This document shows, piece by piece, positions 1 to 64,000 of a DNA stretch of 64,000 bases. A program made the position numbers and the translations under genes. Within the stretch, counting starts at the first letter, position 1, and each line of letters opens with the position of its first letter. The stretch lies in contig JAJZFQ010000192.1 in assembly GCA_021805275.1 (NCBI GenBank), forward strand, positions 62,001-126,000. The letters run 5' to 3'. The notes below the pieces were generated by a model. That model did not search any database, was not told the origin of the DNA, and worked only from the letters and a program-made list of their open reading frames with translations. This DNA is from Pseudomonadota bacterium (GTDB taxonomy: Bacteria > Pseudomonadota > Gammaproteobacteria > Steroidobacterales > Steroidobacteraceae).

Positions 1-357
1 CCGAATCAGCTGACCAGCCTCGGCTCAGGATTCCTGCCCGGCGGCATGTCGAAGATCATGTGGGTGCTGGCGCCGACCTACACCTGGCGCGAGCTGACCG
101 GCGGTCTTGTCTGGCAGGGCCAGAGCCAGCAGAACATCGGTGGTCCCGTGCCGTTCTACTCCCCGGAGCAGGACTTCGTCGATGTATTCGCATCCTACGC
201 GATCAGTCGACACATCTCCGTCGGACTGCACGTGAACAACCTGTTCAACACGCTGGGCGTGGGCGGTGGTGGCGCCGTGACCACAGGGCCCGGCGTCGTC
301 AGCGTGAGTGCCGAGCCCGGTCGCACGGTGCTCGCCAATCTGACCGTGAAGTTCTAG
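1..357 (+). CDS. TonB-dependent outer-membrane receptor, C-terminal end (partial)
   Basis: The reading frame is open from the first base to a TAG at 355-357, giving the last 118 residues of a protein whose start lies outside the window. The residues alternate hydrophobic and polar in short beta strands, contain a strand typical of TonB receptors (HISVGLHVNNLFNTLG) and finish with LANLTVKF, a C-terminal aromatic residue as in outer-membrane beta barrels. TonB-dependent receptors import bulky ligands with energy from TonB/ExbBD. The neighbours (alpha-galactosidase, fructosidase, sugar permease) suggest an oligosaccharide ligand, which is inference. Only the barrel end is visible, so the family is well supported but the substrate is not. 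Confidence 0.8.
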   Translation, partial: PNQLTSLGSGFLPGGMSKIMWVLAPTYTWRELTGGLVWQGQSQQNIGGPVPFYSPEQDFVDVFASYAISRHISVGLHVNNLFNTLGVGGGGAVTTGPGVVSVSAEPGRTVLANLTVKF

Positions 358-371
358 GCGGTCGGCGCGCG

Positions 372-396
372 GCCGCGGGCAATCCACGCCCGCGGC
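372..396 (+). repeat. GC-rich inverted repeat between receptor and halogenase genes
   Basis: Perfect 9-bp arms (GCCGCGGGC and GCCCGCGGC) flank a 7-nt loop in the 66-bp gap. No T-tract follows, so it does not look like a simple intrinsic terminator. A stable stem here could protect the receptor mRNA 3' end or reduce read-through into the enzyme genes, as is known for some TonB-receptor operons; this role is inferred. Confidence 0.5.
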
Positions 397-423
397 AGCG
401 CCCGGCCCGCCGGAGAACCGAGC

Positions 424-1926
424 ATGGTGGAGATGACCCGCCGCATCGAGCACATCGTGATCGTCGGCGGCGGCGCGGCGGGCTGGATGACCGCGGCGGC
501 GCTCAGCCGCTCGATCGAACGCGATTGCAGCATCACTCTGGTCGAATCCGAGGAAATCGGCATCGTCGGCGTCGGCGAAGCCACGATCCCACCGATCAAG
601 TTGTTCAACGACATGCTCGGGATCGAGGAGAACGAATTCCTGCGTCGCACCCGCGGCACGTTCAAACTCGGCATCCAGTTCGTCGATTGGGCCCAACTCG
701 GCCAGCGCTATTTCCATCCATTCGGCAGCTACGGCCGCCCCTTCGATCTGGTCCAGTTCCACCATCACTGGCAGCGAGCCCACGCGGAGGGTAGGGCGGG
801 CAGTCTCGAGGAGTACTGCATGGCCTGGGCAGCGGCGCGGGCGGGGCGCTTCGAGCTGCCGTCGGCCGATCCCCGCAATGTGCGCTCGACCTACCTGTAC
901 GCCTACCATTTCGACGCCAGCCTCTATGCGCGCTTCCTGCGCGAGTACGCCGAGGCGCGTGGGGTCCGGCGCATCGAGGGCAAGGTGGTGGCGGTCGAGC
1001 AGCACCCGGACAGTGGCTTCGTCGAGGCCGTGCGGCTCGAGGGCGGGCTGCGCCTCGCTGGGGAGCTGTTCATCGACTGCTCGGGGATGCGGGCGCTGCT
1101 GATCGAGGGAGCGCTGCACAGTGGCTTCGAGGACTGGTCGCATTGGCTGCCGTGCAACCGGGCCCTCGCGGTGCCGAGCGAGACCGCGGAGCTCGCCCCC
1201 TACACGCGCTCCACTGCGCACAAGGCCGGCTGGCAGTGGCGCATTCCACTGCAGCACCGTACCGGCAACGGGCACGTGTATGCCTCGAGCTTCATGAACG
1301 ACGATGCCGCCGCGGCGATCCTGCTCGGCCATCTCGAGGGCAAGGCCCTCGGTGAGCCGCGCCTGATCCGCTTCGCCGCGGGCCGCCGCAAGGTGCACTG
1401 GAACAAGAATGTCATTGCCATCGGCCTCTCGAGCGGCTTCCTCGAACCGCTGGAGTCCACCGCGCTGCATCTGATCCAAGCGGGCATCTCCAAGCTGATC
1501 GCCTACTTTCCAGATCGCGACTTCGATCCGCTGGCAATCCGTGAATTCAACAGGGTGGCGGGGGCCGAGGTCGAGCGCATCCGTGACTTCATCATCCTGC
1601 ACTATCATCTCAATACGCGCACCGACGGGGAACTGTGGCGCTACTGCGCGAACATGCCCATCCCCGAGACGCTGCAATACAAGATCGATCACTTCCGCCG
1701 TGCCGGGCGCATTCTGCCAGGCGAGATGGACATCTTCGGCCCGAGCAGCTGGCTTGCGGTGCACATCGGACAGATGAACTGGCCGCAGCGGAACGATCCA
1801 CTACTTGACTGCCGCCGTTTCGCCGGCACTGAGTACCTTGAGCAGCTGCGCCGTACGCTCGAGTCAGCCGCGCAAAGCATGCCGACCCACCATGACTACA
1901 TCGCGCGGCATTGCCGCGGCGTCTGA
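424..1926 (+). CDS. Flavin-dependent tryptophan halogenase family protein
   Basis: A 500-residue protein of the PrnA/RebH family, which use FADH2, oxygen and halide to make a lysine-bound halogenating species. It has the N-terminal FAD-binding GGGAAG motif (residues 15-20), the conserved lysine in GTFKLG (K81), the WxWxIP signature (WQWRIP, 270-275) and the glutamate of LEPLES (E344). Length matches the family. A GGAG lies 8 nt before the ATG. It sits between a TonB receptor and sugar hydrolase genes, a context in which such proteins recur in Proteobacteria without a proven halogenation substrate. The family assignment is firm; true tryptophan halogenation is doubtful here. Confidence 0.88.
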   Translation: MVEMTRRIEHIVIVGGGAAGWMTAAALSRSIERDCSITLVESEEIGIVGVGEATIPPIKLFNDMLGIEENEFLRRTRGTFKLGIQFVDWAQLGQRYFHPFGSYGRPFDLVQFHHHWQRAHAEGRAGSLEEYCMAWAAARAGRFELPSADPRNVRSTYLYAYHFDASLYARFLREYAEARGVRRIEGKVVAVEQHPDSGFVEAVRLEGGLRLAGELFIDCSGMRALLIEGALHSGFEDWSHWLPCNRALAVPSETAELAPYTRSTAHKAGWQWRIPLQHRTGNGHVYASSFMNDDAAAAILLGHLEGKALGEPRLIRFAAGRRKVHWNKNVIAIGLSSGFLEPLESTALHLIQAGISKLIAYFPDRDFDPLAIREFNRVAGAEVERIRDFIILHYHLNTRTDGELWRYCANMPIPETLQYKIDHFRRAGRILPGEMDIFGPSSWLAVHIGQMNWPQRNDPLLDCRRFAGTEYLEQLRRTLESAAQSMPTHHDYIARHCRGV

Positions 1927-1935
1927 GGAGAGGTT

Positions 1936-3156
1936 ATGTCCCGGTTCCTGCTCATCATGACCGTGCTGCTCACAGTGTCGCCGTTGCGGGCGCCGCTGGC
2001 ACGCGCGAGCGAGGCGATGCACTTCCATGTCCGGCCTGCCAATGGGCTTGCGTTGACGCCACCGATGGGGTGGAACAGCTGGAATCACTTCGGCTGCAAT
2101 GTGAGCGCGGCGTTAATTGAGCGCGAGGCGCGCGCAATGGTCGCTTCGGGCATGAAGGCCGCCGGTTACCGTTACGTGATCATCGACGATTGCTGGCAGG
2201 CCGGCCGCGATGCCAACGGCAACATCTATCCCGATCCGAAGCGCTTTCCGCAGGGCATCAAGCCCGTCGTCGACTCCGTGCACGCGCTCGGCCTTAAGTT
2301 CGGCATCTACTCCGACGCCGGCGGGCGAACCTGTCAGGGCCGGCCCGGCAGCCGCGGCCACGAGTACCAGGACGCGCTGCAATATGCCCGCTGGGGCGTC
2401 GATTACCTCAAGTACGACTGGTGCAACACCGGGGGACTGCGCCCGCGGGAGGCCTACGCGACCATGAGCGATGCGCTGCGCGCGAGCGGTCGACCGATCG
2501 TGTTCAGCCTCTGCGACTGGGGCGTACGCAAACCGTGGCGCTGGGGCGCGGCGGTGGGCGGGAATCTCTGGCGCACGACGCATGACATCTGGGATGCGTG
2601 GAGCGGGCAGCATGGCTTCTCGATCGGGGTGATGAATATCCTGGATTTGCAGGTCGGCCTCGCCGGCTACGCCGGGCCCGGTCACTGGAACGACCCAGAC
2701 ATGCTGGAGATCGGCAACGGTGGCATGACCGACGCGCAGTACCGCGCGCAGTTCAGCTTGTGGGCGATCCTCGCCGCGCCACTGATCGCGGGCAACGACA
2801 TCGCGCAGATGGATGCGGCGACCCGCACGATTCTTACCAACCGCGAGGTTATCGCGGTGGACCAAGACCGGCTTGGCATTGAGGGGCGCAGGGTCTACCG
2901 CCAGGGCGATGCCGAAATATGGACCCGCCCGCTCGTGGGCGGTCGCGAGGCAATCGTCCTGCTCAACCGCGGTATCCGGCCGCTGCGCATCCGGCTCACA
3001 TGGTCTGAGCTCGGTCTGCCGGCTTACCTGCCCCTGCGCCTGCGCGACTTGTGGCGACACAAGGATCTGCCGGTCGCCACCGGCTCGGTGACCTTCCCGG
3101 TGGCGCCCACTTCGGTGATCATGCTGCGCGAGAGGCCGCTGCGTCCGCGACCCTGA
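1936..3156 (+). CDS. Glycoside hydrolase family 27 alpha-galactosidase, secreted
   Basis: A 406-residue retaining alpha-galactosidase that should remove terminal alpha-1,6-galactose from raffinose-type sugars or galactomannan. Residues 1-29 form a Sec signal peptide ending near ARASEA. The mature enzyme starts with the GH27 hallmark TPPMGWNSWN, then DDCWQ; the nucleophile is D161 in KYDWCN and the acid/base aspartate lies in WNDPDM (about 251-256). The C-terminal 80 residues form the usual beta-sandwich. A strong Shine-Dalgarno (GAGGAGAGG) precedes the ATG, 9 bp after the halogenase stop, so the genes are co-transcribed. It probably acts in the periplasm after uptake through the upstream receptor. 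Confidence 0.93.
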   Translation: MSRFLLIMTVLLTVSPLRAPLARASEAMHFHVRPANGLALTPPMGWNSWNHFGCNVSAALIEREARAMVASGMKAAGYRYVIIDDCWQAGRDANGNIYPDPKRFPQGIKPVVDSVHALGLKFGIYSDAGGRTCQGRPGSRGHEYQDALQYARWGVDYLKYDWCNTGGLRPREAYATMSDALRASGRPIVFSLCDWGVRKPWRWGAAVGGNLWRTTHDIWDAWSGQHGFSIGVMNILDLQVGLAGYAGPGHWNDPDMLEIGNGGMTDAQYRAQFSLWAILAAPLIAGNDIAQMDAATRTILTNREVIAVDQDRLGIEGRRVYRQGDAEIWTRPLVGGREAIVLLNRGIRPLRIRLTWSELGLPAYLPLRLRDLWRHKDLPVATGSVTFPVAPTSVIMLRERPLRPRP

Positions 3157-3223
3157 GGTTGTGCGGATCGCGCCAGCGGCGCTGATCGAGATCGCTTCTC
3201 AGCGTTGGGTGCAGGGGGTCATC

Positions 3224-4543
3224 ATGAATTCCGTTCTCGCCAAGGGCATCTTCGTCGGCGGGCTGACGGGGCTGCTGTTCGGCTTCGACACGGCGGTGAT
3301 CGCCGGGGCGACGCATGGCTTGTCGGTGACCTTCGGGCTCACTCCCGCTGCGCTCGGGTGGACCGTCTCGAGCGCCTTGTGGGGCACGCTCGCCGGTGCG
3401 CTGCTCGCGGGCTACCCGGGAGACCGCTACGGGGCGCGCAACTGTCTGCGGGTGATCGCCGGGATGTATCTGCTCTCGGCGCTCGGCAGCTTTGCGGCGC
3501 CCACGCTCGGGCTGTTCGTCGCCGCGCGCGTACTCGGCGGGCTCGCGATCGGCGCCTCGACGGTGCTCGCGCCGACTTACCTGGCCGAGATCGCCCCGGC
3601 GGATCGCCGCGGCGCGATGGTCGGGACCTTTCAACTTAACATCGTGTTCGGCATTCTGGTGGCCTACCTCAGTAACTATCTGATCGGCTTGTCCGCGCTG
3701 GGCGCCGAGGGGTGGCGCTGGAAATTCCTCGCCGCCGTCGTCCCGGCGGCGCTGCTCGGCGCGCAGCTCTTTACGATACCCAACAGTCCACGCTGGCTCG
3801 CAGTGCGTGGGCGTCGCGCCGAGGCGACCGGTGTGCTTGCGCGCATCGGGGTAAGTGATGTCGCGGCGGAGCTCGCCAGCTACGGCCGCGCGCAGGGTAC
3901 GGTGGGCGGTGCGCTGGGGCGGCTGTCCTGGCGCCGTCATGCCCGACCGATGCTGCTCGCGATCGGCGTCGCCGCGTTCAACCAGCTCTCGGGCATCAAC
4001 GCCATTCTCTACTATCTCGACGATATCTTTCGCGCGGCCGGCTTCGGCCGGGTCTCGGCCGCCGGCCAGGCGGTGATCATCGGGGCCACCAACCTGCTCT
4101 TCACACTGCTCGCGCTTGCGGTGATCGACCGGTTCGGGCGCCGCTCGCTGCTGCGGGTCGGCTCGCTCGGACTGATCGTCTCGCTCGCCGCCACTGCATA
4201 CATCGAGCTCTCGGGGACGCACCAGGGATGGCTGCTGTGGATGCTGGTGCTGTTCATCGCCTCGTTTGCCTTCTCACAAGGGGCGGTCATCTGGGTCTAT
4301 ATCTCGGAGATATTTCCCACCGAGGTCCGTGCGCGCGGCCAGGGACTCGGTGCTTCCACGCACTGGTTCATGGATGCGCTCATCGCAACGCTCTTCCCGG
4401 TGGCCGCGGCCTATTCCAAGGGCCTGCCGTTCGTGTTCTTCGCCGCGGCCATGGTGGCCCAGCTCGTCGTGGTGACCTTGTTTTTTCCAGAGACGCGGCG
4501 CGTGCGGCTCGAGGACATGGAGAGCGCCCTTGGGCGTCGGTGA
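3224..4543 (+). CDS. Sugar porter family MFS transporter
   Basis: About 439 residues with 12 predicted membrane helices. It shows sugar-porter signatures: GDRYGARN after helix 2, RVLGGLAIG, PNSPRWL before the central loop, DRFGRRSL in the second half and PETRR at the C-terminal end. These proton-coupled permeases bring mono- or disaccharides across the inner membrane. The frame is open from a GTG at 3161, but the ATG at 3224 is preceded by AGGGGGT at a good distance and starts just before helix 1, so it is preferred. It lies between GH27 and GH32 genes, suggesting import of sucrose, fructose or galactose released in the periplasm. Confidence 0.88.
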   Translation: MNSVLAKGIFVGGLTGLLFGFDTAVIAGATHGLSVTFGLTPAALGWTVSSALWGTLAGALLAGYPGDRYGARNCLRVIAGMYLLSALGSFAAPTLGLFVAARVLGGLAIGASTVLAPTYLAEIAPADRRGAMVGTFQLNIVFGILVAYLSNYLIGLSALGAEGWRWKFLAAVVPAALLGAQLFTIPNSPRWLAVRGRRAEATGVLARIGVSDVAAELASYGRAQGTVGGALGRLSWRRHARPMLLAIGVAAFNQLSGINAILYYLDDIFRAAGFGRVSAAGQAVIIGATNLLFTLLALAVIDRFGRRSLLRVGSLGLIVSLAATAYIELSGTHQGWLLWMLVLFIASFAFSQGAVIWVYISEIFPTEVRARGQGLGASTHWFMDALIATLFPVAAAYSKGLPFVFFAAAMVAQLVVVTLFFPETRRVRLEDMESALGRR

Positions 4544-6128
4544 GCACGGCAGTGCCCGCCGGGCTGCCGTGGCGGGGATGCTCGGCGTCGTGGCGCTCGC
4601 GGCGCGAGTTCCTGCGCGGCCTGCCGCGCCGGGCGAGCGTACCGCGGCAGCCCGCGCTACCTACGCGCAGATCTACCGTCCGCAGGTGCATTTCACGCCG
4701 GCCCGGCACTGGATGAACGACCCGAACGGGCTGGTCTATTTCGGCGGCTGGTACCACCTGTTCTTCCAATATAACCCCTACGGTACGCGCTGGGGGAACA
4801 TGAGTTGGGGACACGCCGTCAGCCGGGACCTGCTGCACTGGCGGCAGCTGCCGGTGGCGATACCGCAGGGACGGCGGCACATGATCTTCTCCGGCAGCGC
4901 GGTGGTCGATTGGCACGACACCAGCGGCTTCGGCGTGGCCGGCCGGCCGCCGCTCGTGGCCATCTATACGGCCGCGCCACGCGCCATGCCGGGGCCACAG
5001 ACGCAGAACCTCGCCTACAGCACCGATGGCGGGTGGCATTGGCGCAAGTACGCGGGCAATCCAGTGCTCAACATCGGGTTACGAGATTTCCGCGACCCGA
5101 AGGTGTTCCGCTACGCCGCAGGGCACGAGTGGGTCATGGTGGTCTCGCGCGCCGCGCAGCGGCGCGTCTCCTTCTACGTGTCGCGCGACCTGAGGACCTG
5201 GAGGCACACGGGTGACTTCGGTCCGGCGGGTGACACGCGCGGGGTGTGGGAGTGTCCGGACCTGTTCGAACTGCCGGTCGAGAACCGTCCGGGCGAGAGG
5301 CGCTGGGTGCTCAAAGTGGACGTCCAGCAGCATCGGCCGGGGACCGGTGGGGGCGGGCAGGTGTTCATCGGCCGGTTCAACGGCAAGACCTTCAGCGCCA
5401 TCAGTCCGCACGCCCAACCGGTCGACCTTGGCGAGGATTACTACGCCAGCGCCTCCTGGTCCAACCTGCCGGCCGGTGGCCCCGGCGTCATCACGCTCGG
5501 CTGGATGGACAACTGGCTGTACGCGCAGAGCGCCCCGACCGCGCCCTGGCGCGGTGCGATGGCATTCCCGCGTGCACTCTCGCTGCATCGGCAGGGCGCG
5601 ACGTACCGTTTGATCCAGCGGCCGATTGCCGCGCTCGCGACGCTGCGGGGTGCGTCCCGGCAGTTGGGCCCGTTCGTGGCGCCGACTGCCCGCCGGGTGC
5701 TCGCGGTGCCCGCCCAGGGCGCCGCGCACGAGATCCAGGCGCGGATCGACGTCGGACGGCGCGGTCGGTTCGTACTCACCATCGGCTCGAGCGACGGGCG
5801 CCAGGTCCGGTTGGGCTACGACGCACAGGCCGGGCAGTTCACGCTGCGCCGTCTCGGGCACTACCACTTTTCCCCGAAGTTTGATTCCGACAATGCTGCG
5901 CCGCTCGCGGCCCGTCACGGCGCAATTGCCCTGAACCTGATTATCGACCGCTCCTCCGTGGAGGCGTTCGTGAATCACGGGGCGCTCACGGCGGCGGAGA
6001 CCTTCTACGCGCGTGGCGGTGCCTATACGGTCACTGTGCGCACTACGCGCGCGCGCGTCGAGCGGATGCAGATCTGGAGGTTGCGCTCGATCTGGCGCGG
6101 CGGGGCACCCCGAGGCGCGCCGCCGTGA
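4530..6128 (+). CDS. Glycoside hydrolase family 32 beta-fructosidase, secreted
   Basis: A 532-residue invertase/levanase-type enzyme. The nucleophile D64 lies in WMNDPNG, the transition-state stabiliser in FRDPK (R188-D189-P190) and the acid/base E241 in ECPDLF; a five-bladed propeller is followed by a beta-sandwich ending near residue 520. The chosen TTG start overlaps the permease stop by 14 bp and has GGAGAG upstream. It keeps an arginine-containing signal peptide (SARRAAVAGML...), while later starts at 4569 or 4578 would shorten it. It should hydrolyse sucrose, raffinose or fructans. With GH27 it completes stepwise breakdown of raffinose-family sugars; the combined pathway is inferred. 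Confidence 0.92.
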   Translation: MGVGEHGSARRAAVAGMLGVVALAARVPARPAAPGERTAAARATYAQIYRPQVHFTPARHWMNDPNGLVYFGGWYHLFFQYNPYGTRWGNMSWGHAVSRDLLHWRQLPVAIPQGRRHMIFSGSAVVDWHDTSGFGVAGRPPLVAIYTAAPRAMPGPQTQNLAYSTDGGWHWRKYAGNPVLNIGLRDFRDPKVFRYAAGHEWVMVVSRAAQRRVSFYVSRDLRTWRHTGDFGPAGDTRGVWECPDLFELPVENRPGERRWVLKVDVQQHRPGTGGGGQVFIGRFNGKTFSAISPHAQPVDLGEDYYASASWSNLPAGGPGVITLGWMDNWLYAQSAPTAPWRGAMAFPRALSLHRQGATYRLIQRPIAALATLRGASRQLGPFVAPTARRVLAVPAQGAAHEIQARIDVGRRGRFVLTIGSSDGRQVRLGYDAQAGQFTLRRLGHYHFSPKFDSDNAAPLAARHGAIALNLIIDRSSVEAFVNHGALTAAETFYARGGAYTVTVRTTRARVERMQIWRLRSIWRGGAPRGAPP

Positions 6129-6138
6129 CCGGCGACGC

Positions 6139-7398
6139 TCAGCCCGAGCGGGCCGGCTTCGGGCGCACCGAACGCGGCATGTCGAGCGTCTGGGGACGCA
6201 GGGCTTCCTGATACGCTGCGGCAAGGGCTTCCACGAAGGTCGGTGGGAGATGATCCGCCGGCCGGTCGAGCAGGTTGCGGTAGAAGGTGGTGAACAGCCC
6301 CCAGTACTGGGCCGGGTCGGGCTTGCCGCGCCGGCCGGGCTCGAACCTGGCCTCCAGCTCGACCGGGTCGAGGCGTCCCAGGAATTCGATAAAAGCGGCC
6401 CGCAGGGCCTGCGCCAGGGCCTGCTCGTGGGCCTTGATCTCGTCGTGACGCTCGCGCAGCCAGCGCACCGCATCCAGCGTGTGCGCCTCGTGCTGATTGA
6501 ACAGCTCGAGCAGCAGTTCCTCGACGGTCAGCTGTCCGAGCGTCGGGACGTCGGGCTCGACCGGCCGGGGTTTGATCCGGAAGCGATCGCGGATTTGCCC
6601 GCGCGAGCGCTCGAGGTCCTTCAGGCCGACCAGTGTCTCGCGCAGCAGGCGGCCCGTCAGGTGCATCAGTCCCTGTGCCGGGATGGGGAGCCGCTCGGGG
6701 TTGAGCCCGGCGCCACGGCAGAAGGCCTGCCAGTCGGTGCCGTCCTGGGCGGCGGCAGCCTCCTCGCGGCTTGCCGCCCGCGCCAAGTGCGCCAGGCGCC
6801 GAGCTACTGTCTCGTCTGCGGTCTCGCTCGACGGACGCGGCGGCGGGGCGGGGAGCGGGATGGCTGCAGGTGCGCCCCCGGGGCGCCCCGGCGGCGGGGC
6901 ACGACCCTGGCCGAAAGCGTTGCCCGGCTGCAGCTCGCCTGTGTCCGAGGGGCCGGCGTTCAGCAGGTCGTCCAGGTCGAGCACCGCCCCGAGATCCGTC
7001 TGCGCCGCACCCAGCGGGTGAATCGCGACGATGTGCGACGGCAGCAGCGCCGCGGAGTCGCTGGTCTGCAGCTCCTCCAGGGACACCCCGATCTGGTATT
7101 CCCCGAGGCGCAGCACGTCCCCGTCGCGCAGCCGGTACGCCTCCCCGCCCTGCTTGGCGAGTGGCTCGGGGGCATCGTTGACGTATACGCCGTTGGTGCT
7201 GATGTCCTCGAGGTAATAGTGCCCGTCACGGCGGTAGACCCGGGCGTGGTGGGCAGAGAGGTAGCGGCGCGCATCGGGCAGCACGAAGTCATTGTCGGCC
7301 GACCGGCCGATGGTTCCGCCGTGTGCGCCGAATTCCACGCTGTCCCGTCCCGCCAGCTGGCGGCGGTGGACGCTGATGACGCTCAGACGAAGCGTCAT
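6139..7398 (-). CDS. TagH-like FHA-domain protein (type VI secretion accessory family), orphan
   Basis: A 419-residue protein. Residues 1-105 form a forkhead-associated domain that would bind phosphothreonine: the pieces GRSADNDF, SAHHARV and STNGVYVND are recognisable. A proline/serine-rich linker (about 150-210) follows. The C-terminal half resembles the TagH/VasC domain (CRGAGL, then LMHLTGRLLRETLVGLKDLE), which in type VI systems links phosphorylation to assembly. No other type VI gene lies nearby; the neighbours are a fructosidase (convergent, 10 bp away) and a DUF1820 gene (divergent). It may serve a system elsewhere in the genome or work alone in phospho-signalling. Confidence 0.75.
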   Translation of the reverse strand: MTLRLSVISVHRRQLAGRDSVEFGAHGGTIGRSADNDFVLPDARRYLSAHHARVYRRDGHYYLEDISTNGVYVNDAPEPLAKQGGEAYRLRDGDVLRLGEYQIGVSLEELQTSDSAALLPSHIVAIHPLGAAQTDLGAVLDLDDLLNAGPSDTGELQPGNAFGQGRAPPPGRPGGAPAAIPLPAPPPRPSSETADETVARRLAHLARAASREEAAAAQDGTDWQAFCRGAGLNPERLPIPAQGLMHLTGRLLRETLVGLKDLERSRGQIRDRFRIKPRPVEPDVPTLGQLTVEELLLELFNQHEAHTLDAVRWLRERHDEIKAHEQALAQALRAAFIEFLGRLDPVELEARFEPGRRGKPDPAQYWGLFTTFYRNLLDRPADHLPPTFVEALAAAYQEALRPQTLDMPRSVRPKPARSG

Positions 7399-7486
7399 GA
7401 TGAAATGTCCCGAATTGCCGCTGCTGCCACGTGTGTCCGTATCCTGCGGTCGCGGAGGATTCCGCGGCGCCAGGCGCTGATACCCC

Positions 7487-7492
7487 TATAAT
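7487..7492 (+). promoter_or_regulatory. Candidate sigma70 -10 element before DUF1820-purL
   Basis: A perfect TATAAT lies 39 bp upstream of the DUF1820 start in the 132-bp divergent gap. No convincing -35 hexamer is visible 16-18 nt upstream, so an activator may be needed or the match may be chance. It is unusual in this GC-rich context. Confidence 0.45.
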
Positions 7493-7530
7493 GTCCGCCC
7501 CCCAATGTAGCAGCGCGCCTGCGCCAATCC

Positions 7531-7869
7531 ATGGCAGCCAGTCACATTTTCCGCATCGTGTTCGTCAATCAGGGCAAGGTCTACGAGGTCTATGCCCGCC
7601 GGGTGAACCACGGCGAGTTGTTCGGCTTCATCGAGATCGAAGACCTGGTCTTCGGGGAACGCTCCTCGGTGGTGCTGGATCCGTCCGAGGAACGGATCAA
7701 GAGCGAATTCACGGGAGTCAAGCGCACCTTCCTGCCGCTGCACTCGGTGCTGCGCATCGATGAGGTGAAGAAACAGGGCGTGAGCAAGATCACCACGCTC
7801 GAGGGCGGGGCAAACGTGGCCCAGTTCCCGATGCCGCTGTATTCGCCGCCGCCTGGCGAGAAAAAATAG
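7531..7869 (+). CDS. DUF1820 family protein
   Basis: A 112-residue soluble protein with the DUF1820 pattern: [19 protein letters not shown] at the N-terminus, [15 protein letters not shown] in the middle and [13 protein letters not shown] before a charged C-terminus ending in lysines. The family is common in gammaproteobacteria and has no established function. It is 8 bp upstream of purL and probably co-transcribed with it. No signal peptide or membrane segment is seen. Confidence 0.85.
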
Positions 7870-7877
7870 CCCGGCGC

Positions 7878-10800
7878 ATGAATGAGCCGATGGTGCTGAT
7901 GCTGCCGGGCGCTCCGGCCCTCTCCGGCTTCCGAATCGAGAAGCTGCTCGTACGGGTGCGCGCGCTCGAGCCCGCGGTTACGGCGCTCAGCGCGCGTTTC
8001 GTGCATTTCGCGGCGCTCGAGCGAGCCCTCTCGGGGGCCGAACGGCAGCGCCTGGAGCGCCTACTGCGCTACGGACCGACCCTCCCGCCGGGGCGCGAAG
8101 GCGGGCAGGGACTGTGGGTGGTGCCGCGCGAGGGCACCCTCTCGCCGTGGTCGAGCAAGGCGAGCGATATCGCGCGGGCCTGCGGCCTCACTGCGGTGCA
8201 GCGGATCGAGCGCGGCATCGAGTACCGCGTGAGCGCCGAGGCGGCGCTCTGCGGCGCCGCGCTCGAGCGCCTCGGCGCGGCGCTGCTCGACCGAATGACC
8301 GAGATGGTGCTGCTCGATGCAGCGGATGCCGCGCGCCTGTTCGTGCACTCCCCGCCACGGCCGGTGCGCCGTATCGCCCTCGCCGGCGGACGCGCGGCGC
8401 TCGAGCAGGCGAACCGGGAGATGGGTCTCGCTCTGTCCGCCGAGGAAATCGACTACCTTCTCGAGAGCTTCGCGCGGCTCGGGCGCGATCCGACCGACGC
8501 CGAGTTGATGATGTTCGCGCAGGCGAACTCGGAGCACTGCCGGCACAAGATCTTCAACGCGCGCTGGATCATCGACGGGGGCGAGCGCCCCGAGTCGCTG
8601 TTCGCGATGATCCGCTACACGCACGAGTGCCATCCGCAGGGGGTGCTCTCGGCCTACCGCGACAATGCCGCGGTCATCGAGGGATCGCCCGGCGTGCGCT
8701 ATTTCCCCGATCCGCGCACCGGCGCCTATCGGCACAGCGCCGAGCCCATCGACATTCTGATGAAGGTGGAGACTCACAACCACCCCACCGCGATCTCGCC
8801 GTTCCCGGGCGCGGCCACCGGCTCCGGCGGTGAGATCCGCGACGAGGGCGCGACCGGCCGAGGCGCCAAGCCCAAGGCGGGCCTCACCGGCTTTACGGTC
8901 TCGAATCTCGCCATCCCGGGCTACACGCGTCCGTGGGAGCAACCCTTCGGCCGGCCGGAGCGCATCGCCTCGGCGCTGGAGATCATGCTGGAGGCGCCGA
9001 TCGGCGCGGCATCCTTCAACAACGAGTTCGGCCGCCCAGCGATCTACGGCTACTTCCGTACGTTCGAGCAGCATGGGCCAGGCGATCCGCCGGGGCGTGT
9101 GCGTGGCTACCACAAGCCGATCATGATCGCCGGCGGACTCGGCAGCATTCGCCGCTCGCACGTCGAGAAGTGCGAGGTGCCTGCCGGGGCGCGGCTGATC
9201 GTGCTCGGCGGACCGGCCATGCTGATCGGGCTTGGCGGCGGGGCGGCCTCGTCCGTTGGCAGCGGTGCCTCGCACGCCGAGCTCGATTTCGCCTCCGTGC
9301 AGCGCGGCAACGCCGAGATGCAGCGCCGCGCGCAGGAGGTCATCGACGGCTGCTGGGCGCTCGGGGAGCGCAACCCGATTCTTCTGATCCACGACGTCGG
9401 TGCCGGCGGTCTGTCCAACGCCGTCCCCGAGGCGGTGGCGCACAGCCATCGCGGAGCGCGCGTGGACCTGCGCGCGATCCCGAGTGCCGAGTCCGGTCTC
9501 TCCCCGCTCGAGCTGTGGTGCAATGAGGCGCAGGAGCGCTACGTCGTGGTGGTGAGCCCGGCCGATCTGCCGGTGTTTCAGGCGCTCGCCGAGCGCGAGC
9601 GCTGCCCGTTCGCCGTCATCGGCGAGCTTGATGACACCGGTTGCCTGACGGTGCGCGATCCGCTGCTCGGCGGTAATCCGGTCGTCATGCCGCTCGATGT
9701 GCTGCTCGGCAAGCCGCCGCGCATGGTGCGCGACGTGCGTAGCATCACGGCGCCTTGCCGTCCCTTCGACATCTCCTCCATCAGCGTACGCGAGGCGACC
9801 TACCGCGTGCTGCGCGTGCCGGCAGTGGCCGACAAGACGTTCCTCATCACCATCGGCGATCGCACCGTCGGCGGGCTGGTGAGCCGCGATCCACTGGTCG
9901 GCCCCTGGCAGGTGCCAGTGAGCGATGTGGCGGTCACGATGGCCGACCACCAGGGCATACGGGGCGAGGCGATGGCCATGGGCGAGCGCACACCGGTCGC
10001 CGTGCTCGATGCGCCCGCCTCGGGCCGCCTGGCCGTCGCCGAGGCGATCACCAACATCCTCGCGGCGGACATCGGCGCGCTCACCGAGATCCGCCTGTCA
10101 GCCAACTGGATGGCCGCCTGCGGTGAGCCGGGAGAGGACGCGGCGCTCTACGAGACCGTGCGCGCCGTGGGCCGCGAGCTCTGTCCGGCGCTCGGCATTG
10201 CCATACCCGTGGGCAAGGACTCGCTGTCCATGCGCACGCGCTGGTCGGATGCCGACGGCGAGAAGGCCGTGATCGCCCCCGTGTCGCTGATCGTCTCCGC
10301 ATTCGCGCCGGTGGGGGATGTGCGCCGGACCCTGACGCCGGTGCTGCGCGCCGATCCGGCGACCGCATTGTGGCTGATCGATTTCGGCCGGCAACGACTG
10401 GGCGGCTCGGCGCTCGCGCAGGCGTACGGGGAACTCGGCACCGAGCCGGCGGATCTGGATGATGCGCAGTATCTGGTGCGGCTGGCCGCTGCGCTCACCG
10501 AGCTGCGCGGCGCGCAGCTGCTGCTTGCCTACCATGACCGCTCGGATGGCGGTCTGCTCATCACGCTGCTGGAGATGGCCTTCGCCGCTCATTGCGGTCT
10601 TGCCATCGAGCTGCCGCGCGATCGCGGCGTGCCTCTCGCTCAGCTGTTCGCCGAGGAGCCTGGGGTGGTCGTGCAGGTCCGGGCGCGCGACGAGGAGCGC
10701 TTGCGCGAGGTGCTGCAGCGGCATGGACTCACCGATTGCGCGGTGCGCCTCGGCGCACCGCAGACGGCGCTGCGCGTGCGGGTCGACTGCGCCGCAGAAT

Positions 10801-11774
10801 GCGTGCTCGATGAGCCCTGGCGCGAGCTGCGTGCGGCCTGGTCAGAGACATCGTGGCAGATGCGCCGCCTGCGCGACGACCCGCAGTGCGCCGACGAGGA
10901 GTACGCCGCGCAGCGCGATGAGCGGGACCCGGGTCTTGCCGTCGCCCTCGGCTTCGATCCCGAAGAGGACATCGCCGCGCCGTATATCGCAGCCGGCGCT
11001 CGCCCGAGCATCGCGGTGCTGCGCGAGCAGGGCGTGAACAGCCACAACGAGACCGCGTTCATTTTCGAGCGCGCCGGGTTCGCGCCGTACGATGTGCACA
11101 TGAGCGATCTGGCCACCGGGCGCCAGGCGCTCGACAAGTTCGCCGGACTGGTGGCCTGCGGCGGGTTCTCCTACGGCGATGTGCTCGGCGCTGGCGAGGG
11201 TTGGGCGAAGTCGATTCTGTTCAACGACGCGCTGCGCGAGCAGTTCCAGGTGTTCTTTGAGCGCTCCGACACGTTCGCGCTCGGCGTGTGCAACGGCTGC
11301 CAGATGTTCGCCGCGCTGAAGAGCATCATTCCGGGCACCGAGCACTGGCCGCGCTTCGTGCGTAACCGCAGCGAGCAGTACGAGTCGCGCCTGACCCTGG
11401 TCGAGGTTCTCGACAGCCCCTCGGTGCTGCTCGCCGGCATGGCCGGCTCGGTGCTGCCGATTGCGGTGGCGCATGGCGAGGGGCGCGTCGAGTTCGCCGA
11501 TGCGCGCCAGGAGGCGGGCTGCCAGGGCGGCGGCCTCGTGGCGGTGCGCTACGTCGATCATCACCGCAGCGTCGCGCGCTCGTATCCGTACAACCCCAAT
11601 GGCTCGCCGCATGGGATTGCAGCTCTCAGCAGTGCTGACGGTCGGGTGACCATCACCATGCCGCATCCGGAGCGCTCGGTGCGCTACACGCAGAACTCCT
11701 GGCGGCCGGAGGATGCGGGGGAGTACAGCGGCTGGATGCGGCTGTTCAGGAATGCGCGCAAGTTCGTCGGCTGA
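7878..11774 (+). CDS. purL: Phosphoribosylformylglycinamidine synthase (large type)
   Basis: A 1298-residue single-chain enzyme for the fourth step of de novo purine synthesis, converting FGAR, glutamine and ATP to FGAM. The N-terminal PurS-like part ([14 protein letters not shown]) is followed by duplicated AIRS-like ATP-binding halves ([19 protein letters not shown] and related motifs from about residue 295). The C-terminal class I glutaminase begins near residue 1040, with the catalytic cysteine in GVCNGCQMF and the histidine in MPHPERS. Length is typical of proteobacteria. An alternative ATG at 7890 would match the family N-terminus equally well. Its 3' end overlaps the convergent gene on the other strand by 29 bp. 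Confidence 0.97.
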
Positions 11775-12594
11775 GACCGACGGGGGCGGACGCAGCGTTG
11801 TTCTGTCGCGCGGCTATCTGCTCGCGCAGCAGCCGGAACATGTCCAGGTACCGCGGAGTGCCGCTTTGCACGTAGGCGATCTTTAACGCATCGAGCATCA
11901 GCATCTCCGGATTGAGACTCGCTGACTGCAGCAGCGCTGCCGGGGTGAATGCCTTGACACGCCAGCGGGACTGCGACCACAGTAGCAGCGAGGCCAGCCG
12001 CTCCATGACGAACACCTTCGCAGGTGCGGACTTCACGCCGTAGCGCACCGCGACGTTCAGCCCCTGCCCGAGCGGTGAGAGTCCCTCCTCGGCGATCGCG
12101 AACAGCCGCTCGCCCTGGCGCAGCCACTCCCGCCAGAACGCCGGCTTCGCCACGAAATAATTGCAGAAGATTGTATTGAGCGAGCTCATCACCGCCTGGT
12201 CGGTCCGGAACTTCGGCGCGACCAGCACGGCGCTCTGCGTGAAGGTCTCACCGTTGCCGTGATGCATGATGGCGTGCTCGATGATGTTCAGTGCGAAGGC
12301 CATGTGGTCAAAGTAAGGTGAGAACGATATGACGTCCGCGTCTTCCCCATGCTGCTCGATCAGTCTCACGACGGTGCTGGCGTCGAGGCCGGTCTTGGCA
12401 CGGAACTTCGATGAGAAAATGCCGTAGTAGGTGTCCGGCTCTAGTGTGCGGTTCAGCAGCGTGTGTCGAAATGTCCAGTACTCGCGCCAGTCGGGCCGGT
12501 CGTTGGCGAGGTTGTCGAGCGGCAGGAAGCCCGGATCGAGATCCGCGCGCGTCTTGTCGGAATAATAGATCTGATAGATCTCACTCTTGGCCAT
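11746..12594 (-). CDS. Conserved protein of unknown function in putative flagellin-modification operon
   Basis: A 282-residue soluble protein beginning [13 protein letters not shown], with [18 protein letters not shown] near the N-terminus and a His-rich patch ([11 protein letters not shown]) around 115-125. No signal peptide or membrane helix is seen. The ATG at 12594 overlaps the sulfotransferase stop by 14 bp, so the two are coupled. The N-terminus recalls proteins found beside sugar- and polysaccharide-modifying enzymes, where a glycosyltransferase-like fold is possible, but I do not recognise a catalytic motif. The last 29 bp overlap the end of purL on the opposite strand. Function unknown; a role in decorating the flagellar glycan is inferred from position only. 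Confidence 0.75.
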
Positions 12595-13759
12595 TCGCGG
12601 CGCCTCCTGAGTTGCTCTGGGCTGGCTGGAGGCGTTCCTGCATGAGCGCATCGAGCAGCCGCAGTGGGTCCTCGCACGGCAGACGCCCCTCGCTGGCGCC
12701 GTGGCGCATCCAGTGCTCATAAGGGTCGGCACCGGCAGCGATTACGTCGGGGTTTTTGCGCCGGTACCAGTCGCTGCGCAGACAGTCCCCGAGCATCGCC
12801 GAGCCAGGTGTGGCGACTGCGCTGATCAGCCGTGAAATGTTTGCCGTGCGCACGGTGGTCGACGCCGCGACGCCGCCGAAGTGAGCGCGGAAGTCCTCCA
12901 GCGCGGTGCGCACCGTACGCTCGCACCCGCGATAGCCTGCAAAGATGCGCTCCAGCATGGCTTCGTCGAGTGACTGATCGCGTGCCGCCGCCGCGAGCGC
13001 CGCATACACAGATGCGAGCCAGTCCGTACCGAATGGATCGGCGAGTGCGCCGTCATGGCGCTGACGGTGCAGATCACGCCGGAGAAACGCCTCGATGGCT
13101 GTCTCGTCGCGATGCGTCAGATCGACCTGCAGGGCGGAGCCGATGCGGGCGATCTGCCCACGCCAGTCGGCGAGAAAAGTCGGGTATTCGACGAACACGC
13201 GCGGCATTGAGCGTGAACAGCGTTCGGCCAGCAGGCTGTACTTCAGCCACAGTGCGGCCGCGAGCTGCGGGGAGGTCGCATCGCGGCCAGCGAGCGAGGC
13301 GATGACTTCCTGCGGGTGGCGGATCGCGATCACCGCGGCCGGCGCCAAGCCGGCGCGGCGGGCCGCTTCGAACCACAGGTCCGCCAGCGCCGTGATCCGC
13401 GGCTCCTTGATGAGAACGAGCGGTGCGGTGCCGAGCGTAGCGAGGAAGGTACCGATCTCGGCGAGGCTCGTCGCACGTGCCTGCGGTCCGATGGTTGTCG
13501 GATCCTGCAGGCGCAGCGTCGGGTCGTACCAGCTGCTGTCGTGATCTGCCAGGATGCGCTCATTGATCGCCAGCGCCACACTCGGTTCCCAATGACCGAG
13601 CGGATTGCCCTGATTGGCGCCGAGCAGATCCGTCGGGAGGGTGCCGCCGCAGAGCGAGAGCACGCGCGTCAATGCGGAGGTTCCCGAGCGGCCCACGCCG
13701 AGCACGAACAGGGCGATGCGGCGACCCGCCGCGCCGCGGACGAGCTGCGGGTCACTCAT
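12581..13759 (-). CDS. PAPS-dependent sulfotransferase family protein with C-terminal NPDV-type module
   Basis: A 392-residue protein. The N-terminus carries the sulfotransferase 5'-phosphosulfate loop (GVGRSGTSAL, 21-30). A segment around 150-165 (IKEPRI, then AVIAIRHPQEVIASL) matches the 3'-phosphate-binding region. These enzymes move sulfate from PAPS to a hydroxyl or amine. The last 60 residues hold a DWYRRKNPDV...DPYEHWMRHGASEGR module, a motif often fused to bacterial glycosyltransferases. The ATG overlaps the GT41 stop (ATGA) and the 3' end overlaps the next gene, so the three form one coupled operon. A longer upstream frame exists but is a shadow of the GT41 gene. Substrate unknown; a flagellin glycan is plausible. 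Confidence 0.82.
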   Translation of the reverse strand: MSDPQLVRGAAGRRIALFVLGVGRSGTSALTRVLSLCGGTLPTDLLGANQGNPLGHWEPSVALAINERILADHDSSWYDPTLRLQDPTTIGPQARATSLAEIGTFLATLGTAPLVLIKEPRITALADLWFEAARRAGLAPAAVIAIRHPQEVIASLAGRDATSPQLAAALWLKYSLLAERCSRSMPRVFVEYPTFLADWRGQIARIGSALQVDLTHRDETAIEAFLRRDLHRQRHDGALADPFGTDWLASVYAALAAAARDQSLDEAMLERIFAGYRGCERTVRTALEDFRAHFGGVAASTTVRTANISRLISAVATPGSAMLGDCLRSDWYRRKNPDVIAAGADPYEHWMRHGASEGRLPCEDPLRLLDALMQERLQPAQSNSGGAANGQE

Positions 13760-16344
13760 GGATCCGTCTCTGAGATTACGGAGTCGTGTGGCGCTGCGAG
13801 CGGACCGTCCGCCGAAAGGTGCGCGGGCGGCAGGCCCGCAAGATGCCGCTCGTGCATCTGCCGGTAGAGGGACTCGAGGCTGCGGGTGAAGTTCGCTGTG
13901 TTGAACAGGCTGGAGGCGTTGCGGCTGTCCGCCAGGCGCTGTCTGAGGGCCGCGAGCTGCGGTGCATCGGTGGCGAGCTCGATGGCCCGCCGCTCGTAGT
14001 CCGCCGGGCTGTCGGTAATGAGCGCCTCGAGTCCGGCGGAGGTAAGAATGCTGGCCGCCATCCGCGCCGCGAAGGCCTCGCCGCGGCAGGTGAGGACCGG
14101 CAGGTTTGCCCACAGAGCATCGCTCGCCGTCGTGCCGGCGTTGTACGGCAGCGTGTCAAGAAACAGATCCGCCGCCTGGTAGCGCGCCAGATATTCCCCG
14201 CCGGGCAGTGGTCCGCCGAAAACGAGCCGGTGCGGATCGATGCCGCGTTTCAGCGCTTGCAGGCGCAGATTGCGTGCTGTCGCGGCCGTTCCGGCGAGCA
14301 GGAACAGTACGCTGCCCGGCACGGCCACCAGGATCCGCATCCAGCTGTCAAACGTCTGCGGCACGATCTTGTAGCTGGCGTTAAAGCAACAGAATACGAA
14401 CCCGTGCTCCGGCAGACCGAATGCGGCGCGGGTGTTCGGTCCCGAGGGGAGCGGCCGCTTCGAATCGTTGACCTGATAGCTCGGCAGGTAGGCGATCTTC
14501 TCGGTGTAGTGCGCCCGAGCGTGCTCCGGAACGAGGACGGGGTCGGCAATCAGGTAGTCCATGAACGGCGCGCCAAGGGTGCCGAGATACCCCAGGTAGC
14601 TCACCTGCACGGGTGCCGGTCGCAGCGCCTTGATGCGCGGACGGGCCTCGAGCGTGTAGCCGCCGAGGTCGACTGCGATGTCGATTCCCAGTTCGCGCGC
14701 CTGCTGCGAGATCTGGTGGTCGGACTGATTCCCCACCGGCAGGAAGCGGTCGAATGCGCCCTCGAGGCGCATGCGCAGTGTGTCGCGGACGTCCGGACCG
14801 AGGGAGAACGCAGTGAGCTCGAATTGAGAGCGGTCATGCATCTCGAACAGTTCGGCGCTGAGGGCCGCAACCGCGTGATTGCGGAAATCGGCGGAAAAGT
14901 ATGCGACGCGGATCTTATCGTTGCGCCTGCGGGGAGGCGGGGGAGGCAGCGGACGGCGCGTGGTGCACCGCTCGCGTGCCCAGATCTGTGCCGCCTGACG
15001 TTGCAGCGGCAGTGAATCGAGCAGCGCCAGCAGCGTGAACGGCGGCACGACCGCAGCGCCGCGCTGTACGCCGGCGGTGATTTCGGCAATGTCGGCCTCA
15101 AAGCCGTGCCAATCGCAGATCTGCATGCGCGCATGGCGCTGCTCGCCGCGTACAAAGTTCGAATCCGGGTCCAGCAGCAACGCCTGCTCGTAGCTCGCGA
15201 TCGCCTCCTCGGGAGATTTGGTCAGCAAAAGCGCCGCGCCGTGATTTCGAAAGGTGTCCGCGTCGCGCCGGCCGAACGTCAGGGCCTGCTCAAAGCTCGC
15301 GAGCGCCTCCGGAACGCGCTGCAGCGCTTGCAGAGTCACGCCCCGATTGAAGTGAGCATCCGCAAACCCCGATTCCGCCTCCAGCGCGCGCGCATAGCTG
15401 GCCAGCGCCTCCTCGTGCTGCTGGAGGGCGGCCAGCGTCACCCCGAGATTGCTGTGCGCGGCTGGACTGTCCGGGTCGAGGGCGAGGGCGCGCCTGAATT
15501 CCGCGATCGCCTCCTCGTGGCGCTCGAGCTTGTGCAGTACCAGACCGTGATTATTGCGGGCCTCCAGGTAATCGGCGCGCAGCGCGAGCGCCTGCTCGAT
15601 GTGCCGCAATGCCTCCTCGTGGCGTCCGAGCCGGTAGAGTGCGGCACCAAGGTTGTTGAGAGTTTCGGCGCGGCCGGGACGCAGGTGCAGCGCCCGCTCA
15701 TAAGCGCCTACCGCTTCCTCATAGCGACCGAGATCGTGCAGGGTCGCTCCGCGGTTGTTGTGCGCATCCGCATGATCCGGCTTGGCCTGCAGCGCACGCT
15801 CGTAGCTCTCCAGGGCCGGCTCCAGCCGGCCCAGCTGCCGCAATACGGTGCCGCGGTTGTTCCACGCCTGGGCGTGGCCCGGCTGGCGGGAAAGGGTCTG
15901 CTCATAGCACCAGAATGCCTCAAGGTACTCGCCCATGAAATGCCAGGTAACACCGCGGTTGTAGTGCGCGTCGGCGAAATCCGGCCGCAGAGCGAGTGCG
16001 CGCTCGTAGCAACCGAGGGCTTCCCGGTGACGCCCGAGGTCGCGCAGCGTGCTGCCGTAATGGTTCAGCGCGTGCACGTCATGCGGCGCGGCTGCCACCG
16101 CCCGAGCAAACTGCTCGGCCGCTTCGGCCGTGCGGCCCGCCTGTGCCAGGATGATCCCGAGCAGGCTGAGTGCCCCGGAATGGGACGGATGGCGCTGCAG
16201 GAGCGAGCGGCACAATGTATGCGCCGCTTCCGGCTGGCCAGCCTGCACCAGGCTCAGCGCGCGGCGGAGCGTCTCTGTGGGCGCCGTCGCGGCAGGAGAT
16301 GGTCGAGGAATGCGTGCGGTGGCAGTTCGGCGCCCTTTGCTCAT
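13756..16344 (-). CDS. TPR-repeat O-GlcNAc-transferase-like protein (GT41, SPINDLY type)
   Basis: An 862-residue cytoplasmic protein. Residues about 23-400 contain roughly eleven 34-residue TPRs (repeated pattern ALRxDxADAHxNxGxxLxxLGRxEEA). Residues about 450-850 form the GT41 catalytic region: RVAYFSADFRNHAV, DYLIADPVLVP, FCCFNASYKIVP and LDTLPYNAGTTASDALW are the expected nucleotide-sugar-binding motifs. Bacterial relatives O-glycosylate proteins, including flagellins. It lies 79 bp downstream of fliS in the same direction, with no terminator seen in the gap, and overlaps the sulfotransferase gene by 4 bp. Flagellin is therefore the likely acceptor, though only by context. Confidence 0.88.
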   Translation of the reverse strand: MSKGRRTATARIPRPSPAATAPTETLRRALSLVQAGQPEAAHTLCRSLLQRHPSHSGALSLLGIILAQAGRTAEAAEQFARAVAAAPHDVHALNHYGSTLRDLGRHREALGCYERALALRPDFADAHYNRGVTWHFMGEYLEAFWCYEQTLSRQPGHAQAWNNRGTVLRQLGRLEPALESYERALQAKPDHADAHNNRGATLHDLGRYEEAVGAYERALHLRPGRAETLNNLGAALYRLGRHEEALRHIEQALALRADYLEARNNHGLVLHKLERHEEAIAEFRRALALDPDSPAAHSNLGVTLAALQQHEEALASYARALEAESGFADAHFNRGVTLQALQRVPEALASFEQALTFGRRDADTFRNHGAALLLTKSPEEAIASYEQALLLDPDSNFVRGEQRHARMQICDWHGFEADIAEITAGVQRGAAVVPPFTLLALLDSLPLQRQAAQIWARERCTTRRPLPPPPPRRRNDKIRVAYFSADFRNHAVAALSAELFEMHDRSQFELTAFSLGPDVRDTLRMRLEGAFDRFLPVGNQSDHQISQQARELGIDIAVDLGGYTLEARPRIKALRPAPVQVSYLGYLGTLGAPFMDYLIADPVLVPEHARAHYTEKIAYLPSYQVNDSKRPLPSGPNTRAAFGLPEHGFVFCCFNASYKIVPQTFDSWMRILVAVPGSVLFLLAGTAATARNLRLQALKRGIDPHRLVFGGPLPGGEYLARYQAADLFLDTLPYNAGTTASDALWANLPVLTCRGEAFAARMAASILTSAGLEALITDSPADYERRAIELATDAPQLAALRQRLADSRNASSLFNTANFTRSLESLYRQMHERHLAGLPPAHLSADGPLAAPHDSVISETDP

Positions 16345-16423
16345 GGGGCTACCTTAGTGGGCGCCCGGCGACACCTGCCGTGAATTATGTCGCATTTCCC
16401 TCCCTCGACGGGCCGCCGCTCCG

Positions 16424-16855
16424 TCAGCGTGCGCCACTCGCCGCCGGCACCGCCTCGGCACGCACTTCCGGTCCGATCGCGGCCCAGGCGACCCGGATCT
16501 CCCCAAGAAGTCCCAGCACTTCGGCAACCGCCCCGGCGTCATTGGTCGCGTTCGCCTGCACCAAGCGACGGGTCATGTATTCGTACAGGTCACTGAGATT
16601 CTGCGCAAGGGAGCCGCCGTGGTTCATGTCCAGGCTGCCCCGCAGTTCCGCGAGCAGCACGACAGAACTGTGCAGCAGGCCGGCCTTGCGGGTCACCTCG
16701 CCATTCTCGATGCAGGAACGCGCAGCGGTCAGACGTCCGAGTACGGCATCGAACAGGATCAGCACCAGAGAATGCGGATCCGCGTCTGCGACCGCGCCAT
16801 GGGCACTGACGCTGCGATACGCCGCGAGCTTCGAATGCTGTGAATACGGGTTCAC
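16424..16855 (-). CDS. fliS: Flagellin export chaperone
   Basis: A 143-residue, mostly helical protein that binds the C-terminus of flagellin to prevent cytosolic polymerisation. It matches FliS in length and pattern: the N-terminal YRSVSAHGAVADADPHSLVLILFDA, then RLTAARSCIENGE and LYEYMTRRLVQAN. GGGAG precedes the ATG at a good distance. It follows fliD by 63 bp and has its own FliA-type promoter in that gap, so it may be expressed with flagellin and lead the downstream glycosyltransferase and sulfotransferase genes. Confidence 0.92.
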   Translation of the reverse strand: MNPYSQHSKLAAYRSVSAHGAVADADPHSLVLILFDAVLGRLTAARSCIENGEVTRKAGLLHSSVVLLAELRGSLDMNHGGSLAQNLSDLYEYMTRRLVQANATNDAGAVAEVLGLLGEIRVAWAAIGPEVRAEAVPAASGAR

Positions 16856-16884
16856 CTGTCATACTCCCAATGTCCGTGCCCACT

Positions 16885-16911
16885 ATAGCGGCCCGTCGGG
16901 TGCGAACTTGA
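16885..16911 (-). promoter_or_regulatory. Candidate FliA (sigma28) promoter for fliS and the modification operon
   Basis: On the minus strand, -35 TCAAGTTC is followed after exactly 11 nt by GCCGCTAT (6 of 8 to GCCGATAA). The -35 is identical to that before fliC. Predicted start is near 16878, giving a leader of about 23 nt that contains GGGAG before the fliS ATG. The same -10 region can also be read as a sigma70-like TATAGT. Confidence 0.6.
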
Positions 16912-16918
16912 ACCCGTA

Positions 16919-18337
16919 TCAACCCGAGGAATTCGACCCCGGGGCGCCCGGCAGCGTGGCGAATGCCTGGGTGAGGTAAGAGGAGGTGCTCTGCAACGAG
17001 GACAGCAGGGTATTCAGCGCCGAATACTGCTGCGTGAGGCTCGCGGAGAGTGCGCTCATCTGCTGCGAGAGTTGGGTGCTCTGCTGCGACAGATTGTTTT
17101 CCTGCTGGACCAGACTTTGGCTGAGCGAAGCGATCGGTCCAGTCGAGGCAAGTTGCGCGGTCATCTGCGTATTGAGCGTCGAGGCAATTCCGCCGCTGCC
17201 GCTGAACAGCGCGCTCACGGCGCTGAAATTAGCGCTAAGCGCTGCTGACAGCGTCGAGGTATTCACGCTCAACGAGCCGTCGCTGTTGGCAGTGATGCCG
17301 ACGCTGGCGAGAGAATTGTAGGTCGCAGAGCCGGTGTTGACAAAGCTATCGAGTGCGGAGCTGATCTGGCTCTGCACGCCGCTCAGAGCCGCGTTGCCCA
17401 TCAGAGGGCCCGCCGTATTCGTGGTCGCGTCATAGCCTCCCAGCTGACTGAAGGTCTGCTGCAGGCTGTTATAAGCAGATACGAACGCCTGAATGTTGCT
17501 TGAGACTGCGCTGTTGTTGTCGGCGACAGAAAGTGTCGCCGGCGAGGTGGTCGTGGCGAGCAGATTCAGAGTCAGGCCGCTCAAGGCCGTCGTCACCGTG
17601 TTGCTGCTGCTTGAATAGGTGACGCCGGCGATGGAGATGTTCGCGTCCTGAGCGGCGGTCGTCTGGGTGTAATTAGCGGTGTTGCCAGTGCCGTAGGTGA
17701 GGGCAGACAGGCTGGTGCCGCCGCTGGTCTGGGACACCTGCATCGTGTTCGATACGCCGGTCAGGCTGGAGGTGAGCGCCAGGTGTGCGCCGTCCGTGCC
17801 GGTAATGATGCTGGCCTGGATGCCGGGATTACCACTTGCCGAGTTGATGGCGGCGGCAATGCCGGAAAGCGTGTTGTCGCTGCTGGTGATCGTCACGCTG
17901 AAACTGGCGCCACCGAGGCTCAGCTGCAGCGTCCCTGTGCCGACGGTGCTCGAGCCTCCACCGGCAAATGCAGTCGAAACCAACTGTTGCGCTGCCGCCA
18001 ACTGGTTGACGGCGATACTGTACGAGCCGAGCGTCGCGCTGGAGGCGGCGCTCGCGGTGAACGCGGTCGTATTGCTGCTGGTGGCGCTCAGCGTGCCGAA
18101 CGCACTCGGGGTGTCAATCGCGGTAAGTGCCGATTGAAACTGCGACAGCGCGCCCTTCAGCGTGCCGACCGCGGAAATTTCCGTGCTGACCGACTGCGTG
18201 TGCTGCGTGATGATCGATTGCTGCGGCGCCTCGGTCGCCTGAACCAGCTGCGAGACCAGGCTCGAGACATTGATGACCGAGCCGCCGGCGGCGCCGGCGC
18301 TTGTGTTGCTGGCAACGGAGACAACTGATCCGGACAT
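16919..18337 (-). CDS. fliD: Flagellar filament cap protein
   Basis: A 472-residue HAP2 protein that caps the filament and guides flagellin assembly. The N-terminal coil (INVSSLVSQLVQATEAPQQSI) and C-terminal coil (LSQSLVQQENNLSQQSTQLSQ) have heptad character; the middle is Ser/Thr-rich. A further in-frame start lies at 18427, but the ATG at 18337 has GGAG 10 nt upstream and gives the normal N-terminus (MSGSVVSVASN). It lies between fliC and fliS. The intrinsic terminator after fliC stands just upstream, and no separate promoter is evident, so expression probably relies on partial read-through. Confidence 0.92.
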   Translation of the reverse strand: MSGSVVSVASNTSAGAAGGSVINVSSLVSQLVQATEAPQQSIITQHTQSVSTEISAVGTLKGALSQFQSALTAIDTPSAFGTLSATSSNTTAFTASAASSATLGSYSIAVNQLAAAQQLVSTAFAGGGSSTVGTGTLQLSLGGASFSVTITSSDNTLSGIAAAINSASGNPGIQASIITGTDGAHLALTSSLTGVSNTMQVSQTSGGTSLSALTYGTGNTANYTQTTAAQDANISIAGVTYSSSSNTVTTALSGLTLNLLATTTSPATLSVADNNSAVSSNIQAFVSAYNSLQQTFSQLGGYDATTNTAGPLMGNAALSGVQSQISSALDSFVNTGSATYNSLASVGITANSDGSLSVNTSTLSAALSANFSAVSALFSGSGGIASTLNTQMTAQLASTGPIASLSQSLVQQENNLSQQSTQLSQQMSALSASLTQQYSALNTLLSSLQSTSSYLTQAFATLPGAPGSNSSG

Positions 18338-18376
18338 CTCAGCGGCTCCTCGACCGGCACTGCCGGGGACCTGCGG

Positions 18377-18419
18377 AAAAAGCCTCGAGGGCGGAGCCTT
18401 GCGGCGTCCGCCCCCGAGG
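18377..18419 (-). terminator. Rho-independent terminator downstream of fliC
   Basis: On the minus strand a 13-bp stem (CCTCGGGGGCGGA with TCCGCCCTCGAGG, one G-U pair) encloses an inner GCC-GCAA-GGC hairpin with a GNRA tetraloop, followed by C and five T. This is a strong intrinsic terminator 46 bp after the fliC stop. It should keep flagellin mRNA abundant relative to fliD. Confidence 0.88.
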
Positions 18420-18465
18420 GCATCCATTTCGAGCCGTGTGGCTCATTCCATTCGGGGTCCGATCC

Positions 18466-19818
18466 TTACGGCAGCTTCTGCAGCAGCGTGAGGACGTTCT
18501 GCGGGATGGTATTCGCCTGGGCGACCATCGCCGTGCTCGCCTGCTGCAGAATCTGGGCCTTGGAGAGGTCCGAGGTCGCCTGCGCGTAGTTCGCATCGAC
18601 GATCGAGCTCTTCGCGGCGCTCAGGTTCGTCGCGTCGGTCTGCAGACCGGTCACGGCAGCCTGGAAGCGGTTCTGATAGGCACCGAGATCGGCGCTGCTA
18701 GTGGCAATCTGCTGCAGCGCGTTATCGATCGAAATCAGTGCCAGGTTCGAGTTGTCGACCGAATTGACGTTCAGGCCATTCAGATGCAGGACCGACGAGG
18801 AGGTGGTCGTCGCACCGGCGGCTGTGTAGCTGCCGACCGTGTACGAACTGGTCACCCCGAGGTCGGTGGTGATCGCCGTGTCCTGGGCGGCGGTCAGTGT
18901 CAGCGCGTTGCCGGCGGCGTCAGTTCCCGCGGTGGTCGTGACGGTCACGACGTGGCCATAGCCGGCGGTGGCCGTGCCGCTGATCTGAATGCCGGTGCCC
19001 GCGCTATTGACCGTGGCGACGAGTCCGCCGACCGAGCTCAGCGCCTGGTTGATGCCCGCCGCGACGCTCTTGAGGTCGGTAGCGGAATTGCCGGTGAGGC
19101 TGATCGCATTCGTGTTGTAGCTGGTACCGTCGACGCTGACCGACAAGGTCACCGATGAGCCGTTCACCGCGGTGCCGAGATCACTGGAAGAGGCGAGGTT
19201 TGCCGCACTGTAGGTCCCGCCGACGCCAGCAGTGCCGGTGATCGTGCCGCCGGTGACGGTCTTGATGCTCTGGCCGGCGGCCGTGGTCATGCCGGTGTAG
19301 TAGTTGCCGATCGCCGTTGAGCCCGCATTGGAGATTGAGCCGACCGTGATGGTCTGACCGGCATTGGCGCCTACCTGGAAGGTCGCGCCCTGGAACGTGC
19401 CATCGAGCAGGTTCACGCCGTTGAACTGCGTCTGCGAGGCGACGCTGTTGATGTCGTTCATCAGCTGCTGGAACTGCGCATTCAGGTCGGCGCGGTCGCT
19501 GGCGCTGTTGGTCGCGTTGAGCGATTCCACCGCAAGACTGCGCATCGACTGCAGGTCGTTGGCGATGCCGCTCATTGCACCGGAGGCGGTCTGAGACAGT
19601 GACACGCCGTCGTTGGCGTTCTGGATCGCCTGATTCAGACCGTTGACCTGCGAGGTCATGCCCATCGAGATCGCATAGCCAGCGGCGTCGTTGGCTGCGG
19701 TGTTGATCCGCAGGCCCGAGGACAGCTGCTGCAGCGCGGTCGTGAGCTGATTGCCGGACGTCGTCAGACTGTTCTGCGCAATGAGTGAGTTGATGTTCGT
19801 ATTAAGGACGAGTGACAT
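18466..19818 (-). CDS. fliC: Flagellin
   Basis: A 450-residue filament subunit. Both conserved D0/D1 ends are present: the N-terminus MSLVLNTNINSLIAQNSL with QLSSGLRINTAANDAAG, and the C-terminus from NALQQIATSSADLGAYQNRFQ to NVLTLLQKLP. The central region (about 170-360) is rich in Ser, Thr, Gly and Ala and is the likely glycosylated surface. The final residues LLQKLP diverge from the usual LLR ending. AGGAG precedes the ATG. A FliA promoter lies upstream and a strong terminator downstream, as expected for a highly expressed monocistronic gene. Its partners FliS and FliD are encoded next door, followed by a GT41 gene. Confidence 0.97.
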   Translation of the reverse strand: MSLVLNTNINSLIAQNSLTTSGNQLTTALQQLSSGLRINTAANDAAGYAISMGMTSQVNGLNQAIQNANDGVSLSQTASGAMSGIANDLQSMRSLAVESLNATNSASDRADLNAQFQQLMNDINSVASQTQFNGVNLLDGTFQGATFQVGANAGQTITVGSISNAGSTAIGNYYTGMTTAAGQSIKTVTGGTITGTAGVGGTYSAANLASSSDLGTAVNGSSVTLSVSVDGTSYNTNAISLTGNSATDLKSVAAGINQALSSVGGLVATVNSAGTGIQISGTATAGYGHVVTVTTTAGTDAAGNALTLTAAQDTAITTDLGVTSSYTVGSYTAAGATTTSSSVLHLNGLNVNSVDNSNLALISIDNALQQIATSSADLGAYQNRFQAAVTGLQTDATNLSAAKSSIVDANYAQATSDLSKAQILQQASTAMVAQANTIPQNVLTLLQKLP

Positions 19819-19912
19819 GGTCGAGTGCTCCTGAGGGCTCTGTCAGGCGCCGGACACCCGTCCGTCGCACTGGTGGGTGGCGTGGGTTGCACGTGCATCC
19901 CCATCAGCACCG

Positions 19913-19939
19913 TTATCGGACGGACCCGGTTGAACTTGA
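19913..19939 (-). promoter_or_regulatory. FliA (sigma28) promoter of fliC
   Basis: On the minus strand -35 TCAAGTTC, 11-nt spacer, -10 TCCGATAA (7 of 8 to GCCGATAA). Predicted start near 19905 leaves an 85-90 nt leader with AGGAG before the ATG. The -35 overlaps a small inverted repeat (CTTGA-GGAT-TCAAG). Confidence 0.88.
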
Positions 19940-20009
19940 ATCCTCAAGCGGCTTCCTGGTGGAAATGCGCGCTGCGTCACAATGGCTTGCCGTGCGCTCG
20001 CCGTCGGGC

Positions 20010-21206
20010 TCAGATGTACTTGAACAGCGTCAGTTGCATCATTGAAGCGTAGGACGCTTGAGCGGCCTGCAGCGCCAGCTCCTCGGTCGACAGCCGGGTG
20101 GTGGCAGCAGCGTAATTCGTGTCCGAAATCTGTGAAATCGAGGTCTGCAGCGTCGTTTGCTGGCTCTGTGCCGTGGTGGAGGCGGCCGAGACCGCATTCT
20201 GCCGCGCTCCGACGGACGCCTGCACCTGGTTGAGGTTATTCAGCGCGCCGTCGAGCTGCTGGAGCACGCCGTTCAATTGTGTGCTCAGCTGAGCGGAGCT
20301 CAGGGTGGTCGAATTGAGGCTACCGATGGCGCTGGCAATCGTCGCGAAGACACTCGTCGTGCCGGCGGGCGCGATCGTGAATTGATCGCCGCCGGCGGGC
20401 ACGCCGCTGAATGAGAGCTGTATCCCCTTGAATGATATCGAGAAAGCTCCGCCTGACGTCGCGGCGTCCGTGCCCGAGGCCACCACCGCACCGCTGCTGT
20501 TGGTGACTTGGTACTGGGTCGGACTGGAGAAGGACACGGTATAGGTATCCGGCGTCCAGGCAGACGGGTTTGTGACTGTGCCCGGTCCGAGCGATGCAGT
20601 CCCTGTATTGGCCGGTGCGGCGGCTGTCGTGAACGTGCCGTTGCCAGCGGGCAGATTCATGAACACCGAGCTGCCGGTGTCGCCGACGGAGATCTGCTGA
20701 TCGGGGCTGATCTGCACCTGGCTGACTGAATTTGCCCCGTTGTAGCTCACCGATGTGCCGTTCTGCGCGAACGGCTGCGTGCCGCTCGCGAAGCCGCTGA
20801 ACAGGTAATTTCCCTGCGAATCCTTGCTGTTGCCGATGGCCACCATCTGCTGCTGCAGCTGCGTCAGTTGCGTGGCGATGCTCTGGCGGGCATTGGCGCT
20901 CAGCGACGCGTTATTGGCTTCGACCATCAGACTGCGGATGCTCTGCAGGGTATTGGTGGCATCGGTGAGGGACTGGGTCTCGAGGTTGAGGTTGGCGGTG
21001 ACCAGATTACCGTTCGTCACGTACTGGCTTGAGGCCGACAGCTGGGTGGTGAGCTGCACGACCTGCGACATGCCGACCGGGTTGTCCGCCGCGGACTGGA
21101 TCTGCTTGCCGGTGGACAGCTGCGTCTGCGTCTTGGTCATCGCCTGCTGCAGCGCGTCCATCTGGTCGACGGCGTTCATCTGAAATGACAGGGTCGAGAT
21201 CGTCAC
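20010..21206 (-). CDS. flgL: Hook-filament junction protein FlgL (HAP3)
   Basis: A 398-residue protein joining hook to filament. The ends are flagellin-like: N-terminal QMDALQQAMTKTQTQLSTGKQIQSAADNP and C-terminal AAATTRLSTEELALQAAQASYASMM. Start is GTG at 21206, four bases after the flgK stop. It is the last gene of the flgB operon. Residues about 199-282 form a Thr/Ser-rich inserted domain (TYTVSFSSPTQYQVTN ... GDQFTI) that also occurs twice in the neighbouring FlgK, suggesting a shared surface-exposed module. Confidence 0.94.
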   Translation of the reverse strand: MTISTLSFQMNAVDQMDALQQAMTKTQTQLSTGKQIQSAADNPVGMSQVVQLTTQLSASSQYVTNGNLVTANLNLETQSLTDATNTLQSIRSLMVEANNASLSANARQSIATQLTQLQQQMVAIGNSKDSQGNYLFSGFASGTQPFAQNGTSVSYNGANSVSQVQISPDQQISVGDTGSSVFMNLPAGNGTFTTAAAPANTGTASLGPGTVTNPSAWTPDTYTVSFSSPTQYQVTNSSGAVVASGTDAATSGGAFSISFKGIQLSFSGVPAGGDQFTIAPAGTTSVFATIASAIGSLNSTTLSSAQLSTQLNGVLQQLDGALNNLNQVQASVGARQNAVSAASTTAQSQQTTLQTSISQISDTNYAAATTRLSTEELALQAAQASYASMMQLTLFKYI

Positions 21207-21210
21207 GGCG

Positions 21211-23112
21211 TTACCCTACGGCTTGAATGAGTGACGTGAACATCTGGTTCGAGATCGAAATGACCTGCGCCATTGCCTGATAGGCTTGCTGGTAGCGCAG
21301 CACGTCGGCGGCCTGCTGATCGAGGTTGACGCCGGTGGCGTTGCTGAGGGCCGTCGTGGCGGTCTGGTTCACGTTCTGCTGCGCCGCGGCGTTGTTCTGC
21401 GCCTGCTGGGTGAGCACGCCTACCTGGCTCACCAGATTAGTCGCGGCGGCGGCGACCGACGTGGTGCCGCCGTCGAGAGCATTCGACGACAGACCGTTGA
21501 TCATGGCGAGCACATTGCTGTTGTCGCCGGTGTTGGCGGTGCTGTTCGGCCCGACAGTGAACGAATCGTTGGCGGCCGGCGTACCGGTGAGCGTGAGCTG
21601 CTGGTTGCCGAAGGTGATCGGCGTACCGCTGGTGTATGTGCCGCTCGTGACCGTGGCGCCGGTGCCGGTGTTCGTCACGGTGTACTGGGTCGGGCTGCTG
21701 AACGTCACGGCGTACGTGTTGCCGGAATAACTGGCCGGATTCGTCACTCCGGCGGTGCTGACCGTCGCCGTGCCGGTATTGGTGGTGCCCGGGGTGGCCT
21801 GCACCAGCGATGCGGCAGCCACCTGCGATGGGCTGGTCAGCTGCATGGTGAGCCCAGTGGTCGCGCCGGCGGTCGGCTCGATGAGGTAGCTGTCACTGTT
21901 CGCTGGCGTACCACTCACGATCACAGACAAACCAGCCGCCTGGAACGGACTGCCGGCAGTTCCGTTGCCGCTCATGGGAACCGGCTGGCCGGTTGTCTGG
22001 TCGGTCAGCGTCCAGGCGCCGCCCGCGTACTGCAACGTGTAGTTGTCGGTGGTTAGCTGGCTGAGCGCAGTGCGGCTCACGCTCACGGTCGAAGTGCCGG
22101 CGTTGCCCGAATTTGGCAAGACCTGAACGCCGCCGACCGTGAACATCGGCTGACCGGGTGTGCCGTTCAGAGTCATGCCGGCCTGCTGCTGCTGATTGAC
22201 CAGGGTGGCCACCGCCACGCTGATGCGGCCGAGGGCATTCTGCGTCGGATTGATAACTTGGCTGCGGGCGCTCAGCAAGCCGCCGATCTGCCCGCCGGAC
22301 ATGGAGCTGGTGATGTCGGCCACGCCCGTCGGGGTCTGGATGCCGATCGTCAGCTGCGTGGGATCGTACGCTCCGGGACTGGTGGCCAGTTGCTGGGCAA
22401 CGCCGCCAGAGACCAGTGCCTGGCCATTGCCGATGTAGACGTCCTCGGAGCCATTCGATTGCGGCAGCGTCTGGACGGACACGTACTGACTCAGCTGAGT
22501 GATCAGGGTGTCGCGCTGGTCAAGCAGCTGGTTGGGAGTCTGTCCCGAGGTTGTCGCTGCCGCGATCTGCTGATTCAGCGTCGCAATGTTGCTCGCGAGA
22601 GTATTGATCTGCGAGACATCGGTGCCGATCGTGGACTCAAGCTGTGAGCTGTACTGTCCGATCTGCGAATCGTACGACTGCAGTTGCTGCGCCAGGGCCT
22701 GCCCCTGGCTGAGCAGCGCCTGGCGGGCCGAGGTCGAGGTCGGGGAGGTCGATACCGACTGCAGGGCATTGACGAAGCTCTGCAGGCTGGCCGAGAGACC
22801 GGTGCTCGAATCGCTCAGCATATTGTCGATCTGCTGCGCCTGGGTGGCGAGCGTGTTGTAGCTTGAGTAGCTCGACTGCGAGGTTCTCACCTGCTGCGTC
22901 AACTGCGTGCTATACGCGCGCGTGATGCTCTGAACCTGCACGCCACCGCCGACATATCCGGCGCCGGTGAACTGACCCGGCTCGGGTGTGAGATTGGCCG
23001 TCTCGACGCTGTAGCCGGTCGTCGAGGCGTTCGCGATGTTATTGCTGGTGACGTCGAGAGCCTGCTGGAACGCGAGCAGCCCCGAAACGCTAGTCGAAAG
23101 CAGGTCAGCCAT
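21211..23112 (-). CDS. flgK: Hook-associated protein FlgK (HAP1)
   Basis: A 633-residue junction protein. The N-terminus (SVSGLLAFQQALDVTSNNIANASTTGYS) and C-terminus (VNLDQQAADVLRYQQAYQAMAQVIS) carry the conserved rod/hook-family motifs. The middle contains two repeats of one domain, about 337-416 (DNYTLQYAGGAWTLTD ... NSDSYLIEP) and about 445-524 (NTYAVTFSSPTQYTVTN ... NDSFTVGP), related to the insert of FlgL. It lies 12 bp after flgJ and 4 bp before flgL. Length is at the high end for the family because of these inserts. Confidence 0.95.
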   Translation of the reverse strand: MADLLSTSVSGLLAFQQALDVTSNNIANASTTGYSVETANLTPEPGQFTGAGYVGGGVQVQSITRAYSTQLTQQVRTSQSSYSSYNTLATQAQQIDNMLSDSSTGLSASLQSFVNALQSVSTSPTSTSARQALLSQGQALAQQLQSYDSQIGQYSSQLESTIGTDVSQINTLASNIATLNQQIAAATTSGQTPNQLLDQRDTLITQLSQYVSVQTLPQSNGSEDVYIGNGQALVSGGVAQQLATSPGAYDPTQLTIGIQTPTGVADITSSMSGGQIGGLLSARSQVINPTQNALGRISVAVATLVNQQQQAGMTLNGTPGQPMFTVGGVQVLPNSGNAGTSTVSVSRTALSQLTTDNYTLQYAGGAWTLTDQTTGQPVPMSGNGTAGSPFQAAGLSVIVSGTPANSDSYLIEPTAGATTGLTMQLTSPSQVAAASLVQATPGTTNTGTATVSTAGVTNPASYSGNTYAVTFSSPTQYTVTNTGTGATVTSGTYTSGTPITFGNQQLTLTGTPAANDSFTVGPNSTANTGDNSNVLAMINGLSSNALDGGTTSVAAAATNLVSQVGVLTQQAQNNAAAQQNVNQTATTALSNATGVNLDQQAADVLRYQQAYQAMAQVISISNQMFTSLIQAVG

Positions 23113-23124
23113 GACTCACGGCCC

Positions 23125-24096
23125 TCAGAGCGCGCTAGTGCGGGTAGAGATCGGCTGAGCCGCCGAAAGCTTTAAGGCTCCCGAGCCTCCCTGGGCCTCG
23201 AGCGTTTGGCTCAGGCTGGCGGCGATCGCGGTCAGCTTGTGGGCATAATTCGGATCCGTAGCATAGCCGCCCTGTTGGAGGGCCGAGGCGAACGCGCCGA
23301 CGTTATTGCCGGTGCCGAGCGCGGCGGCGTAGCGCGGGTTGCTGCTGAGGAGGTTGGCGTAATCCTGGAAGCACTCGGCGCAACTGCCGTAGGCGCGGAA
23401 GGGTGCCTGCACTGCGACCGGCGAACCCTTGACATATTCCTCGGTCGCGCTCTGCACGCTGGCGCCGCGCCACAGACCCGTCGCCTTGATGCCGAACAAA
23501 TTGTTGCTCGTCTGTCCGGCGGCGGTCCGCGGCAGGCTGCGGCCCCAGTCAGTCTCGAGCGCGGCCTGGGCAACGAGCCCGACGGGGCTCACGCCCAGTT
23601 GCCGGGCAGCGCGCTCGGCGTCGGGCCAGACGGATCGGGCGAACGCGCTCTGCTGTTCGGGGCTCACCGCTTTGGCTGTGCTTGCGGCCGGTGAACCGGC
23701 CGGCTCGCTCCGGACCTGCGGGGCGCCGCCTGCGGCCGGTGCTGCCGCGGTGACCGCGCCGGTGGCCGACGGGCTCGATCCGCCGGATCCGGACCACTGG
23801 CGGCGCAGCTGCTGCACGAGCATCTCGGCCAGGCCGAAGGTGTGCGTCTTGCTCAGCTGGATAGACAGCTGCTGGTCGTAGAGATCCTGGTAGAAGCGCG
23901 ACTGGGAGGAGCCGAACAGCGGATCCTTGAAGTTCGCCGCCCGCGCGCTCTTCAGCATCATGTCGAGGAACAGGCTCTCGAACTGCCGGGCGGCAGCCTT
24001 GAGCGCCTGCGGGTTGTGCGCAGCCGCCTCGCGCTTGAGAGTCGCGAGCGACTGTGCATCGGCAAACAGACTTGGATCGGCGAGCGGCAGCGTCAT
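23125..24096 (-). CDS. flgJ: Rod-capping protein / peptidoglycan hydrolase FlgJ
   Basis: A 323-residue two-domain protein. Residues 1-105 are the rod-scaffold domain ([22 protein letters not shown]). After an Ala/Pro linker, residues about 155-305 form a glucosaminidase domain with the catalytic glutamate in AALETDWG and motifs NNLFGIKA and [11 protein letters not shown]. It would open the peptidoglycan for the growing rod. The ATG overlaps the flgI stop (ATGA), so translation is coupled. The dual-domain form is typical of beta- and gammaproteobacteria. Confidence 0.95.
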
Positions 24097-25235
24097 ATCA
24101 CGATCAGCTGCGCGCGCAGCGCGCCGGCCTCCTTCAGTGCCTCGAGAATTGCCACCAAGTCGCTCGGCGTCGCCCCCACGGAGTTCACTGCGCGCACGAT
24201 CTGGTTGAGGTTGACGCCTGCGGGGAACTTAAACATGTGCGCCTTCTGCTGACGAATGTTGATCGTGCTCTGCGGTACGACCTCGGTGGATCCGGCCGCG
24301 AACGGATTGGGCTGGCTGACGCCGTAATGTTCGCTGATAGTCACCGAAAGCGAACCGCTTGAAACGGCCGCCGCCATGACACGTACCTGCGAGCTGATCA
24401 CCACCGTGCCGGTGCGTGAATTGATGATCACCCGCGCCGGCGGAGTCCCCGGGGCAACATTGAGATTCTGCAGCGCGGCGATGTATGCGGTTCGTTGACT
24501 CGGATCCATCGGAGCCCGCACGCGCACCGAAACTGAATCGAGCGCGGCGGCAGTCCCGGCCCCGAAGGTCTTGTTGATCAGTTCGGTGAGCCGCGTCGCC
24601 GTGGTGAAGCTTGGGGTGTCGAGATTCAGGGTTACGAACGGCTGGCTGTCGAAATTCGTAGGCACGGAGCGCTCCACGGTCGCGCCGTTCGGAATTCGTC
24701 CGCTGCTCGGGATGTTCACCGTAACGCTTGAGCCGTCCGCGCCCGTGGCGCCGAAGCCATTCACGAGCACGCTGCCCTGAGCAATGGCGTACACCTGCCC
24801 GTCCGCGCCCTTCAGCGGGGTCATGATGAGACTGCCGCCGCGCAGGCTGGTCGCGTTGCCGATCGAAGAGACTGTGATGTCGATGGTCTGGCCCGGTTGG
24901 GCGAACGGCGGTAGGTTGGCGTGGACCGTGACGGCGGCGACGTTCTTCAGCTGCGGATTGGAGTTCGGCGGAATCGTAACGCCGAACTTCTCCAGCATGT
25001 TCTCGATGCTCTGCACCGTAAAGGGCGTCTGCGTGGTCTGATCGCCGGTACCGTCCAGGCCCACGACAAGGCCGTAGCCCACCAGCTGGTTGTTGCGCAC
25101 GCCAGCGACGGACGCGAGATCGCGCACGTGCTCGGCGTGTGCGGTGCCGCAAGCGGCGAGCAGAGCCAGCGCTCCGAACAACGCGCAGACGAGTCGTTCA
25201 AGCGGAAGCGCGAGGCGATGGCGATAGTGCTTCAT
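24093..25235 (-). CDS. flgI: Flagellar P-ring protein
   Basis: A 380-residue periplasmic protein that forms the peptidoglycan ring of the basal body. A signal peptide (about 1-34, ending GTAHA) is followed by the hallmark [29 protein letters not shown] and by [12 protein letters not shown] and [22 protein letters not shown]. The frame also has a GTG two codons upstream (25241); the ATG at 25235 is preferred. It sits 18 bp after flgH and overlaps flgJ by 4 bp. Confidence 0.96.
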
Positions 25236-25253
25236 GGTCACGATTGATCTGCT

Positions 25254-25949
25254 TCAGAATGGGAGCCATGGGAGATTGAAGAAGCGCGACAGCAGACCCG
25301 GCCGGTTGGCGTCGCTCAAAGCGCCGCCCTGTCCGTAAGCGATGCGCGCATCGGCGACCTGTTGGGAGGAGATGGTGTTCGCCGCCGATATGTCGATCGG
25401 GCGGATGACTCCCTCGAGGCGCACATATTCCTCTGCCTGATTGATCTGCATCTCCGTCTGCCCGCGCACCAGCAGGTTGCCGTTTGGCAGACGCCGTATG
25501 ACGGTGACGGTGATCGCGCCGACCAGGCTGTCACTCTGCGTGCTGTCGCCTGCGCCGTTGAATGAATTCGCGTTGTTGATCGACCCGCCGAGGACCTGGT
25601 TGCCGTGGAAGGTCATGGGGATCCCGAACAGCGACGGCACGGACATCGAATCCTTGGTGGCCTTCGAGGTGTCGGTGGCCGATTTGTTCGACGCGGCGGT
25701 TGCCTCGTTCAGCAGGACCGTCACGGTGTCGCCGATGGTGTGCGCCGTCGGGTTCTCGAACAAGCCGCCGCCGTTGTAGCCGGCGTGATAAATCGCCCCG
25801 TCGGCAACCGGTGTGGCAATCTGCGGCATGTCGAACGAGCTGTCGTAGTGCGGCTGGGGAATGGTGGAGCAGGCGCACAGGAGCACGGCAAGCAGTGCGG
25901 TTGGACAGCGACGCAGCAGTCGGTGGTAATCGGTCACGATCGTCCTCAC
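25254..25949 (-). CDS. flgH: Flagellar L-ring lipoprotein
   Basis: A 231-residue outer-membrane lipoprotein ring subunit. The start is GTG at 25949, overlapping the flgG stop (GTGA). A signal sequence ending LLAVLLCAC provides the lipid-attachment cysteine, with a slightly atypical lipobox (Cys at -2). The family pattern [24 protein letters not shown] and LRGVIRP-like segment ([20 protein letters not shown]) are present, with a C-terminus ending FFNLPWLPF. It pairs with FlgI in the LP ring. Confidence 0.95.
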
Positions 25950-26731
25950 ATGTTCTGAGTAGCGTACTGAAGCATCTGCGACACGGTCGAGATTGCCTTG
26001 GAGTTCATCTCGTACGCCCGCTGCGTCTCAATCATGTCGACCAGCGACTCGACGACATTTACGTTAGAGGCTTCGAGCTCCCCCTGGCCCACAGTCCCCA
26101 GACCGTTCGTTCCCGGTGTGCCGGTCTGCGGCGAGCCGCTTGCCGCGGACTGCACGAGCATGTTGTTGCCGACGGGCTGCAGTCCGGTCGGATTGATGAA
26201 GTTCGCGAGCTGGATCTGGCCGACCTGGCTGGGAGCAGGCTGTCCGGGCAGCGTCACGCTCACCGTGCCGTCGGTGCCGATGGTGACGCTCTGGGCGCCC
26301 TGCGGGATCGTAATCCCGGGCTGTACGACATAGCCGCTGGCCGTGACCATTTGCCCTTGCGCATCAACCTGGAAGCTGCCGTCGCGCGTGTACGCCAGGG
26401 TGCCGTCCGGCATCTGCACCTGGAAGAAGCCCTGACCCTGGATCGCCATGTCAAGCGGATTGCCGGTCTGCGTCAGGCTGCCCTGGCTGTAATTCTTCTC
26501 CGTGGCGACCAGACGCACCCCGGTCCCGATGGACAGACCCGACGGCGACTGGGTCGACTGGGTGGTGTTCGCGCCGACCTGTTCGCGGTTCTGGTAGAGC
26601 AGGTCCTCGAAGACGGCTCGATCGCTCTTGAAGCCTGTGGTGTTGACGTTGGCCAGGTTGTTGGCAATCACCGACATCTCGGTGTTCTGGGCGTCGAGAC
26701 CGGTTTTTGCGGCCCACAGTGCTGCGTCCAT
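25946..26731 (-). CDS. flgG: Flagellar distal rod protein
   Basis: A 261-residue distal rod subunit, normal length. The N-terminus [32 protein letters not shown] and the C-terminus [28 protein letters not shown] carry the rod-family motifs; the central domain includes [20 protein letters not shown]. It follows flgF by 26 bp and overlaps flgH. Confidence 0.97.
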
Positions 26732-26757
26732 AGATTTACCCTCGTGCTGAGGCTACG

Positions 26758-27498
26758 TTAATTCGGCTGCAACATCTGGCTGGAGGCAGCCGAGTTGCTC
26801 TTGTCGGCGTTCATGACCTTCACCTGAAGATCGAACGTACGGGCAAGATCGATCATGGTGACCATCGCGTTGGCGACGTCGACATTGCTCGATTCGAGAA
26901 CACCGGAGGCCAGCTGCACCGACCCGTCGGCCGGGGCGCTGCTGCCGTCGGCCATGACGAACAGACCATCCGGGCCACGGGTCAGGCTTTGCGGCGGCGG
27001 ATTTACCAGCTTGATCCGACCGACCGACACCAGTGTGTCCGGTGTCTGGCCCTGGGGCACCGCTGAGACGGTACCGTCGGCGCCGATCTTGATGGAAGTG
27101 CTGGGGGGCACGCTGATCGGTCCGCTGTCTCCGAGCACCAGTTGTCCGGTGCTCGTCACCAGCAGGCCGCTGGATTCCACGTGCAGATCGCCGTTTTGCG
27201 TATAGGCTTCTTTGCCGTTCGGACCCTGTACCGCTATGAATCCGTGTCCCTGAACGGCCACATCGAGGGCGCGTCCCGTTGTAATCATCGAGCCCGACGC
27301 GTTGCTCCATCCGTGGGTATTGTTCGTCGCGTAGACGCGTGACGCATAGCCGCTGCCCAGCACGGCCTGGCTCTGGAACGCGGATAGCTCGGCCTTGAAG
27401 CCGACGGTGTTGACGTTCGCCAGGTTGAAGTTGTTCACCGCCTGCGCGTTCAGGGTGTCCTGAGCGCCGGTCATGGCAACGTACAGCGATTTGTTCAC
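26758..27498 (-). CDS. flgF: Flagellar proximal rod protein FlgF
   Basis: A 246-residue rod protein. It starts with GTG (27498) and MNKSLYVAMTGAQDTLNAQAVN. The conserved ANNLANVNT motif is altered to NNFNLANVNTVGFK, still recognisable. The middle has GHGFIAVQGPNGKEAYTQNG and the C-terminus SSNVDVANAMVTMIDLARTFDLQ. It lies between flgE and flgG in the flgB operon. Confidence 0.94.
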   Translation of the reverse strand: MNKSLYVAMTGAQDTLNAQAVNNFNLANVNTVGFKAELSAFQSQAVLGSGYASRVYATNNTHGWSNASGSMITTGRALDVAVQGHGFIAVQGPNGKEAYTQNGDLHVESSGLLVTSTGQLVLGDSGPISVPPSTSIKIGADGTVSAVPQGQTPDTLVSVGRIKLVNPPPQSLTRGPDGLFVMADGSSAPADGSVQLASGVLESSNVDVANAMVTMIDLARTFDLQVKVMNADKSNSAASSQMLQPN

Positions 27499-27523
27499 GT
27501 GCGTCTCTCAGTGGCTCAAGACA

Positions 27524-28744
27524 TCAGATCCTGAGGATCGCCTGAGTGTCCTGGTTGGCGGTGTTGATCATCTGCGAGTTCGCCTGGAAGTTCCGGCTGG
27601 CCGTGATCATGTTCACGAGCTCGGCGGTCAGGTTCACGTTCGATTGCTCGAGTGCGCCGGACTGGATGGTTCCGAACCCGGAAGTACCAGCGACTCCGTT
27701 GACCGCGGCGCCCGAGGCGAATGTCTGTACCCACTGGGTATTGCCGGTCTGCTGCAGTCCCTGCGGATTGGCAAAATTGGCGAGTGCGACTTCTCCGAGG
27801 GTCTTCGACTGGCCATTGGTGAAGTTCGCCTGCACGACGCCGCTGGGGCTGATATTGATCCCCGTGAGATTGCCGGTCGTGTAGCCGTTCTGGGTTATGG
27901 CGTTGACGGCAAAGGAGCTGCCGTACTGCGTCGACGTGCCGAAGTTGAACGCGATGTTCATTGGGCTCGCACCGGTGGTCGGCGGATACGAACCGAAATT
28001 CACTACGCCATTGGTCGGGGTCGTGAGGACGCCGGCGCTCGAGTAGGTGAGGGTCTGCGGCGTGCCGACGGCACTGCCGTCGATGTACAGCTGCGTGGCC
28101 CAGTTGCTCCCAGTGGCGCTGGTCGTGCCCTTTATGAAGTACAGCTGTGCGGTGTGCGCAGCGCCGAGTGAGTCGTAGACCGTCAGCGACGTCGTATTGT
28201 TGTAGCTGGTCGAATCGGTCGGGCTGAACGCATTGGTCGGTGTGGTGGCATTGGAAGGTAGATTGAGCGTCATGTCGGCGGTCGTGGTGGCCGCGGGGGC
28301 GACCTGAGCCGTCGAGAGCTGCAGGGCGGACAGACCGCCAGTATTGAATCCGCCGGTCGCGAGCGGCTGGAATCCCTGGACCTGGTCGCCGGAGGCGGTG
28401 ACGAGATAGCCGTTCTGGTCAACCTGGAAGGCGCCGTTGCGTGTGTAGGCGAGCGAGCCGTTGTTGCTGACGACGAAGAAGCCGTTGCCGCTCAGCGCCA
28501 GATCAAGATTGTTCGACGTGGTGTTGATGTTCCCCTGCGAGAACTGCTGGGCAATGGTCGACACGGCGACGCCATTCCCGCTGGTCGTGAGCGAGTCGCC
28601 CTGCTGGGTCTGGGCGTACAGGCTTGAGAACTCAGCGCGCGAGGACTTGAACCCGACAGTGTCGACGTTCGCGATATTGTTCGCGGTCGTGTTCAGATCG
28701 GTGTTGGCGGCGTTGATTCCGGAGAGGGCGAGTGCGAAAGGCAT
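27524..28744 (-). CDS. flgE: Flagellar hook protein
   Basis: A 406-residue hook subunit. The N-terminus ALSGINAANTDLNTTANNIANVDTVGFKSSR and the C-terminus QSNVNLTAELVNMITASRNFQANSQMIN are diagnostic; the central region is Thr/Asn-rich. Length matches enteric-type hook proteins. It lies 12 bp downstream of flgD, which caps the growing hook. Confidence 0.97.
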   Translation of the reverse strand: MPFALALSGINAANTDLNTTANNIANVDTVGFKSSRAEFSSLYAQTQQGDSLTTSGNGVAVSTIAQQFSQGNINTTSNNLDLALSGNGFFVVSNNGSLAYTRNGAFQVDQNGYLVTASGDQVQGFQPLATGGFNTGGLSALQLSTAQVAPAATTTADMTLNLPSNATTPTNAFSPTDSTSYNNTTSLTVYDSLGAAHTAQLYFIKGTTSATGSNWATQLYIDGSAVGTPQTLTYSSAGVLTTPTNGVVNFGSYPPTTGASPMNIAFNFGTSTQYGSSFAVNAITQNGYTTGNLTGINISPSGVVQANFTNGQSKTLGEVALANFANPQGLQQTGNTQWVQTFASGAAVNGVAGTSGFGTIQSGALEQSNVNLTAELVNMITASRNFQANSQMINTANQDTQAILRI

Positions 28745-28756
28745 GGTAACGGCTCC

Positions 28757-29458
28757 TTACATCACCTGGTTGACGGCGCTCAGCGGCACGGAGCCGCCGT
28801 CGGTATTTAGGGTCAAGCTGTTGCTGGTCGGGTCGATCGTTACGCTGTTCACCTTGTAGGCGAGCATGGGCGTGACTGCCGTCTGCGAACCGTTGGAATT
28901 CGCGGAGACGGAGAAGTTGTAGACGCCCGCAGGTGCCGCGGCGCCGGTGCTCGTGGCGCCGTTCCAGGTGAAAGACGTGGTTCCGCTGGTGGCTGGCACG
29001 GAGAACGTGTTGATCAGCTGGCCGGCCGAGTCGGTAACCTGCACGGTGAGTGAGCTTGCGCCTGCCGGTACGGTTGCAGCGCCGGTGATGTTGCCGCCCG
29101 AGGTCAGCGCGGCGGAGTTTCCGGAGGCGATCACGGTGTGACCGATCAGGTTGGTGCCGTTCAGCAGCTGCGAGGACGTCATCGAGCTGGTAAGGCTGCC
29201 GATGGAGTTCGACATGCTGCTGATGCCGCTCACTTCGCTGAGGGCGGCGAATTCGTTGACGAATTGGCTGGGGTTGGTCGGCTTGGTTGGGTCCTGGTTC
29301 TGCAGCTGGGTGGTCAGAAGCTGCAGGAAGTCGCTCTGGGTCAGCGCGAGGGAGCTGTTGGCCGCGCCGGCGGATGAGCCTGATGCGCTGGCTGCGGCCG
29401 ACGCGGCGGCCGCGTTGGCGGATTGTGCGGCGTACGCGCTGATTGAGTTGTATGACAT
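28757..29458 (-). CDS. flgD: Hook assembly cap protein
   Basis: A 233-residue scaffolding protein. It has the conserved LTQSDFLQLLTTQLQNQDPTKPTNPSQFVNEFAALSEVSGI segment (about 38-80), preceded by a low-complexity Ala/Ser stretch. Two beta domains (FlgD Ig-like: TSFTWNGATSTGAAAPAGVYNFSV) and a C-terminal KVNSVTIDPTSNS follow. Placed between flgC and flgE as usual. Confidence 0.95.
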   Translation of the reverse strand: MSYNSISAYAAQSANAAAASAAASASGSSAGAANSSLALTQSDFLQLLTTQLQNQDPTKPTNPSQFVNEFAALSEVSGISSMSNSIGSLTSSMTSSQLLNGTNLIGHTVIASGNSAALTSGGNITGAATVPAGASSLTVQVTDSAGQLINTFSVPATSGTTSFTWNGATSTGAAAPAGVYNFSVSANSNGSQTAVTPMLAYKVNSVTIDPTSNSLTLNTDGGSVPLSAVNQVM

Positions 29459-29489
29459 GGAGTGTGTCCGGCTGAGGTGGTAGGACGGG

Positions 29490-29924
29490 TCAGATCTGGC
29501 TGAGCTTCAGAGTGTCGAGCATGAGGGTCTTGGACGTGTCGACGACCTGGGCGTCGTTTTGGTAGGAGCGGGAGGCGGAGATCATGTCGGCCATCTGCTG
29601 GACGACGTTGACGTTGGAGGAGTAGACGTAGCCCTGGGGATCGGCCATCGGGTTGCCCGGCTCGTAGCGGGCAGTCGGGGGTGCGGTGCTCTGCACGATG
29701 CCGTTGACGGCGACCGAGGCGTCGGCGGCCTGCAGCGAAGCGGGTTCGGCACCCGCGAGCGAGGCCTGGACGGCCTGGAAGACCGGATAGCGGGCCTTGT
29801 AGGCAGCGCTCGCGCTGCTGCTGACGCTGTCGGCGTTGGCGAGGTTGCTGGCGACGGTATTCAGTCGCACGGACTCGGCGGACATACCCGATCCACCGAT
29901 ATTGAAGATGTTGAAGAGTCCCAT
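29490..29924 (-). CDS. flgC: Flagellar proximal rod protein FlgC
   Basis: A 144-residue rod protein with GGSGMSAESVRLNTVASNLANADSVSS near the start, VYSSNVNVVQQMADMISASRSYQNDAQV toward the end, and the final LDTLKLSQI. Normal length. It follows flgB by 28 bp and precedes flgD by 31 bp. Confidence 0.96.
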   Translation of the reverse strand: MGLFNIFNIGGSGMSAESVRLNTVASNLANADSVSSSASAAYKARYPVFQAVQASLAGAEPASLQAADASVAVNGIVQSTAPPTARYEPGNPMADPQGYVYSSNVNVVQQMADMISASRSYQNDAQVVDTSKTLMLDTLKLSQI

Positions 29925-29952
29925 GGTGTGCCTGCTGCTGTGTGGCGGTGGG

Positions 29953-30405
29953 CTACTGGCCGGTGATGGCGGTGCTCAGGTCGCGAAAGCGCTGCTCGAG
30001 GAAACTCAGTGCGGCCTGGTAGCGCACCGTGTTCTGCGCGAACTTCGCTTCTTCCATCTGCGAGCTGACGGTGTTGCCGTCGAGCGAGGGGGCAAGCGGA
30101 ATGCGATAGCGCAGGAACTGACTCGTCGAGACGGTTCCGGGGGCCGTTGCTGATGCGGTCACGTCGAGCGGGTTCGTGCTGACCATCTGCACGGCCTTGC
30201 CGCCAGGGGTGCCGCTAGCACCGCCGCCGGCGCTGCCCGAGTTCGGGTTGGCGGCGGCGAGCGCGGCGCGGAAGTCAATGTCACGCGCCTTGTATCCCGG
30301 TGTGTCCGCGTTGGCGAGGTTCGCCGCGAGCACGGTCGCGCGCTGCGAGAAGACCTGCAGAGCGTCGGGTTGGATCCCGAGGTAGGCGTTGAGATTGAAC
30401 GGCAT
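29953..30405 (-). CDS. flgB: Flagellar proximal rod protein FlgB
   Basis: A 150-residue rod protein beginning MPFNLNAYLGIQPDALQVFSQRATVLAANLANADTPG. The frame also opens at 30441, but that codon lies upstream of the start site predicted from the sigma54 promoter (near 30434), and the ATG at 30405 gives the normal family N-terminus. C-terminal motif EAKFAQNTVRYQAALSFLEQRF. First gene of flgBCDEFGHIJKL, with tandem sigma54 and FliA promoters upstream. Confidence 0.94.
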   Translation of the reverse strand: MPFNLNAYLGIQPDALQVFSQRATVLAANLANADTPGYKARDIDFRAALAAANPNSGSAGGGASGTPGGKAVQMVSTNPLDVTASATAPGTVSTSQFLRYRIPLAPSLDGNTVSSQMEEAKFAQNTVRYQAALSFLEQRFRDLSTAITGQ

Positions 30406-30443
30406 GTCAAAAAACCGGCGGTAATGAAACCTGCCAGACATGC

Positions 30444-30459
30444 AGCAAGAGGCGTGCCA
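30444..30459 (-). promoter_or_regulatory. Sigma54 (-24/-12) promoter of the flgB operon
   Basis: On the minus strand TGGCACG, 4 nt (CCTC), TTGCT: full agreement with the conserved bases of the TGGCACG-N4-TTGCW consensus. Predicted start is near 30434, 29 nt before the flgB ATG at 30405. This places flgB-L in the class activated by an enhancer-binding protein. Confidence 0.9.
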
Positions 30460-30512
30460 GAGCGCTGAGGCGGCCCTTCCTGCAGGAAAACCGCCGTCGA
30501 TGCCGTGGAGAA

Positions 30513-30528
30513 CGTGACGTGCGTCACG
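30513..30528. promoter_or_regulatory. Palindrome, candidate enhancer site (GTGA-N6-TCAC) upstream of flgB
   Basis: Perfect 7-bp arms CGTGACG and CGTCACG separated by TG. The centre is about 87 bp upstream of the predicted sigma54 start of flgB, a normal distance for an enhancer-binding activator. A related site (62566-62581) lies at about the same distance from the fliL promoter. It is also between flgB and flgA and could affect both. Confidence 0.6.
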
Positions 30529-30582
30529 CCGGGCGGCGGATGCTTACCGCCGGAGGCAGCCGGAGGTTCGGCGCTCCCGTCG

Positions 30583-30609
30583 TTATCGGCATTGCGCGTA
30601 GGGGCTTGA
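30583..30609 (-). promoter_or_regulatory. FliA (sigma28) promoter upstream of flgB, in tandem with sigma54
   Basis: On the minus strand -35 TCAAGCCC, 11-nt spacer, -10 GCCGATAA (perfect). The transcript would run through the palindrome and the sigma54 site into flgB, with a leader of about 170 nt. Confidence 0.8.
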
Positions 30610-30669
30610 GCGCGAACCGTGTTCACACGTCGGTCACGCGCTGGCCCATGGCTTGCATGCCAAGCAGGC

Positions 30670-31401
30670 ATGAAACAGCACGCGTCAACGATTCGTCGTA
30701 GGGGCCGCTCAGGGGCCTCGGTTTGGCTTGCCGCAATAGGGCTGTGCGCCTCAGGATTTGCCGTCGGTGCCATTCAGCCGGTCGCAAGCATCCGTCGCGC
30801 GGCCGAGCAATTCGTTCTGGGGCAGATGCCGCCCGGGGAACCGGGTGTGGTCATTTCGGCCGGGCGGCTGGATTCGCGTCTGCGGCTGACCCGCTGCGCC
30901 GGGCCGTTGGAGGCGGCACTGCTCTCGGGCGCCAGGCTCGCAGCCAATATGTCTGTCGCAGTCGGGTGTCACGCCGGTGCCGACTGGACGATTTACGTTC
31001 CGGTGAGCATCCAGTCCCGCATTCACGTCTGGGCGCTGCGCCAGCCGGAGAGTGCCGGTGCGCGGCTGACGGCGGCCGACCTGCTGCCCGAGACCCGTCT
31101 GGTGTCCGGAGTGGCCGCCGGCTACGTCACGAATCTGGCGGAGGTGGGGCGCAGCTCGCTGCGCCATCCGATGCCCGCCGGCGCGGTGCTGCACAGCAGC
31201 GACTTGCTGGCGAACTTCATGGTGCGCCAGGGCCAGGCGGTGACGCTGGTCGCGTCGATCGGCGGTATTGAGGTCCGGGCCCACGGCATCGCGCTTCAAG
31301 ACGGCCGCTACGGCGCGGTGATCCGGGTTCAGAACCCAACCTCCAAGAGGGTCGTGCAAGGAACGGTCGGTGGATCTCATGTCGTCTATGTCTCGCCCTA
31401 A
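30670..31401 (+). CDS. flgA: P-ring assembly chaperone FlgA
   Basis: A 243-residue periplasmic protein that assists FlgI assembly. A signal peptide spans about residues 1-34 (SVWLAAIGLCASGFAVGA). The C-terminal SAF-type part has RLTAADLLPETRLVSG, HPMPAGAVLHSSDL and VRQGQAVTLVASIGGIEVRAHG, and ends with SKRVVQGTVGGSHVVYVSP. The frame also opens at 30619; the ATG at 30670 gives a shorter, normal signal peptide. Divergent from flgB. Its TAA stop forms the first bases of the flgM promoter -35. Confidence 0.92.
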   Translation: MKQHASTIRRRGRSGASVWLAAIGLCASGFAVGAIQPVASIRRAAEQFVLGQMPPGEPGVVISAGRLDSRLRLTRCAGPLEAALLSGARLAANMSVAVGCHAGADWTIYVPVSIQSRIHVWALRQPESAGARLTAADLLPETRLVSGVAAGYVTNLAEVGRSSLRHPMPAGAVLHSSDLLANFMVRQGQAVTLVASIGGIEVRAHGIALQDGRYGAVIRVQNPTSKRVVQGTVGGSHVVYVSP

Positions 31402-31425
31402 AGTTTCCCGATGGAACGCCGATAC
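31399..31425 (+). promoter_or_regulatory. FliA (sigma28) promoter of flgM-flgN
   Basis: -35 TAAAGTTT (perfect), spacer of 11 nt, -10 GCCGATAC (7 of 8). The TAA of the -35 is the flgA stop codon. Predicted start near 31432, about 20 nt before flgM. It would let FliA drive synthesis of its own anti-sigma factor. Confidence 0.9.
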
Positions 31426-31451
31426 CGGGACATAGATGCTCGAGGAGAGCG

Positions 31452-31784
31452 ATGATGTCGAGCAAAATCAACGGGTTAAACGGCGCCTCGCCGGCGGTGG
31501 ATGCCGGCAACGGGACGCGCCGCGCGCCGGATTCGGTCGGTGGACAGGCCTCGGGCTCCGCCGCTGCTTCGGCTGCGGCCGGTTCTGATGTGCACATTAC
31601 GGACTCGGCAAGCCTACTGGCCGGTCTCGCCCAGCACCTGAGCTCTCTGCCGGCGGTCGACTCGGCGCTGGTGGCGAAGTTTCAAGCGGCGATCGACAAC
31701 GGCAGCTACACGGTGCAGCCCGCCGTGATCGCCACGAACTTGGTGCAATTCGAGCACTCGCTCGCGCAGCTGAGCGGAGGCTGA
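31452..31784 (+). CDS. flgM: Anti-sigma28 factor FlgM
   Basis: A 110-residue protein that binds FliA until the hook is complete and FlgM is exported. The N-terminus is disordered and Ala/Gly/Ser-rich (SSKINGLNGAS). The C-terminal half has the FlgM helical pattern (ADSALVAKFQAAIDNGSYTV, then AVIATNLVQFEHSLAQL). GAGGAG precedes tandem ATGs at 31452 and 31455. It is transcribed with flgN, 3 bp downstream, and its target FliA is encoded at 52.4-53.1 kb. Confidence 0.92.
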   Translation: MMSSKINGLNGASPAVDAGNGTRRAPDSVGGQASGSAAASAAAGSDVHITDSASLLAGLAQHLSSLPAVDSALVAKFQAAIDNGSYTVQPAVIATNLVQFEHSLAQLSGG

Positions 31785-31787
31785 TCG

Positions 31788-32273
31788 ATGGATCCGCTGG
31801 TCTGCCGCGAGCACCTGACCGAGCTGTTTCGCGATGAAGCGCACCTGCTCGCGGAGCTTGAGCAGTTGCTGATTCGCGAAGCACAGATTCTCGAGGGCTC
31901 GGACGTCCAGCTGATCGAGCAGACTACGCGCGCGCGCCAGGAGCGCATGGGCGCCTTGGCCCGTTTGGAGGAACAGCGACGCTCGCTGTGCGCCGCGCAC
32001 GGCTTCGGATCCGATCGCACGGGCCTCGAGGCCGTGATGGCCTGGTGTGATGCGGGGGGCAGCCTGATGGGCTCCTTGCGTGAGTGCGCCGCACGCGCAG
32101 TGCGCTGCCGCGAGTTGAATGACCACAATGCTGTGCTGGTGACGGCTCGCCTGCGTCGCGTGGAAAGCATGCTCGGTGCTCTGACCGGCCGGCCGACCCG
32201 CCGCGACACTTACGGACCGCGCGGCTACGAGGCGACAGCGCTACGCTCGGGTCGGGTGCTCGGTGCGGCGTGA
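31788..32273 (+). CDS. flgN: FlgK/FlgL export chaperone FlgN
   Basis: A 161-residue, mainly helical protein of the FlgN family, chaperone for the hook-associated proteins FlgK and FlgL. It shows a long N-terminal coil (LTELFRDEAHLLAELEQLLIREAQIL) with ARQERMGALARLEEQRRSL, and an arginine-rich tail after residue 130. It follows flgM by 3 bp and is followed by an intrinsic terminator. Confidence 0.87.
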   Translation: MDPLVCREHLTELFRDEAHLLAELEQLLIREAQILEGSDVQLIEQTTRARQERMGALARLEEQRRSLCAAHGFGSDRTGLEAVMAWCDAGGSLMGSLRECAARAVRCRELNDHNAVLVTARLRRVESMLGALTGRPTRRDTYGPRGYEATALRSGRVLGAA

Positions 32274-32324
32274 GCCTGGGGGTTCGTTTCCTCCTGCACG
32301 TTTCCTATTTTAAGCGGGGATCGG

Positions 32325-32351
32325 AGCAAGCACCCAGGAACGCTTGCTTTT
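32325..32351 (+). terminator. Intrinsic terminator after flgN
   Basis: A 7-bp perfect stem AGCAAGC/GCTTGCT with a 10-nt loop followed by TTT, 51 bp after the flgN stop. The T-tract is short, so strength is moderate. The rest of the 277-bp gap (32274-32550) shows a possible -10 (TATAGT near 32511) before the formyltransferase but no clear -35. Confidence 0.65.
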
Positions 32352-32550
32352 GCGTTGCCACTCGTCGATACCGCGAGACCTCGAGAGCCGGATGCAGACT
32401 CGCCGCTTGAACCCAGCGTGAGCTGCTGTACAAGAACAGCGCTGAGCAAGGCTCATTGGCTGTGAACACGATTGCGCGGCAACGCGCGCGGCTCGCGATC
32501 TGTGGGATCTGTATAGTACGATCCGAGCCTTACGGTCCATCGGAGCTGCC

Positions 32551-33408
32551 ATGCGCTTTGCGATCACGCTGACCGATCGCTACCTGCCCGTGTTCGAGGC
32601 CTTTCTCGCGGCCGGCTGGCAGCCGGTGAAAGTGTTTACCTCACCGGTTGATGACCGCATTTTCCACAACAAGCTCTCCCTGGAACGGGCGCGGCAACTT
32701 GATGTCCCGGTGCAGATCTCGCGCATGCTCGATACCGACCTCGCCGATCTGCACTCGCGCGACTGCGACCTGCTGGTAGTCGCCAGCTATCAGTGGCGGA
32801 TCGGGGACTGGCAGCCTCATCTGCGCTACGCTGTGAATTTCCATCCCTCACCGCTGCCAATCGGACGTGGCGCCTATCCGCTGGTGCGGTCGATTCTTGA
32901 CGGCCACACCGAGTGGGGCATCACCTGCCACAAGGTCACTGCCCGTTTCGATGCCGGCGAGATCCTTGCGCAGGAGACCTTCCCGATGACCCCCGACGAG
33001 TGCCACGAGAGTCTGGACCTGCAGACTCAGCTGGCCTCCGGCACACTTGCTGCGCGGGTCGCTGGAGACTTCGAGGCGCTGTGGCGCGGCGCCAGAGCGC
33101 AGGGCGAAGGCACGTACTGGAAATTGTTTACTGACGCCGATCGGACCATCGATTTCCATCAGCCAATCGATCGCATCATGCGTACCGTGCGCGCCTTTGG
33201 AGAGTATGAATGCCTCGCAAAGGTGGCTGATGCGCAGGTCTACGTGCGACGTGCGGTCGCCTGGCGCGCGCAGCATGCCCATACACCGGGTACGGTGGCG
33301 CACAACTCAGCGATGCGACTGGTGGTGGCGGCGAGTGACGGCTATGTCGGTCTGCTCGAATGGAGCTTGATCGGACCCGATGCGCCGGCGCAGCGGATCG
33401 GTCGTTAA
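32551..33408 (+). CDS. Formyltransferase-family protein (sugar N-formyltransferase or Fmt-like)
   Basis: A 285-residue protein with the 10-formyl-tetrahydrofolate transferase fold. Catalytic residues correspond to N96 and H98 in NFHPSPLP and D134 in RFDAGEI; IGRGAYP follows. The C-terminal 90 residues resemble the Fmt C-terminal domain but are short (Met-tRNA formyltransferase is usually about 310 residues). Relatives formylate amino sugars in surface glycans. It lies just after flgN and its terminator in a flagellar region, so a role in a flagellar or lipopolysaccharide sugar is possible. The true substrate cannot be told from sequence. Confidence 0.78.
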   Translation: MRFAITLTDRYLPVFEAFLAAGWQPVKVFTSPVDDRIFHNKLSLERARQLDVPVQISRMLDTDLADLHSRDCDLLVVASYQWRIGDWQPHLRYAVNFHPSPLPIGRGAYPLVRSILDGHTEWGITCHKVTARFDAGEILAQETFPMTPDECHESLDLQTQLASGTLAARVAGDFEALWRGARAQGEGTYWKLFTDADRTIDFHQPIDRIMRTVRAFGEYECLAKVADAQVYVRRAVAWRAQHAHTPGTVAHNSAMRLVVAASDGYVGLLEWSLIGPDAPAQRIGR

Positions 33409-33438
33409 TCCCAATCCGACCGTCGCATGCTGGCCCGA

Positions 33439-34368
33439 TCAGCCAAGGGCATCACGCAGCGCGGCGATCTCCTGGGCCGACTCCTCGAGCAAACGTTCGC
33501 AGGTGTCGGCATCGAGCGGTAGCCGCTGCAGCGGCTTGGCCGCCTCAAGACACGTGCGCAGACTCCCCGGCTCATCGAGGTCGGCAAGCAACGTCCCGGC
33601 GAGCAGCACGTCGGCAAGCGTTGCCGGACCCCGGGAGTCGCGTTCGCGATTCTCCGACTCCTGCACGGCCTGGACGAGCTCATCGGCCATGCCCCAGTTC
33701 TCCAGCAGTGCGGTGGCAATGCTCAGATGCCAGGCCTGCTCGATGGCCTGGTAGGCAGCCTTATCGTGAAACAGCGAGCGGTGGCTGCTCGCGCGGGTGA
33801 GGATGTAAAGCCGGCCGACGCCCTGCAGCAATCCGCCGAGCAAGGCGGTGTCGGCCATGACGCGCGATAGATGGCGCGCGATGACGAAGCTCAGGCTCGC
33901 TACCTGCACGCTGCGCTTCCACAGCTCACCGAGCTGGGACTCCAGGCCGCGCAGCGCGGGTGCCTCGCGCAGCTGCCGTACCGCGAAGGCGATGGTGGCC
34001 GAGCGCACCGTGTCCAGCCCGACGCGCGCCACGGCCGAGCGCAGATCCGTCACCGGTGTGGCGCCCGGATTCAGCGCCGCCGAATTGGCCATGCGCATCA
34101 GCTGCGTGGCGAGCACCGGCTCCCCGCCGATGACGCGCACGATTCGTCCCAGATCCGCGCCCGGGTCGCTCAGCACCCGCTGAACCCGCATCACGATGTG
34201 TGGAAAGCCGGGCAGCTCAACCTTGCCCCCGGACAGCTCCGTGGCCAGCTCGCGCACGAAGCCGAACGCGGTGTCTTCGGCCGTGACCCGGGGAGGGCCG
34301 GACTCGGCGAGCGCGCTGGCGGGTCGCTGTGGCTGCATCGGTTCTTTCTCTTGTGCGTAGGTCATCAC
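33439..34368 (-). CDS. HDOD-domain signalling protein (downstream copy)
   Basis: A 309-residue protein with an HDOD domain spanning about residues 45-245 (SGGKVELPGFPHIVMRVQRVL, ANSAALNPGATPVTDLRSAVARVGLDTVRS, LLGGLLQGVGRLYILT). HDOD proteins are HD-like regulators without phosphohydrolase activity, often tied to motility and second-messenger signalling. It overlaps the next HDOD gene by 4 bp and is its paralogue. It is the last gene of the long che/fli run. Confidence 0.85.
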   Translation of the reverse strand: MMTYAQEKEPMQPQRPASALAESGPPRVTAEDTAFGFVRELATELSGGKVELPGFPHIVMRVQRVLSDPGADLGRIVRVIGGEPVLATQLMRMANSAALNPGATPVTDLRSAVARVGLDTVRSATIAFAVRQLREAPALRGLESQLGELWKRSVQVASLSFVIARHLSRVMADTALLGGLLQGVGRLYILTRASSHRSLFHDKAAYQAIEQAWHLSIATALLENWGMADELVQAVQESENRERDSRGPATLADVLLAGTLLADLDEPGSLRTCLEAAKPLQRLPLDADTCERLLEESAQEIAALRDALG

Positions 34369-35339
34369 ACGCCGAGCGCCTCGCGCAGCGCATTGACCTC
34401 TTGCTCAGACTCCTCGATCAACTGGTGGTAGCTGTTCGTGTCGACCGTCAGTCGGCGGCAGGCCGCCACGTCGTGCATGTTGAGCTCCAGCGTCTCGGGG
34501 TGCTCCTTGAACGCGCTGAGCAGATGACTGACGGTCAGCACGTCGGTCAAATCGGGCGCCCCGACGTGCTTGCGCTCAAGGTCTTCGTAATCGCTGACCG
34601 CGGCGACGATCTCGTCGGCCATGTCCCAGTTCTCGAGCAATGCCTTGGCGATCGGCGCATGCCAGTCGCGCACGATGGTGCTGTAGATGGCCGGATCGGA
34701 CAGCAGTCGTGGGTAGCTGGTGACGCGGGTGAGGATGTAGAGCTTGCCAATGCCGTGTAGCAGTCCGGCGAGCATCGCGGCATCGGGGTTGACGCGGCTG
34801 AAGCGCTTGGCGACCACGTAGGACATGGCGGCGACCGAGGCGGTGGAGCGCCATAGGTCATCGAGCGGCCGTTCGAGCCCCTTGAGGCCCTCGCTCTTCT
34901 TCAACTGCGACATGGCGAACGCGATGGCGGCGCTGCGCACCATGTTGAACCCCAGCCGCGCGATGGCACTGCGCAGGTCCGTGATCGCTCGCCCGCTGAA
35001 ATTGATCGCCGCAGAGTTGGCGATCTGCAGCAGCCGCGCGGCGAGCATCGGTTCGGAACCGACCACACGCACGACGTGCTCCTGAGACACCTCTTCGTTG
35101 GCGAGCACCTGGCGCACGCGCAAGGCGATATCCGGGAAGCTCGGCAACTCCACCTTGCCGTTGGACAGTTCGGCGGCAAGCGCCTGAACGAAGGCGAAAA
35201 CGTCGGCATTGCCGGCTGGGGCGGCGGTCGGAATCTCTTGGGCGGGACTGGTCAATGGCGTGGCCTCGTATTGCTCTGGGGTTATCGGCGGGAGGCTCGC
35301 CGACTTGATACCTTGACAGCGATCCGGCGCATCGCTCAA
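34365..35339 (-). CDS. HDOD-domain signalling protein (upstream copy)
   Basis: A 324-residue paralogue of the adjacent HDOD protein, with [23 protein letters not shown] and [18 protein letters not shown]. Unlike its neighbour it keeps a histidine in the [12 protein letters not shown] motif. It overlaps cheB (4 bp) and the next gene (4 bp), so it is translated as part of the chemotaxis operon. The pair probably arose by duplication. Confidence 0.85.
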
Positions 35340-36508
35340 TCGTCACTGGAGCCGGCAGCGGCTCGGGTGTCGCGCGTGATATCCAGGGTCTCGGCCAGGG
35401 CACGGATCTTGGCGGCGACATGCTCCAGCGGCAGCACGTGCTCGGCGGCACCGAGAGCCACGGCCTCGCCCGGCATTCCCCAGACGACACTCGTGGCCTC
35501 GTCCTGGGCGATCGTGCGGCTGCCGCTGTCGAGCATCTCTCTCAGGCCCCGCGCACCATCCTTGCCCATGCCGGTGAGCAGCACGCCGACGGCGTTCCGG
35601 CCTGCGTGCTGGGCGACCGAGCGGAACAGCACGTCGACTGAGGGCTTGTGCCGGTTGACCGGGACGCCGTCGTCGAGCCGGCAGGCGTAACGGGCCCCAT
35701 TGCGGACAACCAAGAGATGGCGGTCACCGGGGGCGATGTAGACGTGGCCGGCCAGAATCTGCTGTCCGTCCTCGGCCTCGGCCACCGATACCGAGCAGCA
35801 GTCATTCATCCGCCGGGCGAACGGGCCACTGAAGGCCTTCGGAATGTGTTGCGCGATCACCACGCCAGGACTGTCGGGCGGGAGATGCGTGAGCACCTCC
35901 TTGATCGCTTCGGTGCCGCCCGTCGAGGCGCCGATGGCGATGATGCGATCGGTGGTGCGCAGCGACCGCGACGTGACCTCCAATGCCAGTACCGCATCGG
36001 CGCTATGCGTCGGTCCCGGCTGCAGGGACTTGCGGCGCGGATCGAGCGCCCGCACGCTGGCGCGCGCGGCGGTGCGGACTTTATCGGCCAACTCGTCCCG
36101 ATACTCGAAGAAAGTGGCCGCCAGATCGATCTTCGGCTTGGGCAGATAATCCACGGCACCGAGTGCGAGCGCATCGAGCGTCACATCCGCGCCACGATCG
36201 GTCAGGGACGAGACCATGACCACCGGCATCGGACGCAGGCGCATCAGGTTACGCAGGAAGGTAATGCCGTCCATCCGCGGCATCTCGACGTCAAGGGTGA
36301 TTACGTCGGGGTTCAGACGCTTGATCTTCTCGCGCGCCACGTGCGCATCGGCGGCCGTCCCCACGACCTCGATGTCGGGCGCTGCGCCGAGCATCTCCCC
36401 CAGCATCGTTCGCGCCAGAGCGGAATCGTCGACGATGAGTACGCGAATGCGCCGCGGAACGGCGGTCGCGGCGTGCTCGCCCGGGGGGCGTCCTTGATGC
36501 CGCGTCAT
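35336..36508 (-). CDS. cheB: Chemotaxis protein-glutamate methylesterase/glutaminase CheB
   Basis: A 390-residue response regulator. An N-terminal receiver domain with D73 in [11 protein letters not shown] (phosphorylated by CheA) is joined by a linker to the methylesterase domain with catalytic serine in [10 protein letters not shown], histidine in AQHIPKAF and the GMGKDGARG loop. It demethylates chemoreceptors and opposes CheR. It overlaps cheD by 4 bp. A short Arg/Pro-rich extension precedes the receiver. Confidence 0.96.
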
Positions 36509-37212
36509 TTGAACAGTTCCACGGCCCCACCGGCGATCTGCCGCCCGAGGCTCTCCAGGTACAGCTGCTCATGGCGGCTGATGATCCGATTCTCGACGGG
36601 GCGCAGCTTGCGCAGCCGGGCGCGGCCGCTCGTCGGGAAATAGACAACTTTGCGCGGCTGTGTGCCGCCGAGGTCTTCGGCCGCCAGACGATAGCCCTCG
36701 ATCGTCAGGTAATTGCGGACGAACTGTATGTTGCGCCCGCCGACGTCCGTCAGCGCCGCGAGGATCCGCCCGCCACCGAAAACCTTAATCTCCAGACGCT
36801 CGCGTGCTGCGCCGAGCTTGAGTAGATCGTTGATGAGACTTTCCATCGCATACGACCCGTAGCGCGTCGAGAGACCGGCGCCGGGGTTCAACCAGTCGTT
36901 CGCGCCGACGGCAGCGTCCTCGGGAAGCATGAAATGATTCATCCCGCCGACCCGACGCTGTGGATCGCGCACGCACGCCGAGATGCACGAGCCGAGCACG
37001 GTGCTGATCGCCTCGTCTCCGCCGCTCACGTAGTACTCCCCGGGGAGGATCTTCACCGTCCAGCCGTTCTCCCGGTCCCAGTGACGCTCGAAGTGCTCGA
37101 ACCCCGGCAACTGCGCCGGCGGTTCACTCTCGGCGCCCGCGGCCGCAACGCGCTCCGGCTTGCCGGGTCGCGCCTCAGATACGGCGGTAGATGGATTTAC
37201 CAATGAGCGCAT
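36505..37212 (-). CDS. cheD: Chemoreceptor glutamine deamidase CheD
   Basis: A 235-residue protein that deamidates receptor glutamines. The catalytic C76 is in LGSCISAC and H93 in GGMNHFMLP; the core extends to [23 protein letters not shown]. An Ala/Glu-rich N-terminal extension of about 45 residues is not part of the conserved fold. The start (37212) lies 38 bp inside cheR. Confidence 0.93.
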
Positions 37213-38038
37213 AGTTATCGCTGATCTTGAACAGACTCTCGGAATGTCCGAGGAAGAGCAGGTCGCCGGGCCGCTGCAGCTGACTGATGCGGGCGAACAG
37301 GTCGCGCTGCGTATCCTTGTCGAAGTAGATCACCACGTTGCGGCAGAAAATGACGTCCAATGGACCTTTCATCGGCAGCGCGTGCATCAGATTGAGCTGC
37401 TTGAAGGTAACCAGTGCAGCGAGCTCCGGGGCGATCCGCCGGCTGGCGGTAGGGCTGCTCTGGAGCTCCGGGAGAAAGCGCGCCTGGCGCTGCGCCGTGA
37501 TGCCGTGCAGCCGCTCGAGGGGATACACGCCGCGGCGGGCGCGCTCGAGCATCTCGGAATCCAGGTCCGTGGCCAATATCCGCACGTCCCACCGGTCGCA
37601 GTCGGGGAGCGTCTCGAGCACCGTCATGGCAATGGAATAGGGCTCTTCGCCGCTCGAACAGGCTGTCGACCAGATGCGCAACCGACCGCCGGCGCGCTGC
37701 TGCGCGAGGGGAATGAGCCATTGCTCGCGAAGGTACTGAAAATGATGCGGCTCGCGAAAAAACGACGTGAGATTCGTGGTGATCGCGTTGCACAGCTCGG
37801 TAAGTTCCTTCGGATCGCGCCTCAGCAGCTCACGATACTCGGCGAAGCTTCTAAGGTGCAGCGCGCGCAGCCGTCGCGTCAGGCGGCCATACACCAGTTC
37901 GCGCTTTTGCTCGCTCAGGTTGATTCCGGTTAGCGACCTGACGAGCGCACGAAGCGCCTGGAAGTCCTCGTCCCGAAAGAGGAATTCACGCAATCTCTGC
38001 GCGGTACCATCCGCCAGATGGGCAGCATTGGGGTTCAA
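37175..38038 (-). CDS. cheR: Chemoreceptor methyltransferase CheR
   Basis: A 287-residue S-adenosylmethionine-dependent methyltransferase that methylates receptor glutamates. Motifs include NLTSFFREPHHFQYL, the SAM-binding IWSTACSSGEEPYSIAM and FCRNVVIYFDKDTQ. A longer frame to 38518 is the shadow of the gene before it. The TTG at 38038 overlaps that gene's stop (TTGA) and gives a normal-length protein. One receptor nearby ends in EWQEF, a CheR-docking-like pentapeptide. Confidence 0.95.
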   Translation of the reverse strand: MNPNAAHLADGTAQRLREFLFRDEDFQALRALVRSLTGINLSEQKRELVYGRLTRRLRALHLRSFAEYRELLRRDPKELTELCNAITTNLTSFFREPHHFQYLREQWLIPLAQQRAGGRLRIWSTACSSGEEPYSIAMTVLETLPDCDRWDVRILATDLDSEMLERARRGVYPLERLHGITAQRQARFLPELQSSPTASRRIAPELAALVTFKQLNLMHALPMKGPLDVIFCRNVVIYFDKDTQRDLFARISQLQRPGDLLFLGHSESLFKISDNYALIGKSIYRRI

Positions 38039-38481
38039 AACAGCTCCACGCTGCCGTCCTCCGCCCGCATGCGCAATGACCCGTAGTCCTCCGGGGGCGC
38101 GCTGGGGCCTGGCGCGCCGCGCTCGACCGTGAGGAGCGCTCGCAGGCGCTCCCACGGCGCCGCTGTGCCGGGCCGATCGCTCGGCGAGGGCGCTGCCAGG
38201 CTCAGCGGCGCGCGAAGATTGCGTACCTGGATCAGACGCGGCGCGAGTCGGTCGTGAAATTGAAGGCTCTGAATGCAAAGGGTCAGGTCCGCGCGTGTCT
38301 GGAGAGCGCCAGCTGGCGCAGACGCCGTCAATCGGACCAGGGCGGTACCGAGCGTCTGTACTGGTCCCAGCGATTCCGGCAGCGCCCGCTCGATGAGTGT
38401 GCCCGCCGCTGTCGCCAGTTGCGCCAGCGGGGCGGTAGCGGGCGCCACCTGGGTCATCGCCTGATCGGTCTGTTCCATCAT
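38035..38481 (-). CDS. Unknown helical protein of the chemotaxis operon
   Basis: A 148-residue protein with an Ala/Thr-rich, probably helical N-terminal half and a central CIQSLQFHDRLAPRLIQVRN helix, then a flexible acidic tail. It starts with tandem ATGs at 38481/38478 and is translationally coupled to cheR by a TTGA overlap. I do not recognise a family. The Q-x-x-D pattern in the core helix is reminiscent of CheY phosphatase helices (CheZ has Q-D-L-T-G-Q), but similarity is short. Function is unknown. Confidence 0.65.
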   Translation of the reverse strand: MMEQTDQAMTQVAPATAPLAQLATAAGTLIERALPESLGPVQTLGTALVRLTASAPAGALQTRADLTLCIQSLQFHDRLAPRLIQVRNLRAPLSLAAPSPSDRPGTAAPWERLRALLTVERGAPGPSAPPEDYGSLRMRAEDGSVELF

Positions 38482-38599
38482 GGTTGGACAGGTCTTTCGA
38501 GTCCGCTACGCAGTGCACGCACTACCGTGCAGCCCCCCGGGGACTGCGCGGACGCGATCGCGCCGTTGCCGTGTCGTGGGACGCAAGCGGCGGGGCAGC

Positions 38600-38935
38600 T
38601 CAGCTGTGCTTGGATTTGAACACGCGCACCTGACGATTGAATTCCGTGGCGATCTGCTTCAGTTCGACAAGCGCGGCGTTGTGCAGACTCATCTGCGCCT
38701 GGTCGGTCAGCTGACTTTGCCGAACCTCGAACTTCAGGCACTGCAGATACGTCTGCACGTCGTGGTTGTACTCCTGCACGGTCTGCATCGCGGTGACCAT
38801 CTGCTGTAAGCTCGCGGTCGCGCCATCCGGGATCTTGCTCGGCGCAGGCGGCAGACGGCAATTGGCGTTAGCTGCAGTCAGTCCGGCCGCAGCCAGCATC
38901 GACAGCACCGCCAGAACTCTGGTGAACAATTTCAT
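38600..38935 (-). CDS. Small secreted helical protein of unknown function
   Basis: A 111-residue protein with a clear Sec signal peptide (MKLFTRVLAVLSMLAAAGLTAANA, cleavage near 24). The mature part is charged and helical (LQQMVTAMQTVQEYNHDVQTYLQCLKFEVRQ) with two cysteines (C26 and C65) that could form a disulfide. It is preceded by AGAGG. The location inside the che operon suggests a periplasmic role near receptors or motor, but nothing in the sequence confirms this. Confidence 0.7.
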   Translation of the reverse strand: MKLFTRVLAVLSMLAAAGLTAANANCRLPPAPSKIPDGATASLQQMVTAMQTVQEYNHDVQTYLQCLKFEVRQSQLTDQAQMSLHNAALVELKQIATEFNRQVRVFKSKHS

Positions 38936-38983
38936 CTCGAAACCTCTTTGCAGGCGTGGCAGGGGGCATTGACTCGATGGGTG

Positions 38984-39346
38984 TTAGCTGAGGACCTTGC
39001 TGACCGTGGCAAGCAATCGCTCGGGATTGAACGGCTTGACGAGCCAGCCGGTGGCGCCGGCAGCCTTGCCCTGCTGCTTGCGCTCGATGGATGCCTCGGT
39101 CGTGAGCACCAGCAGCGGAACATAGCGGTAGTCCGCCCGCGCCCGCAGTTCCCGCACGAGCGTGATGCCGTCCATTTTCGGCATATTGACATCCGTGATG
39201 ATTAGGTCGAAGCGTTCCCGTGCGGCGAACTGCAGCGCTTCGACGCCGTCGGCAGCCTGCTGTACCCGGTGACCGGCGCCGCTGAGGGTGATGCCGACCA
39301 TCTGGCGCATTGACGCCGAATCATCTACCGCAAGTATCCGTGCCAT
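38984..39346 (-). CDS. CheY-like response regulator (receiver only)
   Basis: A 120-residue stand-alone receiver domain: DD in ILAVDDSASM, phosphoacceptor aspartate in IITDVNMPKMDG and the conserved lysine in WLVKPFNPE. The ATG at 39346 has GGAG at 7-nt spacing; a second ATG at 39352 is too close to it. It follows the receptor gene and is distinct from the cheY next to cheZ. It could act as a phosphate sink or drive another output. Confidence 0.9.
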   Translation of the reverse strand: MARILAVDDSASMRQMVGITLSGAGHRVQQAADGVEALQFAARERFDLIITDVNMPKMDGITLVRELRARADYRYVPLLVLTTEASIERKQQGKAAGATGWLVKPFNPERLLATVSKVLS

Positions 39347-39378
39347 CGTCATGCTCCGCGATCGCTGGGTAATGACAT

Positions 39379-42069
39379 TCAGAACTCCTGCCATTCGGCA
39401 TCATCGTCCTCAAGCCCCGGAGCACTGCGCGCAGCGACGGCCAGCCCCGTAGCGCCGACCGCAGGAGAGGTCGCGCCCGATGCGCCCCGCCGTGCCGCCC
39501 ACGGGCGGCTGACGGCGCGTCGCTCGACGCGTCCGGCCGGGCTCAGTGGCTTGGCTCTTCCGGCGATGCCGGCCGAAGCGGTCGCAGCCGCAGCGGTGGT
39601 GGCGGCCGTAGCCGGGGCGAGCTGTGCCGCCGCAACGTCGAAGCGCGCCAACATGTCATTCAAGCCGCTGACCTGCTCAACCATCGCCTGTGAGGCGGCA
39701 GTTGCCTGCTCGACCAGTGCGGCATTTTGCTGCGTGAGCTCGTCCATCTGCGTCACCGCCCGATTGACCTGCTCGATGCCGACGGCTTGTTCGCGCGAGG
39801 CGGCGGCAATCTCTGCGACGATGTCGGAAACCTTTTTTACCGCCGAGACGATCTTCTCCAGGGTCTGACCCGATTGGGTGACCAGCACGGAACCGTCCCC
39901 GACCTTGCGCACCGAGTCCTGAATCAGCTCCTTGATCTCCTTGGCGGCGGTTGCGGAGCGCCCCGCCAGGTTGCGCACCTCGCTTGCCACCACGGCGAAA
40001 CCGCGGCCCTGCTCGCCGGCGCGCGCCGCCTCCACAGCGGCGTTCAACGCGAGCAGATTGGTCTGAAATGCGATCTCATCGATCACTCCGATGATGTCAG
40101 CGATACGCTTGGACGCCGCATTGATTTCGCTCATGGCGGCTACCGCCTGGCTGACCACGGCACCACCCTTCTCGGCCTGATCACGAGCCGCGAGCGCCAG
40201 CTGGTTGGCCTGCGCCGCGTTGTCCGCGTTCTGCTTGACCGTGGTGGTCATCTCCTCCATGGATGAGGCGGTTTCCTCCAGTGACGAGGACTGCTCCTCG
40301 GTGCGCTGCGATAGATTGGCATTGCCTGCCGATATCTCGTCGGCGCCGCGGTGCACCTCGATTCCCACCTGCTTAACGCGCGCGATCACCTCGCCCATGT
40401 TGTCGGCAAGTCGGTTAACACCCCGACTCATGGATTCGAAGAATCCGCTCTTACCGGCGAGCCCGATGCGCTTGCCCAGCTGGCCGGCAACGACCGCTGC
40501 GAGCATCTCCTGCATTTCCTTCTCAATCGCGACCTCTTGGGTGCGGTCGAGCCATTCGACCACCGTGCCGATGCGAGTGCCCTGTTCGTTGGTGACGGGA
40601 TTCATTGTCACCGCGAAGGTATGCCCGCCGAGTTCGAGAACTGCGCGATGGGGTTGGTGCAGTGCGGCGAGCATGGCGCGCTGGTGAGGCGGATTCTTAT
40701 GGAACGCATCGATGCTCGAGCCGCGCAGCTGACTCGCGGTGAACGACGGGAGCGCGCGGCGAATGCCGGCCTCGGCGCCGCCCATCATGCGTTCCACTGC
40801 AGGATTCAGGTACGTGATGATGTGATCGTCGTCGGCCACCATGACGCCTGAGGAAACACTGTCGAGCGCCTGACGGATTCGGGCGTTTTCCCCGGCAACT
40901 GCCCGCTCGGTCTCGATCTGGGTGCGCAGTCGAGTCTGCATCTGATCGAGGGCGCGCAGCACCTGGGTGGCCTCGTCGGCGCCTTCGGTCTCGATGCGGC
41001 TGTCGTATCGTCCGGCGGCAATATGGTCGAATACCGTGATGGCCTTGCCGATCAGCGTCGACAGGGTGCGCGCAATCACCCAGGAGAGGACGAGGGCGAC
41101 CAGCAATGCGAGCAGCGTCACCGCGACGGTGACGCGACGCGCGGCGGTGACCTTGGTCAAGCGGTGGTGCACCGCCGCGTCCATCGCCGAATAGCTGGAA
41201 TCGAGTAGATGCTGCAGGCTGCTATTCACTTGACGGGAATTGGCGAAGAGATCCGCTGCGGTGATTGTGATTTTCTGAGTGTCGAGGATGCGCGAGCGGA
41301 TCACGGTGAAGGAGGCATTGAACGCGCTCAGGGCCTGCTTCAGCAAAGGCCGGATGGCGGCACGCGAACTGACCGAAGCGCCGTTGAGGTCTCGGTCTGC
41401 CTGGGCAAACTCGCGCAGGACCTCTCCGTGGTAAATCTGGATCGCGCGTGCGTCGCCGCCTCCGAGGTAGCCCTTGATCGCAGCGCTCGTGGCGTACCAC
41501 TGGACTTCGCCTGCGGCGATCAGTGCGCCGGGCACGTCGCGTGTCGCAACTGCGATCAGCGCGGCGGTCTGCGGCGAAGGATCAACGTTGAGCGCCGAAC
41601 GAGCAGCGATGGTGTGCCCGAGCTGGACGATGTCTCGGATAATCGTATCGTGTTCGGCGACCGCCTGGTCCGCGGTGAGCTTGGATTCGCCGGAGACGAG
41701 CGCGGTCCACGCGTGCTCGATCGAGCGCCACCGGCGATTGACGGCGAGCTCTCGCCCGGCACTTGCATTGAGCGTATCGACGGCGGCCATCAGATGAGTC
41801 AGTCTCGCCTCGGATGCGGACACATCCGTGGCCCTGCGCTGATCGCCGGTAAGCAGCGCGAAGAGTTGGCTGCGATGATTCGCCACTTCTGCGAGCACCG
41901 CGCCGAGACGATGGGCGTAGCGCGCTCCCTGAATTTCATTGCGCGCCGCGGCGACTTCCTGGTTGGCCGCGCTCAGATAGAAGACGCCAAGCAGTGCGGT
42001 CGGCACCGCCATGGCGACGACCAGCAGGAGCAGCTTCTGCCAGAGTCTCAGTTGATTCAAGAATTTCAT
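39379..42069 (-). CDS. Methyl-accepting chemotaxis protein with PAS domain and C-terminal pentapeptide
   Basis: An 896-residue receptor. The first helix (about 10-33) follows [12 protein letters not shown]; a periplasmic helical sensor spans about 34-310; the second helix is near 312-337, followed by a HAMP region and a PAS domain (about 400-510). The signalling hairpin tip is [26 protein letters not shown]. It ends in EWQEF, resembling the pentapeptide that binds CheR/CheB. The ATG at 42069 starts the normal N-terminus; the frame upstream is shadow. It is the last of three tandem receptors. Confidence 0.92.
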
Positions 42070-42121
42070 GTTCGCAAGTCCTGCGGCTGAGGCGGGCGCG
42101 CGCACCCGGCGATCGTGTTGC

Positions 42122-44671
42122 TCAACGGCTCTCGCCGGCAACCCGGCGTGTCTCTGCTGGTGTCGCCGGCGGCTGAGGGTCGGCCGAAGTCATGGGCAGC
42201 TCGCCCGGCGCGGCGGCCGAGGCGCTCGCCAGACGGAACCGCGCCAGGGTTTCGTTGAGATCGCGTACCTGTGCGGACATGACCTGGGAGGCGGCGATGG
42301 TCTCCTCGACCAGCGCGGCGTTCTGCTGGGTGATGTGATCCATCTGCAGCACCGAGCGGTTGACCTGCTCGATCCCGACCGACTGTTCGCGGGAGGCCGC
42401 GGCAATCTCCGCAACGATGTTGGATACCTTTTTCACCGACGTGACGATCTCCGCGAGAGTCTGCCCGGATTGGGTAACGAGCTGCGCGCCGTCGGTGACC
42501 TTGGCGACACTGTCCTGGATGAGATTCTTTATCTCCTTGGCCGCAGTCGCCGAGCGACCGGCGAGATTGCGCACTTCACTGGCAACGACTGCAAATCCAC
42601 GGCCTTGCTCGCCGGCGCGCGCGGCCTCGACGGCGGCATTCAGCGCCAGCAGGTTGGTCTGGAACGCGATGGCGTCGATCACGCCGATGATGTCTGCGAT
42701 CTTCTGTGCCGAATCGTCGATGCCGGCCATGGCGCGCACCGCCTTATCGACGACCGCGACACCCTGTTCGGCCTGTTCACGCGCTGCGATGGCGAGCTGG
42801 TTGGCTTGAGCGGCGTTGTCAGCGTTCTGCTTGACTGTGGTGGTCATCTCCTCCATCGACGAGGCGGTTTCCTCGAGCGAGGAGGCTTGCTCTTCGGTGC
42901 GGGTGGAGAGATTGGAATTGCCCGTGGTGATCTCCTCGGCGCCGAGGAAGATTTCCCGTGCGGCAACCTTCACGCTAGCGACGATCTGGGCCAAGCCGTC
43001 GGCCAGAGTGTTCACGCCGCTGCCGAGCGTTGCAAAGAAGCCGCTCTTGTCCTCGAGCGCAATGCGCCGCGTCAGGTCATCGCTCGTAACGGCTTGCAGC
43101 ACGCCCTGCATTTCCTGCTCGACCCGCACCTCCTGCGTGCGTTCTTTCCATTCCATCACGGTACCGAGGCGCGCTCCGTCGTGATCGAGCACCGGATTGG
43201 TGGTGACGCGGAAGTGCAGGCTGCCGTAACTGCGCTCCTCGATCCGCTCGGTGCGCAGCGCATCGAGCGCCTGACGCTCGATGGCTGGAGCGGTGGCAAG
43301 GCTGTCCAGCGCTGCGCCCTGCAGCCGCTCGGCATCGAACCGGCTGATGACACTGGCGAACTCAGCGGCGTGGCGTGCGAAGCCCGCCCGTGCGGCCTGA
43401 TTTAGATAGATGATTCGGTGCGAGCCGTCGGCCAGCAGTACGCCCGTTGAGGTCTTGTCAAGCGCCTGGCGGATGCGGGCATTCTCGGCCGCGAGCATGC
43501 GCTCGTTCTCGAGCTGGACCTGCAGCTTTTCCTGCATGGACCCGAGAGCGCTGAGAACCCGGCCAAGCTCGTCGCGGCGTCCGGCGTCAAGGACATTGTC
43601 ATACTGACCGGCGGCGATGCGCTCGAAAGCGGCAACCGCGCGACGCAGCGGGTGCGTCAGGGAGCGCTCGGTGCTCCACGTGAGCCCATGAATGAGGACG
43701 ATGGCGAGGAGCACCAGAGCGATGTCGAGCGTACGGGACAGGCGAAGCAAGGAGACACGCGCCGCCAGGGTGTCCGTGGCAGCCGCTGTGCTGGCATTGA
43801 GTAGCTTGATCAGCGCCGCGTCGGTGGCAGCGCCACTGGCATAAAGCGTCGCAGTGGGGACCTTGATGTTGCTGGCGTTGAGGATCTGGCGCGAAACGAC
43901 GCCATAGAATCCGCCGCTCTCGGCAGCTGCGCCGCGCAATTCCCGCGCAAGCGAGGTGCGCGCATGTGGCGGAACCTGCGTGAGAGCATCAGCGATGGCG
44001 TGCAATTGGGTCTGCAGACGGCCATGGGCGACCTGGATGCCCATGCGATCGCCACCGCCCAGATACCCTTTGGCGGCAGCATCAACCGCATAGCGGCGCA
44101 GTGCAGCCTGCGCGGCGAGGGCGGCCGGCACATAACGGGTGGCAACCTGAAGCAGGCTGTGGCTGCGCTGGTCGGGGTCGGACGTTGCCAGCGCGCCGGC
44201 CGCCACCGTGTCCCGCAGCCTCCCAATCCGGGCAAGCAGACGCTGATGGGCCGCGACCACCTGCGCGCCCGTCAGGCGGCCGGATCCGGCGAGGAGAGCT
44301 GTCCAGTGTGTCTGGATAGCATGCAGATCCTGGCGCACGCCGTAGCGCAATCCGAGACGAGCATCGATCGGTTGGAGTTTCCCAAGCGCAGCGTCCGCCG
44401 CCGTTGCGGCTGCCTGAACTGCGGGCGCGCGCGATGCATCGCCACTCGCCAGCGCGAAGGCGCGACTTTCATGTTCGATGACGGCGGCATCGAACTGGCC
44501 GATTGCGCTCAGATACGCGGTGCCGGCAAGCTCGGCGCTAGCCTGTCTCAGCGTGCCCGTGGCAACATTCAGGTAGAAGTACCCGACTACCGTGGCGGGC
44601 AGGCTCATGGCTCCCACCAGCACGGCGAGCTTCTGCCAAAGCTTCAACCGATTGAGCTTGGGTGAACGCAT
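42122..44671 (-). CDS. Methyl-accepting chemotaxis protein with PAS domain
   Basis: An 849-residue receptor closely related in plan to the preceding one: N-terminal [16 protein letters not shown] helix, periplasmic helical domain, second helix (about 315-335), HAMP, PAS domain ([20 protein letters not shown]), then the conserved signalling core ending about residue 800. It lacks the terminal pentapeptide. GGAGG lies 9 nt before the ATG at 44671; alternative starts at 44677 and 44680 overlap the previous stop. The signalling core is nearly the same as in its neighbours. Confidence 0.92.
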
Positions 44672-44676
44672 GGGCA

Positions 44677-46065
44677 TCAACCTCCGGCGGCCCGGCGCAA
44701 CGGCATGGGTGGCGCATCAGCGCCGGGCCGGGTGCTGGGCGGGCGGTTCATGCGGTAGCGGGACATGCTCCGGTCCAGTGATTCGGCCAGCGCCGAGGTA
44801 TTTCGGGCGGCGGCGATCGCCTGATCGACGAGCGTCGCGTTCTGCTGCGTGAGTTCGTCCATCTGCATGACGGCGCGATTCACCTGCTCGATCCCTGCGG
44901 ATTGCTCGCGTGACGCTGCAGCGATTTCCGCGACAATGTCGGATACCTTCTTTACGGAGGAGACGATTTCCTCGAGCGTACGGCCTGATTGCGTGACCCG
45001 CGCCGAGCCGTCCGCGACCTTGCGCACGCTGTCCTGGATGAGACCCTTGATCTCCTTGGCGGCGGTGGCGGAACGGCCAGCGAGGTTGCGCACCTCGCTC
45101 GCGACGACCGCGAATCCGCGGCCCTGTTCGCCGGCGCGAGCGGCCTCCACCGCGGCGTTGAGGGCGAGCAGATTGGTCTGAAAGGCGATGGCATCGATGA
45201 CGCCGATGATGTCGGCGATTCGCTCCGATGACTGATTGATGTCCGACATCGCGGCAATGGCCTGATTGACGATCAATCCGCCGCGTTCCGCCTGATCGCG
45301 CGCCGCGAGTGCCAGCTGATTCGCCTGCGCCGCGTTGTCGGCGTTCTGCTTCACTGTCGCGGTCATCTGTTCCATCGAGGTGGCGGTTTCCTCGAGTGAA
45401 GTAGATTGCTCCGCAGTGCGCTGCGCGAGATTCGCGTTTCCTGTGGCGATGTCCTCGGCGGCGCGTTTGACCTCGCCGGTGGTCGATCCGATGTGCTGAA
45501 CGGTCGCACCCAGATGCTCGATCAGCGCGTTGACGCTCGAGCAGATGGCGGCCAGCTCCCCTGGCGTGTGAGCGGAGTCGATGCGCTGTGTGAGATCTCC
45601 GCCCAGAGTTGCCTCGACGGCTGCTCGCGTTGCGGCGAGTGCCCGGCGCTGCTCGAGCAGCAGCGTGTTGCTTGCGGCTTCGTTCTCGGCCCTTGCATCT
45701 CGCGCGGCGATCGCCTGCGCGAGCGCTTGCCCGGCCGCACTGTGCTCGGCGCACGATCGCGCGCGCGTCGCCTCTAAAGCCTGCAGCAGGGGAGCGAACG
45801 CACCCGGATCGTCCAGTATCGGATCATTGGACGTGCCCGTCGCGAGCCGCTGCGCCGCTCCGGTGGCCCGCTGCAGTGCGAGTTGTGCGGCATGCCCGGC
45901 TGCGTAGGCGAGGGCGCTGGTGCATGCGGCGGCCACACCGAACAGCGCCAGCGCGAGCTGCGGATGTGCGCCGGCGAGCAGAGCGATTCCGAGTGCCATG
46001 GCCGGTGCTGCAGCGAGGATGCTCAGAAGCGGAGCGGAAAAGGGCAATTGGACCAAGCGGTTCAT
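44677..46065 (-). CDS. Short methyl-accepting chemotaxis protein without large periplasmic domain
   Basis: A 462-residue receptor with two close hydrophobic segments (about 12-55) and no substantial periplasmic domain between them, so it may sense an internal or membrane signal. The signalling core from about 220 is conserved ([40 protein letters not shown]). It starts at the ATG 46065 with GGGAG upstream; a GTG at 46080 overlapping the cheW stop is an alternative. It ends in MPLRRAAGG without a CheR-docking motif. Confidence 0.88.
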
Positions 46066-46076
46066 TTGAACTCCCG

Positions 46077-46634
46077 TCACGCCGCGTCGGCCGCGGTCGG
46101 GGTGGCCTCTTCCGCACCCGTCATGCCGGTGAGATCGCGCCCGATGAGCCGGTCGATGTCGAGCAGCACGACCATCCGGTCTGCCACCGATACCAGACCA
46201 AGCAGATAATCAGTCAGGCCCCTTGTGCCAAGCTCCGGCGCTGGCTTGATGTCGTCGGCATCGACGTCGACCACGTCCGAGACGCCGTCGACGACGACGC
46301 CGAAGTCCCGGCGTCCGCTGGCCGTCACCACTGACATCACGATGATCACCGTGACGGCGGTGTAGTCGGCCCGCTCGAGCGCAAAGCGCATGCGCAGATC
46401 GACGATGGGAACGATCGATCCGCGCAGATTGAGTACGCCGAGCACGTGCGCCGGTGCATGCGGGATTTTCGTTACCGCAGACCAGCCGCGGATCTCCTGT
46501 ACACGCAGAATGTCGACGCCGTACGTTTCGCTGCCGAGCACGAAGGTCAGCACCTGACGGGATTGGTTGCCGTGCTGGTGATCGCTTGACTTTATGTCCG
46601 CCACGCCAGTGACTCCTCGCTCGAGTGGCTTCAC
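46077..46634 (-). CDS. cheW: Chemotaxis coupling protein CheW
   Basis: A 185-residue adaptor that links CheA to receptors. CheW motifs: [56 protein letters not shown] and [21 protein letters not shown]. It overlaps cheA by 4 bp and is followed directly by three receptor genes, so the signalling array components are made together. It has a C-terminal tail of about 15 residues beyond the fold. Confidence 0.96.
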
Positions 46635-48709
46635 GCCGCGATCCGCATCTCGGCGGCGCGGATCAGCCCGGGCACGTCCAGGATCAGTGCCACTGATCCG
46701 TCGCCGAGAATGGTCGCGCCGGAGATGCCCTCGATGTGCCCGTAATTGGTTTCCAGAGACTTGATGACCACCTGCTGTTGACCGAGCAGATCGTCGACGA
46801 ACAATCCCACGCGGCGGCCGTCGCCCTCGGCGACGACCACCAGGCCGTCCTGCAGCGCACGGGAGTGCGGCTCCACGACGAACAATTCGTGCAGCCGGAT
46901 GACCGGCAGGTACTCGCCGCGGAACGAGAAGAGCTCGCCATGCGCACCGAGTCGGCTGACGCTGCCGCTGTTCAGCTGCATGGACTCGACGATCGAGATC
47001 AGCGGGACGATGTACGTCTCGCTCCCGACGGCGACCGATTGGCCGTCGACGATCGCGAGCGTCAGGGGCAGCGTGATGGTGAACCGTGCGCCGCGGCCCG
47101 GATTGCTGAGCACCTCGATCTTGCCGCCCAGCGACTTGACGTTGCGCCGTACGACGTCCATGCCGACCCCGCGACCGGACACGTCGGTGGCTTTCTCGAC
47201 GGTCGAGAATCCCGGCTGGAAGATCAGCTCGTAAATTTCGGCATCGGACAACGATTCGGTGGCGCCGAGGATCCCGCGTGCGCGCGCCTTGGCGAGGATG
47301 CGCTCCTTGTCGATGCCGCTGCCGTCATCGCTCACCTCGACGGAGATGTTGCCCCCCCGGTGTGTTGCGTCGAGGTGCACTGTGCCCGCGGCCGGCTTTC
47401 CCGCCGCGAGGCGCCGCTCGGGAGACTCGATCCCATGATCGATGCAGTTACGTACCAGGTGGACGAGCGGATCGCCGATCTTCTCCAGCACGGTCTTGTC
47501 GAGCTCGGTCTGCTCGCCGGTGAGCTTGAGTTCGATCTGCTTGCCGAGCCGCTGCGCCAAGTCGCGCACCATGCGCGGGAAGCGGCTGAAGACGAAGCTG
47601 ATCGGCAACATGCGCACGCGCATGACGCATTCCTGCAGTTCACGCATGTTCCGCTCGAGCTGCGCCAGCCCGGCGCGCAGCGGTTCGGCCTGGGGCCCGG
47701 TCAGCTGCTCGGCAAGCTGGATCAGCATTGCCTGCGTGATCATGAGCTCCCCGACGGTGTTCATCAGCTCGTCGATCTTGTCGACGCTCACGCGGATCGA
47801 GCTGGAATCGCCGCTCGGGCTGAGCGGATGATCTGGCCGGTTCACCGGGTCGGGGCGAGCTCCGGCAGGTCCGGGGGCAGGGGGGCTGTCCGGGACCGCG
47901 TCGGGCGTTTCCGTCGGCGGGTGCGCCGGCCGGTCGAACGCGCGGGCCGCCGGCTCGGGTGCGGCCGCAGCGCCAGCAATTTGCTGCGCGTCGGCAAAAG
48001 GTTGAATGTGCAGCTCGCAGTCGCCTTCGGCCCAGTCGAACACCTGCCGCAGTGCCTCTTCACTGACCTCGCCCGACAGCTCGATGGTCCAGGCGAGATG
48101 GCAGTCCTGCGGATCGATATCGCCGAGCGGCGGCAGCCCCTGGGCGTCGATGCGCACGTGAATCTCGCCGAGTTCGCCGAGTTCACGCAGCATGCGCAGC
48201 GGATCGTTACCACGGGCCAAAAGTTCGCGATAGGGACGGAAGCGGATCTGCCAGCGTTTCGTCGTGCGGGGCGTAGGCGCCTCGGGGACGCCGGAGGGTG
48301 TGCTGGGCGCGCCGGGCGCTCGGCGCGCGATGATCACTTCCAGATCGAATTGCAGATCCGATACGCGCTGCGGGTCGATCGGTTGCTTTGCCTGCACCGC
48401 GCGCAGCATGGCGCGCATGACGTCGACGGATTTCAGCAGTACGTCGGACACCTGATCGCTGACGGGCATAGCGCCGCTGCGCAGCGCATCGAGCAGCGTC
48501 TCGAGGCTGTGTGTGAAGGAGGCGATGTCGGTGAAGCCGAACGTCGCGCTGCCGCCCTTGATTGAGTGCGCGACGCGGAAGATCGTATTGATGAGCTCAG
48601 GATCGGGTGCGCCGACGTCGAGCTTCAGCAGCGCGGCCTCCATGGAGTCTATCGCCTCGAAGCTCTCGGCGAAAAAGGCATCGTGAAACTGGGTGAGATC
48701 GACGGTCAT
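46631..48709 (-). CDS. cheA: Chemotaxis histidine kinase CheA
   Basis: A 692-residue kinase. The Hpt domain carries H48 in FRVAHSIKGGSATFG. A linker of about 130-320 is Pro/Ala-rich and contains a CheY-binding-type beta segment. Dimerisation is around 330-390, followed by the HATPase with NCIDHGIESPERR, DDGSGID and GRGVGMDVV, and a C-terminal CheW-like domain. The ATG at 48709 is 8 bp after the STAS gene stop. It phosphorylates CheY and CheB. Confidence 0.96.
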   Translation of the reverse strand: MTVDLTQFHDAFFAESFEAIDSMEAALLKLDVGAPDPELINTIFRVAHSIKGGSATFGFTDIASFTHSLETLLDALRSGAMPVSDQVSDVLLKSVDVMRAMLRAVQAKQPIDPQRVSDLQFDLEVIIARRAPGAPSTPSGVPEAPTPRTTKRWQIRFRPYRELLARGNDPLRMLRELGELGEIHVRIDAQGLPPLGDIDPQDCHLAWTIELSGEVSEEALRQVFDWAEGDCELHIQPFADAQQIAGAAAAPEPAARAFDRPAHPPTETPDAVPDSPPAPGPAGARPDPVNRPDHPLSPSGDSSSIRVSVDKIDELMNTVGELMITQAMLIQLAEQLTGPQAEPLRAGLAQLERNMRELQECVMRVRMLPISFVFSRFPRMVRDLAQRLGKQIELKLTGEQTELDKTVLEKIGDPLVHLVRNCIDHGIESPERRLAAGKPAAGTVHLDATHRGGNISVEVSDDGSGIDKERILAKARARGILGATESLSDAEIYELIFQPGFSTVEKATDVSGRGVGMDVVRRNVKSLGGKIEVLSNPGRGARFTITLPLTLAIVDGQSVAVGSETYIVPLISIVESMQLNSGSVSRLGAHGELFSFRGEYLPVIRLHELFVVEPHSRALQDGLVVVAEGDGRRVGLFVDDLLGQQQVVIKSLETNYGHIEGISGATILGDGSVALILDVPGLIRAAEMRIAA

Positions 48710-48717
48710 GGGGCCGC

Positions 48718-49080
48718 CTAACCGAGTGCGAGCATCGCGTCCATGCCGAGCAGACGAGCCGCGTCCGTGAGCTCTGCCGAGACGGCTCGCCATTCGACCG
48801 GCCCGCCCGCGAGCCGGCGGTCACGGACAAATGCGGCAAGCAGCTGCAGCGCCGCGGTGTCCACGCGAGCGACGGCGGCGGCATCCAGGACCACCGCTCC
48901 CAGCTGGGGCAGGCGGGCGCACAGGGCGTCCCTCAGGCCCATGGCCCCCGCCAGCGTGCATTCCCGTTCGAGTACAAGCGGACCGTCCGCCGCGTGCGCG
49001 CCGCCGGCCGCGACGGCCGTGCGAGCGCGACGGCCGCGAACGGGTTTACGAGCCGGATTCGAGCGCGGACGTGTTTTCAT
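48718..49080 (-). CDS. STAS-domain protein of the chemotaxis operon
   Basis: A 120-residue protein. A basic N-terminal tail (KTRPRSNPARKPVRGRRARTA) precedes an anti-anti-sigma-like STAS fold: LERECTLAGAMGLRDALCARL, VVLDAAAVARVDTAALQLLAAF, then VEWRAVSAELTDAARLLGM. It resembles STAS proteins that lie next to cheA in gammaproteobacterial chemotaxis loci. A FliA-type promoter sits just upstream; the predicted start site is only about 4 nt from the ATG. Its partner and function are unknown. Confidence 0.82.
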   Translation of the reverse strand: MKTRPRSNPARKPVRGRRARTAVAAGGAHAADGPLVLERECTLAGAMGLRDALCARLPQLGAVVLDAAAVARVDTAALQLLAAFVRDRRLAGGPVEWRAVSAELTDAARLLGMDAMLALG

Positions 49081-49091
49081 AATCTGCGTAG

Positions 49092-49118
49092 CTATCGGCG
49101 GGCCGGTGAGGCCCTTGA
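49092..49118 (-). promoter_or_regulatory. Candidate FliA (sigma28) promoter upstream of STAS-cheA
   Basis: On the minus strand -35 TCAAGGGC, spacer 11 nt, -10 GCCGATAG (7 of 8). It fits in the 47-bp gap between the DUF2802 and STAS genes. The leader to the STAS ATG would be only about 4 nt, so the STAS gene might be read leaderless or the main product could be cheA and beyond. Confidence 0.6.
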
Positions 49119-49127
49119 GGCGACTCG

Positions 49128-49550
49128 CTAGGATGCTTGACGCAGTTCCGGTACTGGCGGCCCGTGCAGCCGGCGAACGAGCTGCGCCTCGGCGGGCGTC
49201 AGGCCGCACCCCGAAACCAGCTCCTCGGCACTCGCGCCGCTGCGCGCCAGGCGGATGGCGATCTGATAGCCCTGCGGTCCGGACGCGCTCCCCGCCGGGC
49301 GCGCCGCGGGCTGCTCCAGACGCTCAGTGAGCTCCGCGATGCGCTGATCCGACGATTCGAGGCGGGCCGTGATTTCGCCGAGCCGCTCGAGCAGCGAGCG
49401 GTTCTGGGCCACCACCTCCTCGGTTTGCTGCCGCGTCGCACGTCGCCAGGCGGTGAAGGTCACGGCGGCGAGGGCGAACGAGAAGACCAGAAACACCGCG
49501 CGCCCGAGGATGAGGAAGAACTCGATGTTTGGCAGATTCATGACGGCCAT
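49128..49550 (-). CDS. DUF2802 membrane protein
   Basis: A 140-residue protein: one N-terminal membrane helix (IEFFLILGRAVFLVFSFALAAVTFTAW), a coiled coil (EEVVAQNRSLLERLGEITARLESSDQRIAELTERLEQ), and a C-terminal DUF2802 domain (GYQIAIRLARSGASAEELVSGCGLTPAEAQLVRRLHG). The family is common in flagellar/chemotaxis operons of gammaproteobacteria and is uncharacterised. The ATG at 49550 has AGGAG upstream; the frame also opens at 49592 without a ribosome binding site. A sigma54-type promoter precedes it. Confidence 0.85.
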   Translation of the reverse strand: MAVMNLPNIEFFLILGRAVFLVFSFALAAVTFTAWRRATRQQTEEVVAQNRSLLERLGEITARLESSDQRIAELTERLEQPAARPAGSASGPQGYQIAIRLARSGASAEELVSGCGLTPAEAQLVRRLHGPPVPELRQAS

Positions 49551-49646
49551 CGCCGCTGCTCCTGTGAAGTCGGTCACAAACTCCGCGCGCATCGGGCCGG
49601 CGGCGACGGAATTCCGTCGCGCCAGTGCGCACTCATCGACAGGATC

Positions 49647-49662
49647 TGCAGATTCCGTGCCA
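49647..49662 (-). promoter_or_regulatory. Candidate sigma54 (-24/-12) promoter before DUF2802 and che genes
   Basis: On the minus strand TGGCACG, 4 nt (GAAT), CTGCA: a single mismatch to TGGCACG-N4-TTGCA. It starts 2 bp after the motD stop, with predicted start near 49636, about 86 nt upstream of the DUF2802 ATG. The GTGA-N6-TCAC palindrome seen at the other sigma54 sites is not found upstream. Confidence 0.65.
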
Positions 49663-49664
49663 GC

Positions 49665-50498
49665 TCACGTGCCGCTGCGCGGTAACCAGGCCGGATCGGC
49701 GTGATGACGCAGTTTGTTCGAGAGGATCACCACAACGACACGCCGGTTCGACTCGCGTCCGACGGCGGTGGCATTCGTGGCGATCGGCCGCTGGTCGCCG
49801 AACCCGATCACCGCCAGGCGACTGGGCGCCACACCGTGGCCGGACAGTACGTGCACGACACTGCCGGCGCGCGCCGCGGACAGCTCCCAGTTCGATGCGA
49901 ACTGAACCGTCCGGATGGGTACGTCGTCGGTAAAGCCTTCCACCCGGACCGGGTTGGGATAGTGCATCAGCACGGCCGCCAGATGCTGAATCGCTGTGAC
50001 GGCGCTCGGGGAGAGACGAGCGCTGCCGCTCGGGAAGAGCAGATCCGTGCTGAACTGGACCTCGATCATGCCAGGGGAGCGATGCACTATCACAACGTGA
50101 TGGCGCATGAGAGCGGCCATGGCGCGATCGACGTGAGCGGCCACCTCAGCGAGCGTCGGATCGTGTACCGGCGTCGCCGAGTGATTCGCCTGGGACGGCG
50201 AGGCGCCGACTGCAGTGGGCGGCAGCGCGGCGGCGTTGTGTGCAGTGGCGGTGTCGGCGGCGGGCGGCCCGCTGCTCACTGCCAGCTTCGCATGGATCTG
50301 GATCGGCGCGAGCCCGCGCGGTTGGCCGCGAAATGCAGTGTAGAGGGAATTCGACAGCACGCGGTACTTGCCGGCATTGACCGATGAGATCGAGTACATC
50401 ACCACGAAGAAGGCGAGCAGCAGCGTCAGCAGGTCGCCGTAGGGAATCGCCCAGCGCTCGTGGTTGGTGTGCTCTTCGTGGCGGCGGAGTCGGCGCAT
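49665..50498 (-). CDS. motD: Flagellar motor stator protein MotD (MotB family)
   Basis: A 277-residue stator protein. The proton-carrying aspartate is D22 in YGDLLTLLLAFFVVMY, the single membrane helix follows, and the C-terminal OmpA-like peptidoglycan-binding domain (VRVEGFTDDVPIRTVQFASNWELSAARAGSVV) anchors it to the wall. It forms the stator with MotC encoded 10 bp upstream. The middle linker is Ala/Ser/Pro-rich. Confidence 0.93.
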   Translation of the reverse strand: MRRLRRHEEHTNHERWAIPYGDLLTLLLAFFVVMYSISSVNAGKYRVLSNSLYTAFRGQPRGLAPIQIHAKLAVSSGPPAADTATAHNAAALPPTAVGASPSQANHSATPVHDPTLAEVAAHVDRAMAALMRHHVVIVHRSPGMIEVQFSTDLLFPSGSARLSPSAVTAIQHLAAVLMHYPNPVRVEGFTDDVPIRTVQFASNWELSAARAGSVVHVLSGHGVAPSRLAVIGFGDQRPIATNATAVGRESNRRVVVVILSNKLRHHADPAWLPRSGT

Positions 50499-50508
50499 GC
50501 AAATCGGC

Positions 50509-51249
50509 CTAGTGCAGATAGCCTTGCAGTTTGTTCTCGATGGCGCGCGGGTTCTCGCCCTGCGCGATGGCGAGCATGCCGTCGATGATCATCTCGCGGA
50601 ACTGCGTCTGGCGATGGATGATGCCCTTGAGCTTCGCTGATACTGGCAGAAAGAACAGATTGGCGAAGCTGATGCCGTAAACCGTGGCAGTGAAGGCGGC
50701 CGCGATGCCGTGTCCGAGTCGGCTGGGATCGGTCAGATTCTGCAGAACGGCCATCAGTCCGAGTACCGCCCCGATGATGCCGAGGGTCGGGGAATATGTC
50801 CCGGCGCTTTCGAACACCTTCGCCGCGGTGATGTCGGCGTGTTCGCGCATGTTGACATCGACGTACAGCGTGTTGCTGATGCTTTCCGGCTCGCTGCCGT
50901 CGACCAGCAGCTGCAGCGCCTTGCGCGTGAACTCGTCGGGCTCCTCGTCGATGAGTGGTTCGAGTCCGAGCAGGCCCTGCTTGCGCGCGGTCTGACTCCA
51001 CTGCACGATCTTCTCGATCAGGTGACGTCCGTCGCGCGGCGGCGGGCGCATGACCCAGGGAAACAGGTGAAGGGCGCGGCGCATGACCGGCAGCGGGGTC
51101 TGCACGCAGATCGCGGCGATGGTTCCACCACCGACCACGACCAGCGCCTCGAGCGACACCAAGGCCATGACGCCGGCGCCGCGCAGCAGCGCGCCGACCA
51201 GCACGGCGTTGACCGCGAGCACCAGACCAACGATGCTCAATACGTCCAT
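50509..51249 (-). CDS. motC: Flagellar motor stator protein MotC (MotA family)
   Basis: A 246-residue proton channel subunit with four membrane helices: two at the N-terminus (VLSIVGLVLAVNAVLVGALLRG and MALVSLEALVVVGGGTIAAI) and two toward the C-terminus (TLGIIGAVLGLMAVLQNL and GIAAAFTATVYGISFANLFFLPVS). Charged cytoplasmic loop residues contact the rotor. Partner of MotD; second-type stator as in Pseudomonas, while a MotA/MotB pair may be elsewhere. Confidence 0.94.
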   Translation of the reverse strand: MDVLSIVGLVLAVNAVLVGALLRGAGVMALVSLEALVVVGGGTIAAICVQTPLPVMRRALHLFPWVMRPPPRDGRHLIEKIVQWSQTARKQGLLGLEPLIDEEPDEFTRKALQLLVDGSEPESISNTLYVDVNMREHADITAAKVFESAGTYSPTLGIIGAVLGLMAVLQNLTDPSRLGHGIAAAFTATVYGISFANLFFLPVSAKLKGIIHRQTQFREMIIDGMLAIAQGENPRAIENKLQGYLH

Positions 51250-51258
51250 CGCGGCGCC

Positions 51259-51981
51259 CTACATGCCCAGACCGGACAGCAGAGCGTCCACGTCAGTCTG
51301 TGCTGCGGCGACCTCTCCTCGGGTGACTCCCGGGATCGTCGGCCCATGAGCGCTTGTGGCTTCATCGCCAAGCGTCACCTGTTCGACGCCGTCGCCGGAG
51401 AGCGCGTGCAGATCAGCGAGGGTTCGTTCGAGTTCTCCCACCAGATGGATGACGCTGCGGATGATCTGTCCGGTCAGGTCCTGATAGCCCTGGGCGAGCA
51501 GTACGTCCGATAGATTGCGCCGGATCTGCTCGCAGTCGTCTCGCGCCGCGGTCAGGAACGGCTCCAACGCCGGCATCGACCCCGCCGGCGTCTCGAGGCT
51601 GCGCGCCGCGGTCAGAGACTCGAGCAGATTTCCCGCCACGCGAGCGGTGCGCTCGGCGAGGGGCCCGGATTGTTCCACCAAGTCGAGCGTGCGGTGCGCG
51701 GCTTTGTCGGTCATGTCGATCACGTGGGTCAGCCGGGCACGGGCCCCTGGAATCTCGTGCGCGGCGAAATCCGCGAGCCGCGATTCGATGCTGAAGCGCT
51801 CGAGCGCCTTGTGCAGATCATCGGTGAGCTTGCGGATCTCGCCGAGCATCTTCGGTTCGCGCATTTGCACGATCCGATCCACGGCTGTGAAGAAAGCCGA
51901 CTCGTCATCGCACTGGAAGGCCTCGCCCAAAGCCTCCAGGTAGATGCCGTACTCGCCCTTCAAGACGGAAAAATTGGACAT
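51259..51981 (-). CDS. cheZ: Chemotaxis phosphatase CheZ
   Basis: A 240-residue helical protein that dephosphorylates CheY-P. The active-site motif YQDLTGQIIRSVIHLV carries the conserved Q and D. The C-terminal end DVDALLSGLGM matches the CheY-binding tail. It lies just downstream of cheY (7 bp) and upstream of motC. Confidence 0.94.
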   Translation of the reverse strand: MSNFSVLKGEYGIYLEALGEAFQCDDESAFFTAVDRIVQMREPKMLGEIRKLTDDLHKALERFSIESRLADFAAHEIPGARARLTHVIDMTDKAAHRTLDLVEQSGPLAERTARVAGNLLESLTAARSLETPAGSMPALEPFLTAARDDCEQIRRNLSDVLLAQGYQDLTGQIIRSVIHLVGELERTLADLHALSGDGVEQVTLGDEATSAHGPTIPGVTRGEVAAAQTDVDALLSGLGM

Positions 51982-51988
51982 GGCTCTC

Positions 51989-52375
51989 TTACTTCCCGGT
52001 TGCGCTCAGAATCTTGTCGAGCTTTTCCTTGAGGGTTTCGGCGGTGAACGGCTTGATCACGTATCCGTTCACGCCCGCCTGCGCCGCTTCGATGATCTGG
52101 TCGCGCTTGGCCTCTGCGGTGAGCATGAGCACCGGCAGCGCGGCGAGCCGTGCATCGGCGCGCACGGCCTTGACAAGGTCGAGGCCAGGCATGCCCGGCA
52201 TGTTCCAGTCGGTGATCAGAAAATCGAAGTTGCCTGCCTTCAGCAGGGGCAGAGCGGTTTGTCCGTCATCGGCCTCCGTCACATTGGGATAGCCGAGGTC
52301 GTGCAGGAGGTTCTTGATAATGCGCCGCATGGTCGAGAAGTCATCGACCACCAGGAACTTCACATCGTTGCTCAC
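51989..52375 (-). CDS. cheY: Chemotaxis response regulator CheY
   Basis: A 128-residue receiver that binds FliM/FliN to switch rotation. Residues: DD in [11 protein letters not shown], phosphoacceptor D56 in [10 protein letters not shown], conserved lysine in [10 protein letters not shown]. The start is GTG at 52375, overlapping the fliA stop (GTGA); a longer frame upstream is shadow of fliA. It is co-translated with the sigma factor and followed by cheZ. Confidence 0.96.
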
Positions 52376-53124
52376 TGTTTGCCTCGCGTCGCTGTTGTGG
52401 CTGACTTCGTGCCATCGCGCCATTCGCTCAAGCGCGCCTTCAGGCGGGCCAATGCTTGTCCGTGCAGCTGGCAGACACGTGATTCGGTGACCCGCAGTAC
52501 CGCGCCGATTTCCTTCAGGTTGAGTCCTTCCGTGTAGTAAAGCGACATCACGAGCCGCTCGCGCTCCGGCAGGCCGTCGATGGCCGTGGCGAGCGCTGCA
52601 CGGAATTCCTCGTCCGCGGTTTCGATGAACGGGTCCGCCTCGCCTTCGACGGTCACCGCGGCGTCATCGAGCGCTGCGAGCCGACAGCTCGCTGCGTCCT
52701 GGACGATGGTGTGGTATTCCTCGAGAGACACACCGAGGCGTGAGGCGATTTCGCCGTCGCGTGCGTCGCGGCCGGTGTGACGTTCGATTTCCTGTACCGC
52801 GGCGGCTACGGCGCGCGCCTTGCGGTGCACCGAGCGCGGGGCCCAGTCTAGTTTGCGCAGAGCATCGATCATCGCACCGCGGATGCGTATGCCGGCGTAG
52901 GTCTCGAAGCTGGCGCCCCGGTCGGCGGCGTAGTTGGAGGCTGCTTCCAGCAGGCCGAGCATTCCGGCCTGCATCAGGTCGTCGATCTCCACCGAGGGCG
53001 GCAGCCGTCCGGCGAGGTGATAGGCAATGCGCTTCACCAGCTCGACGTGCCGGCTCACCAGGTCAGCCGCGTCGGGCGCTGCGCGCAGGCGCTGCGGTCC
53101 GCCGTAGGCACTGGCTGCGTTCAT
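52372..53124 (-). CDS. fliA: Flagellar sigma factor FliA (sigma28)
   Basis: A 250-residue sigma factor lacking region 1. Region 2 is [26 protein letters not shown] and [18 protein letters not shown]; region 4 is [37 protein letters not shown], recognising the -35. The ATG at 53124 overlaps the flhG stop (ATGA); an upstream extension is shadow. It should recognise the TCAAG/TAAAGTTT-N11-GCCGATAA sites found before fliC, fliS, flgM, flgB and STAS-cheA. Its antagonist FlgM is encoded in the window. Confidence 0.96.
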
Positions 53125-53999
53125 GGCACCACCGCGAGCTTTGCCGCGCCGCGCTGCACCAGCCGCTCGACAAAGAATTCGATGTTGCCACGCGGACCGG
53201 GCGGCACGGGCCACTTGTCGGCCGCGTCGGCCAGTTTCCTGAAGGCGCGCGCCGCGCTGCTCGCCGGATAGGCGTCGCACACCGGCCGCTGCTCGCGCAC
53301 CGAGCGGTGCAGATACTCGTCCTCGGGGATCTCGCCGGCGAATTCGAGCACCACATCAAGGAAGCGCGTTGTGACGCGCTCGAACCGGTCGAACAGTTCC
53401 CGCCCGGCCCCCGTCCCGCGCACGCGATTGGCGAGTACCCGGAAGCGTCCGACGCCGTGATTGCGGCTGAGGACCTTGATGAGCGCGTAACCGTCCGTGA
53501 GAGAGGCCGGCTCGTCGCAGATGACCACCAGGATCTGCTGCGCTGCCTGTGCGAACTGCAGCACGCCCTGAGCGATGCCGGCGGCCGTATCGATGATCAG
53601 CACTTCGACCTGGGCGGCGAGGGAACTGAAGGCACGAACGAGTCCGAGATGCTCGGCGGCGCCCATGGTCGCCAGGTCGGCCGCCCCGGAGGCCGCCGGG
53701 ACGACCTGAAAGCCCTGCGGTGCCTGGATCAGCACCTCATCGAGGGTGCGCTCCCCGCTGATGACGTGCGCGAGCGTGTAGCGCGGTGAAAGTCCGAGGA
53801 ACACATCGGCGTTGGCCAGCCCCAGATCTCCGTCGAGCAGCACGACGCGCTTGCGCGCCGCGAGTGCGGTAGCGAGGTTTACCGAGACACTGGTCTTGCC
53901 GACGCCGCCCTTACCACCGGTGACGGCGATGACCTGCACCGGCTGTGCGAGCGCCTTGAGTTTGGCGTTGTTGATCAGGCTGAGCTCAGGTGTTGGCAT
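53121..53999 (-). CDS. flhG: Flagellar number regulator FlhG (FleN), MinD-type ATPase
   Basis: A 292-residue ParA/MinD-type ATPase with the deviant Walker A GGKGGVGKTS (29-37), LLDGDLGLANADVFLG and IIDTAAGIAQGVLQF. It limits flagellum number; in Pseudomonas FleN antagonises the master activator FleQ. The ATG at 53999 overlaps flhF by 14 bp; an upstream TTG is less likely. The C-terminal amphipathic segment (RGNIEFFVERLVQRGA) may be a membrane-targeting tail. Confidence 0.94.
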   Translation of the reverse strand: MPTPELSLINNAKLKALAQPVQVIAVTGGKGGVGKTSVSVNLATALAARKRVVLLDGDLGLANADVFLGLSPRYTLAHVISGERTLDEVLIQAPQGFQVVPAASGAADLATMGAAEHLGLVRAFSSLAAQVEVLIIDTAAGIAQGVLQFAQAAQQILVVICDEPASLTDGYALIKVLSRNHGVGRFRVLANRVRGTGAGRELFDRFERVTTRFLDVVLEFAGEIPEDEYLHRSVREQRPVCDAYPASSAARAFRKLADAADKWPVPPGPRGNIEFFVERLVQRGAAKLAVVP

Positions 54000-55158
54000 G
54001 TGCAAGCTTTCCGAATCGTCGTCGCAGGAGATCTTCGTCCGCGGCAGCGCCGCTCGTCTTGGCGAGCCGCACCGCCTGAGTGATCAGTTCGAGGGCGCGT
54101 GCCGGACGCAGGTCCTCGGGAACGCGCTGTCCGTCGCTGACGTAGGAGACCGGCAGCCGCGCGTGAATCAGTGCCGAGAGCGCCCCGCCGAGGCTGGCGG
54201 CCTCGTCCATCTTGGTGAGCAGGCACGAGGCAGGCTTCAAAGCCGCGCAGCGCGCGATCGTCTCCTCGAGCGCGCCGGCCTGGGTACTCGCGGCCAGCAC
54301 CAGCGCCGGCTCCAGCCGGGGGGCACAGGCGGCGAGCACGGCGAGCCGCGCGTCGAACTGTGCATCGCGCACGCTGGCTCCCGGGGTGTCGATCAGCACC
54401 AGCCGTTGCCGGCTCAGACCCGAGAGCAACTGCGGCAGCGCCTCGAAGCGCTCCGGCACGTGCACCGGCACCCCGAGCAACTGCCCCAGCGCGTGCATCT
54501 GGTCCTGGGCGCCGATGCGCACGGTGTCCGAGGCCACCAGCGCCAGGTCCTTCGGGCCGTGGCGCAGAATCCACCGCACCGCGAGCTTGGCGAGCATGGT
54601 GGTCTTGCCGACCCCTGTGGCGCCGATAAATGCCACGCAGCCACCGCTATCGAGCCAGCGGTCGCCGGTGACCTGCAGGTACTGGGAGAGCCCGGCGACG
54701 GTAAACCGACGTCCCTGCGCCAGATCCACGCCGGGTGGCAATTGTCCGACGAGGTGATCGGCCAGATCCTGGGCGACCCCGATCTCAGAGAGCTCGCGCA
54801 GCAGCTCGACGTGCACCGGATGGCGCCGCGAGCGCTCGTTCCAGGCCAGCTGCGCCAGCTGGGTCTCGAGCATCCGCCGCAGCGTCTTCAGTTCAATGCC
54901 CATCGCCTCGGCCGAGGCATCCGCAGCGGCCGCGGCCGGCGGCAGGGCCGGGGCGAAGGCCGGCTCGGGCGCGACCCGCAGTTCGGTCGGCTTGGCGGCG
55001 CTGTCGAGGCGCGCGGCATCGAAATCCACCGCGGCTGTCACTTCCACACCATTCGTCCCGCGCCGCGAGGAGAGAATGACCGCGTCCTCGCCGAGCTGCT
55101 CGCGGATCGCGCGCAGCGCCTGGCGCATGTCCGGTGCGGTGTGTCGTACGATCTTCAT
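53986..55158 (-). CDS. flhF: SRP-type GTPase FlhF, flagellar positioning
   Basis: A 390-residue protein. The N-terminal B domain (about 1-80) is shorter than in some relatives, the N domain follows, and the GTPase has FIGATGVGKTTMLAKLA near 183-195 with VASDTVRIGAQDQ and IDTPGA. It marks the pole for flagellar assembly. It lies 3 bp downstream of flhA and overlaps flhG. Confidence 0.95.
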   Translation of the reverse strand: MKIVRHTAPDMRQALRAIREQLGEDAVILSSRRGTNGVEVTAAVDFDAARLDSAAKPTELRVAPEPAFAPALPPAAAAADASAEAMGIELKTLRRMLETQLAQLAWNERSRRHPVHVELLRELSEIGVAQDLADHLVGQLPPGVDLAQGRRFTVAGLSQYLQVTGDRWLDSGGCVAFIGATGVGKTTMLAKLAVRWILRHGPKDLALVASDTVRIGAQDQMHALGQLLGVPVHVPERFEALPQLLSGLSRQRLVLIDTPGASVRDAQFDARLAVLAACAPRLEPALVLAASTQAGALEETIARCAALKPASCLLTKMDEAASLGGALSALIHARLPVSYVSDGQRVPEDLRPARALELITQAVRLAKTSGAAADEDLLRRRFGKLAHANT

Positions 55159-55161
55159 GAA

Positions 55162-57249
55162 TTACCTGCCCACCGCGGTGACGACGCGGACCTTGCGGTT
55201 GTCGGGTATTTCGTTCCAGGCGAGTACGTGCAGGTTGGGCAGGGCGGCACGCAGGAACCGCGCCATCGAGGCGCGCAGGGGAGGCGGGACGAGCAGTACG
55301 GGTGCGGCGCCGGAGGCCTCCTGCTGCTGCGTCGCCTCGTTGACGCGCTGCTGCAGCCGCTCGGCGAGCCCCGGTTCGAGCCCGACACTGGTCGCGCTTG
55401 CCGTGAGTGATCCCTGCAGCAGCCGCTCGAGGTCCGGCTCGAAAGTGATGACGGGCAGCTCGCCGCTTACCCCGGCGATGTCCTGCACGATCTGCCGGCC
55501 GAGCGCGATGCGCACCAGCGGCAGCAGGACGGACGGGTCTTGTGAGCGGGGCGCGTGTTCAGCAAGCGTTTCCATGATGGTGCGCATGTTGCGAATCGGT
55601 ATGCGTTCAGCCAGAAGTCCCTGCAAGACGCGTACCAGAGAGGCCAGCGACAGTACCCGCGGCACCAAGTCCTCGACGAGCTTCGGGGCGCTCTTGGCCA
55701 GGGTGTTCAGCAGCTGCTGGACCTCCTCGTGACCGAGGATCTCCTGCGCGTGCGATTGGAGAATGAACGACAGGTGGGTGGCGATCACCGTGCTCGGATC
55801 GACCACGGTATAGCCGAGCGCCTGGGCGTGATCGCGATTGGCCGGCTCGATCCATACCGCCTCCATCCCGAAGGCCGGATCGTGCGTGGCAATGCCCTGC
55901 AGCGGGCCGAACACGCGACCGGCGTTGATCGCCAGCTCCCGATCCGGATAGACGGTGCTCTCGCCGACCGGCACGCCGTGCAGATTGATACGGTAGACAT
56001 TCGGGCCGAGGTCGAGGTTGTCGCGGATGTGCACGGCGGGCAGCAGAAAGCCCAGTTCCTGCGAGAGCTTGCGGCGCACGCCCCGCACGCGGCCGAGCAG
56101 GTCCGCGCCCTGGCCCTTGCTGTCGACCAGCGAGACCAGCCGGTAACCGACCTCCAGACCCACCGGATCTACCGGCCGGACATCGTCCCAGGACAGCTCG
56201 CGCGATTCCGGTGCCGGGGCGGCGGGCTTCGGCGGCGGGGCAGCGGCCACGGCGGCGCGACGGCGGTGAATGAGATACGCCCCGCCGCCGCACACCCCGG
56301 CGATCAGCAGAAAGGCGACGTTGGGCATGCCGGGAATGAGGCCGAGCGCCCCGAGCAGGCCGCCGGCGACCCCGAGCGTGCGCGGGTTGCCGAACAGCTG
56401 CTTGCTGAGCTCTCCGCCCATGTCCTGCGGCCGGGACATGCGGGTGACGATGAGCGCCACGGCGGTTGAGAGCAGCAGCGCGGGTATCTGTGCGACCAGG
56501 CCGTCGCCGATGGTCAACAGGGTGTAGGTGTGCAGCGCGGCGGTGAGCGCCATGCCGTGCCCGAGAGTGCCGATCGCCAGTCCGCCGATGATGTTGATCA
56601 GCAGGATCAGGATGCCGGCGATCGCATCGCCGCGCACGAACTTGCTGGCGCCGTCCATGGAGCCGTAGAAGTCCGCCTCGGCGCGTATTTCGGCGCGCCG
56701 CGCGCGCGCCTCATCCTGGGTGATCAGACCGGCGCCGAGGTCCGCGTCGATCGCCATCTGCTTGCCCGGCATGGCATCCAGGGTGAAGCGGGCGCTGACC
56801 TCGGAGACACGGCCGGCGCCCTTGGTGATGACGACGAAGTTGATGATCGTGAGAATGATAAACACGATCACCCCGACGGCGAAATTCCCACCGACCACGA
56901 ACTCGCCGAACGATTCGATGACATGACCGGCGGCGCCGGGTCCGGCGTAGCCGTGCAACAGGACCACCCGGGCGGAGGCTACGTTCAGCGCCAGCCGCAG
57001 CAGGGTGGCCAGCAGCAGGGCCGTCGGAAAGACGCCGAACTCGATGGGCCGCGCAACGTAGAACACGCCCATCACCACGACAATCGACAGCGCGATGTTG
57101 AAGGTGAAGAGGATGTCGAGCGCGATCGGCGGCAGCGGCAGGATGACCATGGCGAGCACGCCGAGCACGCCTACCGGGACGCCGATCCCGATGCGCAGCA
57201 CACCACGCAGGGAGGGAAATGAGGGCGATGTGGCGGTAGCGGTGCTCAT
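55162..57249 (-). CDS. flhA: Flagellar type III export gate protein FlhA
   Basis: A 695-residue export gate protein. The N-terminal half has eight membrane helices with the cytoplasmic FHIPEP-family loop (GQKQMAIDADLGAGLITQDEARARR). The C-terminal half (from about 360) is the soluble nonamer-ring domain, with PVHIRDNLDLGPNVYRINLHGVPV. It starts 3 bp after the flhB stop. Confidence 0.97.
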   Translation of the reverse strand: MSTATATSPSFPSLRGVLRIGIGVPVGVLGVLAMVILPLPPIALDILFTFNIALSIVVVMGVFYVARPIEFGVFPTALLLATLLRLALNVASARVVLLHGYAGPGAAGHVIESFGEFVVGGNFAVGVIVFIILTIINFVVITKGAGRVSEVSARFTLDAMPGKQMAIDADLGAGLITQDEARARRAEIRAEADFYGSMDGASKFVRGDAIAGILILLINIIGGLAIGTLGHGMALTAALHTYTLLTIGDGLVAQIPALLLSTAVALIVTRMSRPQDMGGELSKQLFGNPRTLGVAGGLLGALGLIPGMPNVAFLLIAGVCGGGAYLIHRRRAAVAAAPPPKPAAPAPESRELSWDDVRPVDPVGLEVGYRLVSLVDSKGQGADLLGRVRGVRRKLSQELGFLLPAVHIRDNLDLGPNVYRINLHGVPVGESTVYPDRELAINAGRVFGPLQGIATHDPAFGMEAVWIEPANRDHAQALGYTVVDPSTVIATHLSFILQSHAQEILGHEEVQQLLNTLAKSAPKLVEDLVPRVLSLASLVRVLQGLLAERIPIRNMRTIMETLAEHAPRSQDPSVLLPLVRIALGRQIVQDIAGVSGELPVITFEPDLERLLQGSLTASATSVGLEPGLAERLQQRVNEATQQQEASGAAPVLLVPPPLRASMARFLRAALPNLHVLAWNEIPDNRKVRVVTAVGR

Positions 57250-57252
57250 GGA

Positions 57253-58377
57253 TCAATGCCGGGTGTTTTCGATCGAGGGGTCGATGACGGGCGGCTCGGG
57301 CGGCAACTGGCCGGCGGCGCGGGCCGTCTTCAAGCGATAGATGTAGGTGAGGACCTGCGCCACTGCGACGTACAGCGCCGCCGGGATCTCACCGCCGATC
57401 TCAACGTTGTGAAACAGGGCGCGCGCCAATGGAGGCGCCTCGAATACCGGCACCGAGTGTTCGGTGGCGATGGCGCGGATTCGCGCGGCGATGAGATCAG
57501 CGCCCTTGGCGACCACGCGCGGCGCGCGCATGCGGTTCTCCTCGTAGCGCAGCGCGACGGCGAAGTGCGTCGGATTCGTGACCACGACGTCGGCTTTCGG
57601 CACCTCGTGCATCATGCGCCGCCGGGTGAGATCGCGCTGGGCGCGCCGCATGCGCATCTTGTTCTCCGGCGAGCCCTCGCTTTCCTTGTGCTCCTCGCGG
57701 ATCTCCTCGCGGGTCATGCGCAGCTCCTTGTGGTGCTGCCAGAGCTGCCAGGGAACATCCACCGCGGCGATCAGCCCGAGGGTTCCGGACATGATGAGCA
57801 GCGCGTCGGCAACCAGCCCCACGGCATCGGCGAGCGCCGCGGTGAGCGGCTCCGTGCCGAGGTCGAGCATGCGCGGCGCCTCGTTGCGCAGCACCAGGAA
57901 GGCAGTGCCGGCGACCAGCAGAAACTTGGCGAACGCCTTGCCGAGCTCGACGGCACCGCGCAGCGAGAACAGCCGGGCGAAGCCGGCCATCGGGTCCAGG
58001 CGGGAGAAATTCGGCGCCAGTGCCTCGAAGCTGAAATTCCAGCCGCCGAGCGCAAGCGGCGCGGCGAGGGCGGCCGCCACCGTGAGGCCAAACAGCGGAA
58101 CGCAGGCAATGAGCGCGTGCAGCAGCTCGTTGCCGGCGGTTGCGAGCGCCAGTTGCGGATCGGACATCTGCGCGGCCGACAGGTCCAGACCGGAGCGCAT
58201 CAGCCCGGCGAGCGAGGCTCCGATGCCCGGCCCGAACATGCGCAGCCCCGTGCCGGCGATCAGCAGCACCGCCGCGGCGCTCAGGTCCGGCGAGCGTGGG
58301 ACACGGCCTTCCTCGCGCGCCTTCTCGAGGCGCTTGCCTGTAGGTTGTTCGGTACGTTCCTGGTCAGTATCGGCCAT
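57253..58377 (-). CDS. flhB: Flagellar type III export specificity switch protein FlhB
   Basis: A 374-residue protein with four membrane helices and a C-terminal cytoplasmic domain containing the autocleavage motif NPTH (about residue 267) in VVVTNPTHFAVALRYEE. N-terminus TDQERTEQPTGKRLEKAREEGRVPRS is typical. It controls the switch from hook to filament export. It lies between fliR and flhA. Confidence 0.97.
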   Translation of the reverse strand: MADTDQERTEQPTGKRLEKAREEGRVPRSPDLSAAAVLLIAGTGLRMFGPGIGASLAGLMRSGLDLSAAQMSDPQLALATAGNELLHALIACVPLFGLTVAAALAAPLALGGWNFSFEALAPNFSRLDPMAGFARLFSLRGAVELGKAFAKFLLVAGTAFLVLRNEAPRMLDLGTEPLTAALADAVGLVADALLIMSGTLGLIAAVDVPWQLWQHHKELRMTREEIREEHKESEGSPENKMRMRRAQRDLTRRRMMHEVPKADVVVTNPTHFAVALRYEENRMRAPRVVAKGADLIAARIRAIATEHSVPVFEAPPLARALFHNVEIGGEIPAALYVAVAQVLTYIYRLKTARAAGQLPPEPPVIDPSIENTRH

Positions 58378-58380
58378 CGC

Positions 58381-59157
58381 TCAAGCTCCGCTCAGTGTGC
58401 GCAGCAGCATGAACGCCTGGCCGAGGAGGCGGATGAAGCCCGACTCGACCACCGGCAGGCTGACCATGATCACCAGCAGGCCGAAGATCAGCGAGATCGG
58501 CAGGCCCGTGGCAAACAGGTTCAGGGTCGGAGCGGCGCGGCTGACGACGCCGAAAGCGAGATTGGCGACCAGCAGCGCGGTGATGGCCGGCAGCGCCACG
58601 GCGAGCGCCCCGGAGAAAAGGATGGAGCCCCACTTGACCACAGCCCACAGTCCGGTCGGTCCGAAGCTCGCGGTACCGATCGGCAGGGTGCGGAAGCCTG
58701 CGACAAGAACGCGGATCAGCGCGGTGTGACCGTTGAGCAGCAGAAATACCAGCGTCACCAGCACCGTGTAGAGCTGGCCGAGCGCCGGGGTGCTCGTGCC
58801 GTTCTGCGGATCAAGGTTGTACGACAGCGACAGTCCCATGCTGTTGGCGATCATCTGGCCGCCGAGATTGAGTGCCTCGAACACCAGCTGCAGACAGAAG
58901 CCGAGCGCCACACCGATGATCACCTGCTGCAGCGTGATCAGCACTCCCGCTCCGGACAGTATCGTGATGCCGGCCGGCAGAGGCACGAGCGGCGCGATTA
59001 GCAGCGCGATCGCCCCGGCGAGCACGATACGCAGCTGCGGTGGCACCGAAATCGCACCGAACACCGGAGCAACCATGAAGCACGAGCCGATGCGCACGAA
59101 CGGCCAGAAGACCGTGGCGATGCCATGCTCGAGCTGTGCGGCGGTGAGGCTGATCAT
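58381..59157 (-). CDS. fliR: Flagellar export gate protein FliR
   Basis: A 258-residue membrane protein with about five to six hydrophobic helices, including PVFGAISVPPQLRIVLAGAIALLIAPL and AVALPAITALLVANLAFGVVSRAAPTLNLFATGLP. It joins FliP and FliQ in the core of the export gate. It follows fliQ by 10 bp. Confidence 0.95.
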   Translation of the reverse strand: MISLTAAQLEHGIATVFWPFVRIGSCFMVAPVFGAISVPPQLRIVLAGAIALLIAPLVPLPAGITILSGAGVLITLQQVIIGVALGFCLQLVFEALNLGGQMIANSMGLSLSYNLDPQNGTSTPALGQLYTVLVTLVFLLLNGHTALIRVLVAGFRTLPIGTASFGPTGLWAVVKWGSILFSGALAVALPAITALLVANLAFGVVSRAAPTLNLFATGLPISLIFGLLVIMVSLPVVESGFIRLLGQAFMLLRTLSGA

Positions 59158-59167
59158 GCGTGCGCGG

Positions 59168-59437
59168 TCAGTTGACCAGCTGCGGGATGCTCAGGATCAG
59201 CTCGCGGGTGTACTCGACCATGGTCTTGAGCATCCACGGTCCGGTGAGGGCCACCACCAGCGAGAGCACCAGCAGCTTCGGGATGAAGGACAGGGTCATC
59301 TCGTTGATCTGCGTTGCCGCCTGGAATGCCCCGACCACCACGCCGGTGATCAGCGCCGCGAGCAGCAACGGTGCGGCGAGCATCAGGGTCAGCTCGAGTG
59401 CGCTCGTGCCGAGAGACATGACAGTGTTCGGGGTCAC
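59168..59437 (-). CDS. fliQ: Flagellar export gate protein FliQ
   Basis: An 89-residue, two-helix protein. It starts with GTG (59437) giving MTPNTVMSLGTSALELTLMLAAPLLL; the second helix is around LVVALTGPWMLKTMVEYTRELI. Family length. It follows fliP by 14 bp. Confidence 0.95.
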   Translation of the reverse strand: MTPNTVMSLGTSALELTLMLAAPLLLAALITGVVVGAFQAATQINEMTLSFIPKLLVLSLVVALTGPWMLKTMVEYTRELILSIPQLVN

Positions 59438-59451
59438 TCAGGCAGTCTCCG

Positions 59452-60192
59452 TCAGTGATAGAAACTCGCTGCGAGCGAGCCCATGACCAGTGTCCAGCCG
59501 TTCACGAGCACGAACAGCATCAGTTTGAACGGCAGGGAGATCGTCACCGGTGAGACCATCATCATGCCGAGGGACATCAGCACACTCGCCACCACCAGAT
59601 CGATGATCACGAAGGGGATGAACAACACAAAACCGATCAGGAAGGCCGTCTTCAGCTCGCTCGTGACGAAGGCCGGAACCAGCACGGAAAGCGGGACGTC
59701 GACCGGAGCGGCATAGCCCTTGCCGCCGGCGATGTGCGTGAACACGGCGATGTCGCTCTCGCGCGTCTGGTGCAGCATGAAATCCTTCAGCGGCGCCTCG
59801 GCGCGCGCCAGCGCGGTGGTCATGTCGATCGTTCCGGCCGCATAAGGCTGATAGGCGGCCTGATTGATCTGGCGGATCACGGGCGTCATGACGAAGAAGG
59901 TGAGGAACAGTGCCAGTCCGAGCAGCACCTGGTTCGGGGGCGTCTGGCCGGCGCCGAGCGCCTGGCGCAAGATGCCGAGCACGATGACGATGCGCGTAAA
60001 GGCAGTCATCATCAGCAGAATCGCCGGCAGGAGCGTCAGCGCCGTCATCAGCGCGAGCACCTGCAGCGTCAGAGTATAGGTCTGCGTGCCGCCGTGGGTC
60101 TGGACGCTGAAGGCGGGAATGCCCGGTGCGGCGCATGCAACGGCTGGCAGCAACGCCAGCAGCAGGGGCCAGCTTCGCGCGAGGCGGGTCAT
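59452..60192 (-). CDS. fliP: Flagellar export gate protein FliP
   Basis: A 246-residue protein with a cleavable signal peptide (MTRLARSWPLLLALLPAVACA), the motif LLMMTAFTRIVIVLGILRQALGAGQTPPNQVLLGLALFLTFFVM and C-terminal SVLMSLGMMMVSPVTISLPFKLMLFVLVNGW. It overlaps fliO by 4 bp. Confidence 0.97.
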   Translation of the reverse strand: MTRLARSWPLLLALLPAVACAAPGIPAFSVQTHGGTQTYTLTLQVLALMTALTLLPAILLMMTAFTRIVIVLGILRQALGAGQTPPNQVLLGLALFLTFFVMTPVIRQINQAAYQPYAAGTIDMTTALARAEAPLKDFMLHQTRESDIAVFTHIAGGKGYAAPVDVPLSVLVPAFVTSELKTAFLIGFVLFIPFVIIDLVVASVLMSLGMMMVSPVTISLPFKLMLFVLVNGWTLVMGSLAASFYH

Positions 60193-60572
60193 TTTCCGAG
60201 GCTCCGCTTCAACAACGCGGCGAACGAGGGACGCCCGGTGAAAGCGCCGCTCGTTGCGATCCGCTCGAGCTCGAGCGGCTGGGAGAGTACGTGCAGGGTG
60301 TTCACCTGGCCGGGGGCGACGCCGAGCAGGATCTGCGCATCGCCGACCTTGACCAGCACCGCACGCTCCTTGGTGCCGACCGGCAGGCTGGCGAGGATCT
60401 CGAGGGCGCCACGGGCGCGACTGCCGAACGTGCGCATGCGCCGCGCCAGCCAGGCGAGCCCGAAAATCGCGCCGAGCACGATGAGCAGGGCAAGACTGAC
60501 CGACAGCAGCCCTCCGGCGCTGACCCCGGGGGCTGAGCTGGCCGCAGCGGGGGCGGCGAACAGATGGCTCAT
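60189..60572 (-). CDS. fliO: Flagellar protein FliO
   Basis: A 127-residue protein with one membrane helix (LLSVSLALLIVLGAIFGLAWLARRM) and a C-terminal cytoplasmic domain (LPVGTKERAVLVKVGDAQILLGVAPGQVNTLHVL). FliO assists assembly of FliP. It overlaps both fliN and fliP by 4 bp. Confidence 0.92.
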   Translation of the reverse strand: MSHLFAAPAAASSAPGVSAGGLLSVSLALLIVLGAIFGLAWLARRMRTFGSRARGALEILASLPVGTKERAVLVKVGDAQILLGVAPGQVNTLHVLSQPLELERIATSGAFTGRPSFAALLKRSLGK

Positions 60573-60916
60573 TTGAGCTTGCGCAGGCGTTCGGCGGGGC
60601 TGATGACGTCGGTCAGGCGGATTCCGAAGCGCTCGTTCACCACCACCACTTCGCCATGCGCGACCAGCGTACCGTTGACGTAGACGTCGAGCGGTTCGCC
60701 GGCGGTGCGGTCGAGTTCGACCACCGAGCCCTGGTTCAGCTGGAGGAAATTGCGGATCGGGATGCGGGTGCGACCGACCTCCATCGACAGAGTCACGGGC
60801 ACGTCGAGGATGACCTCGAGGTTCACGTCGCGCGGCTGCTTGGCGCCGCTCTCCTGGGTGAGATCCTGGAATTCGGCCGGTTGGGCCTGGACATTGGCGT
60901 TCATGGCAGAGCTCAT
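60569..60916 (-). CDS. fliN: Flagellar motor switch protein FliN
   Basis: A 115-residue C-ring protein with the C-terminal surface-presentation domain: LEVILDVPVTLSMEVGRTRIPIRNFLQLNQGSVVELDRTAGEPLDVYVNGTLVAHGEVVVVNERFGIRLTDV. The ATG at 60916 overlaps the fliM stop (ATGA); another ATG lies at 60904. A long upstream frame is shadow of fliM. Confidence 0.97.
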   Translation of the reverse strand: MSSAMNANVQAQPAEFQDLTQESGAKQPRDVNLEVILDVPVTLSMEVGRTRIPIRNFLQLNQGSVVELDRTAGEPLDVYVNGTLVAHGEVVVVNERFGIRLTDVISPAERLRKLK

Positions 60917-61917
60917 TTGCTGTTGACGGAAACGGGTTCGACGGACGGCTTGGCGCGACGGATGGCTGCCCCGATCTTCACCGCCTGGTGGCCGCGCGAA
61001 GTGCCGAGCGTGCCGTGAAACACCGGCACTTCCTCGGCGAACAGGGTGACCTGCCCGTTGAAGTCGCACGGCAGGACGTCGCCGGGCTTGAGATTGAGCA
61101 GCTCGCCGAGCGACAGCGTGGTGCGTCCGACGAGCGTGGTGACGGCGAGTTCGGCGTCGTCGATCTCCTCGCGCAGCGACTGCAGCCAGCGCTCGTCCCG
61201 CTCCATGCGGTCGCTCGCGACACCGGCGTCGAGCACCTCGCGCAACGGCTCGATCATTGCGTACGGCATGGTGACGTAAATGTTGCCGCCGCCGCCTTCG
61301 AGGTCGATTTGGAACGAGGTGACAACGACGATCTCCGACGGGGAGACGATGTTGGCGAAATGCGGATTGATCTCCGACTGCAGATACTCAGGCTGCAGAT
61401 CGGCGACGTGCGACCAGGCCTCGCGCAGATCGGTGAACACGCTGCGCAGCACCAGTTGAATGATGCGCTGCTCGGTAGCCGTGAACTCCCGGCCTTCGAC
61501 CTTGGTGTGCCGGCCGTTGCCGCCGAAGAAATTGTCGACGATCGAGAACACCAGCTTCGGGTCGAGCACGATGAGGGCGGTGCCGCGCAGGGGATTGAAG
61601 CGCACGAGGTTCAAGCTGCTCGGCACGTGCAGCGTGTGGATGAACTCGCCGAATTTCTTGATCTGTACCGGACCGACGGAAATCTCCGGCGCGCGATGCA
61701 GCAGGTTGTACAGGCTCACGCGGTTCAGGCGCACGAACCGGTCGTTGATCATCTCGAGCGTGGGCATGCGCCCGCGCACGATGCGCATCTGATTGGCGAA
61801 ATCGTAGGTCCGGGCTTCCCCGGGCGCTGCCGCTGGCTCGGTGCTCACCGCTCCGGTGTCCACACCGTGCAGCAGAGCGTCGATCTCGGCCTGGTCCAGT
61901 ATCTTCTCGTTGCTCAT
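60913..61917 (-). CDS. fliM: Flagellar motor switch protein FliM
   Basis: A 334-residue switch protein. The N-terminal peptide EKILDQAEIDALLHGVD binds CheY-P. The middle domain has RMPTLEMINDRFVRLNRVSLYNLL and GEFIHTLHVPSSLNLVRF, and the C-terminal part is FliN-like (LGELLNLKPGDVLPCDF). It follows fliL by 22 bp. Confidence 0.97.
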   Translation of the reverse strand: MSNEKILDQAEIDALLHGVDTGAVSTEPAAAPGEARTYDFANQMRIVRGRMPTLEMINDRFVRLNRVSLYNLLHRAPEISVGPVQIKKFGEFIHTLHVPSSLNLVRFNPLRGTALIVLDPKLVFSIVDNFFGGNGRHTKVEGREFTATEQRIIQLVLRSVFTDLREAWSHVADLQPEYLQSEINPHFANIVSPSEIVVVTSFQIDLEGGGGNIYVTMPYAMIEPLREVLDAGVASDRMERDERWLQSLREEIDDAELAVTTLVGRTTLSLGELLNLKPGDVLPCDFNGQVTLFAEEVPVFHGTLGTSRGHQAVKIGAAIRRAKPSVEPVSVNSK

Positions 61918-61939
61918 GGGGTCGCAGTCGGTGCGTCGG

Positions 61940-62446
61940 TTACTGCATCACGAAGCTGGTGAAGTAGACGGCCTCGATCTCACCGGGTTTGCCGCCGGCG
62001 TCGGCGACTACCTTGCGGATGGCGGTGAGTACCGCGGCGCGTAGTTGCTCCTTGCCGGCTTCGGTGTTGAGGGTGGTGTACTGCTGGCTGCCGAGGAGCA
62101 TCAGCAGGTTGTTGCGCACGACCGGGTCGTTGTTCTGGAGCAGCGTGAGGGCCTTCGGGTCGCGCGACATTACCTGGACGGCCACCTGCAGGAAGCGCGC
62201 CTCTTGGCTGCCTTGGAAGTTCACCACGAAGGGCTTCAGCGCCAGATACTGCGGGGGGCCCGTCGGCTTGACCTTCTTGGCGTGCGCGCTGGCGGACTTC
62301 GAGTGCATCAGCAGGAATCCGGCAGTCGCGCCGCCGCCGACCAGCACGACGGCGGCGCCGATGACGAGCCACAGGGGCAAGGCGCGCTTTTTCTTCGCGG
62401 GTGCTGCGCCGGCATCGGCGGCAGCGGCTTCGGGGGCGGTGGCCAT
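61940..62446 (-). CDS. fliL: Flagellar basal-body associated protein FliL
   Basis: A 168-residue protein with one membrane helix (LPLWLVIGAAVVLVGGGATAGFLL) and a periplasmic domain (YLALKPFVVNFQ, FLQVAVQVMSR, RNNLLMLLGSQQYTTLNTEAGKEQLRAAVLTAI). It associates with the stator. First gene of the long fli/flh/che run; a sigma54 promoter lies 46 bp upstream. Confidence 0.95.
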   Translation of the reverse strand: MATAPEAAAADAGAAPAKKKRALPLWLVIGAAVVLVGGGATAGFLLMHSKSASAHAKKVKPTGPPQYLALKPFVVNFQGSQEARFLQVAVQVMSRDPKALTLLQNNDPVVRNNLLMLLGSQQYTTLNTEAGKEQLRAAVLTAIRKVVADAGGKPGEIEAVYFTSFVMQ

Positions 62447-62491
62447 TGGTCGTGCGACTCCTGTGCATCAGGGGGTGTGCCGGCGAGGAGG

Positions 62492-62507
62492 TGCAATGCC
62501 TGTGCCA
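62492..62507 (-). promoter_or_regulatory. Sigma54 (-24/-12) promoter of the fliL operon
   Basis: On the minus strand TGGCACA, 4 nt (GGCA), TTGCA: matches TGGCACG-N4-TTGCA except one base. Predicted start near 62481, about 35 nt before the fliL ATG. It could drive the whole fliLMNOPQR-flhBAFG-fliA-che run. Confidence 0.85.
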
Positions 62508-62565
62508 TGGGCGTATCGCAGCGGACAACTGGTTGAGTCGTAAAGAAATTCCATTTCTCACGCTC

Positions 62566-62581
62566 TGTGAGCGGCGTCACA
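62566..62581. promoter_or_regulatory. Palindrome, candidate enhancer site (GTGA-N6-TCAC) upstream of fliL
   Basis: Arms TGTGA and TCACA flank 6 nt (GCGGCG). The centre is about 92 bp upstream of the predicted fliL sigma54 start, nearly the same distance as the flgB site. It also lies about 215 bp upstream of the activator gene and could autoregulate it. Confidence 0.55.
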
Positions 62582-62788
62582 TGGGCGGTGCGGCGTCGAA
62601 CTTCCGGCGCGGGTGCGGCACGCGCGGCGAAGTGGCGGGGGGGAACTCGGCGCTGTCGCCAAATGTAAACAATTGGGGAGACCGATCACAGAAAGGGGAG
62701 GGGCTGATACGCGACATTACACACCGACGAGCGGCGCGAGCACGGCTCGGCTCCAGTGAAGAACAAGCCCAACAGAATTGGATAACCG

Positions 62789-63961
62789 ATGATCGCCAGT
62801 GAATGTGTCTCGGATGTCGCCATCGAACATGGAGAGCGGACGGTCGGACTGCCGGGCGGCGCGGTTGCCCCGGCCGCCGGGTCGGCTCGGTTGCCGAGCG
62901 GCACTTCCCCGGCCATCCGCGCCGTCAGCGCGCTGATTCGCCAGGTCGCTGGTTTTGACTCGACCGTGCTGGTGCTCGGGGAGTCCGGAACGGGCAAGGA
63001 AGTGGCGGCGCGCGCCATTCATGAACTCAGCCCGCGGCGCAACCGGCCGTTTGTGGCGGTCAACTGCGGGGCGATTCCGGCGGAGCTGCTCGAGTCGGAA
63101 CTCTTTGGACACGAGAAGGGCGCCTTTACCGGCGCGATCGCCGCGCGCAAGGGACGCTTCGAGATCGCCGAGGGCGGCACGCTGTTCCTCGACGAGATCG
63201 GGGATATGAGTCCCTCGATGCAGGTGAAGCTGCTGCGCGTTCTGCAGGAGCGCGTATTCGAGCGGGTGGGCAACCATGTGCCGATCCGCTGTAACGTCCG
63301 CATCGTCGCCGCCACGCACCGCAATCTGGAGGCGTCGATTGCCCAGGGGACCTTCCGCGAGGACCTGTTCCACCGCCTGAACGTCTTCCCGATCGAGATG
63401 CCCGCGCTGCGCGAGCGGCGCGAGGATCTCGCCGCGCTGGTGGGCGAGTTCGCCGAGCGCAATTCGGCCGAGGGCCGCGGCTGGGTGTCCTTCTCCGCCC
63501 ATGCGCTCGCCGCGCTGGGCGAGTATTCCTGGAGCGGGAATGTCCGCGAGCTGTCCAACCTGGTCGAGCGGATGTCGATCGTGCGCGCCGGCCAGACCGT
63601 TGAGGTGGCGGATCTGCCGCCAAAGTACCAGCCGCCGAAGGGTTGGGTGGGAGCGCCGCTGAGTGAACCGGCCGCTGCTGCCGAGTCCGTGAGCGAGGTG
63701 GCACCGCTGAGCGAGGCTGCCGCGCTTGCGCTGCTCGAGTCGGCCGAGTCCTGTCGCCCTGCCGACCCGCGCGCACTGCCGGAGCAGGGCATCGATCTGC
63801 GCGAGCACCTTCTGTCGATCGAGCGGGCGTTGGTTCAACAGGCGCTGCGGCGCGCCAACGGCACCGTCGCCCAGGCGGCCCGTCTGCTCAACCTGCGTCG
63901 CACGACGCTCGTGGAGCGTCTGCGCAAGCTCGGATTTACCGAGGTTGCGACGGAAGTTTGA
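62789..63961 (+). CDS. Sigma54-dependent activator, FleQ-like but without N-terminal domain
   Basis: A 390-residue enhancer-binding protein. Walker A GESGTGKE (64-71), sigma54-contact loop GAFTGA (111-116), Walker B in [11 protein letters not shown], arginine finger region [20 protein letters not shown], then a linker and a C-terminal Fis-type helix-turn-helix ([24 protein letters not shown]). The AAA+ domain closely resembles FleQ, but the N-terminal about 40 residues are unstructured, so the FleQ receiver-like domain and its LFRS c-di-GMP motif are absent. The ATG at 62789 has only a weak ribosome site. It is divergent from fliL and likely the local flagellar activator. Confidence 0.88.
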
Positions 63962-64000
63962 CGCCCGGGCGCGGCGCACGGCCGCGCGCGTGACCGACGT

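Follow-up and report, generated by a model that had tools for sequence, protein, structure and literature searches.

The three genes behind fliS in the window (the whole 64,000-nucleotide stretch of DNA analysed) probably form a cytoplasmic flagellin glycosylation cassette that is expressed with the late filament genes. In the order of the minus strand, they encode a TPR-containing GT41 enzyme, an enzyme with a predicted PAPS sulfotransferase fold (ST) and a putative second glycosyltransferase (U). U would extend the glycan, and sulfation by ST would be optional. Positions are given in Table 1.

Table 1. Features of the cassette and the adjoining flagellar genes.
Feature	Positions	Strand	Description
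GT41	13756..16344	-	862 aa; TPR-GT41 protein glycosyltransferase, FlmG/OGT-like
ST	12581..13759	-	392 aa; enzyme with predicted PAPS-sulfotransferase fold; catalytic domain ~residues 13-285
NPDV module	12632..12853	-	C-terminus of ST, ~residues 303-376; identified by profile
U	11746..12594	-	282 aa; most likely a GT-A-type glycosyltransferase related to GT111/DUF4422
U C-terminal helical tail	11803..11916	-	~residues 227-264
fliS	16424..16855	-	flagellin chaperone, next upstream gene; Pfam FliS 2.9e-29, NCBIfam fliS above cut-off
FliA-like site before fliS	16885..16911	-	candidate; 12/16 to FliA consensus
fliC	18466..19818	-	flagellin (Pfam); central part Ser/Thr-rich (composition)

The minus-strand order is flgK, flgL, fliC, fliD, fliS, GT41, ST, U. 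Here, fliC, fliD and fliS were identified with Pfam; flgK and flgL, as well as purL, were assigned by eye, without a profile scan. The purL gene is on the opposite strand, tail to tail with U, and the stop ends overlap by 29 bp. The preliminary description had placed three overlapping genes behind fliS with no terminator in the intervening gap, and this layout stands. The ST start codon (ATG, 13759) lies inside the end of GT41, with a 4-bp overlap. Similarly, the U start codon (ATG, 12594) lies inside the end of ST, with a 14-bp overlap. The gap between fliS and GT41 is 79 bp. Mechanically called reading frames begin further upstream (GTG at 12732 for U and at 14113 for ST); the internal ATG codons were chosen because they agree with relatives. 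A terminator scan of positions 11600-17000 returned 0 sites (shuffled sequences gave a mean of 2.5).

A FliA-type promoter had also been proposed upstream of fliS, and a candidate site was found 56 nt upstream of the gene. It is a candidate defined by its match to the consensus; scores of at least 12 at this spacing occur at 4.7e-5 of window positions. Sites matching 13 of 16 positions of the FliA consensus precede fliC and the presumed flgK. Of all FliA-like sites in the window, the one at 31399 (+) scores highest (15/16); it lies where flgA ends, ahead of flgN. The flagellar cluster also encodes, downstream of flgN at positions 32551-33408 (+), a formyltransferase-fold protein of 285 aa. Its best NCBIfam matches are fmt/ArnA types, all far below cut-off, and it could formylate a flagellin sugar.

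The identification of the first gene as a TPR-GT41 was confirmed. The protein matches Pfam PF13844 (Glyco_transf_41) at 5.2e-79 and has many N-terminal TPRs; XcOGT and human OGT are among its matches. The SYKI motif of the window enzyme aligns with SYKL of XcOGT and retains the lysine, which we take to be the catalytic-site lysine of OGTs. At a second motif, XcOGT has NAHTT and the window enzyme NAGTT, so that Gly replaces His before Thr-Thr. Since His-Thr-Thr is presumably the donor loop of UDP-GlcNAc enzymes, the GT41 donor may be a sugar nucleotide other than UDP-GlcNAc. Scans of parts of the window revealed no sugar-nucleotide genes. Genes at 33-38 kb were considered as a sugar-nucleotide cluster and rejected; they encode two HDOD proteins, CheB, CheD and CheR. 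Positions 424-6128 (+) hold, in a row, genes for a tryptophan-halogenase-like protein, an alpha-galactosidase, a sugar transporter and a GH32 hydrolase, apparently a sugar-use cluster. An FHA protein with a type VI secretion FHA C-terminal domain is encoded at 6139-7398 (-). A near search of plasmids returned one record only, a 74% piece of 556 bases within purL.

We compared seven sites with a GT41 gene behind fliS, the window among them. The window has GT41, ST and U. At L001, GT41 is followed by a frame-broken NPDV remnant within 0.45 kb, U and the contig end. L002, which comes from a metagenome bin, has GT41, U, a WbsX-type protein and ST. L003 has GT41, U, a WbsX-type protein, a methyltransferase with NPDV and one opposite-strand gene. 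L062 has GT41 and the start of U before the contig ends. At L142, GT41 is followed by a GT2-type enzyme with a U tail and a methyltransferase; L143 has the same GT41 and tail-bearing GT2-type enzyme, then a decayed-looking ST fragment and a methyltransferase. Hence, GT41 and a second glycosyltransferase are present at all seven sites. With L001 and L062 ending at a contig edge, ST is intact at two of the seven and a remnant at two, and a methyltransferase is present at three. In all five sites on long enough contigs (the window, L002, L003, L142 and L143), purL comes next. Modules are exchanged between enzymes: NPDV is carried by ST or a methyltransferase, and the U tail by U or a GT2-type enzyme. 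At the seven sites, glycosyltransferase genes adjoin flagellin genes and vary among relatives, as in a flagellin glycosylation island. The preliminary description proposed looking for the same three genes beside fliS in other genomes. ST has been moved, broken or replaced in relatives, and what recurs is the pair of GT41 and a second glycosyltransferase. The flagellar link of the GT41 system and the sulfotransferase fold were upheld, and a fixed set of three genes was not.

The association of GT41 with U extends beyond these sites. A single search across genome contigs yielded 69 U loci, which include near copies (e.g. L059-L061) and same-genome pairs (L036/L038 and L044/L064). Scored with the window proteins as queries, 40 have a GT41 catalytic domain, 25 have flagellar genes, 24 have both and 28 have neither. 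Many loci are truncated at contig ends, which makes the counts of presence too low. GT41 and U are fused in six single ORFs (L008, L013, L015, L039, L045 and L056). GT41 precedes U on the same strand at 18 loci, with a spacing of 71 bp or less in 12 of these. The number of PF13844 segments ranges from 0 to 50 across 17 genomes. In each of four bin assemblies (G001, G002, G003 and G005), PF13844 gives two segments, equivalent to one gene, and this gene, the only GT41 found there, lies at the fliS site. The four segments of P. ferrariae (G008) correspond to some two GT41 genes over 7.9 Mb. As a rough yardstick, the chance of a GT41 gene in a 20-kb stretch would thus be well under one in a hundred. 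A counterexample is Paraburkholderia xenovorans (G010), whose sole GT41 is ~42 kb from U. Taken by their arrangement in genomes, GT41 and U belong together.

In our judgement, it is very improbable that a surface polysaccharide or another protein is the target and that the cassette sits behind fliS by chance insertion. Such a target would suit the 18 of 20 GT41 places, chosen for fetching in the source family, that have no flagellar match. It would also suit a divergent U branch in genomes of that family (L123-L141; 19 loci, 36-42% identical), in which the fetched stretches contain flagellar genes at 0/19 and GT41 at 2/19 loci. This sample derives from 30 places, of which 20 were fetched, 6 were already included and 4 were left out; L122 repeats L007. 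In Herbaspirillum (L047), U adjoins dTDP-rhamnose-type genes. Thus, the U family is wider than flagella. Against a non-flagellar target for the window cassette stand the FliA-like site before fliS, the four assemblies with their sole GT41 at the fliS site and the GT41 enzymes of known structure, which act on proteins according to their molecule names. The U tree argues in the same direction. From 89 rows, 5 were dropped as too short, and in the tree of the remaining 84 the flagellar label occurs in several separate parts. There are 9 label changes, at least 8 of them forced, compared with a shuffled mean of 21.6, and gains and losses are indistinguishable. The window U groups with L001-L004 (98/97). 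Regular occurrence of homologues away from flagellar genes had been named as a result that would count against a flagellar system, and some are found there: all 19 divergent U loci, the 28 of 69 U loci with neither flagellar genes nor GT41, and the Mycobacterium ST homologues described below.

U had been described as a conserved protein of unknown function; its most likely identity is that of a second glycosyltransferase, with a relationship to GT111. This assignment draws on a predicted model, which shares the fold of the WbbM N-terminal domain, and on profile similarity. Plain Foldseek matches of U were weak (best E 0.014), and WbbM was set apart only by a second look with VIA-align. With DUF4422 (PF14393), the window protein is below the Pfam cut-off and gives no match; 3 of 67 U rows match, with a best E of 0.0027. 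To build a DUF4422 profile, sets of 200 and 274 genomes were searched for the domain; 5 and 3 of them matched, and the DUF4422 alignment consists of the 6 rows over the cut-off. A sequence search of solved structures with the U profile gave nothing believable. The family comprises 1067 matched proteins, mostly unnamed; in the order-wide sample, U was found in 3 of 196 genomes. Among the ORFs compared, the U tail also aligns with the GT2-type proteins of L142 and L143 (E 3e-10 and 1.2e-9).

For ST, the proposed PAPS sulfotransferase identity is favoured by the predicted model and by motif residues, and falls short at the profile level (20 bits for Sulfotransfer_3, below the Pfam cut-off of 27). 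PAPS sulfotransferases are characterised by a 5' loop and an Arg...Ser 3' motif. The ST model has the PAPS-sulfotransferase fold with both. In a 52-row alignment, R147 and S155 are invariant and R24, S25 and G26 nearly so. When solved structures were searched by sequence, neither ST alone nor an ST profile gave a believable match. The C-terminal NPDV-type module, also part of the preliminary description, was recovered; its profile is found in ST, in the L003 methyltransferase and in the frame-broken L001 remnant. Paraburkholderia xenovorans also has an NPDV-like stretch (E 7e-5), carried by a protein whose methyltransferase domain is of the TylF type (L074:772-1887, minus strand). Within the source family, ST-like matches at 1e-9 occur in 5 of 217 genomes. 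Three of them lie at the fliS site, in G002, in G003 (the module only) and in G699 (a fragment); those of G736 and G816 lack NPDV. Only in G002 does a match span ST and NPDV together. In the order-wide sample of 196 genomes, 7 have ST-like matches (E 1e-8), one of them strong.

We consider it distinctly unlikely that ST sulfates flagellin itself, on tyrosine, and not the glycan. An unlikely reading, too, is that GT41 and U modify flagellin while ST is an outgoing passenger or acts on another substrate. The reduction of ST to a remnant in L001 and L143 and its absence from L003 and L142 fit a passenger, as do the ST homologues without NPDV in Mycobacterium, which is not known to have flagella. 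However, the open ST frame in the window overlaps both neighbours, and the motif residues are conserved over the 52 rows. Moreover, NPDV is present on 95 of 121 ST proteins (the best 120 of 1340 plus that of the window). By eye, ten apparent shared sources recur between the 120 listed U and the 120 listed ST matches; this suggests repeated linkage and is no proof. A co-occurrence of U and ST on 1,363 bases was dropped, the stretch being too short for both genes.

Sulfation of the flagellin glycan remains our preferred role for ST, within the following scheme. By analogy with FlmG and OGT, the TPR domain of GT41 would bind flagellin and the GT-B domain would add the first sugar on Ser/Thr. FliC is the presumed acceptor. 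U, a GT-A enzyme according to its model, would add a second sugar, as its fusions with GT41 suggest. ST, if its modelled fold is a guide, would transfer sulfate from PAPS to the glycan, and the modified flagellin would then be exported. The enzymes after GT41 would be exchangeable, and the NPDV and U-tail modules may hold them at a common substrate or at GT41. A bolder proposal, which we regard as possible and put forward tentatively, is a modular assembly line. The TPR-GT41 would be fixed behind fliS; the second slot would be filled by U, representing a new family of GT111-related glycosyltransferases, or by a tail-bearing GT2-type enzyme; and the last slot would hold ST or an NPDV methyltransferase. 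The modules would be docking adapters, and some bacteria would swim with sulfated flagellin glycans.

If this is correct, the cassette would encode a route to a sulfated swimming filament for which the literature searched shows no bacterial precedent. It would also give a function to the U family, with more than 1000 mostly unnamed proteins, and its naturally swapped enzymes, with the modules that they share, would offer a means of learning how decorating enzymes reach flagellin. The titles and abstracts listed in the literature searches, whose coverage takes in a minority of subscription papers, report no sulfation of bacterial flagellin. No word beginning 'sulf' occurs in the main text of the study of Enterobacteriaceae islands (PMC4875605), and 'sulf' is absent from the main text of a Geobacillus paper (PMC5109656).

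Of the control genomes, two contain PF13844, one of them being Caulobacter vibrioides. In the text available, Caulobacter FlmG has N-terminal TPRs and a C-terminal GT-B domain, acts on flagellin and uses pseudaminic acid (PMC7591256). The window GT41 has the same TPR and GT-B architecture; the window operon adds a second glycosyltransferase and a sulfotransferase after GT41. Flagellin islands that combine GT41 enzymes with exchangeable decorating enzymes have been described before. As the consulted text describes them, those of Enterobacteriaceae are variable cassettes by fliC whose decorating enzymes include methyltransferases, much as here (PMC4875605). They differ in position (fliC-fliA there, fliS-purL here), and the portion of that text examined contains no U-type enzyme. 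WbbM, according to the part of the source seen, builds lipopolysaccharide O antigen with UDP-Galf and has an N-terminal GT111/DUF4422 domain (PMC12269835). U shares predicted fold and profile similarity with that domain but is single-domain or GT41-fused, has its own C-terminal tail and is below the DUF4422 cut-off. Finally, in Halobacterium, sulfotransferases decorate the archaellin glycan of the swimming filament (excerpts of PMC11980604). That system is archaeal and N-linked, with another filament and pathway; the likeness is the pairing of a swimming-filament glycan with a sulfotransferase, which is a prediction in the present case.
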